Origin: Sulfurimonas crateris
GTDB lineage: Bacteria; Campylobacterota; Campylobacteria; Campylobacterales; Sulfurimonadaceae
NCBI GenBank assembly: GCA_945883795.1
Contig: CAMCYC010000002.1
Coordinates: 1-64,000 of the forward strand
Direction of reading: 5' to 3'
DNA: 64,000 bases
The stretch's first letter is position 1. The number at the start of each line of letters is the position of its first letter. A program made the translations under genes and the position numbers. A model generated the notes under the pieces. That model worked only from the letters and a program-made list of their open reading frames with translations, was not told the origin of the DNA and ran no database searches. Below, piece after piece: positions 1-64,000 of this stretch.

Positions 1-3000
1 CTTATGTTCCATCAACAAATGATGTTGTTTCTGTAAGTGGTGGAGTTGATAGTGCAACGGGTAAAGCTTTTGAGGGAATTCTTAAAGCTCCTATCAGTGG
101 CACAAATATAAATGTTACACCATTAACAACTTTAGTTGCTGCTTTGGTGGCTTCTGGCACAAATATAGATACAGCTTATAGCACAGTTGCAGCTGCTCTT
201 AATATTACAAGTGATGATTTAAAAGCCGACCCTGTTGCCATGTTGGCAACTGACCCAGTTAAAGCTTCGGCTATTTTAACACAAGCATTAACACTGCAAA
301 AAGTGGCAGAAACTTATGCTGAGGCAGTATCAGTTGATACAACCATCCAAAACAATGTTATTGTGTCTGTTATGAGTGCAGTTGCAAAAAGATTGGATGC
401 AAATGAAAGTTTTGATAGTGTTTTGAATGATACTACACTTGCTAATTCTATTGCTACAGATTTAAATTCTACAGATACTCTTGCAACAGATAAACTCGTT
501 GCAGCTTCAAGTGCGGCTCAAGCCGTTGTTACATTAGTAAGAAATCTTACTCATGAGGGTATAATCCCTTCTACTCTTGAAGCAATATCTCAAAATATTG
601 AAACTAAAACAACTCTTATTGAAAGTGGTGTAAGATTTATTGCAGTTGCAACCACAATAGAAAGGATTGAAATTGCAAAAACAACAGTAGCTGTTAAGAT
701 AACAGAAGCAAACTCTGGTGTATCAAGTTCATCTAGCAGTTCTTCAAGCTCTTCTGTTTCAAGCAGTTCCTCAAGTTCTTCTGTTTTAAGTTCAAGTTCA
801 AGTTCATCTAGCAGTTCTCCAGTTGTTCCTACTTCAAGTTCTTCTATTTCAAGTAGTTTATCAAGCTCAAGTTCTTCTTCAACTACAACTACAACAGTTT
901 CAGGTCGTGCAATTGATGGTTATTTGAGTGGTTCAACAGTAAAGCTACCTAATGGTGCAACAGGCACAACAAATGCAGATGGTAATTGGACAATTACATT
1001 TAATGGTTCTGCAATAACGGGGATTATTTCTGTTAAAGATGGTAATGATACTTCAACAGGTCAAGCTTTTGAGGGTGTTTTAGAAGCACCAATTACAAGT
1101 GGAACTGTCAATGTTACCCCACTTACAACATTAGTTTCTGCACTTGTAAAATCTGGTAAAACTGTGGATACTGCTTATAATACAGTTGCTACAGGATTAG
1201 GAATATCGGCTGATAATTTAAAAGCTGACCCAATTGCCATGTTAGATACAAATCAATCAGAAGCTTCTAAAATTTTAAAACAAGCGCTTACAATACAAAA
1301 AATAGCAGAAACTTTTGCCAAAGCAGTATCAACTGATGCTACGACTCAGGATGCAGTTATGGCTTCTGTTATGAGTGCAGTTGCAAAAAGATTGGATGCA
1401 AATGAAACTTTTGATAGTGTTGTAACTGATAGCAATAGTACTTTGGCTAATTCTATTGCAACAGATTTAAATTCTACAGATAATAATCTTACAGTTGCTA
1501 AATTAACAGCTGCTTCTGATTCTGCAAAATTCGTTGTCTCGTTGATTGCTCAAAATACCACCATTACGACAGACACTTTTACTCAAATATCTCAAAATAT
1601 TGATGGAAATACAACTGTAGTTGAAGATAATTTAAAAACTGTAGCAGAGGCAAATACTACAACTACCATCACTGTACCAAATATTAAGCCTGTTCTGAAT
1701 CTTCTTGATGACATGAATAAATCAGAAGATTTTGCAGATTTTAATATTACACTCAATGCAACAGATGAAAATGTTTCTTCTTTAGTTTTTGGAGCTAAAT
1801 CTGATTCAAATGCAACTGTATCCGTAAATGGTAATACATTGAGAATTTCTCATGTACCAAATGCAAACGGTGTTGTGACTATAGATGTAAATGTAACTGA
1901 TGGAAATCTAAGTGATACGAAATCTTTTAAACTTAATATTAATGCGGTAAATGATGCACCTATTCTTACTTTAATTGCACAACAAACAAAAAGTGAAGAT
2001 TCTGCTGATTTTAACCTTACACTTAGTGCTACAGATGTAGATAATGCAAATTTGACTTATTCAGCATTTTCACATAATACTTCAAAAGCAACCGTATCAA
2101 TAACGGGTAATACATTAAAAATATCTCCAGTAGCAAATGCAAATGGTGTTGTGACTATAGATGTAAATGTAACAGATGGACAATTTAGTAATTCAAAAAG
2201 CTTTGATTTAAATATTACAGCGGTAGATGACACACCAGTATTACAAACATTATCAAATCTTATTAAAGCAGAAGATGACAATAACTTCTCACTAGATTTA
2301 AATGCAACAGATATAGATGGTGATACTATCACTTACACAACAAGTTCAAGTAAGCCAAACATTGCAACGGTTAGTATTGTAAATGGTAAATTGGTAGTGA
2401 CTCCAGTAGCAAACGCAAACGGTGTTGTAAAAATAGATGTTAATGCAACAGCAAACGGAAAGACTGTTACAAAACAGTTTGATTTAAATATTACAGCAGT
2501 AGATGACGCTCCAGTGCTTGGAAATATTACAAATCCATCAACAAAATTAGAAGATTTTGCAGACTTTAATATTACATTATCTTCAACTGATGAAGAGAAT
2601 GACACCGTAAAATATAATGCTAAATCAACTACAGCAAATATAACTGTAAGTGGAAATCAACTCAAAATTTCTCCAATCAAAGATAAGTCTGGAAGTGTGA
2701 GTATAGATGTAAATGTAACTCAAACGAACAATTCATTACTTTTTGATACACAAACTATCACATTTAGTGTAACTGCAGTAAATGATGCACCAACAATTGG
2801 TACAACTTTTAACAATATCCAAATGTTAGAAGACAATGGTACAACAAACTACGAGCTTAATGTCTCAGATATTGAAGGAGGTGATTTAAATGTCACAGTA
2901 GATTCTAACAATACAGCACTCATGACAGTTTCTAAAAATTGGACAAATTTAGTGAATCAAGCTGGATGGACTCAACCACTAGATTTTAATCTTTCAACTG

Positions 3001-3695
3001 TTCCAAATGCAAATGGAATAGTTCGTATTACAGTAACTGCTCAAGACCTAGATAAAAATTCTACAACAAAAAGTTTTGATGTAAATGTAACTGCGGTAAA
3101 TGATGCACCTACGATTGTTCCAATTAGTACACAAACGGCAACGCAAAATACTAAAATCACAGATTTTAATGTAACTGCAATAGATGTAGATAGTAAAATA
3201 TTCACATACTTTGCATCAACTTTACCAACAGGTATAGATATTAACACAACTACTGGTGTCATTTCTGGTACGCCTACAAGTGAAGGTAATTCTACTGTAA
3301 CTGTAACTGTAAATGATGGTGAGTTGAATGCTACAACAAATTTTGCTTTTAATGTTGGGGCGGCAGTAGGTTTAAATGAAATAGTTGCTAGTCATAACTT
3401 ATCAAGTGATTATAATGATCATAAAGTTACGGCAGCTTTAGCGGGTACACTCTCGGCTAGTACTATTAAAATTGAAACTAGTGCAGTTGTTCCTACAGGA
3501 ATTATTCAAGATACGACAAATTTAAATATTATATATTTAGTTGAAACAGTAGGTGATACTAATAATTATATAGAATTTAAATACAAAACTGATTCTTATG
3601 CAAATGGACATACAATTAGAATTACGCTTGGTACAAAAATAGCTGTAATTACTGTAGGACAGTCTTATACAAATGATGAGGTAGTTTTTCAATAG
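1..3695 (+). CDS. Large repeat-containing surface/adhesin-like protein, 5' end outside window
   Basis: The reading frame is open from base 3, so the gene is cut by the window edge and about 1230 residues of its C-terminal part are present. In order they are: a partial copy of an alpha-helical-looking module (to about base 700), a Ser-rich linker (bases 721-893), and a second full copy of that module (about 903-1670), which starts with a short carboxypeptidase-regulatory-like stretch (AIDGYLSGSTV...TTNADGNW). Six beta-rich repeats ending in VNDAP, VDDTP or VDDAP follow (about 1681-3360). The last repeat is of the putative-Ig (He_PIG) type, with LPTGIDINTTTGVISGTPT. A unique C-terminal domain of about 110 residues closes the protein. 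Such architecture is typical of large extracellular or cell-surface proteins; binding target and anchoring are unknown. No signal peptide can be seen because the N-terminus is missing. Gene 2 downstream carries closely related VNDAP repeats. Confidence 0.85.
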   Translation, partial: YVPSTNDVVSVSGGVDSATGKAFEGILKAPISGTNINVTPLTTLVAALVASGTNIDTAYSTVAAALNITSDDLKADPVAMLATDPVKASAILTQALTLQKVAETYAEAVSVDTTIQNNVIVSVMSAVAKRLDANESFDSVLNDTTLANSIATDLNSTDTLATDKLVAASSAAQAVVTLVRNLTHEGIIPSTLEAISQNIETKTTLIESGVRFIAVATTIERIEIAKTTVAVKITEANSGVSSSSSSSSSSSVSSSSSSSSVLSSSSSSSSSSPVVPTSSSSISSSLSSSSSSSTTTTTVSGRAIDGYLSGSTVKLPNGATGTTNADGNWTITFNGSAITGIISVKDGNDTSTGQAFEGVLEAPITSGTVNVTPLTTLVSALVKSGKTVDTAYNTVATGLGISADNLKADPIAMLDTNQSEASKILKQALTIQKIAETFAKAVSTDATTQDAVMASVMSAVAKRLDANETFDSVVTDSNSTLANSIATDLNSTDNNLTVAKLTAASDSAKFVVSLIAQNTTITTDTFTQISQNIDGNTTVVEDNLKTVAEANTTTTITVPNIKPVLNLLDDMNKSEDFADFNITLNATDENVSSLVFGAKSDSNATVSVNGNTLRISHVPNANGVVTIDVNVTDGNLSDTKSFKLNINAVNDAPILTLIAQQTKSEDSADFNLTLSATDVDNANLTYSAFSHNTSKATVSITGNTLKISPVANANGVVTIDVNVTDGQFSNSKSFDLNITAVDDTPVLQTLSNLIKAEDDNNFSLDLNATDIDGDTITYTTSSSKPNIATVSIVNGKLVVTPVANANGVVKIDVNATANGKTVTKQFDLNITAVDDAPVLGNITNPSTKLEDFADFNITLSSTDEENDTVKYNAKSTTANITVSGNQLKISPIKDKSGSVSIDVNVTQTNNSLLFDTQTITFSVTAVNDAPTIGTTFNNIQMLEDNGTTNYELNVSDIEGGDLNVTVDSNNTALMTVSKNWTNLVNQAGWTQPLDFNLSTVPNANGIVRITVTAQDLDKNSTTKSFDVNVTAVNDAPTIVPISTQTATQNTKITDFNVTAIDVDSKIFTYFASTLPTGIDINTTTGVISGTPTSEGNSTVTVTVNDGELNATTNFAFNVGAAVGLNEIVASHNLSSDYNDHKVTAALAGTLSASTIKIETSAVVPTGIIQDTTNLNIIYLVETVGDTNNYIEFKYKTDSYANGHTIRITLGTKIAVITVGQSYTNDEVVFQ
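3..1670 (+). repeat. Tandem duplication of a coding module inside the first surface protein
   Basis: Two copies of the same module lie on either side of the Ser linker. Copy 1 runs from the window start to about 700 and copy 2 from about 903 to 1670. Both encode KAFEG/QAFEG, an APIxxGTxNVTPLTTLV-type stretch, a KADPxAML motif and RLDANExFDS. At DNA level a 43-base stretch starting at 366 recurs exactly at 1365, an offset of 999 bases (333 codons), so the duplication looks recent or kept similar by gene conversion. Confidence 0.8.
721..893 (+). repeat. Poly-serine linker with mixed serine codons
   Basis: An almost pure serine tract of roughly 55 residues with scattered Val, Leu, Ile, Pro and Thr. 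It is written with mixed TCA/AGT/TCT/TCC/AGC codons in short 6-12-base units. It probably acts as a flexible extracellular spacer between the two module copies. The codon mixing argues that it is kept as a protein feature and is not a simple microsatellite. Confidence 0.8.
1681..3360 (+). repeat. Six cadherin/Ig-like VNDAP repeats
   Basis: Six consecutive repeats of roughly 90-100 codons. Each has a core resembling ED.ADFN(I/L)TL.(A/S)TD, a PNANG/VANANG(V)V.IDVNVT segment, and an ending of NAVNDAP or TAVDDAP. Stretches of 25 or more bases, such as the one encoding NGVVTIDVNVT, are identical between repeats near 1867 and 2147. The family (tandem-95/cadherin-like) is usually found in extracellular bacterial proteins, often calcium-stabilised; calcium binding here is inference. 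Confidence 0.75.
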
Positions 3696-3761
3696 ATTGT
3701 TGTGATATTTTAATCTTGTCTTAATGATATTTCGTTCTCTTAAATTAAAAAGGAGTTAATT

Positions 3762-6700
3762 ATGAGTAATAAAAAATTGATGATCTCTGTTGTTACTGCA
3801 GCTTTACTAGCATCTACGACTGCTGTTGCAAAACAAACAATAGAATTACAAACAGGATGGAATTTAATAGGCTTACAAGAAAAACCTTTTAATTCTGACG
3901 CATGGCTAATATCTTCATTAGTCCAAACAAACAGTGATATTTTAACTATCACGAATGTTACAAGAACATATTCTTCTACTTCTTCAAGAAATTCACTTAC
4001 ATCATTAGAATCTGGTAAAGGGTATTGGGTTAATGTTTCTAAGGACACTAATCTAACCTTGGATGGCACATTAAGTAATTACAAGCTTGAAGAGCTTAAT
4101 CCAGGATGGAATCTTGTTACCGTACCTACAAATATCACTGATATTAATGGCTTTATTGGCACAATGAATTCAAGAGGTTATAGGATAAATTTGATTACAA
4201 ATGTAACACGAACTTATACAGTTGGTGCTTCAAGAAATTCTTTATCTTCAATGGATGTTAATCATGGTTATTGGATCAATAGTGATAAACTAGCCCTAAG
4301 AGCCAAAACATCAGATGGTATTTATTTGAACTTTTACGCAAATGACACGGCAGATACATTAGATAAAAATGCTACATCTTTGGCAATCTCAGCTTTAACT
4401 TATGCAGATATTGTTGCAGGTAATAAATTAGCTTCAAATTTTGCAAACTTTAGTGGTGAAGTTGTAGTTGCTACACAAGACCCAAATACAGATGTTATTA
4501 CAGAAAAAACACATAATACAGTAATAGTGAGTTCAAGTGGAATCTCAACTTCTTCTCTTCCTAGTGTAGAGACCGTTGTCACAAACACAACAATAATAGA
4601 CAAAGTTGTAATATATGCCTATTCTATTACAGCAGGTGGTGCACCACAGATTTTATCGGGTGCTACACTCGTAGAAGTTAGCAATGATGGTACAGAAACA
4701 GAATTAGGCACATCAGATTCTAATGGTTTGATTGTTCCTAGTAAAGATATACGAGGTAATAAAGTTATTTTAAGAGCAAGTGGTGTTGCAGATATGTCAA
4801 TATCTTTAGACTCTAATTATAGCAAACCAAGCTATTACGCTATTTTAGCAGCTGGTGCAACAGAAGAGATTACAGAAACTACTAGTGTCACACCAACTAA
4901 TAATAGAATTTTAGGGCGAATTACACCTGCCTTAGAGAGAGAAATTTCTCAATATAATGATGTAAAAGGTTTAGTTGTTTACCATATGAAACAAGTCAGT
5001 GTAAAAAGAGGGACAAAACAACAATTTACCGTTACACAAAATACAGTTTCAGAAAAAACAAGCTTAGAATCTGCATTAAAAGAAACACGCTTTACTCCAA
5101 AAATTATAACTGCATTAGATGTTAGTTTAAAAGATGGTTCTACAAATAAAACTCTCAATCCATCAACAACAAAATTTAGTGATTTATATTTAAACGATGT
5201 AGATAATGGTGGTTCTCATGCAAGTGATATAGATTCTTTTTATATTGGTTTAAGTGGTAAAGATACTTCATATAATTATGATGGATTAGATGCAAATTCA
5301 ATTTTTAATGACACTAATGCAACACAAGGTAAATTAGAAGTTTGGATGTATAAAAATAATGCATGGACAAAAGTGCAAGCACATTCTAAAGTTTTAAAAG
5401 TAGCATCACTCGGTGATTCTGATGAAGAAAAAAATATTAAAAAACGACTGAAACAAAGTGATTTTTATATTAAACTCAATAGTGTTGGAATAGGTGCATC
5501 AGACTATGATGGATATTATCCTCTTGCAATTGTGTATAAACAAGAAAGTATTACACAAAAATCTTTTACTGTAACAGTCAAAGATAGTGAGACACAAGCA
5601 ACGATTCCAAATGCTTTGGTAAGACTTGGTGCTACAAATTATGTGACAGATGCAAATGGAAGTGTTGAGCTTAGTGTGACTGTAACAGGTGATGGTGGGC
5701 TTATTCCTCTTAGTGCTACAGAACCAAAACACTTACGAACAGTTTCTTCGGTTAATCCTTTGACTCTTAGCGATACAACCTCAAATAATATTGAGCTGTC
5801 ATTATCTCCAATACCAAATAGTGCAACAATTACAGGTACTGTTTTAGATAGTGATTTAAAATCAGGTGTTTCAAACTCTTTAGTAGAAATTATAAATCCT
5901 ATTTCTCTTGATAGTACAAAAATCACTACAAGAGATGGAGTGAGTGGAATTGAAGTTGGTTTGGATTCTGGAGCAAAATATACATGGTATATTAAAGAAG
6001 TTCCACCTAGCACAAGTGTAGGTTTAGGAAGAGTTTCTCAAACTTCATGGATGCAAGTAAAAGAAGATAAAGCTAGAAATGGTAATTTTATCTCTTATAA
6101 TGAAATCGTAAAAACATTACTGAAACCTGGACTTGTTGGTGAATCTGATGCAATTTCTGGTTTGTTTGATATTGCTGTAAAAATAGAACATGATGTTAAC
6201 GGTGATGGTATAAGTGATTATACAGAGTTAGCAACCAACGGTACAAATACACTCCTTAATGATGATGATAATGGTACCAGTGTTATTGGTACACATGTGG
6301 CAGATTCATTTGTAAAAAATTATGCTAAAAAAATAGGGCAACTTAAAATTGCACTTGATGCTGAGAAAGTAGCAGAAGCTTCAACAAATGCAGCAGATTC
6401 TGGTACGGTGATTTTTACAACTGCTAATCATAAATATGTACAATATACTCAAAGCTCAACTTTTGAAGATGAAAATAACGATGGTTCAGATGAAGGTAAA
6501 TATGCAAATTATGATTTATCTATTGGTGGCGGAACTGAAATAAGAGCTTTTAGAATTGATGGATTTAGTACAGATTTTGTAGGGTTAAATGCATCACTCA
6601 CATGGAAAGCAACAATTTTTGCAGATATTGTAAATAGTTCTGGCAATGTTGTAAGCAGTGTGTTGTTAGATGAAAATTTTAAATGGAAATCTTTAAATAA

Positions 6701-9700
6701 TGCTAAAGATAAATATGAAGATTTATTAAAAGCAGAGCAAGGAGAAATACTAGCAGATAATGCAAATTATGTTATTGGTAGTTTAAAATATGTCGATGGA
6801 AATATTGTAAGTGCTGATAGTACAATCTCTTATAAAAGATTAATGCGTTCTCTAGCAGATGATAGAATTATTAAAGCACTTAATATGTCTATTGCAGAAA
6901 TTGCAACTCAAGCAGGTGTGAATACAACAGGTGTAGCAGATACAAGTATCAAGATGTTAAAAGATGGTATTTCTCTTTCTGTTGTAGCAGATATTAATTA
7001 TGTAAGAGACCCAGATGATGCAAATGAATCGGTAAGAGCAATTCTACATACAGATGGTTTAACACTCAAAGCAGATAAAGTTGAAGATTTATTAACAATT
7101 ACAGATGCTCCTGTTTCTCCACTTTCTCAAATTTCTGGAGCTATGAGTACTTATAGTGATAGAGTTGGTGAGTTTAGATTTGCAAGGGTTCCTTATGATT
7201 TTGGAAAACTTAACGAAAACAACTCTCTTATGAGATTAAAAGCATCAAGATTTGATTATTTTGATAATAGTGTAAATATTGGTGCATTTGAGCAATTAGA
7301 ATCACAACTCACTACAGTACAACAAAATATTGATATCAAAGCAAGAAAGAGTTATTCGGTAACACTTGATTTTAAAGATGGCAATACTACAAATGATGCT
7401 TCATTAGCCAACATTGTTGGTACGACAGTGGTCATGACAGGTTCAAAAGCAAATAATGGAGAGATAACTACCAATCTTATTGGTGCAGATGGCAATTTAT
7501 CGGCATTATCACGAGTTATTCCAAATACAAGTGGTTTAAATCCAACTTATAATGATATTTTAGAAGGGTATCAAAGTGTGATGATTTTTAAAGATGGCTT
7601 TAAAGCTGTTGAGAAAAAATTAAATCTTCGCTCAAATCAAATTGTAACGATAAACTGGGAACCAGTTGGCGATCCAGCTGATTTTAAAGCACAAATTGAT
7701 ATAGATTATGAAAATTCTATTGTAAATTATGCAACAGGTAAAGCTATTTTATCTGGAAAGATTTATGATAAGAACGATACCTCATTGTCCAAAGATACTC
7801 AAATATCACTGCTTCTTAACAATCAGCCGTTAAATGTGAAATTGGTTCGTTCATCGGAGACTAGCCCTGATTTTACGGTGAGTTTTGACCTTCCAAAAGG
7901 GGAGTCTCAAGCAAAAATAATTGCTACAAATGACAAAGGTGTGAGCATAAGTTCTGTAGTTTATTATGATTACAATCCTGATTTTGGTAGCGTAAAAGGA
8001 AATGTTAGCGGTGTAAAAGCTGATGAATATGCTATTGTAAGTCTTTACAATGAAGCGAATGAGCCAGTTGCTAATGCTGTTCCAAATGACGATGGAGAAT
8101 ACAACTTTGTTTCGTTAGCGGTAGGCAAATATAGTATGAATGCGATTGCGTTTGATGCTAGTGGCAATGATTATCCTTCAAATGCAGTTTCTGTAACTGT
8201 TGTTGGCGGGCAGATAATTTCAGCAGATAGTATGGCAATTTCCCATGTTTCAACTGCTCTAAGTGGCGCACCTAGTGTTGAATTTACAACAGATGATATT
8301 ACGCTTCCAACTACTGACATAGCTTTAGTAGCAACTGTCAATAATTTTGAGCTAGGTGATGATGTAAGCGATAGATTTGCGGTAGTTGTAAATGATGTTG
8401 CATATGCCGTAGAAAAATCTGATTTTACAGTTACTACTACAGCAAATAATTACACATTTAACTATTCATTAGCTTTAGAAAATCTCCAATCAGGTCAAAA
8501 TGTTGTTTATCTTGTTGCAGTCAATAAAAATGGAAAATACGATTTTTCAGCGGATTTATATATTACGACTGCAGCAGCAACTAGCATAGCTTCAAAAGAT
8601 ATTGAATTTGTAAATACATCAACTCTCAAAACAATAGCGGATGATTATATTTATATGGATTTATACACATATAATGGACAGCTCAAAGCACACTATTTAT
8701 CCGACACTAATAGTACGGATAATTTTATCACTGTTGGTGCTTTAGAGACAGGAAAATATGTTGCAGATATTTATACACAAAATAATAATTACATCGGTTC
8801 AACAGTATTAGTTGATGTAAATAGTAGTGGAATATACATGAATAACACTCCTCTTAAAGATGATGATAATGACACTATGTATGAAATTGGATTAAGAGGA
8901 CAAGCGTCTTTGGTTGCCAATATTGCACCAACTTTAGACTTACCTCTAAATCCTTTGAGCATGGATAGTTCTGATGGTAATTTTACAATCTACAATATCG
9001 CATCTGATAAAGACGGTGATGATTTAACTATAACTCTAGGTGACTATAACAATTCAGTTGTTACAGTTATAGTAGATGGTTATAATTTAGTAGTCACGCC
9101 AGTGGGTGATGGTAAAATATCTGTACCAGTAAGTGTAACAGATGGAACAGATACAGTGAACGGTAGCTTTATTGTCAAAGTGTCAACTAGAGTAGCTGAT
9201 AATTTTGCACCTTCCATATTTGGTACTTCCGCTTATAATTTAAGTGAAACTAATATGAATGCTTCTATCACAATTGTGGATGTAGAAGGTGATGATTTGA
9301 ATGTTTCATTAACTGGATATGACAGCAGTGTAATCAGTGCTACATATGCTGATGGTTTTGTAAATATTCTAGCTTTAGCTCATGGAAATACAAGTTTGAC
9401 TGTTAATGTGAATGATGGACATCATGAGATAGTTAGCAAAATATTTGCTATCAATGTAACTTTAGAGACTGAAGACAATGAAACTGTTAATAACGCACCA
9501 ACAATTCACACTATTTTTGACAATGTTGTCATAGAAGAAGATAGTGGAATCATGAATTATGAATTGAATGTTTCAGATGCAGAGGGCGAGGATATAAATG
9601 TTAGTGTGGAATCTAACAATACAAACATTTTAACTGTAACTCCAAACTTTGGCGAATGGATAACTCAAGCAACATGGGCTAACGAAGCTTTAGATTTTAA

Positions 9701-10160
9701 TTTTACAACGGTACCAGATGCAAATGGAATGGTTCAGGTCACTATCATAGCAAATGATGGAGATTTAAATTCCACAAGAAGTTTTGATGTAAATGTAACT
9801 GCAGTGAATGATGCACCTGTACTTTCTCCAATACCAGATGTAAACTCAACTACAAATGTTACTATTCCAGTTCATGCAACAGATATTGATTCAGAGATTC
9901 TCACATACAGTGCTAGTGGGTTACCTACAAATGTTGATATTAATCAAACTACAGGTTTAATATCTGGTAGTACAACAGAAATAGACACTTATTCTGTGAT
10001 TGTAACTGTTTCAGATGGTGAAGCAAATGCTACAAGGAATTTTAACTTGACTGTTTCAGTGATAGAAACAGCCATAGAAACTCCACCAACTGTTCCAAAT
10101 ATAGAAGATAATACAACGCTATCAACTCCACCGAGTGTTCCAAGTATTCCAAATTCATAA
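3762..10160 (+). CDS. Giant modular exported protein with GW modules and VNDAP repeats
   Basis: A complete 2132-residue protein. It starts at an ATG behind a strong AAGGAG site, with a Sec signal peptide (residues 1-23, ending AVAKQ). Residues 28-100 and 109-177 are two copies of a short module that begins GWNLI/GWNLV and ends GYWVN/GYWIN. Further on lie regulatory-like beta segments, a D-x-N-x-D-G-x-x-D calcium-loop-like motif near residue 808 (HDVNGDGISDYTE), and several Ig-like segments. From about residue 1720 there are VNDAP-type repeats very like those of the upstream gene. The 66-base gap upstream shows no terminator, so the two genes may be co-transcribed. The protein is most likely secreted or surface-exposed. 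No enzymatic domain was recognised, and the large middle part (residues 180-1700) is unassigned. Confidence 0.85.
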   Translation: MSNKKLMISVVTAALLASTTAVAKQTIELQTGWNLIGLQEKPFNSDAWLISSLVQTNSDILTITNVTRTYSSTSSRNSLTSLESGKGYWVNVSKDTNLTLDGTLSNYKLEELNPGWNLVTVPTNITDINGFIGTMNSRGYRINLITNVTRTYTVGASRNSLSSMDVNHGYWINSDKLALRAKTSDGIYLNFYANDTADTLDKNATSLAISALTYADIVAGNKLASNFANFSGEVVVATQDPNTDVITEKTHNTVIVSSSGISTSSLPSVETVVTNTTIIDKVVIYAYSITAGGAPQILSGATLVEVSNDGTETELGTSDSNGLIVPSKDIRGNKVILRASGVADMSISLDSNYSKPSYYAILAAGATEEITETTSVTPTNNRILGRITPALEREISQYNDVKGLVVYHMKQVSVKRGTKQQFTVTQNTVSEKTSLESALKETRFTPKIITALDVSLKDGSTNKTLNPSTTKFSDLYLNDVDNGGSHASDIDSFYIGLSGKDTSYNYDGLDANSIFNDTNATQGKLEVWMYKNNAWTKVQAHSKVLKVASLGDSDEEKNIKKRLKQSDFYIKLNSVGIGASDYDGYYPLAIVYKQESITQKSFTVTVKDSETQATIPNALVRLGATNYVTDANGSVELSVTVTGDGGLIPLSATEPKHLRTVSSVNPLTLSDTTSNNIELSLSPIPNSATITGTVLDSDLKSGVSNSLVEIINPISLDSTKITTRDGVSGIEVGLDSGAKYTWYIKEVPPSTSVGLGRVSQTSWMQVKEDKARNGNFISYNEIVKTLLKPGLVGESDAISGLFDIAVKIEHDVNGDGISDYTELATNGTNTLLNDDDNGTSVIGTHVADSFVKNYAKKIGQLKIALDAEKVAEASTNAADSGTVIFTTANHKYVQYTQSSTFEDENNDGSDEGKYANYDLSIGGGTEIRAFRIDGFSTDFVGLNASLTWKATIFADIVNSSGNVVSSVLLDENFKWKSLNNAKDKYEDLLKAEQGEILADNANYVIGSLKYVDGNIVSADSTISYKRLMRSLADDRIIKALNMSIAEIATQAGVNTTGVADTSIKMLKDGISLSVVADINYVRDPDDANESVRAILHTDGLTLKADKVEDLLTITDAPVSPLSQISGAMSTYSDRVGEFRFARVPYDFGKLNENNSLMRLKASRFDYFDNSVNIGAFEQLESQLTTVQQNIDIKARKSYSVTLDFKDGNTTNDASLANIVGTTVVMTGSKANNGEITTNLIGADGNLSALSRVIPNTSGLNPTYNDILEGYQSVMIFKDGFKAVEKKLNLRSNQIVTINWEPVGDPADFKAQIDIDYENSIVNYATGKAILSGKIYDKNDTSLSKDTQISLLLNNQPLNVKLVRSSETSPDFTVSFDLPKGESQAKIIATNDKGVSISSVVYYDYNPDFGSVKGNVSGVKADEYAIVSLYNEANEPVANAVPNDDGEYNFVSLAVGKYSMNAIAFDASGNDYPSNAVSVTVVGGQIISADSMAISHVSTALSGAPSVEFTTDDITLPTTDIALVATVNNFELGDDVSDRFAVVVNDVAYAVEKSDFTVTTTANNYTFNYSLALENLQSGQNVVYLVAVNKNGKYDFSADLYITTAAATSIASKDIEFVNTSTLKTIADDYIYMDLYTYNGQLKAHYLSDTNSTDNFITVGALETGKYVADIYTQNNNYIGSTVLVDVNSSGIYMNNTPLKDDDNDTMYEIGLRGQASLVANIAPTLDLPLNPLSMDSSDGNFTIYNIASDKDGDDLTITLGDYNNSVVTVIVDGYNLVVTPVGDGKISVPVSVTDGTDTVNGSFIVKVSTRVADNFAPSIFGTSAYNLSETNMNASITIVDVEGDDLNVSLTGYDSSVISATYADGFVNILALAHGNTSLTVNVNDGHHEIVSKIFAINVTLETEDNETVNNAPTIHTIFDNVVIEEDSGIMNYELNVSDAEGEDINVSVESNNTNILTVTPNFGEWITQATWANEALDFNFTTVPDANGMVQVTIIANDGDLNSTRSFDVNVTAVNDAPVLSPIPDVNSTTNVTIPVHATDIDSEILTYSASGLPTNVDINQTTGLISGSTTEIDTYSVIVTVSDGEANATRNFNLTVSVIETAIETPPTVPNIEDNTTLSTPPSVPSIPNS

Positions 10161-10177
10161 AAATTTATTAAGATTTT

Positions 10178-10198
10178 AGGGAGACGAATTCTCTCCCT
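10178..10198 (+). terminator. Hairpin after the giant surface protein
   Basis: A perfect 7-bp stem (AGGGAGA/TCTCCCT) with a 7-base loop lies 18 bases after the stop codon. No T-run follows, so it may be a weak terminator, an attenuator or an mRNA-stabilising hairpin before the next gene at 10222. Confidence 0.4.
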
Positions 10199-10221
10199 TA
10201 CATAAATTAAAGGATATAACA

Positions 10222-11688
10222 ATGAAAAAGATAGTTTTAAGTATAGTCGCAGTTTCTAGTTTAGCATTTGCTACACACATTCAGCTTCAAGAGGGTTGGC
10301 AACTCTTAGGTACTTCAAATCCTATTGTTGATATGAAAGTTTTTAATAAATCCTCCATTCAAACGGTTTGGACATTTGATAAAAACATGAAAATTTGGAA
10401 GGCTTATTCTCCAAATATGAATCTTCAAGCAATTATTAATCAAGCTTTTACCCCTTTGATTTCAATAAATTCAAATGAGGGTTTTTGGGTAAATGTAAAT
10501 CAGGGTTTTAGCGATATTTTAGTTTTAGATGAAAATGTTACTGATACAAACAACACTATTGCAACAAGTAGATATGTGGACCCTCTTCTGAGTGTAACAC
10601 TTTCCCATTTAGCTGGAAAAACATTTAAATATATAGAAAATCATATGCATGATACTTCTAGCACATCTCAAGAGTTAAAGTATAAAACTCTTGTTTTTAA
10701 TGATGATGGTGTAGCTATAGATGTATTAACATATAATAGTTGTGATTATAATGATACCAATAACACATCTACAACAATTACAATAAAAGTAGAAAATGAT
10801 AACTTAAATTTTTATGCAGAGGATAATACAGCTATAGCAAAAAGCTATAAAATATTAGCCTATGATGATTCTGGAATTGTATTTGGACAGCTAAATACAG
10901 CCACTTCTTATACTTATTCTACTCTTGGTTTACCTGGAGAGATATTTTATTTTTTAAATGAAAATATCTCCGCTTCACCAACCGATATGAGTACAAAAAT
11001 TCCTTTTGCTATGTATCAAACTTGGAATTCATCATCATATAGTACCTACGAATCTAATGGAACGATGATGGGTCACAATGTTTATAATGGTATAGATAAC
11101 TCTTATTATCACCAAGACTATCTTGTTGTGAATGGTGCAATCACTACTTCAAGTATATCTGAGGGGCAAGATTATAATAGTAGTTGGACTACAACACTAC
11201 AAGACATTTATACAATAGGAAGATACAATATTTCTACTATGCATTCTGAGGGTTCCTATTGGAATAGTATCGTGAAATATTACGATACAAACAACACAAG
11301 TTACGACTTAAATCTTAGTGCAAATCCTACAATAGATACTTGGCAAGAAATTTTTGCAGTTACAGGGAATCGACTCAATAGCACATACTATTATGAAGCG
11401 AACAATACTACAAGTTATGGAGAGATATATACTATTTCAGAAGATGGTAAGAGTTTGACAACAACAACTCCTTATGATTGTTATTCTCGTATTGAGACAA
11501 TAGATTCAAATGCTATCATGTCGCAACATCTTGAAAATTGGGCTGAGATAAACTCTCAAAGTCCGATTGTAAATGATAGTTATACAACTCAAACAAACAG
11601 ACCTTTAAATGAACAAAAATTTCAAAGTTTTGAAGAGATTCAAAATAATATAAAATCGAGAATTTCCCAATCTTCTTGGGTTAAATAA
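10222..11688 (+). CDS. Exported protein with N-terminal GW module
   Basis: A 488-residue protein with a signal peptide (MKKIVLSIVAVSSLAFA, cleavage near residue 17). A module opening with LQEGWQLLG and closing with GFWVNVNQGF follows (about residues 20-97). It is the same type as the two modules of the preceding protein and those of the protease downstream. The remaining ~390 residues are rich in Tyr, Ser, Thr and Asn, look beta-rich, and match no family I recognise. The start has AAAGGA eight bases upstream. The gene is followed by a hairpin terminator. It is probably secreted or outer-membrane associated; function unknown. Confidence 0.75.
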   Translation: MKKIVLSIVAVSSLAFATHIQLQEGWQLLGTSNPIVDMKVFNKSSIQTVWTFDKNMKIWKAYSPNMNLQAIINQAFTPLISINSNEGFWVNVNQGFSDILVLDENVTDTNNTIATSRYVDPLLSVTLSHLAGKTFKYIENHMHDTSSTSQELKYKTLVFNDDGVAIDVLTYNSCDYNDTNNTSTTITIKVENDNLNFYAEDNTAIAKSYKILAYDDSGIVFGQLNTATSYTYSTLGLPGEIFYFLNENISASPTDMSTKIPFAMYQTWNSSSYSTYESNGTMMGHNVYNGIDNSYYHQDYLVVNGAITTSSISEGQDYNSSWTTTLQDIYTIGRYNISTMHSEGSYWNSIVKYYDTNNTSYDLNLSANPTIDTWQEIFAVTGNRLNSTYYYEANNTTSYGEIYTISEDGKSLTTTTPYDCYSRIETIDSNAIMSQHLENWAEINSQSPIVNDSYTTQTNRPLNEQKFQSFEEIQNNIKSRISQSSWVK

Positions 11689-11694
11689 ACTTTT

Positions 11695-11714
11695 TCCCAA
11701 CACCTTCGTTGGGA
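11695..11714 (+). terminator. Rho-independent terminator-like hairpin
   Basis: A perfect 7-bp stem TCCCAAC/GTTGGGA with a 6-base loop, followed by ATTTTGC. It starts six bases after the stop codon of the 488-aa protein. A second, overlapping possibility (CCCAA/TTGGG, 11676-11690) lies within the last codons. Confidence 0.65.
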
Positions 11715-11721
11715 ATTTTGC

Positions 11722-11727
11722 TATACT
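11722..11727 (+). promoter_or_regulatory. Possible -10 box before the metalloprotease gene
   Basis: TATACT just downstream of the terminator and 30 bases before the ATG at 11758. No clear -35 is present. The position between a terminator and a start makes a separate promoter plausible. Confidence 0.35.
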
Positions 11728-11757
11728 CTATCCTATTTTAAAATATGGACCTTTTTA

Positions 11758-13113
11758 ATGATAAAATTTTTTCTCCTTTCTTTTCTTATTTTCTTATTTT
11801 CTCATGCAGATAGCTCCATAGATGATAAAAATGTTTATTATACTTCACAACATTTTAGAGCTATTGCAGGAATAGCGTATCAAAATTCAACTTCTATACA
11901 AACTTTGGCAACAAAATTTTTAGATGCTGCGGAGGATGCATGGAATAAAGAGGTTGTTGAACTGGGATTTTTAGCACCTAGAAATACACAAAATAAACTT
12001 ATAGATATTTATCTAGGCAATAAATCTGCGTATGATTATGAAAATGGGATATATGTTTCAATAAGTTCGGCTTATGCTGGTTATGCTTGGTATTATTTAT
12101 CTGATAGAACGCCTTATTTTGTGATGAATTCTTCCATGACAGATGAACAAATAAAAGTAACCGTTGCACATGAATTTTGTCATACCATTCAATATGCTTA
12201 TTTTCTAGATGATAATATAGCCGAAACAAAATGGAGAAAAAATATTTGGTGGTTAGAGGCAACTGCTGTACTTATGGAGGATGAAGTTTATGATGATATT
12301 AATGATTATATAAATTTTCTTTCTCCATTTTTTAGTTATAGTTATCAGAGTTTTGAAATTTATAATGGTTCTCATGAATATTCTATGGTTATATTTGCTA
12401 AATATATACGAGAAAAATACGGGATGCAAATTATCCAAGAGAGTTTGAGTGCGATTGAAACATCTGGAGATAAAGGATATTTTGAGATATTAGATGATTT
12501 GTTAGCAAAAAATTATAATTCTAGTATGAAGAGTGCATTGAATGAGTTTACTTTATGGGTTACAAATGCAAAAGAGTATTTCCATGAGGGGTCAAGTTAT
12601 CCGCCGTTAAGACATTATAAAGCTACAGATAATATCACAATTCAAAAAGGTGGTATAGAAGTTGTTGATAATTTATTAAGTGGTTGGAATATGGTTACTT
12701 TGAGTGATAGCAATATTCATGATTTAAATATTAGTAATCTAAAAATTCTTTGGAGTTATGAAAATGGGACATGGAAAAATAGTGTACAAAATCAGATAAA
12801 TGAAGTCAATAGTTCTAGTGGATATTGGGCAAAAGTAGATGAAAATTCCTCTTTATATTATACATATTTTGATAGTAGTGTGCAAGATATTTCAAAACTT
12901 GATAAAAGCTGGTCTTTTGTTGGAACAACCAAAGAGTTTTATACAAATACATTAGCAAATCAAGAGCCATTAGTTATTTGGCAATATGTCAATGAGACTT
13001 GGTTTGTATATTCAAATAATGTTGATATACAACAAAAAATAGAAATATTAAATTATCCAACTTTAAATAAAATAGTGCAATTTAGTGCTTATTGGGTTCA
13101 TAAATTAAATTGA
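11758..13113 (+). CDS. Putative secreted zinc metalloprotease with C-terminal GW modules
   Basis: A 451-residue protein with a hydrophobic signal peptide (residues 1-17). The catalytic region contains VAHEFCHTIQ (H138, E139, H142), an HExxH zinc site. It is followed 25 residues later by WWLEATAVLMED, whose Glu167 is well placed as third zinc ligand, the gluzincin pattern. From about residue 300 two copies of the module seen in the neighbouring proteins follow. The first opens GWNMVTL and ends SGYWAKV; the second opens SWSFVG and ends AYWVHKLN at the very C-terminus. The modules may tether or target the enzyme to the same surface as the neighbours. The exact peptidase family is not certain; substrate unknown. 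A strong terminator follows. Confidence 0.75.
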   Translation: MIKFFLLSFLIFLFSHADSSIDDKNVYYTSQHFRAIAGIAYQNSTSIQTLATKFLDAAEDAWNKEVVELGFLAPRNTQNKLIDIYLGNKSAYDYENGIYVSISSAYAGYAWYYLSDRTPYFVMNSSMTDEQIKVTVAHEFCHTIQYAYFLDDNIAETKWRKNIWWLEATAVLMEDEVYDDINDYINFLSPFFSYSYQSFEIYNGSHEYSMVIFAKYIREKYGMQIIQESLSAIETSGDKGYFEILDDLLAKNYNSSMKSALNEFTLWVTNAKEYFHEGSSYPPLRHYKATDNITIQKGGIEVVDNLLSGWNMVTLSDSNIHDLNISNLKILWSYENGTWKNSVQNQINEVNSSSGYWAKVDENSSLYYTYFDSSVQDISKLDKSWSFVGTTKEFYTNTLANQEPLVIWQYVNETWFVYSNNVDIQQKIEILNYPTLNKIVQFSAYWVHKLN

Positions 13114-13121
13114 GGATACTT

Positions 13122-13155
13122 TCCAACAACTTCATTTTTTGTTGAAGTTGTTGGA
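13122..13155 (+). terminator. Strong intrinsic terminator closing the surface-protein cluster
   Basis: A perfect 13-bp stem (TCCAACAACTTCA with its complement) and an 8-base T-rich loop, followed by TATAATTTTTTT. It lies between the convergent metalloprotease gene and pepA, and the T-run serves the + strand. Confidence 0.85.
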
Positions 13156-13191
13156 TATAATTTTTTTATACTCTTTAAAAAGTGTAAAAAT

Positions 13192-14610
13192 TTAGAGCGA
13201 GAGACTTTTTAAATAAGCACTCATCATGCGAACACCTGCTCCAGTTCCACCATAAACATTACAATCCCATGGTGTTTCAGTATAAGCAGAACCTGCTATA
13301 TCAAAATGTAACCATTTATCTTTCATGTCTTTATTAATAAACTCATCTAAAAATATTCCAGCTGTAATTGCACCACCATAAGGCTTTGAAGATACATTTG
13401 AAATATCAGCTATTTCACTTTTGAGAAATGTTTTAAGATGTTTGTTAAATGGAAGTGTAGCGGTGAGTTCTCCCGCACTACTTGCTGATTTGAAGAGTGT
13501 ATTTTTAAGTTCATCAGAATGTCCCATGACTCCTGTTGTAAATGGTCCAACTGCTACAACACAAGCACCAGTGAGTGTTGCAAAATCAAAAAGATAATCT
13601 GCTTTTACTTTATCTTGAGCATAATTTAAAACATCTGCTAAAACTAAACGACCCTCAGCGTCTGTGTTTCTTACTTCGATAGTTGTGCCACTTCGAGCTA
13701 TTAAAATATCATCAGGTTTATAAGCATCACCACCTACCATGTTTTCAACTGCACCGATAAATCCATGAATTTCAACATCAAGTTTTAACTCGCTTACCGC
13801 TTTCATGATTCCTAAAACTGCACAACCACCTGCTTTGTCCATTTTCATAGTGACCATAGAAGCAGCCACTTTGAGACTAAGACCACCACTATCATAAGTA
13901 AGACCTTTTCCTACAAGAGATATAATTTTTTTAGGATTTTTAGGTTTATATGTAAGGTGGATAAGTTGGCTTTGGTGGATAGAAGCACGACCAACAGCTA
14001 ACATTGCACCCATGTTTTCTGTTTTGAGTGCATCTTCATCTAAAATTTCACACTCTAGATTGTTAGCATCTGCGAGAGTTTTAGCGAGTATTGCAAAACT
14101 CTCTGGATGTAACTCTTGTGGTGCCATGTTTACAATATCACGAGTAAAAGAGGTTGCATTTGCTATGATAATTGCTTCATTAAATGTAGTTTCAATCTCT
14201 GTAAAATCGAGAGAATTGAGTGCTAAAAATATCTCTTGTAGTTTTATCTCTTTTGGTTTTGATTTATAAGTGTTAAATTCATAACCACCCAAAAGAATTC
14301 CCTCAACTAAACCCGCTACAGAATCTTTGTTAATAACACTTATTTTACTATTTGTATAGTTTGATGCTTTGAGTGTTTTTATCATAAGAGCTGTTACACT
14401 TCGTATATTATCACCTGTTTTACTCTCCACACCACAGACTAATAAACCTGATTCATGTAAAAAACAAAGAGAATCTTGTTCTGCTTTAAAACCAGCTTGA
14501 GAGAGAGTTTCAAATTTTTCATGTGCTTTTAATTCATCTGCAGTTAAAAACTCTATTAAAACATCTGCTTTAATATCTGTTATATTTTTGTTGACTAATT
14601 GAATATTCAT
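13192..14610 (-). CDS. pepA: Leucyl aminopeptidase (M17 family)
   Basis: The 472-residue protein has the usual two-domain layout of cytosolic M17 leucine aminopeptidases, which release N-terminal residues from peptides using two metal ions. The catalytic domain shows VGKGLTYDSGG (233-243), MKMDKAGG (256-262), and the family signature NTDAEGRLVLAD (315-326) that carries metal ligands and the catalytic Arg. Length matches the family. The start ATG at 14610 is preceded by TAGGAT on its strand. The gene is monocistronic and convergent with the surface cluster. Besides peptide turnover, PepA homologues can bind DNA in some bacteria; nothing here shows this. Confidence 0.95.
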   Translation of the reverse strand: MNIQLVNKNITDIKADVLIEFLTADELKAHEKFETLSQAGFKAEQDSLCFLHESGLLVCGVESKTGDNIRSVTALMIKTLKASNYTNSKISVINKDSVAGLVEGILLGGYEFNTYKSKPKEIKLQEIFLALNSLDFTEIETTFNEAIIIANATSFTRDIVNMAPQELHPESFAILAKTLADANNLECEILDEDALKTENMGAMLAVGRASIHQSQLIHLTYKPKNPKKIISLVGKGLTYDSGGLSLKVAASMVTMKMDKAGGCAVLGIMKAVSELKLDVEIHGFIGAVENMVGGDAYKPDDILIARSGTTIEVRNTDAEGRLVLADVLNYAQDKVKADYLFDFATLTGACVVAVGPFTTGVMGHSDELKNTLFKSASSAGELTATLPFNKHLKTFLKSEIADISNVSSKPYGGAITAGIFLDEFINKDMKDKWLHFDIAGSAYTETPWDCNVYGGTGAGVRMMSAYLKSLSL

Positions 14611-14710
14611 AGTATCCTACTTTGTAGTTTTTTTATTCTTCCCAAGTGTCGTACCCATAAAAAAGGAGCTTTAAAACCAATTACTCTATAATTTTAGGAT
14701 AAATACTCAA

Positions 14711-14773
14711 ATGGAAGACTATGGCGGAATCTTAACGAAGATATTCTGTGAAATAGATGATTTTATGCCATGA
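14711..14773 (+). pseudogene. Transposase N-terminal remnant
   Basis: A 20-codon reading frame, MEDYGGILTKIFCEIDDFMP, then a stop. The IFCxIDDF core is characteristic of the extreme N-terminus of DDE transposases (IS982/IS4-like). The rest of the gene is absent, because the helicase gene starts 23 bases after the stop. No terminal inverted repeats were found. It is probably a scar of a lost insertion sequence; chance resemblance cannot be excluded for so short a peptide. Confidence 0.4.
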
Positions 14774-14795
14774 GAATTAAAATCAAGGAAAATCA

Positions 14796-16412
14796 ATGAA
14801 ACAGTTGGATGTAATAAAAAGAGAAAATATTATAGCAAAGATTAATGCTTTGTCTCAAGAAGATGATGATAACAAGGATACTTATGAAGAGATAATAGAG
14901 AAGATTGCAAAAGAGTTAAAAGAAAATTTTAAATTTGGAGATATATATCTTTTTTTGGATATTAGTGAAACTAAATATGCGATTTATAATAGTCATGCAA
15001 AAGATAAATATGAGAGTTATAGAACTTATGAAAAATCAAATATTCACTCTATACTTGAATCGATAATAATCACAAGACAAAATAATAAAGAACTAGCATA
15101 TTTCCCTTTATCTCATAAAATTCTTAATTTATTTGTAAAATCTATTAGAGGTGTGAAAAAAAGTTTTCATAGAAAAGAGAGCGAATTTTATATAGATAGC
15201 GACCATTTGCCAACATTAAACCTTTTTAAAAGAACGCAATTATTAGACTTTATGCCTGAAAAAAAAATTCAATATAGTGAATTAGTTCAAGTATTACAAA
15301 CTCAAAAATATGCAAGATTTTACTTATTATTAAAAAATAATATAGGTGACGCTCAATCTATTGAATGGTTTTTAAATTGGATAGCGATGGAAATTAATGC
15401 ACCAGAAGAGTTAAAAACTTCATTTGTAATTGTTGGAGAGCAAGGAACTGGTAAGGGAATTCTTGTTGAGGAGATATTTCAAAATAATATTTATCATTTT
15501 TCTAATGTTTCAATCATTGATAATAAAACGCTTGCAGATAATTTTAATGACATATATAATCATAAAGCTTTTATTATCATGAATGAAATATCAACCATGA
15601 ATATGAGACAAAATAATCAAATAGCACAAGATTTAAAACGCTTAATTACCGATGGAACTTTTATTTATAGAGGGATGAGAAAAAGTGGCGTTGAGAAAAA
15701 AATTACTTTTAACATCGCTTTTACAACCAATAAAAATATTCCTATTCAAATAGAGCAAGGCGATAGAAGATTTTCCGTTTTTGGTAGAGCTAAAAAACTC
15801 ATTGAACTGCAAGAGTTTATAGGATTAAATGAAGATATAAATAGTTTTGTTGAGAAAGTGGCATTAGAAATTAGAGAGTTTTTATATTTCGTTAAAGCAC
15901 TTGATTATAACAAAAAAGTTGCTACTGAGCCGATTATGACGGAGTTAAAGCAAAATATTATTAATAGTTCTAATAACAAAGAGGATTTATTAAAATCACT
16001 TTTACACTCTAGAGATTACAATAAATTAGAAAATTTCTTAAAACAATTTGACTTTCATGATGAGGAACTTTTTTATTTTAGGTTAAAACACATGTTCAAC
16101 GCAGGAATTTTTTCGACAAATATTTTATTTGATATTTATTGTGCCGTATTTGGTATAAATTTGAATGAATATAACATGAAAGGGGAAGAAAAGAAAAGTG
16201 GATTTTTTTGGAGTAAGCTTTTACATAAAACAGAAAAATCTCAAATTAAAATTAGCAATAATAAAGTCATCAGCTTTAAAGTTTTTGATGCAATAGATTT
16301 GGATTCTAAAAAAGAGATTCTAAAAAAAATTTTAAGAGTTGAGAAAATTGAAGAGTTTGAAGCAGAAAATGATGCACTGCTCCTTTTACAAGAAGCAGAT
16401 GAGGTTTTTTAG
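14796..16412 (+). CDS. Orphan superfamily-3 / DUF5906-type helicase (phage-primase-like)
   Basis: A 538-residue protein with an SF3-type ATPase core. Walker A is GEQGTGKG (214-221) and Walker B is KAFIIMNE (257-264). A sensor segment FNIAFTTNKN (305-314) and an arginine finger GDRRF (322-326) follow. This arrangement is typical of the helicase half of phage and plasmid primase-helicases and of the DUF5906 family. The N-terminal ~200 residues show no recognisable primase/polymerase motifs, so this looks like a helicase without its usual primase. No integrase, capsid or replication neighbours are present. It lies beside a transposase remnant and its end overlaps the convergent alr gene by 4 bases. 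SD AAGGA precedes the ATG. It is probably of mobile origin; role in the host unknown. Confidence 0.75.
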   Translation: MKQLDVIKRENIIAKINALSQEDDDNKDTYEEIIEKIAKELKENFKFGDIYLFLDISETKYAIYNSHAKDKYESYRTYEKSNIHSILESIIITRQNNKELAYFPLSHKILNLFVKSIRGVKKSFHRKESEFYIDSDHLPTLNLFKRTQLLDFMPEKKIQYSELVQVLQTQKYARFYLLLKNNIGDAQSIEWFLNWIAMEINAPEELKTSFVIVGEQGTGKGILVEEIFQNNIYHFSNVSIIDNKTLADNFNDIYNHKAFIIMNEISTMNMRQNNQIAQDLKRLITDGTFIYRGMRKSGVEKKITFNIAFTTNKNIPIQIEQGDRRFSVFGRAKKLIELQEFIGLNEDINSFVEKVALEIREFLYFVKALDYNKKVATEPIMTELKQNIINSSNNKEDLLKSLLHSRDYNKLENFLKQFDFHDEELFYFRLKHMFNAGIFSTNILFDIYCAVFGINLNEYNMKGEEKKSGFFWSKLLHKTEKSQIKISNNKVISFKVFDAIDLDSKKEILKKILRVEKIEEFEAENDALLLLQEADEVF

Positions 16413-17428
16413 TAAACTATTTTTTTTACAATAATCTCTTTTAAGGAAGTTAAAACTTCATAACTGACTGTTTGTATAACTTTTGCGACCAAAGAAGCGT
16501 CATTAAAAATTAAAATTTCATCATCGTCACAGATAAAAGAGCTATTATCCATGGAAATTCTCCCTACTAAAACTTTTTGATGTGGCGTGGTGTAATTATT
16601 GGAGCAAACTCTAAAAAATCCATCGCCATAACCAAAATTGTAGTTGCTAACGACAATCTCTTGAAGTGCTTCATAAGTGCCACCATAGCCAATTCTCTCA
16701 CCACTTTGAATTTTTCGTGATGAAATTTTTTGTGCATACAAAGAGAGTACAGGTTTAAAACCATCTACATGCAAAGCAGAGGGAAGATTCATGCATCCAT
16801 ACGCTGCAATCCCAATTCTTGCCATGTCCTCATCAAAATTGAGATGACGCATTAGAGAAGCAGAATTTGCAGAGTGAAAACGAAGATTTTCAAAGCCAAA
16901 TTTTTTTGCTAATTCAAGAGATTTTTCTTTTATTTTTGCAAAATTATCGTTTTGCCAAAACCATTCGCTTGTTAATTCATCGGCACTTTTGTGATGTGTA
17001 AAAACTGCTTCTAAAATCAATCCATGTTCTTTTATAGCCTCAAATACTTCTTGTAATTCATGCATAGCTATCCCATTTCTATGCATGCCAGTATCTACTT
17101 TTAGCTCAACTTTTGTACCATTTGGAAACTTTTGAATGCTGTTTTTATCATTAATTGTATAGCGGATTTTTTCACTTTTGATTGTAGGAATATCTGCTAA
17201 AACCAAAATATATTCAAAAAACTGTTCAATTTTTTTTGCTTCTGCATCATTTTGTACAACTGCTTTTTGTACACCATATTCTTGCGCCAATGTTGCCATC
17301 TCTATTAAGCCATGCCCATAAGCATTATCTTTTAAAACAAGGGCAATTTTATCTTTTGTTTTGGTAAATCTTGAGATAATGTCAAGATTGTTAAAAAAAT
17401 TATTTTTATTTAAAGTTATGTAAGCCAT
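16409..17428 (-). CDS. alr: Alanine racemase
   Basis: This PLP enzyme interconverts L- and D-alanine to supply D-Ala for peptidoglycan. From the chosen ATG (17428) it has 339 residues. LKDNAYGHG carries the PLP-binding Lys33, RIGIAAYG is conserved, and GERIGYGGTY holds the catalytic Tyr248 of the second subunit face. The longer frame back to 17509 would run into the divergent agmatine deiminase-type gene and adds residues without family resemblance. No good ribosome site is visible before either start. Only 16 bases separate it from the divergent start at 17445, and its 3' end overlaps the helicase gene by 4 bases. Confidence 0.92.
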   Translation of the reverse strand: MAYITLNKNNFFNNLDIISRFTKTKDKIALVLKDNAYGHGLIEMATLAQEYGVQKAVVQNDAEAKKIEQFFEYILVLADIPTIKSEKIRYTINDKNSIQKFPNGTKVELKVDTGMHRNGIAMHELQEVFEAIKEHGLILEAVFTHHKSADELTSEWFWQNDNFAKIKEKSLELAKKFGFENLRFHSANSASLMRHLNFDEDMARIGIAAYGCMNLPSALHVDGFKPVLSLYAQKISSRKIQSGERIGYGGTYEALQEIVVSNYNFGYGDGFFRVCSNNYTTPHQKVLVGRISMDNSSFICDDDEILIFNDASLVAKVIQTVSYEVLTSLKEIIVKKIVY

Positions 17429-17444
17429 AAAGGAATTATACACC

Positions 17445-18440
17445 ATGAAAAGATTTATCGCCGAGTTTGAAGAGCAAAGTTTTACCCAAATTATCTTTCC
17501 CCATGCCAAAAGTGATTGGATTGATTATTTGCAAGAAGCACAAAATACTTTTGTAAATATCATTAATGAAATTATTAAATATCAAAAATGTTTGGTGGTT
17601 TGTGATGAGGTAGAGAGTGTGAAAAAACACTTTTTAGAAGATAAAAACCTTTATTTTATAGAGTATCAAACAAACGATACATGGGCAAGAGATTGCTCTG
17701 TTTTGTGTGTGCAAGAGGATGAAAATATCAACCTTCTTGATTTTACTTTTACAGGTTGGGGTGGAAAATTTGATGCCTCAAAAGATAATGCCATGAGCCA
17801 AGCCATTGCAAACTATTATTCAAAAAAGGTGCAAACTATAGATTTTATTTTAGAAGGTGGTGGCGTTGAGAGTAATGGAGCAGGGATAATTCTTACAACT
17901 TCAGAGTGTGTTTTAAATAAAAATAGAAATCATACGCTAACTTCTGAGAGAATAACACAAAACCTGAAATCGTTTTTGGGTGCATCTGAAATTTTATATT
18001 TAAACCATGGCTATTTAGCTGGAGATGACACAGATTCACATATAGATACTTTGGCAAGATTTGTGGACGAAAAAACAATTATGTATGTAAAGTGTAACGA
18101 TGAAAAAGATGAGCATTATAAAGAGTTAAAGCTCATGGAAGAGGAACTCCAAGCAATGGCTAAAACACATAATTTTACTTTAATCGCACTTCCCATGACT
18201 GAAGCAGTTTATTATGACGATGAGAGAATTCCTGCAACTTATGCAAACTTTTTGTTTGTAAATGGTGCTGTAATTGTGCCAACTTACAATGTTAAAGAGG
18301 ACGCTGAAGCACTTGAAATTTTTAGAAAAACTTTCCAAAATAAAGAGATTGTAGGCGTTGATTGTTCAGTTCTTATCCGCCAACATGGCTCACTCCATTG
18401 TGTGACTATGAACTTTGCTTCAGGTGTGGATATTTTATAA
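17445..18440 (+). CDS. aguA: Agmatine deiminase family protein
   Basis: A 331-residue member of the agmatine deiminase/porphyromonas-type peptidyl-arginine deiminase family. These cytosolic guanidino-group hydrolases convert agmatine to N-carbamoylputrescine in polyamine synthesis. Family landmarks are DTWARD, FTGWGGKFD, EGGGVESNG, DSHIDTLARF and the C-terminal GSLHCVTMN, whose Cys319 is the expected nucleophile. Length is usual for the short bacterial members. AAGGA lies ten bases before the ATG. Agmatine as substrate is inferred from the family; no N-carbamoylputrescine amidase is adjacent. Confidence 0.85.
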   Translation: MKRFIAEFEEQSFTQIIFPHAKSDWIDYLQEAQNTFVNIINEIIKYQKCLVVCDEVESVKKHFLEDKNLYFIEYQTNDTWARDCSVLCVQEDENINLLDFTFTGWGGKFDASKDNAMSQAIANYYSKKVQTIDFILEGGGVESNGAGIILTTSECVLNKNRNHTLTSERITQNLKSFLGASEILYLNHGYLAGDDTDSHIDTLARFVDEKTIMYVKCNDEKDEHYKELKLMEEELQAMAKTHNFTLIALPMTEAVYYDDERIPATYANFLFVNGAVIVPTYNVKEDAEALEIFRKTFQNKEIVGVDCSVLIRQHGSLHCVTMNFASGVDIL

Positions 18441-18481
18441 ACTTCTACTTTTAGAGAATAAAAAAATAAGTTTAAATGCTT

Positions 18482-18518
18482 AGGAATGAAAATTAGTAAT
18501 TATTAAATTTTTATTCCT
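18482..18518. terminator. Bidirectional AT-rich terminator hairpin
   Basis: A 13-bp stem (AGGAATGAAAATT pairing with AATTTTTATTCCT, one G-T wobble) with an 11-base loop lies between the convergent agmatine deiminase gene and nadK. It touches the nadK stop codon. Confidence 0.6.
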
Positions 18519-19372
18519 TACTCTCCCCAGCGTAATTTTTCTTTGAGAACCTCAAAATAATTAAACTCTTCTCTATGAATAAGTTTTGCAGTTTTTAAGG
18601 CTAATCGTATATGAACACTTTGCCCTTGTTCAAACTCATACATGTCTTGACCGTCTATAATCATTACAGCTCTATTTTTTGGCGTTCTCATCTCCACGGT
18701 AAAAGTGCTTGGAAGTACAACTGCTCTTTGGGTTAGGGAATGAGGGCAAATGGGTGTGAGTGTAAAAACATGCGTGAGTGGAAAAAGGACAGGTCCGCCT
18801 GCTGAGAGATTATATGCGGTTGAACCTGTTGGCGTAGAGACTATGACACCATCTCCATAATAAGTATTAAACGCTTTTCCATCTACTAATGTTTCTATAT
18901 TTATCATGTTTGAGATAGATGGTCGTGTCAGTACAATGTCATTAAAGGCATATATTTTCATATCTTGAGCATCTTTGTTTATCGTTGCTTCTAGCACAGA
19001 GCGTTCATCTACTCGATAATGTCCGATTGTTAAGTTTTGAACAAAAGCATCAAGCTCATCCATGCTAACATCTGCCAAAAATCCCAAAGTTCCAGCATAT
19101 ACTCCAAACACAGGAATTTCATAAGCAAAGGAGCGTCTTACAACAGAAATAAGTGTACCATCGCCACCAAGTGTTACAAGAGCATCACAAGTTTTGCATA
19201 AAAGTTCAAACTCCATCCCCATGACATTAATCATTCCAGCACTGATACTATCAATATAAACATCTATTTCATATTTTGTAAAAATCTTTTTAAGTGCAAA
19301 AAAACTCTCTTTTAATTCTGGCGTAGATGGTCGTAGAATAACCCCAACTTTTTTTATACTATTCTTTTGCAT
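18518..19372 (-). CDS. nadK: NAD kinase
   Basis: The enzyme phosphorylates NAD to NADP in the cytosol. The protein has the ATP-NAD kinase GGDGT motif (69-73, in TLGGDGTLISV), FNDIVLTR, and the glycine-rich YYGDGVIVSTPTGSTAY segment of the NAD-binding domain. From ATG 19372 the length is 284 residues, typical for the family. An upstream ATG at 19387 would add five residues. Either start overlaps the end of the RDD-family gene upstream, so the two are translationally linked. Confidence 0.93.
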   Translation of the reverse strand: MQKNSIKKVGVILRPSTPELKESFFALKKIFTKYEIDVYIDSISAGMINVMGMEFELLCKTCDALVTLGGDGTLISVVRRSFAYEIPVFGVYAGTLGFLADVSMDELDAFVQNLTIGHYRVDERSVLEATINKDAQDMKIYAFNDIVLTRPSISNMINIETLVDGKAFNTYYGDGVIVSTPTGSTAYNLSAGGPVLFPLTHVFTLTPICPHSLTQRAVVLPSTFTVEMRTPKNRAVMIIDGQDMYEFEQGQSVHIRLALKTAKLIHREEFNYFEVLKEKLRWGE

Positions 19373-19865
19373 CAGCTTCTCTTTCATAGATAACGGCAGT
19401 TCCAGCTAATAAGTCATGGAATCCTCGTTTGTCTTTTCTAAACGCAACTATTAAAAAACCTAGTAAAAAAGGTAAAAAAGATACAATATAACCGAATGAA
19501 CGGGTGATAGCTTGTTTATTGTCAATATCTTCATGTGTTTTAAAATCTACTATTTTTATATGTACAAATTTTTTTCCAGGAGTTGTGCCTTTTTGTTTTT
19601 CCCAAAAAATTACAGTAATGATTAAAACAGAAATTTCAAAAAGAAATTCCCATTTAAGTGAGGTATGCGGTTGATGTTCAAGTGCTTTGAGAGCGTTGCC
19701 ATTTAAGGCATAAGTTATATTTTGTTGATATTGTGCGAGGTCGAACCAATTGCCATCACTTAAAAAGTAGATAACAATTGCAACTGGTAAAGCTAGAAAT
19801 AAGGTATCCAGAAAAGATGCTATAAAGCGAATCCAAAACCCTGCATACTTTATTTCTTGCATCAT
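19359..19865 (-). CDS. RDD family membrane protein
   Basis: The 168-residue protein starts YAGFWIRFIASFLDTLFLA, the Arg/Asp pattern that gives the RDD family its name. It has about three transmembrane segments (near 16-35, 67-86 and 125-145) and a cytoplasmic-looking Lys-rich stretch, KQKGTTPGKKFVHIKIVD. It is an inner-membrane protein of unknown substrate; some RDD proteins elsewhere have been linked to ion transport. It begins one base after the guaB stop and overlaps nadK, so guaB-rdd-nadK is probably one transcript. Confidence 0.88.
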   Translation of the reverse strand: MMQEIKYAGFWIRFIASFLDTLFLALPVAIVIYFLSDGNWFDLAQYQQNITYALNGNALKALEHQPHTSLKWEFLFEISVLIITVIFWEKQKGTTPGKKFVHIKIVDFKTHEDIDNKQAITRSFGYIVSFLPFLLGFLIVAFRKDKRGFHDLLAGTAVIYEREADAKE

Positions 19866-21320
<1,455 letters not shown>

Positions 21321-21363
21321 TTATGCACAGTTTCTCGAATTTTTGTAGTTTAAATTTTGTTGG

Positions 21364-21369
21364 ATTATA
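21364..21369 (-). promoter_or_regulatory. Probable guaB -10 box
   Basis: TATAAT on the minus strand, about 53 bases before the guaB start codon, in the 81-base gap after ftsY. No convincing -35 is seen, as is common for Campylobacterota promoters. Confidence 0.5.
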
Positions 21370-21392
21370 GCTTTTTTGTAGTTAAATAAAGG

Positions 21393-22277
21393 TTATTTCT
21401 TTGTATCTACATCAAATATAACATCAAGCATGGCATCTATAAATTCATATTTATTAAATGGCATGAGATTTTCTGCTTTTTCTCCAGTTCCAATATAAAG
21501 GATAGGAATTTCTAATGCATACGCTATACTAAAGACACTTCCACCTTTTGCTGTTCCATCAAGTTTTGTGATGATAATTCCATCTATGCCAATCATCTCA
21601 TTAAAAGCTTGCGCTTGCGCAATGGCTGAATTTCCTTGTGTTCCATCAACTATCAAAATAGTTCGATGAGGTGCTCCTTCATGCGCTTTTTCACAAATTC
21701 GTTTTATCTTTTTTAATTCATTTGCTAAATTTGTTTGCGTATGGAGTCTTCCTGCTGTATCGATTATTACATGGTCAAAACCTCTTGATTTAGCAGAGTC
21801 AATCGTATCAAATGCTACTGCAGAGGAGTCATGCCCTTGTTTTGAAGCAACTATTGGAATATCCACTTTTTTTGCCCATAAAGTGAGTTGCTCAATCGCT
21901 GCTGCACGAAATGTATCTCCAGCTCCAAGTAACACTTTTTTGCCTTCATTTTTATATTTTGTAGCCAATTTTGCAATAGTTGTTGTTTTTCCAGCACCAT
22001 TGACACCGACGATAAGTTCAACAAAAGGAGGTGTAAATTTTGGTTCTATATAGCGCATCCATGCCATTGTCGCCAAAAGTTTTGCACGAAGTATTTCTCT
22101 TGTTACTACATCTTGATAAATTTCATTAATGATTATTTCTACCAATCGATATTCAACATCCGCTTCGAGGAGAATATTTTCTAATTCCTCCTTTGTAAAG
22201 GTTATTTTTTTTTTCGGTGCGACAGTTTTAATAGCTGCGGCAGTTTTTTCAAGAGAATCTTTTAAAAAATTGAACAT
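21393..22277 (-). CDS. ftsY: Signal recognition particle receptor FtsY
   Basis: This is the GTPase that docks SRP-ribosome complexes at the inner membrane for co-translational insertion. The 294-residue protein is the short form without the long acidic A domain. It has an N domain (about 1-85), G1 GVNGAGKTT (91-99), [12 protein letters not shown] and [10 protein letters not shown]. It follows the tlpA-like gene by 5 bases on the same strand. The ftsY-tlpA pair divergent from ygfA-rny is an arrangement known in Campylobacter. Confidence 0.96.
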
Positions 22278-22282
22278 ATAAA

Positions 22283-22864
22283 TTATTTACCTAAAGCTTT
22301 TTTAATATCACTCTCTACAAACTCTTCTTGCACAAGTCCAATATAATGATTTATAAGTTTTCCATCTTTATAGATTGCCATAATTGGAATAGGGTATCTA
22401 TCTCCGAGTTCTAATTTACTCACAATTGCATCAGCTAAGAGTCTATTTTTTGGAGAGTTTACAAGGATATAATTTGCTTTATAAGTTTTTTTAAACTCTT
22501 CTAATTTAGCATTTGGAATATTGTCTTCTATGTTAAGTCCAATAATGACAACATCATTTTTATATTTTTCTTGAAGTGAACTAATATGTGAAGCAGAAGC
22601 CTGACATGGCGGACACCAAGTGGCAAAAATATCAAAAATAATTACTTTTTCTTTGGCATTTTCTAAAACAAAACCATCCATCTCTTTGGTGATTTTATAG
22701 GTTGTTTTATCAAGACCAGTTAAGAGATATGTTTCAGTAGAAATCATAGCGTTTGCTTCTTGCAGATTTTTAACATCTGAATGTGAATCTGTTTTGTCTT
22801 TTGAACAAGCTTGGAATGAGACCATAACTGCGAGAAGTGTCAATAAAATTGATTTTTTGAACAT
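22283..22864 (-). CDS. tlpA: TlpA-family thioredoxin-like lipoprotein
   Basis: The 193-residue protein has a lipoprotein signal (SFQAC, lipidated Cys20) and a thioredoxin fold with the active site ATWCPPC (Cys84, Cys87). It is probably a membrane-tethered periplasmic thiol-disulfide reductase, of the kind that serves cytochrome c maturation or redox protection; the partner is unknown. It is upstream of and co-directional with ftsY. The ATG has AAGG upstream. Confidence 0.88.
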
Positions 22865-22906
22865 TGTGAGAACCTTTTTAGTATTTTTTGAGTAAAATAA
22901 TTTGCC

Positions 22907-22912
22907 TATAAT
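22907..22912 (+). promoter_or_regulatory. Probable -10 box for ygfA-rny
   Basis: TATAAT in the 67-base divergent gap between tlpA and ygfA, 20 bases before the ATG at 22932. No clear -35 is visible. Confidence 0.5.
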
Positions 22913-22931
22913 TCTACCATAAAGACTTTAC

Positions 22932-23492
22932 ATGCCTCTTACAAAAATCACATTTAGAAAAAAATGTTTACAAAAAATGAAAAGTTATTCTGTTCATAAT
23001 AAGTTTTATAAAGATTCACTTTTAAATTTGAAGCTTTTAAAAGAATTGAAAAGTTATAAACGAAAAAAAATACTCTTTTATTACCCATTGCCTTTTGAAG
23101 CAAATATTCTAAAATCTCTGAAAATCATAAGAAAAAAATGTGATATTTTTGTACCATTTATGGAAGGAGAAAGCTTTAAAATGGTACCATTTAGGTTACC
23201 GCTAAGACAAAATCAATTTGGTATTTTTGAGGCGGGGAACACATTCAAAAAAATAAACAATATTGATATAGCGGTAGTGCCTGCGGTTGGAGTGGACATA
23301 AATTTGCAAAGAGTTGGTTTTGGAAAGGGAATGTATGATCGTTTCTTTGCAAAATTACAAAAGAAGCCATACACTATTTTTATTCAACCAGAGTTTTGTT
23401 ATATCAACAAATCTATATGTGATTCGTATGATGTTTCATGTGATTTGTTACTCACACCAAAAGTACAGTTAATCAAAAAAAGAGGATTATAG
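22932..23492 (+). CDS. ygfA: 5-formyltetrahydrofolate cyclo-ligase
   Basis: The enzyme converts 5-formyl-THF to 5,10-methenyl-THF with ATP in the cytosol. The 186-residue protein starts KITFRKKCLQKM and contains FYYPLPFEANI. It ends with the family signature VGVDINLQRVGFGKGMYDRF. Its stop is directly followed by the start of rny, so the two form an operon. The ATG lacks an obvious ribosome site, but no better start is available. Confidence 0.9.
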   Translation: MPLTKITFRKKCLQKMKSYSVHNKFYKDSLLNLKLLKELKSYKRKKILFYYPLPFEANILKSLKIIRKKCDIFVPFMEGESFKMVPFRLPLRQNQFGIFEAGNTFKKINNIDIAVVPAVGVDINLQRVGFGKGMYDRFFAKLQKKPYTIFIQPEFCYINKSICDSYDVSCDLLLTPKVQLIKKRGL

Positions 23493-25061
23493 ATGTTAAA
23501 TGACATTCTGCAAGGTGGTAGTGTTGCTATCCTGAGTGGTCTTATCGGATTTCTCATCTCTAAAAAAATCACAAGTGCTAATTTTGATGTTTACATTGAC
23601 CAAGCAAGAGCAAAAGCGGGTGCTATTGAAAATGAAGCGCAAATACTTTTGCAAAAATCAAGTTTAAAATCTCAAGAGATTGAACTAGAAGCGATGAAAC
23701 AGTACGAAAGTGCAAAAGACAGAGCTAAAAGCGACCTTGAAAAACGAGAAAATGATGTAACACGAAAAGAGCAAAGTTTTGACAAATATAGACAAAGTGA
23801 AGAAAAACGACTTCATGATGAACTTATTGTTGTAAATGCAAAAAGAGTTGATTTAGAAAGACATGAAAAATCGTTAGATTTACTAAAAAGTAAATATGAA
23901 GAAAAAATAAATGAGGCGTTTCATACTATAGAACATAGTGCTGGAATGACGAAAGATGAAGCCCAAGCTGTTTTACTTGAAAAAGTGGAAGAGAAATCTC
24001 GTGCAGAAATTGCCCATATTGTAAGGCGTTATGAAAACGAAGCTAGACAAGAAGGTAAAAGGAAAGCTGATTATATTTTAGCTCAGGCGACTAGTCGTTT
24101 TGCTGGTGAGTTTGCTGCTGAGAGACTTACGAATTTAGTTTATCTTGATAATGATGAGCTAAAAGGGCGTATTATTGGAAAAGAGGGACGAAATATTAAA
24201 GCACTTGAAACACTTTTGGGTGTTGATATTATTATTGACGAAACTCCAAATGCAATTTTAGTGAGTAGTTTCAATCTTTTTCGTCGTGCTATAGCAACCA
24301 AAACACTTCAGTTACTTATTGCCGATGGTAGGATACAACCTGCAAGAATTGAAGAAATTTTTGAAAAAGTATCACAAGAGTTTGAAGTTTCTATTTTAAA
24401 TGAAGGTGAAGAGATTATTGCTGATTTGGATATTGGTGTGATGCATCCAGACCTTGTCAGATTAATAGGAAGACTTCGTTATAGAGCTAGTTATGGGCAA
24501 AATGCTTTGGCACATACGCTTGAAGTTGCACATCTTGCAGGGATTATGGCAGCTGAGATGGGTGGAGATTCAAGACTTGCAAAAAGAGCTGGACTTCTTC
24601 ATGACATTGGTAAATCATTGACACATGATGTTGAGGGTAACCATGTAGATTTAGGCGCTCTTATTTGTAATCGTCATAATGAAAGTAGTGTTGTTATTAA
24701 TGCAATTTATGCACATCATGGGCAACAAGAGATAGAATCTATCGAATGTGGTGCAGTTTGTGCAGCAGATGCACTCTCAGCAGCAAGACCAGGTGCAAGA
24801 AGAGAAGTTCTTGAGAGTTTCTTAAAAAGAGTGACAGAGATTGAGGAGATAGCTTCTCTTCATATAGGTGTCAAACAAGCGTATGCTATTAATGCAGGGC
24901 GAGAAATTAGAGTGATTGTAAATGCTACTTTAGTGAATGATGACGAGTCTATTTTGTTAGCAAAAGAGATAGCAAGAGAGATAGAAGAAAGGGTTCAATA
25001 TCCTGGTGAAATCAAAGTCAATGTTATTCGAGAGAGTAGAGCTATTGAGTTTGCTAAGTAG
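23493..25061 (+). CDS. rny: Ribonuclease Y
   Basis: Membrane-anchored endoribonuclease that initiates mRNA decay. The 522-residue protein has an N-terminal transmembrane segment (about 8-24), a long charged coiled coil (30-175), a KH domain with GRIIGKEGRNIKALE (around 225-240), and an HD domain with LLHDIGK and the neighbouring conserved His residues. Its length matches the family. It directly abuts ygfA and is followed by a hairpin shared with the convergent gene. Confidence 0.97.
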   Translation: MLNDILQGGSVAILSGLIGFLISKKITSANFDVYIDQARAKAGAIENEAQILLQKSSLKSQEIELEAMKQYESAKDRAKSDLEKRENDVTRKEQSFDKYRQSEEKRLHDELIVVNAKRVDLERHEKSLDLLKSKYEEKINEAFHTIEHSAGMTKDEAQAVLLEKVEEKSRAEIAHIVRRYENEARQEGKRKADYILAQATSRFAGEFAAERLTNLVYLDNDELKGRIIGKEGRNIKALETLLGVDIIIDETPNAILVSSFNLFRRAIATKTLQLLIADGRIQPARIEEIFEKVSQEFEVSILNEGEEIIADLDIGVMHPDLVRLIGRLRYRASYGQNALAHTLEVAHLAGIMAAEMGGDSRLAKRAGLLHDIGKSLTHDVEGNHVDLGALICNRHNESSVVINAIYAHHGQQEIESIECGAVCAADALSAARPGARREVLESFLKRVTEIEEIASLHIGVKQAYAINAGREIRVIVNATLVNDDESILLAKEIAREIEERVQYPGEIKVNVIRESRAIEFAK

Positions 25062-25065
25062 TTAA

Positions 25066-25103
25066 AATAATTTCTACACGCAGTGATGCATGTAGAAATT
25101 ATT
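25066..25103. terminator. Shared terminator hairpin between rny and the DUF3365 gene
   Basis: A perfect 13-bp stem AATAATTTCTACA with its complement around a 12-base loop lies between convergent genes. Its right arm covers the stop codon of the minus-strand gene. The stem is AT-rich and without a long T-run, so strength is uncertain. Confidence 0.6.
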
Positions 25104-25671
25104 GGTGTTGTATCGTTACGACAATCGCTCCTCGTACATCATTCATTTTATATCCAATCGCTTTATCTTGTGGATAAGTTTCATTTATCTCTTTTGTGAG
25201 TTGTGTATTATTTGATATATCCCCATGACACTTCAGGCATACAGGTTTATCTATTATAAGTGGCGTATAGTATTTGTAGCTATTGCTATTAAAATCTTTG
25301 AGTATGTATTGTGGTAATTTTTCATTTTTTTGAGTAAGTTCATCAAAAGATTGAAGCACTTCTTTTTCATCTTCTGTGGCTTGATTTGCTGGATTTCTAG
25401 ATTTTAAACTTACCCTTTTGACCTCTACGCCTTTTGGAAGCTCTGAATTTACTTTTTGTGTGAGTGGATACGCTTGAGTTGTACAAAAATTGAGTGCATC
25501 CATGACACCACCTTTTTCTATATGTGCTTTCATATTTTGTCCAAGTGTTTTAAGAAGTGATGCTGAAGCCTTATTACCAGTTTCTATTGCTTTTTCTTCA
25601 TGATTTGTAGGTGTTGCAAGTAATAAAGCAGCACCTAAACTCATAATTGTTATTGATTGTAATAGTTTCAT
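25099..25671 (-). CDS. DUF3365 (Tll0287-like) periplasmic haem-binding protein
   Basis: The 190-residue protein has a signal peptide (1-20). One c-type haem motif, CLKCH (145-149), sits in a DKPVCLKCHGDI context, and the protein ends GAIVVTIQHQ. This is the pattern of DUF3365-family proteins, thought to be haem sensors or redox proteins. It is predicted to be periplasmic with covalently bound haem. The substrate or signal is unknown. A TATAAT box lies 27 bases upstream, suggesting its own promoter. Confidence 0.82.
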   Translation of the reverse strand: MKLLQSITIMSLGAALLLATPTNHEEKAIETGNKASASLLKTLGQNMKAHIEKGGVMDALNFCTTQAYPLTQKVNSELPKGVEVKRVSLKSRNPANQATEDEKEVLQSFDELTQKNEKLPQYILKDFNSNSYKYYTPLIIDKPVCLKCHGDISNNTQLTKEINETYPQDKAIGYKMNDVRGAIVVTIQHQ

Positions 25672-25697
25672 TTTTTCTCCAAAGTTTTATTTTGATG

Positions 25698-25703
25698 ATT
25701 ATA
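25698..25703 (-). promoter_or_regulatory. Probable -10 box for the DUF3365 gene
   Basis: TATAAT on the minus strand in the 54-base gap after the cation-efflux gene, 27 bases before the start codon. Confidence 0.45.
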
Positions 25704-25725
25704 TTATCTAAATAAATAATTTAAC

Positions 25726-26619
25726 CTAATAAATATCTTCTATTTCGTTTATTTCAGAATCATCATACGGGTCCATATGAATCAGAATATGCACTCTTTT
25801 ATCCTTAAATATCGTTCTTATTTTCGCTTCAATTCTATCAGAAATAAGGTGTGCATCATACAAAGAGATACTTACATTAAAGACAGCATGGACTGAGATA
25901 AATATATGTGAACCTGCTTCTCTGGTTTTTAAATCATGGTAAGTAGTGATAGCTGATTCTTTTTCAATAATCACTATTATTTGTTCTATATCTTCAGCGG
26001 GAATTGCAGCGTCCAAGAGCATTAAAATTCCTTCTTTAATAATAGGTATCGCTGAATAAATCATATAAAGTGCTAGTATTATCCCTAAAACTGGGTCTAT
26101 TAATTGTTCCCCTGTCACCGAAATAAGTCCAAGTGCAAGTAAAACTGCACCATTTGAAAAAAGGTCTGTTTGATAATGAAGTGCATCTGCACGAATAACC
26201 ATATTTTTTGTTTTTTTAGAAACATATTTTAAAAAAGCAACTAGAAATGAGGTGATAACAAAAGAAGCTACCATGACCCAAACACTCTCAAGAAGATGTT
26301 CTGTAGGTCTATTGTGTGTCATTTTTAAAAGTGCTTCATAGAGTACAAATAGAGCAGAGATTGATATTACAGCACCCTCTATTACAGCCGCAAGAGGTTC
26401 TATTTTACTGCGTCCAAAGTGAAATTTATCATCAGGGTCTTTTTCAGTATTATGGAGTGCAAAATAATTAAACAAAGATACAGTTAAATCCAAAAAAGAA
26501 TCTATAGCAGAGGCGAGAACAGCGATAGAACCACTCAAAATTCCTACGCTCATTTTCATAATCACAAGTACAGCAGCAACCGATGTAGACACCACAGTCG
26601 CTTTTTTTTCTAATCGCAT
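25726..26619 (-). CDS. Cation diffusion facilitator (FieF-like)
   Basis: This is a six-helix inner-membrane cation/proton antiporter that exports divalent metals. Metal-site residues match the FieF pattern: Asp and Asp four apart in SAIDSFLD, and His/Asp in DALHYQTDL, i.e. [15 protein letters not shown] is a family motif, and a cytoplasmic C-terminal domain follows from about residue 205. The ATG at 26619 is chosen (297 residues) because TTGGAG lies six bases upstream; an in-frame TTG at 26631 has no such site. The metal (Fe, Zn or other) cannot be told from sequence. Confidence 0.9.
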
Positions 26620-26651
26620 ATTGTTCTCCAAGTTATATATTTAGGTACAAT

Positions 26652-26657
26652 TATAAT
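26652..26657 (+). promoter_or_regulatory. Probable -10 box for cmoB
   Basis: TATAAT in the divergent gap between the cation exporter and cmoB, 25 bases before the cmoB ATG. Confidence 0.45.
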
Positions 26658-26682
26658 AAACTTTAGGTGTGTAAACTATAAA

Positions 26683-27576
26683 ATGAATTTAGAAATAATA
26701 CGACAAGAGCGACAAAAATGGATGGATTGGAAAAATATAGCACCTCTAAGAGAACTACTTTTAAGAGTTCAAGAAGGTAATTGGGATATAAATCTTGGTG
26801 ATACTGTGACAATAAATGGAGCATATGAAAATTTAGAAGATTTAAAAGCGGTTGCTAAATTTATGATGCCATGGAGAAAAGGTCCATTTGAACTTTTTGG
26901 TATTTTTATAGATAGCGAATGGAAAAGTAATCTTAAATATAATCTTTTACGACCTCATTTTAATTTAAAAGATAAAAAAGTGGTCGATATAGGGTGTAAC
27001 AACGGTTATTATTTGTTTAGAATGCAAGAAGATGCTCCAAAAATGTTGGTTGGTTTTGACCCATCACCACTTTTTAAAACACAGTTTGATTTTATCAATC
27101 ATTTTGTAAAAAGTGATATTAAATATGAACTTTTAGGCGTTGAGCATATAGAATTTTATGAAGAGAAGTTTGATACAATTTTTTGTTTAGGTGTACTCTA
27201 TCATAGAAGTGACCCCGTTGGGATGTTAAAATCACTTTATCGAGGATTAGAAAATCAAGGGGAAGTTATTTTAGATACTTTTTATATAGAGGGCGAAGAT
27301 GAGATTTGTTTATCTCCCAAAACTTCTTATTCTAAAATACCAAATGTTTATTTTGTACCAACTATATCAGCTTTAAAAAATTGGTGTTTACGAGCTGGAT
27401 TTGATAGATTTGAAGTTTTAGAAACTTCAATTACAACGCCAAATGAACAGAGAAAAACTGATTGGATAGACGGGCAGTCTTTGGAAGATTTCTTAGACCC
27501 AACAGATGAGAGTAAAACAATTGAAGGTTATCCTGCACCAAAAAGAGTATATGTAAAATTAATAAAGGATAAATAA
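26683..27576 (+). CDS. cmoB: tRNA U34 carboxymethyltransferase
   Basis: CmoB uses carboxy-SAM to make 5-carboxymethoxyuridine at the wobble position of tRNAs. The 297-residue protein carries the family signature regions [26 protein letters not shown] and [12 protein letters not shown]. The nucleotide-binding loop is [15 protein letters not shown], followed by FCLGVLYHR. It is slightly shorter than the enterobacterial protein. The partner CmoA is not adjacent. Its stop overlaps the start of the next gene by one base. Confidence 0.95.
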
Positions 27577-28064
27577 TGGAAATATTAAATGATGATGACT
27601 ATTTAGATCAAGATTTAGAAGCATATAAAAATGGAAAAGAATCTGTTGATTTAAAAACACATGAAGAGATTAATCATAGCTTATGTGGATATATAGAACG
27701 ACTTGATGAGGGTTATGTTGAAGTAAGGCTTGAAACAACTGAAAATATGATTGTTGATAAAATGGGTTTGATTCATAGCGGATTTGTTTTTAGTGCTGCT
27801 GATTACGCTGCCATGCTTGCTATAAATGAAAAAAATGTTGTTTTAGTTGGTTCTGATTCACAGTTTTTAGTTCCTGTAAAAGTTTATGATGAAATAATTT
27901 TTAAAGCAAAAGTAAGGCATAAAGAGGGAAGAAAACGAAATGTTCATGTTGAAGGTTTTGTCCTTGAGATAAAAGTTTTTGAAGGTGAATTCAAAACAGT
28001 TATCACAGATAGACATATCTTAAAAATGAAACTTATTGATATGGACAGTATATCAAAAAAATAA
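27576..28064 (+). CDS. Hotdog-fold thioesterase-like protein
   Basis: The 162-residue protein has the segment GLIHSGFVFSAADYAAMLAIN, the central helix of hotdog-fold thioesterases, followed by beta strands (VGSDSQFLVPVKVYDEIIFKA). This suggests an acyl-CoA or other thioester hydrolase, or a non-catalytic relative; substrate unknown. Its ATG overlaps the cmoB stop, so it is translationally coupled, though a functional link to tRNA modification is unproven. The 3' end is only 9 bases from the convergent methyltransferase gene. Confidence 0.75.
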   Translation: MEILNDDDYLDQDLEAYKNGKESVDLKTHEEINHSLCGYIERLDEGYVEVRLETTENMIVDKMGLIHSGFVFSAADYAAMLAINEKNVVLVGSDSQFLVPVKVYDEIIFKAKVRHKEGRKRNVHVEGFVLEIKVFEGEFKTVITDRHILKMKLIDMDSISKK

Positions 28065-28073
28065 ATCCCACTT

Positions 28074-28673
28074 CTATTTCATAGCAGTAAGCAAAAAGAT
28101 TCCAAAATCTTTTTGTGGTTTGTTTATCGTATTTATATTTTTGAATTGCACCTCTTTAAAACCTGCTTCTCTTACGATAGTACATAAAGCCATTTCATCA
28201 AAGCCAAAATGGAAGACATCATGATTTTCTGAGTGAAAAGTTCCATCTTCAATTTCTAAATCTGCAATTGCTATAAATCCATTATCATTTGTGTTTTTAT
28301 AAATCGTTTGAAAAAAAGCTTTTAAATCTTCTACATGATGAAGTGTCATAGAGCTTATAATTCCATCAAAAGTTTTATCAAGAGGTTCTTTGATAATATC
28401 TTGACAAAAAGATTCAATACTTATCTCTGAAGTGTTTTTTTCTTGAAGTTTTTCAAGCATGGCTTTGGAAGTATCAATACCATAAACCTTTTTTGTATGT
28501 TGTGCTATCTCAAATCCCAAAAGACCAGTTCCGACACCAAAGTCCATAATTTCCATCTCTTTAGTGAGATTAATTGTATTTAAAATAGCATTTGCTATTT
28601 TTTTTGCACCATCAACTCGAATAGAACCTTCATCCCAAGTATCTGCTTTATGCCCAAAAGTATCTTGTTGCAT
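28074..28673 (-). CDS. Class I SAM-dependent methyltransferase
   Basis: The 199-residue protein has motif I MDFGVGTGLLGFEIA, the acidic loop YGIDTSKAML, and a post-motif SMTLHHVEDL, all typical of the Methyltransf_11/25 folds. Cytosolic; substrate cannot be assigned. AAGGAG lies just before the ATG. It follows the MBL-fold hydrolase gene by 10 bases on the same strand, so the two likely form a two-gene unit. Confidence 0.8.
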   Translation of the reverse strand: MQQDTFGHKADTWDEGSIRVDGAKKIANAILNTINLTKEMEIMDFGVGTGLLGFEIAQHTKKVYGIDTSKAMLEKLQEKNTSEISIESFCQDIIKEPLDKTFDGIISSMTLHHVEDLKAFFQTIYKNTNDNGFIAIADLEIEDGTFHSENHDVFHFGFDEMALCTIVREAGFKEVQFKNINTINKPQKDFGIFLLTAMK

Positions 28674-28683
28674 TTTTTTCTCC

Positions 28684-29277
28684 TTATATGTTTTTTAACC
28701 AATAATCTGTATAGCGTTGCTCTTGTTGGATAGTTGTTGGTTCGCCATGACCTGGATAAACTGTTTTGTCATAATCTATCTCTTTAAATTTAAGAAGTGA
28801 TTTTTTCATATCATCTGCACTTGAATAAGGGAAATCCCATCTACCAATAGAGCTTTTAAATATAAAATCGCCACTAAACATGGCATCTTCTATTTCTATA
28901 GTAGAACATCCTGGACAATGTCCTGGAAAATGACGAAATTTTACCTTCACACCTTCTATTTCAAACTCCTTATCACCATCGACTTCTATATCTGGAGTTG
29001 ATGGTGGCAAGTTTGGCATCCAACCACTATCTTGCAAGAGCATGACATCCTCTTTTGGAGTATAAAGAGGGATGTTGAATTTTTTTTGTAATTCATCATT
29101 CGACCAGACATGGTCAAAATGTCCATGTGTATTTAAAATAGCTACAGGATTTGTAACATTTTTTAAAACCCAAGGGGTCGCACCCATGCCAGGGTCTATG
29201 ATAAAATCTTTTCCATTCACTGTTGCAATATAGCAGTTTGTTTGGTAATCACCCATAGGCTGAACTTTTATATCCAA
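28684..29277 (-). CDS. MBL-fold metallo-hydrolase (glyoxalase II-like)
   Basis: The 197-residue protein has the metal-binding THGHFDHVWS motif, a second His in HFPGHCPGCS, FSGDFIFKSSIGRWDFP and a C-terminal YPGHGEPTT. This is the layout of small glyoxalase-II-like hydrolases; the true substrate is unknown. The start is a TTG at 29277 with AAGGGAT upstream. Using the internal ATG (29256) would remove the first beta strand. The gene is divergent from the DUF455 gene with a 40-base gap. Confidence 0.82.
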   Translation of the reverse strand: MDIKVQPMGDYQTNCYIATVNGKDFIIDPGMGATPWVLKNVTNPVAILNTHGHFDHVWSNDELQKKFNIPLYTPKEDVMLLQDSGWMPNLPPSTPDIEVDGDKEFEIEGVKVKFRHFPGHCPGCSTIEIEDAMFSGDFIFKSSIGRWDFPYSSADDMKKSLLKFKEIDYDKTVYPGHGEPTTIQQEQRYTDYWLKNI

Positions 29278-29317
29278 TTTTATCCCTTTTTTAGTGTGAT
29301 TATATCATTATACGCTT

Positions 29318-30133
29318 ATGAATTTTTATAAAGAATTAGAGTTAATATTAGAAGCTAAAGCTTCAGATGCAAAAATAGAGATGTTTGATAAATTTTATAA
29401 TTTATACAAATTAGGAGTTGTGACATTTGAAAAAGTGCATATAGCTAAAGAGTTTCATTCGCCATCTTATACCGCTATTTGTAAAGTTGTTGCACCTCAA
29501 AATGTTCCAAAACGGAGTAATCTAATCACAAAAGAGGGACAAATAACGCTTTTACATGCAATAGCACATATTGAATATTCAGCGATAGATTTGGCTCTTG
29601 ATGGTGCATATAGATTTTTTGGATTACCAAAGCAATATTATGATGATTGGCTCAAAGTGGCAGACGATGAGATAAAACATTTTTTAAGTTTAGAACAACT
29701 TTTACATGAGCTTGGTGCAAATTATGGAGATGTTGAGGTTCATAATGCTCTATTTGAAGCTTCACAAAGAACACAAACATTGCTTGAACGGATGGCTGTA
29801 GTTCCACGCTATCTTGAAGCTAATGGATTAGATGCAACTCCTTTGATTTTGAGTAAATTGCAAAAGTTGCCAAAAAATGAGATGATAGAAAAAATCATAA
29901 GTGCCTTAAATATTATACTAAAAGAGGAGATAGACCATGTCAAAAAAGGGGATTTGTGGTTTCAATATGCTTGTAAACAAAATAGTGTTACAAGTGAAAT
30001 TTATTTTGAAATAATCCAAAAATATTATCCACAAGGTTTCTTACGAGCAAAGAGTTTAAACACAAAAGCAAGAAAAGAAGCAGGTTTTAGTTGTCATGAG
30101 CTTAATTTTATGGCAAAAGAAAATATTTGTTAA
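29318..30133 (+). CDS. DUF455 ferritin-like protein
   Basis: The 271-residue protein has the DUF455 pattern: AHIEYSAIDLALDGAYRF, ADDEIKHFLSL and KEEIDHVKKGDLWF. Its Glu/His residues are spaced as in di-iron ferritin-like four-helix bundles (some relatives are MiaE-like). A di-iron oxygenase or repair role is inferred from the fold; no substrate is known. It is probably a single-gene unit, since nadE downstream has its own -10 box. Confidence 0.85.
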   Translation: MNFYKELELILEAKASDAKIEMFDKFYNLYKLGVVTFEKVHIAKEFHSPSYTAICKVVAPQNVPKRSNLITKEGQITLLHAIAHIEYSAIDLALDGAYRFFGLPKQYYDDWLKVADDEIKHFLSLEQLLHELGANYGDVEVHNALFEASQRTQTLLERMAVVPRYLEANGLDATPLILSKLQKLPKNEMIEKIISALNIILKEEIDHVKKGDLWFQYACKQNSVTSEIYFEIIQKYYPQGFLRAKSLNTKARKEAGFSCHELNFMAKENIC

Positions 30134-30145
30134 TCCTTAATTTGC

Positions 30146-30151
30146 TATAAT
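30146..30151 (+). promoter_or_regulatory. Extended -10 promoter for the nadE operon
   Basis: TGCTATAAT, an extended -10 (TGn before TATAAT), followed by a T-rich stretch, 38 bases before the nadE ATG at 30189. No -35 is needed for this promoter type. Confidence 0.6.
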
Positions 30152-30188
30152 ATTTTTTTTTAATATTTCTTAAAGGTTTTAAAATAAA

Positions 30189-30995
30189 ATGGGTAAATAT
30201 GAGCAAATAGCAGATTATCTAGAACGGTTTTTAGATAATGAAGTGCATAAAACAGGGATAAAAAAAGTGGTCGTTGGTTTAAGCGGCGGGCTTGATTCGG
30301 CTGTTGTAGCGGTTTTGGCTCATAAAATTTTTCAAAATAACCTTTTATGCGTAAAAATGCCTTCCCATTACTCTTCACAATCTTCTTTGCATGATGCAGA
30401 TATGCTTTGTGCTGATTTTGGGATGCAAAGTATAACAGCATCAATCGAGCCTATGCTCAAAGAGTATGAAGCTCTTAATCCTGACATGAATAATCTCAGA
30501 CGAGGCAATCTTTCTGCTCGTTTGAGAATGGCAACACTTTTTGACATTTCAGCTCGTGAGAATGCTTTAGTATTAGGAACGAGTAATAAAAGTGAACTCA
30601 TGTTAGGATATGGAACGCTTTATGGTGACCTTGCAAGTGCAGTGAATCCTATAGGGGATTTGTATAAAAGTGAAATTTATGAGCTTGCACGCTTTTTAAA
30701 TGTAACACCAACTATTATAAACAAAGCTCCATCAGCTGATTTGTGGGATGGACAGAGTGATGAGGAAGATTTGGGGTATAGTTATGCTAAGTTAGACGAA
30801 GCGTTAAAACTTTATGTAGAAGAGAGACTTTCTGTAGAAGAGATAGTGCAAAGAGGCATTGATAAAACTATGCTTGACATGATAGTACATAAAATTTTTC
30901 GTAATCAATTTAAGCGAAAAATGCCAATCATTGCAAAACTCACTTCCAGAACAATCAATCATGATTTTAATTATCCAAGAGATATAACATTATAA
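30189..30995 (+). CDS. nadE: NH3-dependent NAD+ synthetase
   Basis: The enzyme amidates deamido-NAD to NAD with ATP in the last step of NAD synthesis. The 268-residue protein has only the synthetase domain and no N-terminal glutaminase, so it probably uses ammonia. It shows the PP-loop GLSGGLDSAVVA, ALVLGTSNKSELMLGYGTLYGD and APSADLWDGQSDEEDLG. It is the first gene of a unit with the aminotransferase, lpxK and argB (gaps 10, 11 and -1). Confidence 0.95.
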   Translation: MGKYEQIADYLERFLDNEVHKTGIKKVVVGLSGGLDSAVVAVLAHKIFQNNLLCVKMPSHYSSQSSLHDADMLCADFGMQSITASIEPMLKEYEALNPDMNNLRRGNLSARLRMATLFDISARENALVLGTSNKSELMLGYGTLYGDLASAVNPIGDLYKSEIYELARFLNVTPTIINKAPSADLWDGQSDEEDLGYSYAKLDEALKLYVEERLSVEEIVQRGIDKTMLDMIVHKIFRNQFKRKMPIIAKLTSRTINHDFNYPRDITL

Positions 30996-31005
30996 GGATG
31001 TAAAA

Positions 31006-32127
31006 ATGAAAATTCCATTTTATAAATATGTAAGTACGAGAGAAGCACATTCAAATGTGAGTGATGTTTTAGATGGTGAAGATATTAATCAAGTTGAAGA
31101 ACTTGAAAATGAGTTTGTTAAATATATTGGTGCTAAGTATGCACTTGCAACTTCTCATGGGACTTCGGCACTGCATTTAGCCATGTTGGCACTTGATTTA
31201 AAAAGAGGGGATAAAGTTGTATGTTCAGTAAACACACACCCAAGTATCCCTGAAGTTGTGCGTCATTTTGATGCTGAACCTATTTTTATTGATATAGATA
31301 TAAACACATACAATATTAATTTAGATAACTTAGAAACATATTTAGAAGACAATCAGTCTAAAAAATTAAAAGCAGTTATTATTACCCATGTAGGTGGTCA
31401 ATCTGTAGATTTAGAACGAATATATTCAATTGCTAAAATTTATGATGTCAAAATTGTAGAAGATGCATGTGAAGCTTTGGGTGCAACTTATAAGGGGCAA
31501 AAAATTGGTTCACTTGGTGCTGATATAACTTGTTTTGATTTTTCGCCTCATCTTAAAAAAAATATATGTAATGGCGGTATGCTTGTTACAAACAATGATG
31601 AAATTATTGCCCGTGCAAGACTTTTGGCAACTCATGCTATTGTTAAAGAGGATAATGCTTTAGATTATATTTATAATGTAATAGATATAGGAAATGATTA
31701 CTCGTTGAGCCAACTCAATGCTGCTTATATTCGAGCGCAGATACAAGACCAAGATAAAAATATTAGACGACAACAAGAGATAGCAAAGATGTACAGTGAC
31801 GCTCTAAGCCAAACACCTCATATTAAAATCCCTGACATGAATAATAAAGAACACCCATTTTCTTTATATATTGTAAAAATAGATAAAAATCGTGATTCTT
31901 TTGCCATAGAGCTAAAAAATGAATCTATTCAGACAGGGCTTCATTATATCCCTTTGCATCTACTAAATTATTATAAATCAAAATACAATCTTCGTCTAAA
32001 TGATTTTCCAATTGCACTCAAGAGTTTCCAGCAAATTTTATCTCTTCCTATTTATCCAAGTATGGAAGATAAAGAGGTAAAATTTGTGATAGAGAAAATT
32101 AAAAAAATTGCAAAAACAAGAGTTTAA
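31006..32127 (+). CDS. DegT/DnrJ/EryC1/StrS-family aminotransferase
   Basis: The 373-residue protein is a fold-type I PLP enzyme with the DegT/StrS hallmarks: ATSHGTSALHLAM, VEDACEALGA (Asp153), and the segment SPHLKKN with the PLP lysine, probably Lys185. The family mostly transaminates nucleotide-linked keto-sugars for surface glycans. No sugar dehydratase or glycosyltransferase neighbours are present, but lpxK for lipid A follows after 11 bases. The substrate is therefore open. The normal GEGG after the Lys is replaced by ICNGG. Confidence 0.85.
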   Translation: MKIPFYKYVSTREAHSNVSDVLDGEDINQVEELENEFVKYIGAKYALATSHGTSALHLAMLALDLKRGDKVVCSVNTHPSIPEVVRHFDAEPIFIDIDINTYNINLDNLETYLEDNQSKKLKAVIITHVGGQSVDLERIYSIAKIYDVKIVEDACEALGATYKGQKIGSLGADITCFDFSPHLKKNICNGGMLVTNNDEIIARARLLATHAIVKEDNALDYIYNVIDIGNDYSLSQLNAAYIRAQIQDQDKNIRRQQEIAKMYSDALSQTPHIKIPDMNNKEHPFSLYIVKIDKNRDSFAIELKNESIQTGLHYIPLHLLNYYKSKYNLRLNDFPIALKSFQQILSLPIYPSMEDKEVKFVIEKIKKIAKTRV

Positions 32128-32138
32128 AAGTTTAAATC

Positions 32139-33044
32139 TTGAAGAAAAAATTAGTATTTTGGGTTGAAGAGTATTTCTACAACCCAAATTTATTCCAAAA
32201 ACTACTCTCTTTTTTGTTTTTACCTTTGAGTTGGTTCTATTGCTTTATTATGTATTTGCGTTTTAAAAGTAAAAAAGCGATTGATTTTGGGATTGATATT
32301 ATTAGTGTTGGTAATTTAAGTGTTGGTGGTAGCGGAAAAACACCTCTTGTGAGTGCTTTGGCTTTGCGATATGAGAATGTAGCTATTATTCTTCGTGGTT
32401 ATGGTAGAAAAAGCAAAGGTCTTTATGTTGTCAAAGATTTTAAAGAGATTTTATGTGATGTAAACCTAAGTGGTGATGAAGCCATGATATATGCACATAA
32501 AGTTCCAAATGCTTTAGTAATAGTAAGCGAAGATAGAAATAAAGCTATTTTAAAAGCAAAAGAGATGGGTGCGAAGATTATCTTTTTGGATGATGCATAT
32601 TCAAAGCATGGGATAAAAAAATTAGATTTACTTATTGAAGTAAAAAGCAAAAATATGAGTTGTTTACCCGCAGGAGCATTTCGAGAGAGGCTTTGGGGTA
32701 CAAAAGAAGCACTATTACTTCGAGAAGGGATAGATTTTAAAAGAGTTGTTGATGTTAAAAATAAAAGTGATAAAATGTCGTTAGTAACTGCAATAGCAAG
32801 ACCATCTCGCTTGGAGCGGTTTTTGCCACTTGTTGTGAGTAAAAACTACTTTGAAGACCACCATTTTTTTACTCAAGAAGAGTTGCAAAATATTTTAAAA
32901 AAAGATAGTTCAGATTCTCTTTTAGTGACATATAAAGATTTTGTAAAAGTTGAATCTTTTGGACTGCCTTTATCACTTTTGGATTTAGAACTTCAGGTGC
33001 AAGAGCATGTTTTTGAAAGAATAAATAATTATAGGATGAAGTGA
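32139..33044 (+). CDS. lpxK: Tetraacyldisaccharide 4'-kinase
   Basis: LpxK phosphorylates the lipid A disaccharide precursor at the inner membrane. The 301-residue protein has an N-terminal hydrophobic anchor (LLSFLFLPLSWFYCFIMYL), a P-loop GNLSVGGSGKTPLV and PAGAFRE. The start is a TTG at 32139: an in-frame stop lies two codons upstream and the next ATG would remove the conserved N-terminus. The TTG lacks a good ribosome site. The stop overlaps the argB ATG. Confidence 0.92.
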   Translation: MKKKLVFWVEEYFYNPNLFQKLLSFLFLPLSWFYCFIMYLRFKSKKAIDFGIDIISVGNLSVGGSGKTPLVSALALRYENVAIILRGYGRKSKGLYVVKDFKEILCDVNLSGDEAMIYAHKVPNALVIVSEDRNKAILKAKEMGAKIIFLDDAYSKHGIKKLDLLIEVKSKNMSCLPAGAFRERLWGTKEALLLREGIDFKRVVDVKNKSDKMSLVTAIARPSRLERFLPLVVSKNYFEDHHFFTQEELQNILKKDSSDSLLVTYKDFVKVESFGLPLSLLDLELQVQEHVFERINNYRMK

Positions 33045-33895
33045 TGCAAAAGAAAATCAAAACTGTAAAAACTTTACTTGAAGCTTTACCATTTATTAAA
33101 GAGTTTAATAATGAAATAGTAGTGGTTAAATATGGTGGATTAGCTCAAAGTTCACCACAATTAAAAGAAAAATTTGCTGAAGATATTTTACTCATGTATC
33201 TTGTTGGAATGAAACCAATTATTGTCCATGGTAGTGGTGAGAAAATAACAGATATGCTTGAATCTCTCAAAATAGAGATGAAGTTTGTTGAGGGTCAAAA
33301 AGTGATTTCAAAAGAGATTATGAGAATTAGTGAGATGGTTTTAAGTGGTGAGATAAATAAAGAGATAGTTTCACTTTTAAACTCTCATGGTGCAAAAGGA
33401 ATTGGGATGAGCGGTAAAGATGCTCATTTTATAATCGCAAAAGCAAAAGATTTCTCTAAATGGGGCTTGAGTGGAAATATTACACAAGTAAAATCTGATG
33501 TACTGTTAAACTTAATTGAAAATAATTTTATTCCTGTTATTGCACCTTTGAGCGCAAGTGAAGAGATGGGTCATCCTGGATTTTATATTGATGAGGATGT
33601 GTGTGCTGCTTGGATTGCTAAAGAAGTTGGAGCAAAAAAAATAGTTTTCTTGAGTGATTCAAGAGGAGTGTGTAATAAAAATAATGAACTTTTATGCACA
33701 CTTACTCAAGGTGAAGTTGAGCGTTTAAAAACAAGTGAAGCAGTTCACGGTGGAATGTTGGCTAAAGTGAATGCTTGCATGGAAGCACTTGATGGTGGGG
33801 TTGAAAAAGCACATATTATTGATGGGCGGATTGAACATTCAATACTTTTGGAGCTGTTTACTCAAGATGGTATTGGTACTCAAATAGTTAAATAA
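33044..33895 (+). CDS. argB: Acetylglutamate kinase
   Basis: ArgB phosphorylates N-acetylglutamate in the second step of arginine synthesis. Family motifs are VVKYGGLA, PIIVHGSGEKI (usually GGG), GLSGNI and FLSDSRGV. Start ATG 33044 overlaps the lpxK stop and has AGGA seven bases upstream; a GTG three bases earlier is less likely. Length is 283 residues. In the GGG loop usually seen as HGGG this protein has HGSG, a small deviation. Confidence 0.93.
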   Translation: MQKKIKTVKTLLEALPFIKEFNNEIVVVKYGGLAQSSPQLKEKFAEDILLMYLVGMKPIIVHGSGEKITDMLESLKIEMKFVEGQKVISKEIMRISEMVLSGEINKEIVSLLNSHGAKGIGMSGKDAHFIIAKAKDFSKWGLSGNITQVKSDVLLNLIENNFIPVIAPLSASEEMGHPGFYIDEDVCAAWIAKEVGAKKIVFLSDSRGVCNKNNELLCTLTQGEVERLKTSEAVHGGMLAKVNACMEALDGGVEKAHIIDGRIEHSILLELFTQDGIGTQIVK

Positions 33896-33902
33896 TTTAT
33901 AG

Positions 33903-33908
33903 TATAAT
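33903..33908 (+). promoter_or_regulatory. Probable -10 box before the 93-aa gene
   Basis: GTATAATCAAAAA, 26 bases before the ATG at 33934. The same GTATAATCAAAAA string occurs before accD at 61651. Confidence 0.5.
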
Positions 33909-33933
33909 CAAAAAAATTAATAGAGGAAATAAA

Positions 33934-34215
33934 ATGTACGGAATGTTTGAAGACGAAGATGATGTTTTTATGGGTTCTCCAAAAAGTAAGTTTATGGATG
34001 TTGTGTTTAATGCAAATAATGATGTAGTACGATATGAGTTAGAAAAGTTTATAGATAAATATGCTGCTATGGAACTTATGTTAGAAAAACATGGAAGTGA
34101 AGATATAGATACTGAAGTGAAAAATTTTGGTTATATGAATCAACAAGATGTTGATATGAAGGCTAAAAGTTTGTATATTGAGCTTATGGGAACAATTCTT
34201 TCTCAAAGTGAATAA
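33934..34215 (+). CDS. Conserved small hypothetical protein
   Basis: A 93-residue acidic protein (starts MYGMFEDEDDVFMGS), probably helical and cytosolic, with no motif I recognise. It has a good ribosome site (AGAGGAAATAAA before ATG) and its own -10 box, so it is a real gene. It heads a likely operon running into the prenyl synthase-hemA-proS-hemC series. Confidence 0.7.
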   Translation: MYGMFEDEDDVFMGSPKSKFMDVVFNANNDVVRYELEKFIDKYAAMELMLEKHGSEDIDTEVKNFGYMNQQDVDMKAKSLYIELMGTILSQSE

Positions 34216-34230
34216 TTGCAATTGAGAGTT

Positions 34231-34641
34231 ATGGTACAAATTTTTACCCTTTTAGTCTTTTTTTTGAGTATAGTTGATGCGAGTGAACTTACAAAAGTCA
34301 AAAATATATCCTTAAAAAAGGATGAGCAAAAGGAAATTTTTGTAAAATACGACTCATTTAGAAAATTGTTTAAGTTTAGATGGACATTGTATAAAAATAA
34401 TGGACTGATTATATTTAGGTCTTATGATACAATTGTTGCACAAAATGTACTCTATCTTAGACATGTCAATCAAAGTTTTAGGGTTGAGCTTAAAGCTAGA
34501 GGTGTTGATGATTATGATATACCTTATTTTTTGATGAAATTTAAAGAGTTTCATCAAGACACAAAAATAGCTGATTTTGAGCTATATATGTCTGATAAAA
34601 AATCGCAAATAGTTTTAGAAGATGTGAATAAAAGTTTATAA
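34231..34641 (+). CDS. Small exported hypothetical protein
   Basis: About 136 residues. The N-terminus (VQIFTLLVFFLSIVDAS) is a hydrophobic signal peptide, followed by a basic, beta-rich mature part with no known domain. The start is uncertain: ATG 34231 has GAGAG close upstream, while an in-frame TTG at 34216 directly follows the preceding stop and would give a positively charged n-region (MQLR). Probably periplasmic; function unknown. It lies 9 bases before the polyprenyl synthase gene. Confidence 0.65.
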   Translation: MVQIFTLLVFFLSIVDASELTKVKNISLKKDEQKEIFVKYDSFRKLFKFRWTLYKNNGLIIFRSYDTIVAQNVLYLRHVNQSFRVELKARGVDDYDIPYFLMKFKEFHQDTKIADFELYMSDKKSQIVLEDVNKSL

Positions 34642-34650
34642 GAGGAATAG

Positions 34651-35538
34651 ATGGAGAGAGTTGAGCACGAAATAGCACGAATGATACAAGAGATTGATTA
34701 TGATGAGGTAAATCATCTTTTGGAGATGCTTAATAGTGGTAAAAGGCTTCGAGCAAAATTGATTTTAAAAATAGCTTCTTCTGATGAGAGAGCGCCTCTT
34801 CTTGCTGCTATTGTAGAACTTATTCATAGTGCAAGCCTTTTGCATGATGATGTAATTGATGAGTCTAACACAAGAAGAGGTGTGGCTTCAGTGAATGCAA
34901 CTGATGGGAGTAAAATAGCTGTTATGCTTGGTGATATTCTTTATTCAAAAGCTTTTAGTGAGCTTGTAAGTTTTGATAGAGATATTGCAAAAGTGATAGC
35001 GTCTTCTGTTACAGCACTCTCAAAAGGTGAGATGCAGGATGTGAAATTAGCTGAGGAATTTAATAGTGATGAAGATAAATATCTTGACATGCTCTATTTT
35101 AAAACAGCAACTCTTATAGAAGCATCTGCAATTGCAGCCGCACTTTTAGTGGGCAAAGATATTCAAAAATATGGTCTTTATGGCAGGAATCTTGGTCTTT
35201 CTTTTCAAATAATTGATGATATTTTAGATATTACTTCAGATGATTCAACTCTTGGAAAACCATCCATGAACGATTTTGTAGAGGGTAAATGTACACTTCC
35301 TTATATTTATCTTTATCAAGATTTAAATGATAGTGATAAAAAAAGATTAGTATCTTTACATGCTAAATCTATAACCAAAGAAGATTCTCTTTGGATAAAA
35401 GAGAAAATGGAAGAAAATGAAAGTGTTGAACGAGCTTTTAAACTTGCACATGAACTTTCGCATGAAGCCATGGAAGCAGTACAAGATGATGATGCACTTG
35501 TGTCAATTTTAGAAACTATGATAAAAAGAAGTTATTGA
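34651..35538 (+). CDS. ispB: Polyprenyl diphosphate synthase
   Basis: A trans-type prenyltransferase that extends isoprenoid chains, probably for the menaquinone side chain. The 295-residue protein has the first aspartate-rich motif LLHDDVIDESNTRRG and the second FQIIDDILDITSD, with GKPSMNDFVEGKCTLPYIY after it. Chain length cannot be read safely from the sequence. AGAGGA precedes the ATG. It sits two bases before hemA. Confidence 0.88.
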   Translation: MERVEHEIARMIQEIDYDEVNHLLEMLNSGKRLRAKLILKIASSDERAPLLAAIVELIHSASLLHDDVIDESNTRRGVASVNATDGSKIAVMLGDILYSKAFSELVSFDRDIAKVIASSVTALSKGEMQDVKLAEEFNSDEDKYLDMLYFKTATLIEASAIAAALLVGKDIQKYGLYGRNLGLSFQIIDDILDITSDDSTLGKPSMNDFVEGKCTLPYIYLYQDLNDSDKKRLVSLHAKSITKEDSLWIKEKMEENESVERAFKLAHELSHEAMEAVQDDDALVSILETMIKRSY

Positions 35539-35539
35539 T

Positions 35540-36814
35540 ATGCATTATTTAAATATAAGTTTTACACATAAAAACTCTACTCTTGAGATTAGAGAAAAAC
35601 TCTCTTATCCTGACGAACAACATCTCGGTGTATGTCTTTTAAGCTTAAATACAAGCCCTTCTATCCATGAGAGTATTTTAATCTCCACATGTAATAGAAT
35701 GGAAGTGTTTTGTAGCTGTACAGATATTGCGATGGCAACAGAACATATATTTATAAAACTTGCAGAGCGTTCTGGTATTGCAAAAGAGGAACTTGAAGGT
35801 CGTGCAGATATTTTTGATGATAGTAGTGCAATTCATCATCTTTTTAGTGTTGCCTCTTCACTTGACTCTATGGTGATTGGTGAAACTCAAATTGCAGGTC
35901 AACTCAAAGAAGCTTTTCGATTTTCGTATGAAAATGGGTATTCAAGTAAAAAACTAGCTCGTGCCATGCGAAGTGCCTTTCAATGTGCAGCAAAGGTAAG
36001 AAATTCTACAGATATATCTTCAAAACCTGTATCTATTGCGAGTGTTGCAGTTTCGCAGTTAAAAGCATTATTAAATGATTTAACTGGGAAAAAAGCTTTA
36101 ATTATAGGTGTTGGAGAGATGTCAGAGATTAGTGCAAAGCATCTCATTTCAAATGGTGCAATTGTCTATATCATGAACAGAACAAAAGAAAAAGCAGTTA
36201 AATTAGCAGAACAATGTGGTGCAATTGTGCTTGATTATTCTGAACTTGCAAACGCTGTTAATGAGTTTGAAATTTTATTTACTGCTACATCCGCATCTGA
36301 GCCTATTATCACAGATGCGATTATTCAGACATGTGATTTTGATAGATATTGGTTTGACATGGCACTTCCTCGAGATATCAGTTATCATAAAGGTGACCGA
36401 ATAAGCCTCTATCAAATAGATGATTTAAAAACTATTGTTAGTAAAAATATGGGTTTAAGAGAAGAGAGTGCTAGGATTGCACATGGTGTAATTGGGAGAG
36501 CGGTTGTTGAGTTTTTTGAATGGTTGAGTACTTTAGATGTTGAGCCTGTCATAAAAGAGATATATCAAAAAGCGTATGCAACAGCAGAAATCGAGAGTGC
36601 AAGAGCGATAAGTCATGGATATATTCCAAAAGAGTATGAGGCAGAGGCAAGAAAAATGTGCGAGCAAACATTAAAAAGATTTTTACATGATATGACTGCT
36701 AAAATGAGAAGCGTATCACAAGAATCAAAATCTGACATGATGACGGGTGCTATGCAATTTTTGATTGAAGATAAAAATGAATTATTAAATAAATTTTCTA
36801 AAGGACACAAGTGA
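35540..36814 (+). CDS. hemA: Glutamyl-tRNA reductase
   Basis: The NADPH-dependent enzyme makes glutamate-1-semialdehyde, the first step of the C5 tetrapyrrole path. The 424-residue protein has the catalytic Cys51 in [29 protein letters not shown], and a Rossmann motif [15 protein letters not shown]-terminal dimerisation helix ends the protein. It overlaps proS by four bases (GTGA), so translation is coupled. The neighbour order with proS, fxsA, hemC and ubiD is one I associate with Campylobacter. Confidence 0.96.
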
Positions 36815-38115
36815 GAAGATCAAGAGCATTTATACCAACAACAAAAGAGGCACCATCAGACGCAACTTTACCTAGCCATCAGTTTTTAATACGAGGTGGA
36901 TTTATAAATAGTCAAGGTGCAGGACTTTATAATTTTATGCCTCTTGGAAAAATTGTATTAGATAAAATTAGAGCCATCGTAAAAGAGGAACTTGATAAGG
37001 CGGGTTGTAGTGAAGTGCAATTAAGCTTTGTGACACCTATTGGTTTATGGGAAAGAAGTGGTCGTGCTGATGCCATGGGAAAAGAGATGCTTCGCATTGC
37101 AGATAGACATCAAAATGAGTTTGTTTTAAGCCCGACAAATGAAGAAGCTATGGTTGAATTGGTCAAAAACAGAGTGACAAGTTATAAAGATTTACCTTTA
37201 AATTTGTATCAAATAAATACAAAATTCCGTGACGAAGCAAGACCTAGATATGGACTTTTGCGTGGACGAGAATTTCTTATGAAAGATGGTTATTCTTTTC
37301 ATTCATCAACAGAAGACATGATTAGAGAATTTAATCTCATGGAAGTAACATACAAAAAAATCTTTACAAGACTTGGATTGAATTTTAGAGTAGTTGCTGC
37401 TGATAGTGGTGCAATTGGTGGCGAGGGAAGCAAAGAGTTCCATGTTTTAGCAGATAGTGGTGAAGATACGCTTGTTGTATGCCAATCTTGTGATTATGGT
37501 GCAAATATTGAAACTATTGATGAGTTAAGCAATAAAATAGAGGAATTCAAAGAAACGAGCTATGAAGAGTTACAAAATATAGCAATCAATTCAAAATGTG
37601 CTTGTGGTGGAGAATTGAGCTTTAAAAAAGGGATTGAAGTTGGTCATATTTTTCAACTTGGCGATAAATATTCCAAAGCACTTGAAGCGAATTTTAATGA
37701 TGAAAATGGCAAGCCAAAACCTTTTGAAATGGCAACATTTGGTATAGGTGTGAGCAGGCTTGTTGCTTCTGTGATAGAACAAAATCATGATGAAAATGGG
37801 TGTATTTGGACAAAAGCAACTGCACCTTACATGGTAAATATTATGATTTCAAATATTAAAGAAACTCCGCAAGTTGCATTGGCTGAAGAGTTATATTTGA
37901 AGCTTCAAGAAGCGGGAGTTAGTGTGATGCTTGATGATAGAAAAGAGAGATTTGGTTTTAAAATGAAAGATGCTGAATTGATTGGATTTCCATACACTGT
38001 CATTATTGGAAAAGAGTTAGAAAATGGGCAAGTTCAAATCTTTGATAGAAAAAGCAAAGAAAATACAAGTGTAAATAAAGATGAGATTTATAGCAAAATT
38101 ATGGAATTGATATAA
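36811..38115 (+). CDS. proS: Prolyl-tRNA synthetase, compact form without the INS editing domain
   Basis: A class II aminoacyl-tRNA synthetase that charges tRNA-Pro. It has 434 residues, from a GTG start with AAAGGA upstream. Motif 2 is [21 protein letters not shown] (139-159) and motif 3 is [11 protein letters not shown] (310-320); an anticodon-binding domain follows. Between Asp-Tyr-Gly-Ala-Asn (228-232) and [10 protein letters not shown] (272-281), where most bacterial ProS carry about 180 residues of editing domain, only about 40 residues are present. Four cysteines flank that place (C224, C227, C263, C265), suggesting a possible metal knuckle. The enzyme should charge proline, but cis-editing of Ala-tRNA-Pro is predicted to be absent. 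Confidence 0.94.
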
Positions 38116-38116
38116 A

Positions 38117-38545
38117 ATGGTATATTTTCTACTCTACCTGTTTTTGGAGGTCTTGATTTCTGTTAATATTTCCTCTTCTATTGGTGGGTTAAATACATTT
38201 TTTGAGATTATAATCACTGCTTTTATAGGGATATCAATCTTAGTTAATTTTAGAAAAACTTTAGTAGAAAATATGATGGCAGTTTCTTATGATTGTCTTG
38301 ACTTAAATCAGTTCCAAAGGCTTAATTTATTTACATTATTGGGTGCTATATTGTTGATTTTACCTGGTTTTTTGACTGACATTTTAGGAGTTTTAATGCA
38401 ATTTAGTGTTTTTACAACTATGCTTGTCAATCGTTACTATATAAAATCTGGAAATTGTAAAACAGAATTTAAACAAAATAAAATGCAAAAGGATTCAGAT
38501 GTTATCGATGTCGAAATTGTTACTAAGCACACTTCTCTTAGGTAA
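38117..38545 (+). CDS. fxsA: FxsA family membrane protein
   Basis: The 142-residue protein has about three transmembrane segments (near 2-22, 26-45 and 70-100) and the FxsA signature GAILLILPGFLTDILGVL. The E. coli namesake modulates phage exclusion; the general function is unknown. It begins one base after proS. Its C-terminal 47 bases overlap the start of the downstream dsb-like gene. Confidence 0.85.
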   Translation: MVYFLLYLFLEVLISVNISSSIGGLNTFFEIIITAFIGISILVNFRKTLVENMMAVSYDCLDLNQFQRLNLFTLLGAILLILPGFLTDILGVLMQFSVFTTMLVNRYYIKSGNCKTEFKQNKMQKDSDVIDVEIVTKHTSLR

Positions 38546-39329
38546 TTTATTATACGCAAAAACTTCAAATGAGATGATTGAAGATTTTTTAGAAGAGAGT
38601 ATTTCTAAAAATCCTAATATTGAGAATTTAGATGTATCTGTTGTGGATACCATGAAAGTAGAACAACTTAAAGGTTGGAATGCTTATGTTGTGGTTATTG
38701 ATGCAACTTTGAAAAAAGATAAACAAAAAGTGAAGCAAAAAATGACTTGGTTTTCTAATGGGGAGCTTATTACAAAAGAGCTTACATTGTTAATTGGAGG
38801 TGAAAATTTATCAGATGTGATGAAACCATCTTTTAAACCTGAGTATTATAAGGATGAAAATCTTGTGTATGGAGATAAAAATGCAACTCATAGAGCCGTA
38901 TTTTTTTCAGACCCATTATGCCCATTTTGTAGAACATTTGTTCCAGAAGCACTAGAAGAGATGAAAAAAGAGCCAAGTAAATTTGCAATCTATTATTTCC
39001 ATTTTCCACTACCCGCAATCCATCCAGCATCAGTAGAACTTGTAAAAGCTGAAGTTGCAGCTGAGTTACAAGGGCATAAAAATGTATTATTAAATCTTTA
39101 TAAAGTGGAGATAGATCCAAGAGAAAATAATGTAACAAAAATATTAGAAGCATTCAATAAAGCGACTGGCATTACACTTACTACTCAAGATTTAGAGTCA
39201 AAGAATGTTATGGAAAGATTGGCTCAAGATTTGAAAATAGCAGATGATTTAATGGTTCAAGGAACACCAACAATGTTTTTTGATGACAAGCTTGATAGAA
39301 CAAAAACTTTATACAAAAAGGTACAATAA
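38499..39329 (+). CDS. DsbA/DsbC-like periplasmic thiol-disulfide protein
   Basis: The 276-residue protein has a signal peptide (about 1-22) and an N-terminal region resembling a dimerisation domain. A thioredoxin fold follows, with the active site SDPLCPFCRTF (two Cys in CPFC) and cis-Pro loop VQGTPTMFF. It probably oxidises or isomerises protein disulfides in the periplasm. The ATG at 38499 has AAAGGA six bases upstream and overlaps fxsA; a second in-frame ATG lies at 38508. Whether it acts as oxidase or isomerase is undecided. Confidence 0.85.
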   Translation: MLSMSKLLLSTLLLGNLLYAKTSNEMIEDFLEESISKNPNIENLDVSVVDTMKVEQLKGWNAYVVVIDATLKKDKQKVKQKMTWFSNGELITKELTLLIGGENLSDVMKPSFKPEYYKDENLVYGDKNATHRAVFFSDPLCPFCRTFVPEALEEMKKEPSKFAIYYFHFPLPAIHPASVELVKAEVAAELQGHKNVLLNLYKVEIDPRENNVTKILEAFNKATGITLTTQDLESKNVMERLAQDLKIADDLMVQGTPTMFFDDKLDRTKTLYKKVQ

Positions 39330-39334
39330 GTAAT

Positions 39335-40276
39335 ATGAAAAAATTAACAATAGCAACAAGAGGTTCACAACTCGCACTTTGGCAGTCTAATCACGTTAAA
39401 TCCGTGTTAGAAGAACAAAATCCTGGTATGGAAGTTGTATTAAATATTATTGTCACGACTGGTGATAAAATTATAGATAGACCCCTTGCGGCTATTGGTG
39501 GAAAAGGACTTTTTTTAAAAGAGTTGGAAGAAGCGATGCTTCGAGGTGAAGCACAAATTGCAGTTCACTCTTTAAAAGATGTCCCAACTGTGATGCCTGA
39601 AGGATTAGTTCTTGGAGCAATTACGCAAAGAGAAGATGTCCGAGATGCACTTTTATCTCAAAATTATTCAGATATTGTCTCATTACCTCAAGGTGCAGTA
39701 GTTGGTACATCTTCACTGCGTCGTCGTATGCAAATTGAAAAATTGCGTCCAGATTTAATCATAAAAGATTTACGAGGCAATGTTGATACAAGAATTAAAA
39801 AACTCAAAGAAGGGCAATTCGATGCAATTATTTTAGCCTCTGCTGGGATTAACCGTTTGGGACTTTTGGGTGAAGTAAATTATGTCTATAAAATTCCTCT
39901 CGATGAAATGACTCCATCTATGGGGCAAGGTGCTTTGGGGATAGAAGCGATAAATGATGCAGAAGTTTTAGCAATTGTAGCAAGATTAGAAGATGAAAAT
40001 GCAAGAGTTGAAACAACAATTGAGCGAGATTTTGTGGATATGTTAAACGGTGGTTGTCATGTGCCTATTGGTGTGAATGCTGTAGTTTTAGAAAATGATG
40101 AAGTGTCTGTAAAAGCAGTTTTAGGGCTTCCCAATGGAACTGAGATATTGAGTGAGACAAAAATCGTTTCAAAAAATAGATATAAAACGATTGGACGAGA
40201 GATTGCACAAGAGTTTATAAACAAAGGTGCAAAAGAACTTCTCTTAAGAGCTGAAAATATGATGGTAAATCCTTAA
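39335..40276 (+). CDS. hemC: Hydroxymethylbilane synthase (porphobilinogen deaminase)
   Basis: The enzyme joins four porphobilinogens into the linear tetrapyrrole. The 313-residue protein shows IATRGSQLALWQ, GKGLFLKELEEAM, VHSLKDVP and GTSSLRRRMQI. Cys241 in LNGGCHVPIGV binds the dipyrromethane cofactor. It lies two genes after proS in the same run as hemA, so two steps of haem synthesis share a transcript. Confidence 0.97.
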   Translation: MKKLTIATRGSQLALWQSNHVKSVLEEQNPGMEVVLNIIVTTGDKIIDRPLAAIGGKGLFLKELEEAMLRGEAQIAVHSLKDVPTVMPEGLVLGAITQREDVRDALLSQNYSDIVSLPQGAVVGTSSLRRRMQIEKLRPDLIIKDLRGNVDTRIKKLKEGQFDAIILASAGINRLGLLGEVNYVYKIPLDEMTPSMGQGALGIEAINDAEVLAIVARLEDENARVETTIERDFVDMLNGGCHVPIGVNAVVLENDEVSVKAVLGLPNGTEILSETKIVSKNRYKTIGREIAQEFINKGAKELLLRAENMMVNP

Positions 40277-40277
40277 T

Positions 40278-42092
40278 ATGCAAACGAGTATTAATCTTCT
40301 TAAACAAGAGAATGAACTCAAAATTATTAAAGATGAGTTAGATATTTATCTTGAAATTCCCCATTTAGCCTATGCAGAAGTGAAGAAAAAAAATGGTGGC
40401 AAGGCACTTTTATTTACAAATGTTGTAGATAGAAAAAAAAATAAGAAATTTGAAGAACCTGTTCTTATGAATGTTTTTGGTTCTTACAGAAGATGTGAAA
40501 TTCTTTTTGGTAGAACTATTGAATCTGTAGCAGATGAAATTACGAAACTTTTACATCTAAAAGCACCCAATGGATTTTTCAATAAACTTTCCATGGCAAG
40601 TGACCTTTTTGCACTAAAAAATATCTTCCCGAAAAAACTCAAAGGGGAGGGTGTTTGTCAAGAATTAAAATACCTTAATGAAAATATAAATCTTTATGAT
40701 GTACCCGTTTTAACTACATGGGAACAAGATGGTGGTCCATTTATTACTATGGGGCAAGTGTATACCCAAAGTTTAGATGGAAATATGGTGAATGTTGGGA
40801 TGTATAGACTTCAAGTCTATGATAAAAATCATTTAGGGATGCATTGGCAAATACACAAAGACTCCTCTCATTTTTTTGACCAATATGAAAAAGCTGGTAA
40901 AAAAATGCCTGTGAGTATTGCAATTGGGGGTAATCCTCTGTATACTTGGTGTGCTACTGCACCGCTTCCTTATGGTGTAAATGAACTTTTGATGTATGGA
41001 CTTATTACAAAAACACCTGCAAAACTTGTAAAATCGTTGACAAATCCTTTGTATATTCCGCAAGATGTGGATTATGTAATTGAAGGTTGGGTAGATACGA
41101 GTGTGTTAAAAATTGAGGGACCTTTTGGTGACCATACAGGATATTACACACTTCAAGAGCCATATCCCGTGATGGAAGTGAGTGCAATCACAAAAAAAAG
41201 GGACAGAACCTTTTTAGCAACAGTTGTTGGAAAACCACCTTTAGAAGATAAATACATGGGTTGGGCGACAGGGAAAATATTTTTTCCACTTTTAAAAACA
41301 ACAGTTCCTGATTTGCTTGATTATCACATGCCAGAAAATGCAGGTTTTCATAACTTGATATTAGCAAAGATGCAACCACATTATAAAGGGCATGCGAAAC
41401 AATTTATGCACGCTTTTTGGGGTTCTGGACAAATGAGTTTTGTAAAACATGCAATCTTTGTGGATGAGAATGCGCCAAAACTTGAAAATTATGAAAATTT
41501 TACATCTTATGTTTTAGATAGATTTGCACCCAAATGTATGTTTATAACTGAGGGCATTTTAGATGCACTTGACCACTCTTCTCCAGAATCTCTAGTGGGT
41601 GGAAAGCTAGGTATTGATGCAACCGCAGCCCATAAAGTGAATGCTCCAACTATTTTAGGTGATGAAGAGTTATTCAAAAAAGTGAAAAATTTGATTCCTG
41701 ATGCAATAAATTTATACCAATTTATGACACGCACAAAAAATCCAATTACTGTTATTTCGCTTAACAAAACAAAAAAAGTTCGTGAATATTTTGATGTTTT
41801 AGCAGAGTTACATGAGCATGTAAGAATCGTAGTTTTTGTAGATGATGCAAAAAATGATGTACAAAACGGTTATATGCTAGTTTGGAGAGTTACAAATAAT
41901 ATGGATGCACAAAGAGATGTTTTTATTTCAGGGCTTATGGTTGGAGTTGATGGTACAAACAAAAATAGTTTAGATAGCTTTAATCGGGAATGGCCAGATG
42001 ATGTTGATTGTAACCTAGCTGTTGTAAAATCACTTAAACAAAGAGGTATATGGGATTTGGATGAGAAAATTTTTAAAGATTTTCAATTATAA
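40278..42092 (+). CDS. UbiD-family menaquinone biosynthesis decarboxylase
   Basis: The 604-residue UbiD-type protein is expected to use prenylated FMN to decarboxylate an aromatic acid. The length and sequence style (ITMGQVYTQSLDG, EGPFGDHTGYY, HPLYTW-like NPLYTW) match the decarboxylases of the futalosine menaquinone route used by Campylobacterota. The assignment to menaquinone rather than ubiquinone comes from that knowledge and the prenyl synthase in the same operon. It begins two bases after hemC. Confidence 0.88.
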   Translation: MQTSINLLKQENELKIIKDELDIYLEIPHLAYAEVKKKNGGKALLFTNVVDRKKNKKFEEPVLMNVFGSYRRCEILFGRTIESVADEITKLLHLKAPNGFFNKLSMASDLFALKNIFPKKLKGEGVCQELKYLNENINLYDVPVLTTWEQDGGPFITMGQVYTQSLDGNMVNVGMYRLQVYDKNHLGMHWQIHKDSSHFFDQYEKAGKKMPVSIAIGGNPLYTWCATAPLPYGVNELLMYGLITKTPAKLVKSLTNPLYIPQDVDYVIEGWVDTSVLKIEGPFGDHTGYYTLQEPYPVMEVSAITKKRDRTFLATVVGKPPLEDKYMGWATGKIFFPLLKTTVPDLLDYHMPENAGFHNLILAKMQPHYKGHAKQFMHAFWGSGQMSFVKHAIFVDENAPKLENYENFTSYVLDRFAPKCMFITEGILDALDHSSPESLVGGKLGIDATAAHKVNAPTILGDEELFKKVKNLIPDAINLYQFMTRTKNPITVISLNKTKKVREYFDVLAELHEHVRIVVFVDDAKNDVQNGYMLVWRVTNNMDAQRDVFISGLMVGVDGTNKNSLDSFNREWPDDVDCNLAVVKSLKQRGIWDLDEKIFKDFQL

Positions 42093-42110
42093 AATAAAAG
42101 GAAAAACTCA

Positions 42111-43493
42111 ATGGAAAAAATGTGGTCAGGTCGTTTTTCGGCAAGTGGAACAAAACTTTTAGACCAATTTAATGCGTCAATTATGTTTGATAGAAAATTG
42201 TATCGTGAAGATATTGAGGGTTCAATCGCTCATGCAACAATGCTTGAAAAACAGTCAATTTTGACAAAAGAGGAGCTTACTCAAATTGTCAATGGATTGG
42301 CTCAAGTAAAAGCAGAGATAGAATCTGGGGAGTTTGAGTGGAAAATCTCTGATGAAGATTTGCACATGGCAATTGAAAAAAGGTTAACTGCCATTATTGG
42401 TGATGCGGGTAAAAAACTTCATACTGCAAGAAGTAGAAATGACCAAGTGGCAGTTGATTTTCGCCGTTTTGTTTTGCGTAAAAATTTTGAAATTGTGGAC
42501 GCTATAAAACTTTTGATGCAAGAAATTTTAGTAGTTGCATCCAAACATACGGAGACAATTTTACCTGGTATGACACATCTCCAACATGCACAACCTATAA
42601 ATTTTGGTTTTCATTTGGGTGCGTATTTATCTATGTTTGTTCGAGATATTGAGCGATTTGAGAGTTCTTACAAGAGAAATAATATTTCTCCTCTTGGATG
42701 TGCAGCTCTGGCTGGAACACCTCATAATATCGATAGAGCAAAAACAGCAGAGCTTTTAGGCTTTGATAGTGTGAGTTTAAATTGTTTGGATACGGTAAGT
42801 GATAGAGATTTTGCATTGGAGATATTATTTAATATTTCTACTATGATGATGCATATTTCAAGACTCAGTGAAGAGCTTGTCATGTGGTCGAGTTATGAAT
42901 TTGCATTTATTGAGCTTAGTGATGAATATTCAACTGGTTCATCTATCATGCCACAAAAGAAAAATCCAGATGTTCCAGAACTTCTTCGTGGAAAAACAGG
43001 TCGTGTGTATGGTTCACTCATGGGACTTTTAACTGTTATGAAAGGTTTACCACTTGCGTATAATAAAGATACGCAAGAGGATAAAGAGGGCGTTTTTGAT
43101 GCGGTTGAGACTGCTGAAATTTCTCTTGAAATTTTAAAAGAAGCGATAAAAACCATGCAAGTAAAAACACATAACATGAAAAATGCTTCAAAAGTTGGGC
43201 ATTTAAGTGCAACAGATTTGGCTGATTATTTAGTACAAAAATGCAATATCCCATTTCGTGAAGCACACTTTATAACAGGTCGTGCAGTTGCAAAAAGCGA
43301 AGAGCTCAAAATTGATTTGAGTGATATAGAGTTCAAATACCTCCAAGAGATTGATGCAAGAATTAATGAAGATGTATTGAAGTTTTTATCAATAGAAAAC
43401 TCCATGAATGCAAGAATTTCTAGCGGTGGAACAGCGACTGTAAGAACAAAAGAGCAGTTAGAATATTTTACAAATTATTTAAAGGAAAAATAG
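42111..43493 (+). CDS. argH: Argininosuccinate lyase
   Basis: ArgH splits argininosuccinate to arginine and fumarate, the last step of arginine synthesis. The 460-residue protein starts [10 protein letters not shown] and has [11 protein letters not shown]. The fumarase-superfamily signature [12 protein letters not shown] contains the catalytic Ser. AAAGGA lies upstream of the ATG. It is separated from the decarboxylase gene by 18 bases and followed one base later by the OsmC-type gene. Confidence 0.96.
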
Positions 43494-43494
43494 T

Positions 43495-43959
43495 ATGAAA
43501 GTAACAATCTCTCATAAAGAAGATATGAAGTTTGAAGCAAAAACTGATAAAAGTAGTTTTATTATTGATTGCCCGATAATCTCACCCATTGAGTATTTTT
43601 TAGCAGGACTTATTACATGTACAGCTTCAGACATGATAGTTATCCCTAAAAACTCAAATAAAGAGGTTCGTGATTTAGTTGTGGATGGGGATGTTGTAAG
43701 AAATGAAGATTATCCACGCAAATTTAATACACTTCATTTGGAGTATAGTTTTAATTCTGATGTGGATGATGTAACTGCTGCCCGATGGGTAATGGCGTCA
43801 CTTGAGACATATTGCTCAACAGTAAATACTATTCGTGATAACACGGCAATATCTTATTCAATCACACACAATGGCAAAAGAATTCGTGAAAATGAGAAAA
43901 TGATTTCAGGTGGTGGTGCTAAAATTGATTTAGGTACAATCGAGAGTTGCCCATCCTAA
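43495..43959 (+). CDS. OsmC-family protein
   Basis: The 154-residue protein has the OsmC/Ohr fold pattern: SPIEYFLAGLITCTASDM, with Cys in the position of the first redox cysteine, and ASLETYCSTVNTI with a second Cys near that of the family. Some relatives reduce organic peroxides; others have unknown roles. Cytosolic. It is co-directional with argH and nhaA. Confidence 0.8.
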   Translation: MKVTISHKEDMKFEAKTDKSSFIIDCPIISPIEYFLAGLITCTASDMIVIPKNSNKEVRDLVVDGDVVRNEDYPRKFNTLHLEYSFNSDVDDVTAARWVMASLETYCSTVNTIRDNTAISYSITHNGKRIRENEKMISGGGAKIDLGTIESCPS

Positions 43960-43990
43960 TAGATAGCTTAAGTTTAAGGAAGAAGTAAAT

Positions 43991-45337
43991 ATGAAACTCT
44001 ATGCACCATGGGAAAAAGCTTTTAATAAAATTTCAACACCATTTGAACATTTTATTCATGCACAAACAACTACAGGTATGATTTTGATGTTTATGACTGT
44101 CTTAGCATTAATTCTCGCAAATACACCCCTTACAGAGGCTTATACCCATCTTTTTCATACTAAAATGGATTTAGTTGTAGGCTCTTGGAAATTATCTCAT
44201 ACTTTACATCATTGGATTAATGATGGATTGATGGCTATTTTCTTTTTTATTATTGGTTTAGAGATAAAAAGGGAAATTTTGATAGGGGAACTTTCAAATA
44301 TTAAAGTAGCTATTTTACCTATTTTAGCTGCTATTGGTGGGATGATTTTTCCTGCTTTGATATATTTGAGTATCAATTCAAATCAAGCAGGAGCTTCTGG
44401 TTGGGGCATTCCGATGGCTACAGATATCGCCTTTGCAATTAGTGCTTTGGTACTTTTGGGCAAAAGAATCCCTACAGCACTTGTGACATTTTTGGTTGCA
44501 CTTGCGATTGTTGATGACCTTGGGGCTGTTTTGGTGATTGCGATATTTTATACAGAGCAGATAAACTTTTTGCCACTGATTCTCGCTGGAGTAGCATTTT
44601 TCATGATGATATCATTAAACCGTTTTGGGATACACATGATTTTACCCTATTTTATTGTTGGGTTATTTATGTGGTTTTTCATGTTAGAATCAGGTGTCCA
44701 TGCCACAATAGCTGGTGTTATTGCAGCCTTAGCAATACCATCAAAACCAAAACAAACCCCTTTAGATTTTACTCAAGAAACAAAAAAATTATTACAAGAA
44801 TATGATAGCTATCCAATAGCGACAAATCATATATTACATGAAAAACAAAAAGCGATTTTACTCAATATTCAAGATAGAATAGATGCTATTGGAACCCCGT
44901 CTTCAAGACTAGAACATGATTTACATCTGCCTGTAGCACTCATTATTATCCCGTTGTTTGCACTTGCGAATGCTGGAATAGCAATAGATTTCGCCTCTTT
45001 GAGTAAGACGATTTTTGAGCCTATCTCTTTTGGAATTATTCTTGGATTGATTATGGGTAAAGTGATTGGAATTTTTGGTATCTCTTGGTTGGCAATTAAA
45101 ATAAAAATTGCCAACCTCCCACAAGGAAGCAGTATGAGCCAAATTCTTGGTGTTGCATTTCTTGGAGGTATTGGTTTTACAATGTCTATTTTTGTAGCAG
45201 ATTTGGCATTTTTAGGAAATGATGAATTTATTTTTCAGGCAAAAGCAGGGATTTTAACTGCATCCTTATTTTCAGGTTTATTAGGATTTTTTTGGCTTAA
45301 ATATATTGCCAAAAGTGGAAATATAGAAAATTTATAG
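43991..45337 (+). CDS. nhaA: Na+/H+ antiporter NhaA
   Basis: A twelve-helix inner-membrane antiporter that expels Na+ for H+. The 448-residue protein has FFFIIGLEIKREILIGEL, GWGIPMATDIAFA and the cation-site Asp pair in LAIVDDLGAVLVIAIFY. The loop around residues 255-310 is hydrophilic and charged, longer than in the E. coli protein but usual in this phylum. AAGGAAGAAG precedes the ATG. It is the last gene of the series; no clear terminator was seen downstream. Confidence 0.94.
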   Translation: MKLYAPWEKAFNKISTPFEHFIHAQTTTGMILMFMTVLALILANTPLTEAYTHLFHTKMDLVVGSWKLSHTLHHWINDGLMAIFFFIIGLEIKREILIGELSNIKVAILPILAAIGGMIFPALIYLSINSNQAGASGWGIPMATDIAFAISALVLLGKRIPTALVTFLVALAIVDDLGAVLVIAIFYTEQINFLPLILAGVAFFMMISLNRFGIHMILPYFIVGLFMWFFMLESGVHATIAGVIAALAIPSKPKQTPLDFTQETKKLLQEYDSYPIATNHILHEKQKAILLNIQDRIDAIGTPSSRLEHDLHLPVALIIIPLFALANAGIAIDFASLSKTIFEPISFGIILGLIMGKVIGIFGISWLAIKIKIANLPQGSSMSQILGVAFLGGIGFTMSIFVADLAFLGNDEFIFQAKAGILTASLFSGLLGFFWLKYIAKSGNIENL

Positions 45338-45483
45338 CTTAAAATACTTCCAATAGAGAGTTTAGTTTGGTGAGATTATTTTTTCTTACGAGTACTCACT
45401 TTCTATCTTTTTTGCTTCTTTTATACACAAAAAAAAAATTATATAGACAATATTTTAGTTATTATCCCTTTTTAAAACTTTAG

Positions 45484-45498
45484 ACTGTACAATACAGT
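45484..45498. promoter_or_regulatory. Perfect 15-bp dyad upstream of gltB
   Basis: ACTGTA-CAA-TACAGT, a perfect 6-bp inverted repeat with a 3-base centre (core TGTA-N3-TACA). It lies 48 bases before the gltB -35 box in the 260-base gap after nhaA. It looks like a dimeric-repressor or activator operator. No terminator function is expected because the stem is short. The rest of the gap (45338-45597) holds a 10-A run at 45429-45438 and no gene. Confidence 0.5.
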
Positions 45499-45545
45499 GC
45501 TTTATCTCTAAATAGACTAAGTTACTTTAAAAAGAGATTAAATTT

Positions 45546-45575
45546 TTGACAAATAGTCATAGTTTTACATAAATA
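45546..45575 (+). promoter_or_regulatory. Sigma-70-type promoter of gltBD
   Basis: -35 TTGACA (45546-45551) is a perfect consensus, followed after 18 bases by TAAATA (45570-45575) as -10. A TACATA at 45574 is an alternative. It is the only clear -35 box seen in the window. The gltB ATG is 23 bases downstream, with AGGAG just before it. Confidence 0.65.
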
Positions 45576-45597
45576 CATAGAAAGTTAGGAGTGAGAA

Positions 45598-48500
45598 ATG
45601 GTTGAACATCATGATTTATTGAGATCCTTTAGGGATAACTGTGGCTTTGGTCTTATTGCCAATATTAAAAACAAGGCTTCACATAAAGTTTTGGATGATG
45701 CGGTCACTGCATTAGAGCGAATGATGCACCGTGGCGCAGTTGCAGCAGATGGTAAAACAGGAGATGGAAGTGGTTTGTTGCTTTCTATTCCAGAAGAGTT
45801 TATACGCAAAGAAGCATTTGATAAAGGTGTAGAATTACCAAATCAATTTGCTGTAGCATCTGTTTTTACTAAAGATAGAGCCCATTTAGATATTGTAGAA
45901 AAAGTGTGCGAAAACAATGATTTAAAAGTTGTTTTGCGTCGTGATGTGCCAGTAGATGTTGCAGCTTTGGGCGACCAAGCATTAGCCTCTTTACCACATA
46001 TTGTACAGCTTTTTATTACACCAAATTCTATCATGGCAACAAATAGATTTGATGCACTTTTATATCTTTCTCGTAAAGAGAGTGAACATAAATTAGTCCA
46101 TGATAGAAGTTTTTATATTGCATCTATGAGTTCAAAAGTTCTTTCATATAAAGGGCTTATTATGCCTACACATATAAAAGAATTTTATAAAGACCTTCAA
46201 AATGAAAACTTCAAAATATCTTTTTCCCTTTTTCACCAAAGATTTTCTACAAATACTTTACCAGAGTGGAAATTAGCACAACCTTTTCGTGCAGTAGCTC
46301 ATAATGGTGAGATTAACTCTGTTGAGGGTAATCGTATTAATGTTGAAATAAAATCAGAATCAATTAAAAGTGAAGTTTTTACAGATGAAGAGATTCAAAG
46401 AATTCTTCCAATTCTTCAGCTTAATTCTTCTGATAGTGCAAGTGCGGATAACTTTTTTGAATTTTTGATTGTCAATGGAATGGATTTTTTTAAAGCAGCT
46501 CGTGCAGTTATCCCATCAGCTTGGCAAAATGCACCGCACATGGACCCAGAACTTCGTGCATTTTATGAATACCATTCAACAGTTTTTGAAGCTTGGGATG
46601 GTCCTGCTGCATTTTCTGTCACAGATGGTCGTTATATTGGTTGTGTTCTTGATAGAAATGGTCTTCGCCCTTCAAAATATATTATTACAAATGATGACAA
46701 CCTTCTTATCGCAAGTGAATATGGTGTTGTAGATATTAAAGAGGAAGACATTAAAGAGAGAGGTCGTTTACAATCAGGTGAGATGTTGGGGCTTGATTTA
46801 AAATTTGGTAAAGTTCTAAAAAATGAAGATATTAATAATTATCTTAAAAGCTCAAACCCTTACATGAAGTGGTTAAATGAACATATGATTTATCTTCAAG
46901 AACATGTTGAGGTGCAGTACATTTCTCACTGCGATTTTAATCAAGCAAATTTTATCCAAAGACAACGCTATTTTAATGTTACGCAAGAGGTGATTGAACA
47001 AGTTGTTGAACCTATGTTAATAGATGGTAAAGAGGCAGTTGGTTCAATGGGTGATGATACACCACTTGCAGCTTTTTCTAAAAAGCAACGCTCTTTTTCA
47101 GATTTTTTTAAACAAAAATTTGCACAAGTAACAAATCCACCAATTGACCCAATTCGTGAAAAAGTGGTTATGAGTTTAAATACAGGTTTTGGAGAAGTTC
47201 ATAATATTCTTAATGAAATTCCAAGCCATGCACACCGTTTAAAATCAATTTCTCCAATTATCACAAGTGAAAAACTTGAAGTTCTAAAATCATTTGGAGA
47301 TAAAAATTCTCCCCGTTATGAAGCTTTTTATCATAATACAACATTTTCAACCGTATACACAGGAAATCTTAAAGAGGCGATGGATGCTTTAGTGCTAAAA
47401 GTTATCGATTCTGTCAAAAATGATGGAACTAGAATTGTAATTTTAGATGATTATGAATTTAGTATTAAGAATAAAGTTATTCCAATGGTTATGATTATTG
47501 GTCGTTTAAATATGGCACTTTTAAAAGCTAAAATTCGTCACCTTGTTTCTATGATTGCAGTAACTGGAGAAGTTTTTGATTCCCATGCTGCAGCTGTACT
47601 TATTGGATATGGTGCGAGTGCTGTATATCCAAATCTACTTTTTGCAACGGTAATAGATAGATTAGAAAAATCAAAAGTAATAAACATGCCTTGTCATGAA
47701 GCCTTACAAGCTGTACATCACTCTTTAAATAGTGGTCTTTTGAAAATTATGTCTAAAATGGGTATTGCGACAGTTGCCTCTTATCGTAATTCTGGATTAT
47801 TTGATATTTTGGGTTTAAATAAAACAGTTGTAAAAGATTGTTTTGGAACTTCCCATTCTGCTCTTGGTGGACTTGATTATCAAGATATTCAAGAACGACT
47901 TGAAAGTTATCATAAAGAAGCATTTAGAGAAGATGGTTTTAATAAAATCTTTCCTTTAAATATTGGTGGATTTTATAAATTTTACAATGGTCAAGAGCAT
48001 CATGATTTTGGCCCAGATGTAATTCATGCTATTCATGCCGTTTCTCGTACGGGTGAGAAAAAAGATTACGATAGACTCAGAACTTTAGTCAATAAAAGAG
48101 GTTTGAAGTTTATTCGTGATTTTTTTGAGATTAAGTCTGATAGAGAATCAATTGATATTTCAGAAGTTGAGCCAAAAGAGGAGATTTTTAAACGATTTGC
48201 TTCGGCTGCTATGAGCCTTGGTTCTATCTCTCCAGAAGCACACGAGACTATTGCGATTGCTATGAATAGAATTGGTGCGCAATCAAATTCAGGTGAGGGT
48301 GGTGAGGATGTTGCTAGAAATGGAACAGAACGCCGTTCAAAAATCAAACAAGTTGCATCAGGGCGTTTTGGGGTAACTCCAGCGTATTTAAGAAGTGCTG
48401 AAGAGATTCAAATTAAAGTTGCTCAAGGTGCAAAACCAGGAGAAGGGGGACAACTCTCAGGACATAAAGTAAGTGCATTAATTGGAAAATTACGCCATAC

Positions 48501-50037
48501 AGTTCCTGGCGTGACACTTATTTCGCCTCCTCCACACCATGATATTTATTCTATCGAAGATTTGGCTCAATTGATTTTTGACATGAAGCAAGTCAATCCA
48601 AAGGCAAGAGTAGCAGTAAAATTAGTTTCAACAATTGGTGTTGGAACAATTGCAGCGGGTGTGGCAAAAGCGTATGCTGATAAAATTATTATCTCAGGTG
48701 GCGATGGCGGAACAGGTGCTGCACCGCTTACCTCAATTAAATTTGCTGGAAATCCATGGGAGCTTGGTTTGAGTGAGGCACATAATGCCCTCAAAGCAAA
48801 TAATCTTCGAGGTCTTGTAGAACTTCAAACAGATGGTGGGCTTAAAACTGGTTTAGATGTTGTAAAAGCTGCTTTACTAGGTGCTGAGAGTTATGCTTTT
48901 GGTACGGGAGTGCTTACAATTGTTGGTTGTAAAATGCTTCGCATTTGTCATGTTAATAAATGTTCTGTAGGTATTGCAACACAAAATGAAACACTTCGTG
49001 AAGAGTTTTTTAAAGGGCAAGTGGAGCAAGTAATTAACTTTTTTACATTTTTGGCTGAAGATGTTCGTTCTATCATGGCAGAATTTGGGTTTAGAACTAT
49101 GGAAGAGATGATTGGACGGGTTGATTTACTTAAAGTTGTCAAAGATGATTTTGCTCAAAAATTTGACTTTTCTGCAGTTTTACATCAAGAAAAAGGTGTT
49201 AATACACATCAACAAAAATCTAATCCACCTTTTGATGATAATGCATTTGAAAAAGATGTTTTAGTAGAGGCCATGAGTGCTATTAAGCATCCTGACCATC
49301 CAATTAGAATTAATCGTGAAATCTTAAATATTCATAGAAGTTTTGGTGCTTTGGTGAGTGGTGAAATTGCACAATATTACGGGGATAAAGGATTAAAAGC
49401 AGATACAATAAAAATTAATCTTCAAGGTATTGCAGGTCAAGCTTTGGGCGCATTTTTAATTCCTGGAGTATCCATTTATCTTAAAGGTGTAGCCAATGAT
49501 TATATTGGTAAAGGGATGCATGGCGGCAAAATTATTATCACTTCTAAAAATGAAGGTGAGGATTTTAGTGCTGGAGGAAATACTTGTTTGTATGGTGCAA
49601 CTGGTGGTAAGCTTTATATTTCTGGTTCTGTTGGTGAGAGATTTGCTGTTCGTAACTCAGGTGCACTCGCAATTGTAGAGGGTTCTGGAGATAATGCATG
49701 TGAGTATATGACAGGTGGTATTGTTGTCATTCTTGGTCGTACAGGCATTAACTTTGGTGCTGGTATGACTGGCGGGGTAAGTTTTGTTTATGATGTAGAC
49801 CGTAGTTTTGTTGAAAATGTAAATCGTGAGCTTGTTGAAGCGATTCGTATCGATACAGACGAGGGTGCAGATGCAAGACATTTACTCAAACGGTTATTAA
49901 AAGATTATGTTGCAGAAACAAATAGTAAAAAAGCAAAAGAGTTACTTGATAACTTTAGAGTAGAAGTGAGAAACTTCTGGCTGATTCGCCCTAAAAACTT
50001 AACAAAACTACCTCTTAATTTAGAGAATGGAGATTAA
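45598..50037 (+). CDS. gltB: Glutamate synthase large subunit
   Basis: The alpha subunit of NADPH glutamate synthase makes glutamate from glutamine and 2-oxoglutarate. The 1479-residue protein begins with a class II glutaminase domain whose Cys15 becomes N-terminal after propeptide removal (RDNCGFGL, MMHRGAVAADG). The central and FMN domains follow, with GDGGTGAAPLTS. The 3Fe-4S cysteines lie in VGCKMLRICHVNKCSVG. A C-terminal beta-helix closes the protein. It overlaps no gene upstream and lies one base before the gltD ATG. Full length for the family. Confidence 0.97.
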   Translation: MVEHHDLLRSFRDNCGFGLIANIKNKASHKVLDDAVTALERMMHRGAVAADGKTGDGSGLLLSIPEEFIRKEAFDKGVELPNQFAVASVFTKDRAHLDIVEKVCENNDLKVVLRRDVPVDVAALGDQALASLPHIVQLFITPNSIMATNRFDALLYLSRKESEHKLVHDRSFYIASMSSKVLSYKGLIMPTHIKEFYKDLQNENFKISFSLFHQRFSTNTLPEWKLAQPFRAVAHNGEINSVEGNRINVEIKSESIKSEVFTDEEIQRILPILQLNSSDSASADNFFEFLIVNGMDFFKAARAVIPSAWQNAPHMDPELRAFYEYHSTVFEAWDGPAAFSVTDGRYIGCVLDRNGLRPSKYIITNDDNLLIASEYGVVDIKEEDIKERGRLQSGEMLGLDLKFGKVLKNEDINNYLKSSNPYMKWLNEHMIYLQEHVEVQYISHCDFNQANFIQRQRYFNVTQEVIEQVVEPMLIDGKEAVGSMGDDTPLAAFSKKQRSFSDFFKQKFAQVTNPPIDPIREKVVMSLNTGFGEVHNILNEIPSHAHRLKSISPIITSEKLEVLKSFGDKNSPRYEAFYHNTTFSTVYTGNLKEAMDALVLKVIDSVKNDGTRIVILDDYEFSIKNKVIPMVMIIGRLNMALLKAKIRHLVSMIAVTGEVFDSHAAAVLIGYGASAVYPNLLFATVIDRLEKSKVINMPCHEALQAVHHSLNSGLLKIMSKMGIATVASYRNSGLFDILGLNKTVVKDCFGTSHSALGGLDYQDIQERLESYHKEAFREDGFNKIFPLNIGGFYKFYNGQEHHDFGPDVIHAIHAVSRTGEKKDYDRLRTLVNKRGLKFIRDFFEIKSDRESIDISEVEPKEEIFKRFASAAMSLGSISPEAHETIAIAMNRIGAQSNSGEGGEDVARNGTERRSKIKQVASGRFGVTPAYLRSAEEIQIKVAQGAKPGEGGQLSGHKVSALIGKLRHTVPGVTLISPPPHHDIYSIEDLAQLIFDMKQVNPKARVAVKLVSTIGVGTIAAGVAKAYADKIIISGGDGGTGAAPLTSIKFAGNPWELGLSEAHNALKANNLRGLVELQTDGGLKTGLDVVKAALLGAESYAFGTGVLTIVGCKMLRICHVNKCSVGIATQNETLREEFFKGQVEQVINFFTFLAEDVRSIMAEFGFRTMEEMIGRVDLLKVVKDDFAQKFDFSAVLHQEKGVNTHQQKSNPPFDDNAFEKDVLVEAMSAIKHPDHPIRINREILNIHRSFGALVSGEIAQYYGDKGLKADTIKINLQGIAGQALGAFLIPGVSIYLKGVANDYIGKGMHGGKIIITSKNEGEDFSAGGNTCLYGATGGKLYISGSVGERFAVRNSGALAIVEGSGDNACEYMTGGIVVILGRTGINFGAGMTGGVSFVYDVDRSFVENVNRELVEAIRIDTDEGADARHLLKRLLKDYVAETNSKKAKELLDNFRVEVRNFWLIRPKNLTKLPLNLENGD

Positions 50038-50038
50038 T

Positions 50039-51424
50039 ATGAGAGAATTTTTAACGACTGAAAGAGTTGATGCAACTAAACGATTGGTAGTGGAGCGAAC
50101 AAAAGATTTTGCTGAGATTTATGAAGTTTTTGATAAACATGAAGCAACAGCACAAAGCGAAAGATGTATCCAATGTGGTGACCCGTTTTGTTTAAATAAA
50201 TGTCCTCTGCATAATTATATTCCTCAGTGGCTGAAATCTATTGCTGAAAAAGATTTAGAATTTGCATTTAAACTTTCAAATGAACCTTCCCCTTTTCCAG
50301 AAATTATGGGGAGAATTTGTCCTCATGATAAATTGTGTGAGGGTGATTGTACTTTGAATGATGGGCATGGTGCAATCACAATTGGTTCAATTGAAACACA
50401 TATTACAGAACTTGGATTTAAAGCGGGATACAAACCTGAATTTCCTAAAATCACAGTAGGTAAAAAAGTAGCGGTCATAGGAAGTGGACCTGCAAGTCTT
50501 TCATGCGCTACATATCTTCTTCGTTCAGGTATAGCAGTTACTATGTATGAGCGAAGTGATAGAGCTGGTGGGCTTTTGACTTATGGTATTCCAGGCTTTA
50601 AACTAGATAAAAAAATCGTAGAGCGAAGAATAAAACTACTCGAAGAAGCGGGACTTAAACTTATCCTTAATTGTGAAGTTGGAAAAGATATTGCATTTGA
50701 AGATATTGCAAATGAGCATGATGCAATGTTTATTGGCGTGGGTGCTACTAAAGCTAAACATGCTGGAATTGCTGGTGAAAAAGCAACTAATGTGTATCCT
50801 GCTATGGATTATCTCACTGCGATACAAAGAAAAAACTTTAAACTCTCTTATGATAAAAAATTTGATTTTAAAGATTTAAATATTGTGGTGATTGGTGGTG
50901 GAGATACTGCTATGGATTGTCTACGAACTGCAAAAAGAGAGGGTGCTAGAAGTGTTACATGTGTGTATCGCCGTGATGCTTATAATATGCCAGGAAGTCA
51001 AAAAGAGTATAAAAATGCGATGGAAGAGGGCGTTGATTTTATCTTTTTTGCATCACCAAAAGAGGTTGTTTTAAATGAAAATGGAGTTGCTATTAGCGGA
51101 AAATTTGTAAAAACTACTTTGGGTGCAAAAGATGAAAGTGGTCGTCAAAAAATGGAAGAGGTTAAGGGAAGTGAATTTAAAGTAAAAGCTGATATTATTA
51201 TTATGTCTTTGGGTTTTGAGCCTGCTGTACCTGCATTTTTGGCTGAAAATGGGATAGAAACAAATAGTTGGGGTGGTATCATAATAAATGAAAATACTCA
51301 TGAGACGACAACAGCTGGAATTTATGCTGGTGGAGATTGTTTTAGAGGTGCAGACTTAGTAGTGACTGCAGCTTATGATGGTCGTGAAGCAGCACGGAGT
51401 ATGGCAAAAAATCTCCTTAAATAG
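50039..51424 (+). CDS. gltD: Glutamate synthase small subunit
   Basis: The beta subunit oxidises NADPH and passes electrons to GltB. The 461-residue protein from ATG 50039 has GGAG six bases upstream; a start 12 bases earlier is possible but less supported. N-terminal Fe-S cysteines lie in CIQCGDPFCLNKCP and CPHDKLCEGDC. The FAD motif is GSGPASLSCAT and the NADPH motif is VIGGGDTAMDC. It is the last gene of the pair; its stop lies in a terminator stem. Confidence 0.96.
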   Translation: MREFLTTERVDATKRLVVERTKDFAEIYEVFDKHEATAQSERCIQCGDPFCLNKCPLHNYIPQWLKSIAEKDLEFAFKLSNEPSPFPEIMGRICPHDKLCEGDCTLNDGHGAITIGSIETHITELGFKAGYKPEFPKITVGKKVAVIGSGPASLSCATYLLRSGIAVTMYERSDRAGGLLTYGIPGFKLDKKIVERRIKLLEEAGLKLILNCEVGKDIAFEDIANEHDAMFIGVGATKAKHAGIAGEKATNVYPAMDYLTAIQRKNFKLSYDKKFDFKDLNIVVIGGGDTAMDCLRTAKREGARSVTCVYRRDAYNMPGSQKEYKNAMEEGVDFIFFASPKEVVLNENGVAISGKFVKTTLGAKDESGRQKMEEVKGSEFKVKADIIIMSLGFEPAVPAFLAENGIETNSWGGIIINENTHETTTAGIYAGGDCFRGADLVVTAAYDGREAARSMAKNLLK

Positions 51425-51450
51425 CTTAAGTGTCTCCATACTTAAGCTAT
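51421..51450 (+). terminator. Intrinsic terminator after gltD
   Basis: A perfect 11-bp stem (ATAGCTTAAGT with its complement) and an 8-base loop, then GCGTTACC and an 8-T run. The gltD stop codon lies inside the left arm. Confidence 0.75.
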
Positions 51451-51468
51451 GCGTTACCTTTTTTTTAC

Positions 51469-51474
51469 TATAAT
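51469..51474 (+). promoter_or_regulatory. Probable -10 box of the type II secretion operon
   Basis: TATAAT just downstream of the gltD terminator T-run and 30 bases before the gspG ATG. No -35 is evident. This is the only promoter-like sequence I see for the 10-kb operon. Confidence 0.5.
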
Positions 51475-51504
51475 CACCAATTAAAAATTTAAAGGGTAAT
51501 TTTG

Positions 51505-51936
51505 ATGAATAGACAATCAAGAAAAGCATTTTCTCTCATAGAACTTATGATAGTTATCGTTATATTGGGACTTCTAGCTGCTATGGTTATGCCGAGTCTT
51601 ACTGGCAAAGGTGAAGAGGCAAAAAGAAATTTAGTGTGTGTTCAGATGAAAAGTATTTATAATGGTGCGCTTGACATGTTTAAAATTAATAATAGCGTCT
51701 ACCCAACTACGGAAGAGGGATTAGAAGCACTTGTAAAAAATCCTGATGAAGAAAAATATGCAAACTATTCAACTAGTGGGTATTTTAAAGACTCTAAGTT
51801 ACCAAAAGATTCTTGGGGTAATAATTTTATATATATAAATGATGAAGGTTCTATCGAACTTATCTCTCTTGGTGCTGATAAAAAAGAGGGTGGAAAAGAT
51901 GAAGGCGCTGATATCAAAATGAGCGGATGTAAATAA
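51505..51936 (+). CDS. gspG: Type II secretion major pseudopilin GspG
   Basis: The 143-residue protein has a short basic leader cleaved before Phe in RKA-FSLIELMIVIVILGLLAA, the class III prepilin signal. The major-pseudopilin body follows, with PTTEEGLEALV and DSWGNNFIYIN, which are specific to GspG. It builds the periplasmic pseudopilus. Ala, not Gly, stands at -1. ATG 51505 is chosen over a TTG at 51502; AAGGG lies upstream. Two Cys (NLVCVQ and the C-terminal SGCK) could form a disulfide. Confidence 0.93.
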   Translation: MNRQSRKAFSLIELMIVIVILGLLAAMVMPSLTGKGEEAKRNLVCVQMKSIYNGALDMFKINNSVYPTTEEGLEALVKNPDEEKYANYSTSGYFKDSKLPKDSWGNNFIYINDEGSIELISLGADKKEGGKDEGADIKMSGCK

Positions 51937-51945
51937 ATTAACTTT

Positions 51946-52470
51946 ATGAAAAAAGCTTTTTCTCTCATAGAGTTAATGATAGTCATTATGATTATTGGAG
52001 TTGTTTATACGCTTGCAATAAGTCAGTTTCAAAAAATAGGGGAAGGAGGCACTTCTCTTACTCTGGAAAATCTTAAAGAATATTTACAGTCATTTGAACA
52101 TGAAAAAAGTGTGAAGCTTTTATGTTTAGACGATTGTTCTAAGTGTGATGTTTTTGTAGATGATAATAAAAGTGAAAATAGTAAAACCATTGAACATTTC
52201 CTAGATAAAAGTGTTAAAATTTATAGATATGAACTCGCTTATGGTTACATAGAAGTGCAAAGAGATGTTTATTTTAATATAGAAAATGTTGAAGAGCATG
52301 TGTGTTTCTCTTATGAAATAGATGAAAATGGTATTGGTGATCAGGTTTTAGTTGAGTTTAAAAATAATTTTTATGACTTTTCAACTTATTTTAGCAAAAC
52401 GCTCAATTATAGTTCAATGCAAGAGGCTATACAAGAAAAAGAAAATTTGGTAAAAGAAGTGATGAAATGA
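51946..52470 (+). CDS. gspH: Minor pseudopilin, GspH-like
   Basis: The 174-residue protein begins KKA-FSLIELMIVIMIIGVVY, a prepilin signal with Ala at -1 like GspG. The periplasmic part is unlike known minor pseudopilins, apart from the fold expected of the family. It contains a C-x4-C-x2-C cluster (CLDDCSKC, about residues 57-64) and a later Cys. The GspH assignment rests on its place after gspG. Its stop overlaps gspF by four bases. Confidence 0.6.
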   Translation: MKKAFSLIELMIVIMIIGVVYTLAISQFQKIGEGGTSLTLENLKEYLQSFEHEKSVKLLCLDDCSKCDVFVDDNKSENSKTIEHFLDKSVKIYRYELAYGYIEVQRDVYFNIENVEEHVCFSYEIDENGIGDQVLVEFKNNFYDFSTYFSKTLNYSSMQEAIQEKENLVKEVMK

Positions 52471-53681
52471 TTTTTAAATTTAAAGGTATCAATAGTCATG
52501 GGCAAAAAGTTGTTGAAAAAATTGAAGCAATATCTTTAGCAGAAGCTAAAAGTAAATTAAAAGCAAAAAATATTATATATCAGAGTATTTCAGAAGATTC
52601 TCCCTCATTATTTGCCAATTTCACATTCGCTAGAATGTATAAAATACCAGCAAAAGAGTTATCTTCCCTTTCAAGGGAACTTGCCATGTATATTCGTTCA
52701 GGTATTACAATTGTTTCAGCTCTTAAAATTATACAGACACATTATGAAAAAGATAAAAAGATAAAACTTTTTTTGACAACAGTCAGTACTCATCTCGATG
52801 AAGGAAAAGATTTTTTTACTGCACTCGATACGCAAAAAGTTGTTCTTTTGCCAGAATTTTTTAAACAATCAATAAAAGTAAGTGAAAGTGGAGGAATTCT
52901 TGATGAAGTGCTTATGGAATTGTCTCGCTTTTTAAAAGAGCAAGATAAAATTAATAAAGAGATAAAAGGTGCATTTGCTTATCCAAGTTTTATGATTATT
53001 GTTTCACTTTTAATGATTTCATTTATGCTAGCTTTTGTTGTGCCTCAAATAACTGGGATTTTTGAAAGTATGCATCAAAAATTACCAACACCAACAATTG
53101 TTGTTATTGCTATGGGTGATTTTTTTAATCATAACTTTACAAAAATATTGGGTGGTATTTTTATATCAGTTGTAATTTTCTTACTTTTAATGAATAAAAG
53201 TTATAAATTTGCTTATAGTGTTCATAAATTTATTTTAAAAGTGCCACTTTTTGGTCAAATAGCACAAAAAAGTGAATTAGCAAGATTTTCTTATATAGCA
53301 TCTCTTTTAACTCGTTCAGGAGTTCCTTTTGTACAAACTATCAATTTAAGTGCAAATATTCTGAATAATTTGGTTTTAAAAGAGTTGTTTAGTGGTGCTG
53401 CAAAAAAAGTGGTTGAGGGTAAATTGCTTTCAAATGCTCTGAATGATTCGAAGACTAAAATTGATTACGCATTTATTCAATCTATTGCACTAGCGGAGGA
53501 AACTTCTCAAGTTGAAAATGTTTTGAGCAATCTTTCAGAACTTTATTTTGAAGAAAATAGAGATAAAATTAGCATGCTCTTAACTTTACTAGAACCTGCA
53601 CTAATGTTGTTTGTTGGTGGAAGTATAGGGTTTATTGTTGCTGCAATGTTATTGCCAATTTTTTCTATGAGTATTAGTTAA
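52467..53681 (+). CDS. gspF: Type II secretion inner-membrane platform protein GspF
   Basis: The 404-residue protein has two cytoplasmic T2SSF domains, with LSSLSRELAMYIRSGI and ARFSYIASLLTRSGVPF, and three transmembrane segments (near 170-190, 215-240 and 370-395). It links the ATPase GspE to the pseudopilus. Length matches the family. The start ATG overlaps the upstream stop (ATGA). Confidence 0.93.
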   Translation: MIFKFKGINSHGQKVVEKIEAISLAEAKSKLKAKNIIYQSISEDSPSLFANFTFARMYKIPAKELSSLSRELAMYIRSGITIVSALKIIQTHYEKDKKIKLFLTTVSTHLDEGKDFFTALDTQKVVLLPEFFKQSIKVSESGGILDEVLMELSRFLKEQDKINKEIKGAFAYPSFMIIVSLLMISFMLAFVVPQITGIFESMHQKLPTPTIVVIAMGDFFNHNFTKILGGIFISVVIFLLLMNKSYKFAYSVHKFILKVPLFGQIAQKSELARFSYIASLLTRSGVPFVQTINLSANILNNLVLKELFSGAAKKVVEGKLLSNALNDSKTKIDYAFIQSIALAEETSQVENVLSNLSELYFEENRDKISMLLTLLEPALMLFVGGSIGFIVAAMLLPIFSMSIS

Positions 53682-53683
53682 AT

Positions 53684-54595
53684 ATGAATAACACTGATAA
53701 AAAAGGGATAGCTCTTCTTATAACTCTCTTTTTCGTTATAGCTATTACGGTTGCTATAGGGGTAGGATTTAAGCAATTAAAAGAAGGCGCTGAACATATT
53801 GAAAATGAAAATTTCATGATTCAAACAGATGTAATTTTGGAAGATGTCATGCAAATTTTAAAAAAATTGCCACAACTTAATGATATAAATTCAAGTCAGG
53901 ATTTTTTTATTTTTTTATCTCAAGCATCATTTATACCATTGCAAAGTAATGGAATAAGCGTTACTATTGAACTGAGTAGTGCAAGGTCGAAATTTAATGT
54001 AAATAGTTTGGTTGAAACTAATATTACAGTAAATCAAAATAAGATAGATTCGTTAAATTTTTATTTGAGTAAATATATGGTGCAAAAAGAATACATTAAT
54101 ATCTTACTTGATGGTATGGGTGGAATTAAAGAAGATTTATCTTATAATAGTGCCATTTTTAATGAAAAACCATATCTATTTAGAAATTACATTACATCAT
54201 TAAATCATCTTAATGAGATGAATAGTTTTTATACGAAAACTTATCGGGATAATAGTTTGAAAAATATAGATGCTGAAAAACTTTTTGATTTTAGCACTGA
54301 TAAAAATAGTTCAATCGATCTCAATTATGCAACTCCTCAAGTATGGGAATTGTTACTTGGATGTGATAGAAATAGAGCTGAGCAACTTTTTTTGGGAGAA
54401 GGAGCTTATTCATCAATACAAGACTTAGAGCTTAATGATGATGAAAGTTTAAACATGTCCCATTTTAATACAAGTTTTTTTGAGAAATTTATCAATGTTA
54501 AAATTGAGATACAAGAGAATTCTCAAAAAGCTAAAATAGTGTTTGAATATGATATTAATAAGAAAAAAGGTTCTAACTTTGTTTACAAAATTTAA
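53684..54595 (+). CDS. gspK: Minor pseudopilin GspK-like
   Basis: The 303-residue protein has a prepilin-type start DKKG-IALLITLFFVIAIT, where GspK characteristically lacks the usual Glu at +5. A large periplasmic domain follows, with SARSKFNVNSL, reminiscent of the GspK motif GKININ, and a helix-hairpin-like NYATPQVWELLLG. It probably caps the pseudopilus tip. Two bases separate it from gspF. Confidence 0.75.
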   Translation: MNNTDKKGIALLITLFFVIAITVAIGVGFKQLKEGAEHIENENFMIQTDVILEDVMQILKKLPQLNDINSSQDFFIFLSQASFIPLQSNGISVTIELSSARSKFNVNSLVETNITVNQNKIDSLNFYLSKYMVQKEYINILLDGMGGIKEDLSYNSAIFNEKPYLFRNYITSLNHLNEMNSFYTKTYRDNSLKNIDAEKLFDFSTDKNSSIDLNYATPQVWELLLGCDRNRAEQLFLGEGAYSSIQDLELNDDESLNMSHFNTSFFEKFINVKIEIQENSQKAKIVFEYDINKKKGSNFVYKI

Positions 54596-55508
54596 TAATA
54601 AGTTGAATACGATATTTTTAGACATTAATTCACCAAGGTTTGAAATAACTGGTAAAGTCAATGTTATTTTATCTCCATCACTTTATTGGGTAAAAAAATT
54701 ATCTTTACCTGTAAAGTATACACGAGATGTAAAAAAACTTCTGCCTTCTGTATTTGAAGATATTTTACCTACTGGAAACTATAATTATAGTGTATATAAA
54801 AGTGGTGATGATTTTTTCGGATTTGCTTATGAAGATAAAAAAATCTTAGAGTTACTCACTAAAAAAGGGGTTACATTTTCAAATATAGCGAATGTATATT
54901 TTGCTCAGAGTGAATTAACAAATCTTACTGGTTCTGCAAAAATTAGTGAGTTCCAAAGTATCTATAAAAAAGATGATATTGTGATTTTAGTTCCATGCTG
55001 TTGGGTAGAAGAGGGATTAGCATTAGATTTAAATGAGATTGTACTTTCTAAAAATACAATAACTTTACAGCAGTTTAGTCATATAGTTGATGAAAAAAGT
55101 ATTTATAACATTGGTGCAATTTTACTTATTTTTATTGTACTTATAGCCTCCGAATATATTATGACAACGCAAAAAATAGTACATGTTACAAATGAAATAG
55201 AGAATGTATTTACTCAAAATAATTTGAAATCAACAATGTTCGAAAATAAAGCGATGCTCAAAAAATATGACTTTATACATGAAAAGCAGACAAAAGTAAG
55301 AGAATACCTTTCTCTCATTTTATCATGGCAGTTAAAAGATACAGAAAAATTATCTTCAGTTGGTTTTAAAAATAATGTTTTAGAGGCTGATTTTAGTAGT
55401 TTGTCAGAATTAACTCAAAAAGGGATAACTCAAAAATTGCAACAGAGTGAAATAAAATTTAAATCATCAATCTCAAAAGATAGTTGGCATGTGGAAATGA
55501 TATTATGA
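54579..55508 (+). CDS. gspL: Type II secretion assembly protein GspL-like
   Basis: From the TTG at 54579 (AAAAGG eight bases upstream) the protein has 309 residues. The first ~180 residues resemble a divergent actin-like cytoplasmic domain. One transmembrane segment (about 188-206, IGAILLIFIVLIASEYIM) and a periplasmic ferredoxin-like domain follow. This is the GspL plan, which recruits GspE. Earlier starts at 54543 or 54549 would lengthen the overlap with gspK. Sequence identity to classical GspL is low; assignment is by layout and position. Confidence 0.65.
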   Translation: MFTKFNNKLNTIFLDINSPRFEITGKVNVILSPSLYWVKKLSLPVKYTRDVKKLLPSVFEDILPTGNYNYSVYKSGDDFFGFAYEDKKILELLTKKGVTFSNIANVYFAQSELTNLTGSAKISEFQSIYKKDDIVILVPCCWVEEGLALDLNEIVLSKNTITLQQFSHIVDEKSIYNIGAILLIFIVLIASEYIMTTQKIVHVTNEIENVFTQNNLKSTMFENKAMLKKYDFIHEKQTKVREYLSLILSWQLKDTEKLSSVGFKNNVLEADFSSLSELTQKGITQKLQQSEIKFKSSISKDSWHVEMIL

Positions 55509-55912
55509 ATCGTATAAATCCATTTTATATAGGAATAATGTTAGGTGTTATAGTTATTGTTTTGGCTATTAAACTAGGATATGCCAAAAGTGAGTTAAAA
55601 GATATGGAAAATTCTTATAAAGAGACTTTAAAGATTTCAACACAATTGAGCGGACTTAAAGATGTTTATTCTAATAAAGAGAAAACAAAAATATCGTTAC
55701 AAAGAATTTTAGAACTTTCATCTTTAAGTGCAGCGAAAATTCAAAAAAAATCTACTAATTCTGGTATGATTATTACCTCTGATAGTATAAATAAAAATGA
55801 AGTAAATTTTTTGATGGGGAAAATTCTGAATGCCTCATTTGATATAAGCTCATTAAAAATAAAAAAATTAAGTAAGACTCATGCGAGCTTATATATGGAG
55901 ATAAAATGGTAA
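55505..55912 (+). CDS. gspM: Type II secretion protein GspM-like
   Basis: The 135-residue protein has one N-terminal transmembrane helix (FYIGIMLGVIVIVLAIKLGY), then a coiled-coil stretch and a small beta-alpha periplasmic domain. The layout fits GspM, the partner of GspL. The ATG at 55505 overlaps the gspL stop (ATGA). Assignment is from topology and order. Confidence 0.6.
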   Translation: MNRINPFYIGIMLGVIVIVLAIKLGYAKSELKDMENSYKETLKISTQLSGLKDVYSNKEKTKISLQRILELSSLSAAKIQKKSTNSGMIITSDSINKNEVNFLMGKILNASFDISSLKIKKLSKTHASLYMEIKW

Positions 55913-56439
55913 ACAAACTCTTACGATTTTTTTTATATTTTATATTTTTTATTTTAGCACTTATATATTTTACTCCAAAAAATAGTATTTATTATTTTTT
56001 GGAAAAAGAGTTGAAACCTTATGGTGTTATTATTTCAGATGAAGAGGTTACGGATAGAGCTTTTTTTCTTGAGATACTTCATTCAAATATTTCATTTGAA
56101 AAAATACAGAGTGTATCAATATCTACAACTGACATAAAAATTTTTGCTTTGTATAATTCAATAAATTTTAAGGATATTGTTCTTTCTAGCGTGGCAGAGT
56201 CTTTTATACCTCTTCATGTTGAAAATGTAAATATAATTTATACTATTTTGTCCCCTTTGCATATTCTTGGAAGTTCTTATGGGGAGTTTGGTGAAGTGCA
56301 TATGAGTGTAAGTATTTTAGAAAGAAAACTCCATGTAACATTAATTCCATCTGAGTTGATGTTAAAAAAATATCAGTCTACACTGGGTAATTTTGTAAAA
56401 AATCAAAATGGAGAGTATGAATATGATAAAGTTTTCTAG
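55906..56439 (+). CDS. gspN: Membrane-anchored T2SS protein, possibly GspN
   Basis: The 177-residue protein has a single N-terminal transmembrane segment (FFLYFIFFILALIYFTP) and a beta-rich periplasmic body (LHVENVNIIYTIL, HVTLIPSEL) resembling the repetitive beta structure of GspN/AsmA-like proteins. It overlaps gspM by 7 bases and gspC by 17. The name is tentative. Confidence 0.5.
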   Translation: MVNKLLRFFLYFIFFILALIYFTPKNSIYYFLEKELKPYGVIISDEEVTDRAFFLEILHSNISFEKIQSVSISTTDIKIFALYNSINFKDIVLSSVAESFIPLHVENVNIIYTILSPLHILGSSYGEFGEVHMSVSILERKLHVTLIPSELMLKKYQSTLGNFVKNQNGEYEYDKVF

Positions 56440-57238
56440 CTCTTTAATGATGAATATTGTGACAAAACTTTTAGTTCTTTTAGTTATTGCAAAAAGTATA
56501 TCTTTAGGACTATGGTGGTTTTTACCAAGTGATGGGGTTGAACTTCAAATGCAGAGTAACTATAAACCAAAATATCAAAGAGTTGATTTCGTAAGTATGG
56601 TGGAAAATCTTGAACAAGCAAAATCTATTGTTAAACAAGAATCTATTACTAGTACAACGAGCATTGAAAATATGATTTTAAAAGCATTGTATGGTGTCGC
56701 TTCAAAAGGGTTTGCAGTTGTTGCACTTAAATCATCACCAACAAAAACATCAATAGTATCTATTGGGGAGGAATTCTCTGGTTATATTTTAAAAACAATT
56801 TATAGTAATTGTGTTGTTTTTACTCAAGCGGGTAAAGATAGTACACTTTTTATGGACCCTAAAAACAAAGTTATAATGCGACAAACAAAGGAACCAGAAT
56901 ATCTACCAAGTAAAGTGGAAGATAAGAAAGTTGTATCTAAAACAGATATAAGTTTTTATACAAAAAATTTAAATCAGATATGGAAAGATATATCTATCAA
57001 TGAAGTTAAAGTTGGTAATGAGATAAAAGGTTTTAAAGTTGATAGAATCAATAAAACTTCTAAAATGTATCAGCTTGGGTTACAAGTTGGAGATATGATT
57101 GTAGAAGTGAATAATGTAAGGTTAAAGTCCTATAAAGATGCATTAGATGTTTATAAGGATATAAATAAACTCTCTAGTGTACAAATTATAGTACTTAGAA
57201 ATAACACAGAATTGGAGTTAGTATATGAAATTAATTAG
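56423..57238 (+). CDS. gspC: Type II secretion protein GspC-like with PDZ domain
   Basis: From ATG 56423 the protein has 271 residues. It has a transmembrane helix (about 10-30), a homology-region-like domain (about 70-140, NMILKALYGVASKGFAVVAL) and a C-terminal PDZ domain (VDRINKTSKMYQLGLQVGDM, ending EINN-like). GspC couples the inner platform to the GspD secretin and helps choose clients. Earlier in-frame ATGs at 56408 and 56417 exist; GGAG nine bases upstream favours 56423. It overlaps gspD by 14 bases. Confidence 0.8.
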   Translation: MIKFSSSLMMNIVTKLLVLLVIAKSISLGLWWFLPSDGVELQMQSNYKPKYQRVDFVSMVENLEQAKSIVKQESITSTTSIENMILKALYGVASKGFAVVALKSSPTKTSIVSIGEEFSGYILKTIYSNCVVFTQAGKDSTLFMDPKNKVIMRQTKEPEYLPSKVEDKKVVSKTDISFYTKNLNQIWKDISINEVKVGNEIKGFKVDRINKTSKMYQLGLQVGDMIVEVNNVRLKSYKDALDVYKDINKLSSVQIIVLRNNTELELVYEIN

Positions 57239-59123
57239 ATTGGTATTTTTGGTAAGTAGTTTAGTTTTTGTTTTATCTGCAAGAGAGCAGGTAAATGTTA
57301 ATTTTTCAGACTTAGAAATTAATGATTTTATCAAACTGACATCAAAAATTACAAATAAAAATATTTTGATAAACAATAATATTACTGGAACTGTAAATTT
57401 TGTAAGTAGTACTCCTGTTTATGATGATGAATTGATTAGTATTTTGGTTTCTGTATTGGAGTCAAAAGGGTATACTCTTATTTCTAATGGTTCATTATAC
57501 GAGATAGTTCGTTCAACTGAAGCAGCGCAGCAAAATGTTAGTGTTGTAACAAATGGTAAAAATGTTTCTGGCTCAATAATGGTCACTCAAGCTATAAAAA
57601 TAGTAGGTGAAAATGTAGATATCATAGCTGCAAAAATTCGTTACCTTATCTCAAAAACTGCAAAGCTTATGACAATGAAGGAAAATAACACCCTTTTGCT
57701 TACAGATTATCCTAAAAATATTGAAACTATAAAGCAGGTTATTAAAGAGATAGATGTTAATAATAGTAAATTTATCGTAAAAATTATATATATGAAAAAT
57801 ACAGAAGCTAAAAAATTACAAGTGCGTTTACTTGATGTCGCTAAATCAATTTTTAATCCAAACATTGATTCTGAACAAGTAAAAATAATATTAGATGAGA
57901 ATATTAATGGGATGATTATTGTCGGTAACAAAAAAAATGTTGAAAGAATAGAAGAACTTATCAGCAAACTTGATGTTGAGTCAAGTATAGACAATAGTGT
58001 TAAAATATTTTCTCTTAAAAATTCTGATGCAAAAGCTGTTCTTGCGAGTTTAACAGAAATTATTGCTAAGCAGATTTATTCAGATCCATCGCTTAAACCA
58101 AGTGTTTCCATGAGTGAAGATATTAATGCCATCATCGCAATTGGTGATCCATCTATTGTAAAAGGGATAGAGTTTATTATTAATGAGTTGGATAAAGAAA
58201 AATATCAGGTTTATGTTCAAGCAAGAATTATTAATATCTATAAAAAGAATGCAGAAGATTTAGGGATAAAATATGGTTTTGATGGTGCTGCAGTTTCTTC
58301 TAATGGCGGATTGTACTCTTTAGCAACAAATTTCGGCGGTGCTTCAATATCTACTGCAGCTAGTACACTTATAACCATGCCTGCTAATATAACGAGTGGT
58401 TTTGCGCTTGGTGCTGCAATAGACTTTTTAGAAAAAAATGATGCCTCCAAATCAATTTCAAATCCATCGATACTTTGTATTAATAATAAAGAATCTTCTA
58501 TTTATGTAGGACAAACTATTTCTATCTCAAATGGTGCTACTGTAAATGCTATTTCTGGAACAACAAATAATTATCAAAGAAAAGATGTTGGTTTAACCCT
58601 CAAAATTAAGCCTCGTGTTTCATCAAATGATAAAGTAACACTTGAGGTTGAAACAACTCTAGAGAGTATCGATAGTTTGGGAAATCCTATAACTGGTGAG
58701 CAACCTGTAACATCCAAGCAAGAGGTAAAAACACAATCAATTTTAAGACATGGCGAAAGTGTTATTATCGGTGGACTTGTAAAAAATGTTGACAAAAATG
58801 GGATAAGTAAAATTCCTTTTCTCAGTGACATCCCTCTTCTTGGAAAGTATCTGTTTTCATCATCATCTCAAACTAATGAAGAAACAAATCTTGTTGTTGT
58901 TTTAACTCCTTATGTAATTGATAATAGTGAACAATTATCAAAACTTCAAGCAGATTTAGGATTACTTGCAAATTTGCAAAAAGAGTATGATAAAGAAATT
59001 TTTGACAAAATTGAGAAATCTAAAGGTTTTAAAAAAGATACTTACAATCACGAATCAAATACATCTCAAATAAATCGTAACATGCTAAAACAAAAAGATA
59101 ATCCATTTTCTGGAGCTATGTAG
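57225..59123 (+). CDS. gspD: Type II secretion outer-membrane secretin GspD
   Basis: The 632-residue protein has a signal peptide (1-19), an N0 domain (NVNFSDLEINDFIKLTSKIT), three N-domain repeats with VDVN/IDVNN-style beta-alpha folds, and a C-terminal secretin domain (VGLTLKIKPRVSSN, GGLVKNVD, IPFLSDIPLLGKYLF, TNLVVVLTPYVID). It forms the outer-membrane channel. No lipobox or pilotin gene is seen nearby. Full length for the family. Confidence 0.95.
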   Translation: MKLIRLVFLVSSLVFVLSAREQVNVNFSDLEINDFIKLTSKITNKNILINNNITGTVNFVSSTPVYDDELISILVSVLESKGYTLISNGSLYEIVRSTEAAQQNVSVVTNGKNVSGSIMVTQAIKIVGENVDIIAAKIRYLISKTAKLMTMKENNTLLLTDYPKNIETIKQVIKEIDVNNSKFIVKIIYMKNTEAKKLQVRLLDVAKSIFNPNIDSEQVKIILDENINGMIIVGNKKNVERIEELISKLDVESSIDNSVKIFSLKNSDAKAVLASLTEIIAKQIYSDPSLKPSVSMSEDINAIIAIGDPSIVKGIEFIINELDKEKYQVYVQARIINIYKKNAEDLGIKYGFDGAAVSSNGGLYSLATNFGGASISTAASTLITMPANITSGFALGAAIDFLEKNDASKSISNPSILCINNKESSIYVGQTISISNGATVNAISGTTNNYQRKDVGLTLKIKPRVSSNDKVTLEVETTLESIDSLGNPITGEQPVTSKQEVKTQSILRHGESVIIGGLVKNVDKNGISKIPFLSDIPLLGKYLFSSSSQTNEETNLVVVLTPYVIDNSEQLSKLQADLGLLANLQKEYDKEIFDKIEKSKGFKKDTYNHESNTSQINRNMLKQKDNPFSGAM

Positions 59124-60641
59124 ATGTTAAATTTAGAACCACTTCATAATCTTCATCTTGAAGTATATGAACCAGAAGAATTAAATACAGATTTAAATGT
59201 AAAAAATTTCCTTCTTTTTAGTGAACTTGATGGAGAAATTTGTGCATTTATTTGTGATAGATATCTTGTTGATGCGAGTAATTATTATACAAAATTAGAA
59301 AAACAATATAAGCTTCATATGTTGGATGAAGATTCTTATGAGCGTCTTTATAACCGTTTTCTAGAACTCCGTACAGATAAAACTATGGAGACTATGCAAG
59401 AAGATTCTAGTGATGAAAATAGAGATGGAGATATCTCTCTTACAGATTTTTTACGCACTTCATCTGATATTTTAACAAGTGAAGAATCTGCTCCTATTAT
59501 TAAATTTGTGAATGCACTTTTTTATCAAGCGATTAAGAAAAGGGCTTCAGATATTCATATAGAAGTACAAGAAAAACGGGGTGAAGTTCGATTCCGAATT
59601 GATGGCATGCTTATTAAAAATGCAGATTTAGAGAAAAAAGTTGTCAATCTTATTATTAGTCGTATAAAAGTTATATCAAATCTTGATATTTCAGAAAAAA
59701 GAATCCCTCAAGATGGAAGAACGCAGATAAAAATTGCAGGTGAGAGTTTGGATGTTCGGGTATCTGTTCTTCCAACTTTTTATGGTGAAAGAGTTGTTAT
59801 GAGGCTTCTTATGCAAAGTTCACAAATTCCACAGATAACAGAACTAGGGTTTAATAATGAGCTTATAGGAGATGTTAAAAAGTTACTTCGTGCCTCTCAT
59901 GGGATTATTCTTGTAACTGGTCCAACTGGAAGTGGCAAGACAACATCGTTACACTCATTTTTAAGAGAAGTTGAAGAGCCTGAAAAAAATCTTTTAACAG
60001 TTGAAGACCCTGTTGAGTATAAATCAGATAATATTTCTCAAATTCAGGTAAATGAAAAAGTGGGCTTAACTTTTGCAGCAGCACTTCGCTCGATTTTAAG
60101 ACAAGACCCTGATGTTATCATGATAGGTGAAATCCGTGATGAAGAAACTGCAGCAATAGCAGTTCGTGCAGCACTAACAGGTCACTTGGTTTTTTCAACT
60201 TTGCATACAAATTCCGCATCGGCAACAATTTCACGACTTGCTGACATGGGGATTGAGCCATTTTTAATCTCATCTTCACTTTTAGGAATACTTGCTCAAA
60301 GACTTGTGCGTGTTTTATGTACACATTGCAAAGAGATTGATGTAATCGCCGAAGAGTTTGCTGTTGATTATAATATACAAGAGGGATCAGAAATTTATAA
60401 AGCATGTGGATGTAAGCAGTGCGGTTATAGTGGATATTCAGGTCGTCGCTCCATTGGTGAACTTTTAGTGATGAATGATAAAATAAGAGAGTTACTAAAA
60501 ACAACAACAGATGAACACAGTATAAAGGTTGCACTTGAGGCAGATGGTTTAAAAACTATATCAAGACAACTTTCCTTGATGCTTGTTAATGGGGAAACAT
60601 CTTTAGACGAAGCTATCCGTATCGGCTTAGGGCATGCGTAG
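59124..60641 (+). CDS. gspE: Type II secretion ATPase GspE
   Basis: The 505-residue cytosolic ATPase has a divergent N-terminal domain (1-110), then the canonical core: Walker A GPTGSGKT (266-273), TVEDPVEY (292-299), Walker B MIGEIRDEE (333-341) and HTNSA (361-365). A metal-binding module has Cys at 399, 402, 430 and 433. It powers pseudopilus assembly with GspF and GspL. The ATG directly follows the gspD stop; gspI overlaps its end. Confidence 0.95.
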   Translation: MLNLEPLHNLHLEVYEPEELNTDLNVKNFLLFSELDGEICAFICDRYLVDASNYYTKLEKQYKLHMLDEDSYERLYNRFLELRTDKTMETMQEDSSDENRDGDISLTDFLRTSSDILTSEESAPIIKFVNALFYQAIKKRASDIHIEVQEKRGEVRFRIDGMLIKNADLEKKVVNLIISRIKVISNLDISEKRIPQDGRTQIKIAGESLDVRVSVLPTFYGERVVMRLLMQSSQIPQITELGFNNELIGDVKKLLRASHGIILVTGPTGSGKTTSLHSFLREVEEPEKNLLTVEDPVEYKSDNISQIQVNEKVGLTFAAALRSILRQDPDVIMIGEIRDEETAAIAVRAALTGHLVFSTLHTNSASATISRLADMGIEPFLISSSLLGILAQRLVRVLCTHCKEIDVIAEEFAVDYNIQEGSEIYKACGCKQCGYSGYSGRRSIGELLVMNDKIRELLKTTTDEHSIKVALEADGLKTISRQLSLMLVNGETSLDEAIRIGLGHA

Positions 60642-61074
60642 AGGGTTTACTCTTATAGAGGTGATGGTGGCGGTTATGATTATAGCAGTTGTTATCATGG
60701 CACTTTTACAAATGTATGCAAATAATACTCACATCTTTTCAGTTTTTAAAGAAAAAATAAAAACAAATCAATATTCTTCATTACTTTTTTCAAATCAAAA
60801 TTATGGGTTTGAAAATACTGACATACATCTCGATGATTTAATAACTGAATTCCAACTAGAAGATGACTTAAGGAGGAAACTCAAAGAGATGAAAGCTGAA
60901 ATTTTGTATCAAATAGTTGAAGAAATCGACTTAAGTGAAAATAGTGAAACGAATCAAACGAATGAAATGGAAGACACACAAACGGTGACGCCAACGATGA
61001 TTATTGAGTTAGGAAAAACAATTTTAAAACTTGATAACTCTTCAAATGCACTTCTAAGGATTAGAGTCCAATGA
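60634..61074 (+). CDS. gspI: Minor pseudopilin, GspI-like
   Basis: The 146-residue protein has the prepilin signal RRG-FTLIEVMVAVMIIAVVI with Gly at -1. The periplasmic part is short, acidic and rich in Glu/Gln/Thr near residues 90-115, unlike a standard GspI. The assignment is by place before the GspJ-like gene and by the signal. It overlaps gspE by 8 bases and the next gene by 4. Confidence 0.65.
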   Translation: MRRGFTLIEVMVAVMIIAVVIMALLQMYANNTHIFSVFKEKIKTNQYSSLLFSNQNYGFENTDIHLDDLITEFQLEDDLRRKLKEMKAEILYQIVEEIDLSENSETNQTNEMEDTQTVTPTMIIELGKTILKLDNSSNALLRIRVQ

Positions 61075-61607
61075 AAAAAGGATTTACCCTTATAGAGGTA
61101 TTGATATCTGTAGTTATATTGTCTATTATGATGCTTTTTTTATATAAAAGTTATGCATCACTAAATTATTCAAATAAATTTTATAAGGCTGAAGTTCAAC
61201 TTATAAAAGAGGAACAACTTCTTAAAAAAGTGATTTTTTTAGATTTTTCTTTAGCTTTGATAAGTTCTACTACTATTATGAATCAAGATAAAAATTCAGA
61301 TATAGTAATGTTACAAAGCACAAATTCTTTACATAGAATGTACAATCCATATATCACTTATATCATAAATAAATCGAAACTTTATAGACTCGAATCATTA
61401 AAAAAACTAACTTTTCCATTTGATGCTGAGAGTGATTTTATTGTTGATTTTCTTGGTGAAGTTGAAAAAATGAGAGTTTATACAAATGATCAAAATAGCT
61501 CAAATACAACAGCTGGAGCTTCTATGGTGGAACTATTTTTAGTAAATATCAATTTTAAGAAAAAAGATAAAGAGATATTACTAAAAATCAAAGCGTTAGA
61601 AAGTTGA
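61071..61607 (+). CDS. gspJ: Minor pseudopilin, GspJ-like
   Basis: The 178-residue protein has the prepilin signal KKG-FTLIEVLISVVILSIMML with Gly at -1. The size and the RMYNPYITYIINKSKLYRLE stretch are consistent with GspJ, a pseudopilus tip component. It is the last gene of the secretion operon. No strong terminator was found in the 79 bases that follow. Confidence 0.65.
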   Translation: MKKGFTLIEVLISVVILSIMMLFLYKSYASLNYSNKFYKAEVQLIKEEQLLKKVIFLDFSLALISSTTIMNQDKNSDIVMLQSTNSLHRMYNPYITYIINKSKLYRLESLKKLTFPFDAESDFIVDFLGEVEKMRVYTNDQNSSNTTAGASMVELFLVNINFKKKDKEILLKIKALES

Positions 61608-61651
61608 GGCGATTTTACAAATTTTAGTTTTAAAAATCAGTCTAAATAGTG

Positions 61652-61657
61652 TATAAT
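61652..61657 (+). promoter_or_regulatory. Probable -10 box for the accD operon
   Basis: GTATAATCAAAAA in the 79-base gap after gspJ, 29 bases before the accD TTG start. The same string precedes the 93-aa gene at 33903. Confidence 0.55.
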
Positions 61658-61686
61658 CAAAAATTATTTATATTTAAGGAATTTTC

Positions 61687-62529
61687 TTGAACCTGTTAAA
61701 CCTTTTTACTAAATCAGATACAAGGCAACAAGCAACAAAAAGTGAAGCGCCGGCTCATTGGATTAAATGCCCCTCATGCCAAGCTTTGATGTACTACAAA
61801 GAAGTAGAAAATCAAAAATATGTATGTCCAAAATGTAGTTACCATCTTCGTATAGGTGTAAAAGAAAGATTAGAACTTTTAGTGGATGAGGGTACTTTTG
61901 TAGAATTTGATGAAAATTTGAAGCCTATTGACCCACTCAATTTCGTCGATAAAAAATCATATACAAAGAGAATAGAAGAAGGTACTCAAAAAACTGGTCG
62001 TAGTTCCTCTGTTGTAAGCGGTGAGTGTAAAATTCATGGTGTGAGTACGCAACTTGTGGTATTTGACTTTACTTTTATGGGTGGTTCTTTAGGTTCTGTT
62101 GAGGGTGAAAAAATTGTTCGTGCTATTAATCGTGCCATTGCTAAAAGAGAAGGGATAATAATTATAAGTGCTAGTGGTGGTGCTAGAATGCAAGAAAGTA
62201 CCTATTCTCTTATGCAAATGAGTAAAACTTCTGCGGCATTAGCAAAACTAGCAAAACATAATCTTCCTTATATCTCTGTTTTAACAGACCCAACTATGGG
62301 TGGAGTAAGTGCGTCTTTTGCAACTTTAGGTGACATTATTATAGCTGAGCCTGGAGCACTTATTGGTTTTGCTGGACAAAGAGTTATTAAGCAAACAATA
62401 GGTTCTGATTTGCCAAACGGATTTCAGCGAGCAGAATTTTTATTAGAAAAAGGTTCTATTGATATGATTGTTAATAGAAATGAACTTAAAAAGACACTTG
62501 CAGATATTTTAACATTATTGGTAAGTTAA
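61687..62529 (+). CDS. accD: Acetyl-CoA carboxylase carboxyltransferase subunit beta
   Basis: AccD with AccA transfers carboxyl from biotin to acetyl-CoA in fatty acid synthesis. The 280-residue protein has an N-terminal zinc ribbon (IKCPSCQALMYY, YVCPKCSYHL) and the crotonase-like core ISASGGARMQES, DPTMGGVSASFA and GFAGQRVI. The start is TTG 61687 with AAGGA seven bases before; no upstream ATG is in frame. It heads accD-thiE-rlmH-dksA. Confidence 0.96.
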   Translation: MNLLNLFTKSDTRQQATKSEAPAHWIKCPSCQALMYYKEVENQKYVCPKCSYHLRIGVKERLELLVDEGTFVEFDENLKPIDPLNFVDKKSYTKRIEEGTQKTGRSSSVVSGECKIHGVSTQLVVFDFTFMGGSLGSVEGEKIVRAINRAIAKREGIIIISASGGARMQESTYSLMQMSKTSAALAKLAKHNLPYISVLTDPTMGGVSASFATLGDIIIAEPGALIGFAGQRVIKQTIGSDLPNGFQRAEFLLEKGSIDMIVNRNELKKTLADILTLLVS

Positions 62530-62537
62530 ATTATAAC

Positions 62538-63101
62538 ATGCGTCTTTATGCACTTTGTGATCAAAAACTTTTAGATACTAATAATGTTACATTAAGAGAA
62601 TTTATTAATATTGCAAAACAAAATTCTGCGGAAATAATTCAGTATAGGAACAAAGAGGCAGATATCGCTTTTATTAAACATCAACTGATTCAAATACGAA
62701 AACAGTTTGATGGTTTTTTAATTGTAAATGATGCTTATGAATTGATTGAATTTTGTGATGGTGTTCATATTGGTCAAGGAGATTTAAGAAAAATTGATAG
62801 TGATGCTTTTAAAGCGATGAAAGTGCTCAGAAGTGTTGTAAGTAAAGATAAAATTATTGGTTTATCTACTCATAACGAACTAGAAGTTATTCAAGCGAAT
62901 GAGTTTGATTTGAATTATATAGGCTTAGGTGCTTTTAGGAGTACAGCTACAAAACAAGATACCGTATCTGTTTTAGGAGATAGTTTAGATTCTATAGCTG
63001 CAAAGTCTAGACATTTTGTTGCAGCTATTGGTGGTGTAAAAAAACATGACAATTTTAAGCATGTTACTTATCATGTTATAGGTAGTGGGCTTTTATCATG
63101 A
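62538..63101 (+). CDS. thiE: Thiamine-phosphate synthase-like protein
   Basis: The 187-residue TIM-barrel protein has the ThiE pattern: [49 protein letters not shown] and AIGGV. It is expected to join HMP-diphosphate and thiazole phosphate. Slightly short for the family. Its stop overlaps rlmH by 4 bases. Confidence 0.85.
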
Positions 63102-63556
63102 ATATTGATATTATATCAATCGCAAAAAAGGAGAAAACTCTTTATGACCCTTTATATAAAGATTTGATTAAAATGATTTCTCGTTTTGCAAAAGTAGATG
63201 AAAATGAACTTTTTCCAAAAGATGTAGCAAAAGCACATATAGTATCCCCAGAAGCTTCACAACTCTCATATACAAGAGCTTTGGAACCATATCTTGGGGG
63301 TGGGTTTTGCATAAGTTTGGACCCAAATGGTAAATTGATAGATAGTTTTGAATTTAGTAAGCTATTAAATGATAAGATGTCGGTAAAATTTTTCATAGGT
63401 GGAGCTTATGGTTTTGAAAAAAGTTTTTTAAGAAAAAGTGATATTGTTATAAGTTTAGGAAATTTAACGATGAGTCATAAAATAGCAAAAGTTGTTTTGT
63501 TAGAGCAGATTTATAGAGCCTTTTCTATATTAAGTAATCACCCATATCATAAATAA
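63098..63556 (+). CDS. rlmH: 23S rRNA (pseudouridine-1915 N3)-methyltransferase
   Basis: The 152-residue SPOUT-family methyltransferase has the knotted C-terminus with FFIGGAYGF and [23 protein letters not shown] (SAM site). It modifies helix 69 of the large ribosomal RNA. Length typical. It lies between thiE and dksA, an order known in the phylum. Confidence 0.94.
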
Positions 63557-63571
63557 AAAAGAGGATAGTCA

Positions 63572-63922
63572 GTGCAAGAGAGTGAATTTAAATATTTTAA
63601 AGATATTTTAGAGAGCCGTAAAAAGCAGATACTCAAAAATATTAGTGGTGTGAATAATGAGCTAGATGAGCTTAGTACGCTAGAATTGAATGATGAAGGT
63701 GATTACGCTTCTGCAAATAATAATTCTATGATTGAAAGTGCTATAGTGCAACAACAAGAAAAAGAGTTACAAGAGATTGGTGTTACCTTAGCAAAAATCG
63801 CAAATCGTACTTATGGAATATGTGAGATGTGTGAAGATCTTATAGGTTTTCAGCGTTTAAAAGTAAAACCGCATGCTATTTATTGTATAGACTGTAGAGA
63901 AATTGTAGAAAAATCTAAATAA
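63572..63922 (+). CDS. dksA: DksA/TraR-type C4 zinc-finger transcription factor
   Basis: The 116-residue protein has an N-terminal coiled coil with the DEGDYAS segment near its tip (the acidic tip of DksA proteins). The C-terminal zinc finger is CEMCEDLIGF...YCIDCREIVE. It probably binds the RNA polymerase secondary channel with ppGpp to tune stringent-response promoters. The start is GTG 63572 with GAGGA upstream. A little shorter than E. coli DksA. Confidence 0.88.
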   Translation: MQESEFKYFKDILESRKKQILKNISGVNNELDELSTLELNDEGDYASANNNSMIESAIVQQQEKELQEIGVTLAKIANRTYGICEMCEDLIGFQRLKVKPHAIYCIDCREIVEKSK

Positions 63923-63938
63923 CTTAAAGGAAAACAAA

Positions 63939-64000
63939 ATGCATATTAAAAGATACACTGTAGCTTCATTGATATTTATTATTTTAGTAGGGTGGTATAT
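63939..64000 (+). CDS. Start of a membrane protein, cut by window end
   Basis: ATG 63939 with AAAGGA nine bases upstream opens a frame that starts MHIKRYTVASLIFIILVGWY and continues to the window edge. The hydrophobic stretch after the basic start suggests a signal anchor or first transmembrane helix. No function can be assigned. Confidence 0.6.
   Translation, partial: MHIKRYTVASLIFIILVGWY

Follow-up and report, generated by a model that had tools for sequence, protein, structure and literature searches.

Folded, beta-rich domains that are placed terminally and are common to many exported proteins are known from type IX secretion, where they are the C-terminal domains. In Listeria, the GW modules of InlB and Ami are SH3-like and attach proteins non-covalently to the cell-wall surface, the more so the more copies are present (PMC4010754). 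An end tag on many unrelated proteins that are kept at the surface is also found in the GlyGly-CTERM/rhombosortase and MYXO-CTERM/myxosortase systems, both of which are coupled to the type II secretion system, T2SS (PMC6219818, PMC11980579).

Here, we describe a module from the window, by which we mean the whole analyzed stretch of 64,000 nucleotides. Like the Listeria GW modules, it is small, contains a Gly-Trp dipeptide, occurs in tandem and is located on exported proteins, including enzymes. It differs from them in that it is found at both termini, that none of 26 copies matched a GW or SH3 family in Pfam, and that the host phylum is Gram-negative and has no lipoteichoic acid. The GlyGly-CTERM and MYXO-CTERM tags consist of a short motif, a hydrophobic segment and a basic tail and are exclusively C-terminal, whereas the module is a predicted folded domain with no hydrophobic segment that is N-terminal in 45 of 82 proteins. 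Compared to the type IX C-terminal domains, no NCBIfam match was obtained for 26 copies, and about half of the module copies are N-terminal. The module resembles the Listeria GW, GlyGly-CTERM and MYXO-CTERM systems in its proposed working and is a member of none of them by the features tested. A literature search yielded no paper on the module or on MXAN_6640, the family closest to one of the proteins that carry it.

Five Copies of One Module in Three Neighboring Genes

The features of the window to which we refer are as follows.

3..3695 (+), tandem-95/cadherin-like protein upstream, truncated by the contig start
3762..10160 (+), exported giant protein of 2132 aa with a signal peptide, two modules and then a long stalk
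3828..4070 (+), giant-protein module copy 1, N-terminal (independent profile iE 2.4e-7)
4077..4316 (+), giant-protein module copy 2 (independent profile iE 2.2e-4)
10222..11688 (+), exported 488-aa protein with a single N-terminal module, the remainder without family
10267..10530 (+), module copy of the 488-aa protein, canonical, used for structure prediction (iE 1.2e-18)
11758..13113 (+), exported metalloprotease of 451 aa, close to the MXAN_6640 family (NF045524, 123.5 bits)
12169..12183 (+), HEFCH (HExxH) zinc-binding motif, protease residues 138-142, read from the sequence
12655..12867 (+), protease module copy 1, penultimate (iE 1.1e-8)
12880..13110 (+), protease module copy 2, last, ending at the stop codon (iE 4.6e-7)
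51502..60641 (+), T2SS operon with GspG, H, F, K, L, M, N, C, D and E in this order, the proposed export route

A sequence-only reading of this DNA had claimed that one module is shared by the three neighboring exported proteins, at the N-terminus of two and as a C-terminal tandem in the protease. Both the sharing and the positions were borne out. All five window copies were recovered, with E-values of 1.2e-18 to 2.2e-4 (at Z=3000), by a profile of 61 copies that came exclusively from other genomes, while no match was obtained in window proteins shuffled 20 times. On the evidence of sequence, all five copies are homologous. The pattern W(N/Q/S)(L/M/F)...(G/A)(Y/F)W was found at exactly five places in the six-frame translation of the whole window, all of them in the three ORFs. 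A MAFFT alignment of the five copies contained three invariant columns, including the Trp residues of GW and GYW. A third, middle Trp is nearly invariant over 87 copies, so that the full motif is G-W ... W ... W; the two copies of the giant protein have no middle Trp in the alignment.

Apart from the modules, the stalk of the giant protein contains weak SdrD_B/CarboxypepD_reg-like stretches. The metalloprotease matched NF045524 over residues 43-288 (E 1.4e-35) and shares the HExxH motif with the MXAN_6640 family, but it scored below the curated cut-off of 140 bits and differs from that family in having two C-terminal modules.

Predicted Fold and Comparison to Known Domains

Structure prediction of one copy, proposed in the sequence-only reading as a check, gave a confident single domain. 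The AlphaFold model of the copy from the 488-aa protein (30 alignment rows) had a pLDDT of 87.5 and a pTM of 0.79, with strands at residues 2-7, 10-16, 31-38 and 43-47, a helix at 51-60, and strands at 71-77 and 83-88. A single copy is thus predicted to fold alone as one autonomous domain, which is beta-rich and spans about 65-85 residues. The tandem at the C-terminus of the protease was modeled with low confidence (pLDDT 63.9), and its strand order, which agrees with that of the single module, was not relied on.

The module apparently represents a small domain that is so far undescribed, in agreement with the sequence-only reading, in which it was not recognized as a named domain. No GW, SH3 or CBM family was retrieved in a Pfam scan of 26 copies at E-values up to 10, and an NCBIfam scan of the same number of copies gave no match, including to the sorting-tag models. 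Identity with a known domain was rejected, as searches of Pfam, NCBIfam and PHROGs with many copies gave only scattered weak matches, and so was a PDB homolog, for which the best E-values in the profile search were 0.13 and 0.36. A Foldseek search with the predicted module gave no match at E 0.001. The fold search returned nothing above Z 5, and the matches listed include no SH3 fold, an absence that is no proof. A relationship to HPr or cupin was also rejected, the best Z in VIA being only 4.9, which we read as a common arrangement only.

Distribution in the Campylobacterota

The module is not peculiar to the three genes, a point absent from the earlier account, since 15 further ORFs of this genome bear it. 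The first-round profile from the five copies matched 18 further places in the genome, and the iterated search identified 28 copies in 18 ORFs. In the Campylobacterota, to which the in-depth search was directed and where the sequence-only reading had proposed to look, 20 of 397 evenly drawn genomes are carriers. Their copy numbers are very unequal, with this genome and G210 being rich in copies and most congeners having none; the congener G416, which is less complete, has 27 copies. Carriers named from GTDB contigs include Sulfurovum, Sulfurospirillum and metagenome-assembled genomes of the Sulfurimonadaceae.

GWNL-type repeats are present in exported proteins of other phyla, which is a possible lead to a wider spread. 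Of two narrow scans of genome contigs, the first gave no confirmed relative and the second identified 13 loci, all from Campylobacterota, a result that leaves other phyla possible. The module was not found in narrow searches of viral contigs, plasmids and phages.

In this genome, 9 of the 16 module loci are located less than 2 kb from a contig end (contigs C59, C46, C6, C10, C62, C18, C108, C35, and C26), as compared to about 21% of the genome. The assembly is probably interrupted by Ser-rich linkers and by C-terminal cassettes that are almost identical (C18:36715 and C6:196), which is a hint of recent cassette duplication. In another genome (L115:7937-11647 in G004), a C-terminal module pair follows a perfect tandem of NNENENVVNNEQ repeats.

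Terminal Placement and Passenger Proteins

Matches cluster in exported proteins, a point that the sequence-only reading had proposed to check. In a non-redundant set of 82 proteins with 150 aa or more, the first module directly follows a signal-like N-terminus in 45 and is located at the extreme C-terminus in 28, while several of the remaining nine are cut, frameshifted or mis-started. Signal peptides, transmembrane segments and lipoboxes were called by simple scripted rules, according to which a transmembrane-like segment beyond the signal is present in four of the 82 proteins and a lipobox in one. Since other anchors are rare, most passengers would be soluble unless the module holds them.

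The passengers identified with Pfam include a GH5 cellulase with a CBM4_9 domain, a class 3 lipase, a secretory lipase, a C10 peptidase, a subtilase (S8), a GH114 protein and a PETase-like hydrolase, as well as an MtrC/MtrF-like cytochrome, Beta_propel, DUF1800, PA14/VWA, beta-helix repeat and LamG proteins. Good support for the earlier suggestion that exported proteins share a terminal tag comes from the strictly terminal placement, the unrelated passengers, the want of another anchor and the lack of a match in the libraries.

We give about an even chance to the reading that the module is a terminal handle for non-covalent surface retention or sorting after export. Passengers would be exported by Sec and cross the outer membrane, most likely through the T2SS. 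The folded module would then bind a common component of the envelope or matrix, for example a surface receptor, LPS or exopolysaccharide, so that the passenger would stay attached to the cell or close to it, with tandem copies raising the avidity. For the window, this would place the giant protein next to the 488-aa protein and the metalloprotease in one surface layer. Because the handle is common to unrelated enzymes, a cytochrome and giant stalk proteins, it is best explained by a partner that all of them share, either on the cell or in its matrix. Against retention at the surface, no receptor or processing enzyme was identified among the neighbors of module genes, and a broad ligand-binding role would yield a similar list of passengers.

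A possible but unlikely alternative is a CBM-like accessory module that binds carbohydrates or other substrates and directs secreted enzymes toward polymers or particles outside the cell instead of the cell's own surface. Such a role would fit the conserved aromatic residues and the presence of the module on GH5 and GH114 proteins, lipases and peptidases, sometimes beside LamG, PA14, CBM4_9 or Ser-rich linkers. However, enzymes whose substrates are unrelated bear the module, as do non-enzymes such as the MtrC-like cytochrome, and this unrelated chemistry disfavors a substrate-specific binding role. In the GH5 protein, a CBM4_9 domain is present besides the module, so that the module is not needed there for the substrate, and no CBM family of Pfam was matched. 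To our knowledge, CBMs are less strictly confined to the termini, which also counts against this alternative.

Association With Type II Secretion

In the T2SS operon of the window, GspG scored above its cut-off, while GspD, E, F and C had the expected family as their best match, though under the cut-off; GspH and K were weak, and GspL, M and N were assigned by position only. GspG above the cut-off was recorded in 14 of 18 carriers as compared to 73 of 358 non-carriers (p 7e-7). Genomes with two or more copies had it without exception (12 of 12), as compared to 75 of 364 others (p 1.3e-8). G391 and G393 were left out of these counts since they had been added because they carry the module. When the association was stratified by family, using family tables tallied by hand, the p-value was 0.21 for any copy number and 0.037, post hoc, for two or more copies. 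Because it weakens in this way, the raw signal is attributed largely to shared lineage or lifestyle, and the T2SS was rejected as the sole explanation, the within-family test not being significant. The proposed link to the T2SS thus held for the multi-copy genomes but was weak within families. From the co-occurrence, and from a module protein next to the T2SS operon in G391, we infer that the module proteins are probably exported through the T2SS.

We consider it improbable that the module is instead a recognition domain for the T2SS machinery, required for export and not for retention. The presence of GspG in every multi-copy genome agrees with this proposal, as does a divergent or degenerate module protein in G391 (L111:8936-9904), which is located beside the T2SS operon (3735-8739) and divergently transcribed from it. 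Against it stand the weak within-family association, the four single-copy carrier genomes without GspG above the cut-off and the absence of the module from most T2SS-positive relatives. We also know of no fixed export domain among T2SS substrates, which further reduces its likelihood. The G391 protein contains a second domain (WLDRNLGA...YYQWGR) that resembles those of L049, L136 and L139.

Position-Specific Subtypes

Most C-terminal copies (21 of 28) end with a stop codon 3-5 residues past the last Trp. C-terminal copies terminate behind the strand at 71-77 and thus have no counterpart of the last strand of the N-terminal copies. A GWH motif was observed in 11 of the 28 C-terminal copies and in none of the 45 N-terminal ones (p 6e-6), and the position classes cluster on the tree more than under shuffling, although the tree is poorly resolved and orthologs inflate the clustering. 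On the basis of the GWH bias and this clustering, N-cap and C-cap subtypes of the module appear to exist. A terminal Lys is present in 18 of the 28 C-terminal copies, with a window background of 14 in 49. The hydrophobic segment followed by basic residues of the GlyGly-CTERM or MYXO-CTERM type was not found at 26 of these 28 ends, which stay below 1.6 in a 19-residue Kyte-Doolittle window, one of the two exceptions being a frameshifted fragment.

The strict terminal placement, the tandem copies, the position-specific subtypes and the missing last strand of the C-terminal copies would also suit a structural cap or protein-protein docking domain that protects ends or interlinks exported proteins and has no targeting role, but a protective cap need not be so widely and patchily shared and no cognate partner domain was identified, which makes this the least probable of the explanations.

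Conservation of the Gene Cluster and Implications

The sequence-only reading had further proposed that the three genes may encode one linked system, in which the protease would act on or beside the giant proteins. In G125, a genome from another family, locus L096 contains a giant protein, a module protein and a metalloprotease in the same order and orientation as in the window. The L096 giant has two N-terminal modules and is 24.8% identical to the window giant over 1680 aa (E 8e-64); the L096 metalloprotease has two C-terminal modules and is 34.8% identical to the window protease (E 2e-82); and the middle proteins of the two clusters have only the module in common. The repeated order of the trio supports, as far as sequence can tell, an association of the giant protein and the protease. 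The proposal of one linked system is thus supported in part, but the giant was detected in just 2 of the 397 genomes (the window genome and G125), and a search of 17 further genomes congeneric with G125 gave no other copy. A protease of this type, likewise fused to tandem modules, occurs alone in G416 (52.5% identity) and in a more distant form in G210, and its fusion to the tandem is therefore conserved more widely than the cluster.

The cluster possibly begins with the gene of the truncated tandem-95/cadherin-like protein at 3..3695. In L096, the giant is preceded by a protein whose start domain is similar, but its pairwise E-value to the 3..3695 protein is only 0.22 and not significant. The L096 cluster is located between genes that we take to be involved in polysaccharide export and chain length (L096:1-1826) and a presumed sugar-nucleotide gene, similar to mannose-1-phosphate guanylyltransferase (15865-17274), as read from their sequences. 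Such neighbors are a hint that the module might bind to an exopolysaccharide matrix.

With a shared terminal handle, dozens of so far unconnected exported proteins gain a common feature. If tethering is true, a single profile would predict the surface proteome of the Sulfurovum-, Sulfurospirillum- and Sulfurimonas-like carriers, including proteases, lipases and possibly an outer-surface cytochrome, and the module would provide a means of surface display that is usable at either end with no lipid or transmembrane anchor. More speculatively, and in our view unlikely, free-living Campylobacterota could have a sorting system of their own, in which a folded tag at either end, once it has passed through the T2SS, is recognized at the surface by a receptor or ligand of its own and the whole secretome is displayed. 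By analogy with the type IX C-terminal domain, though with unrelated parts, the secretome of such a system might, with the same reservation, comprise hydrolases, cytochromes and giant adhesin-like proteins.

Downstream of the cluster, an ORF of 538 aa (14796-16412, +), which from its sequence we take to resemble a phage or plasmid primase/helicase, stands by itself, flanked by an aminopeptidase gene and an alanine racemase-like gene, and is possibly the remnant of a mobile element.
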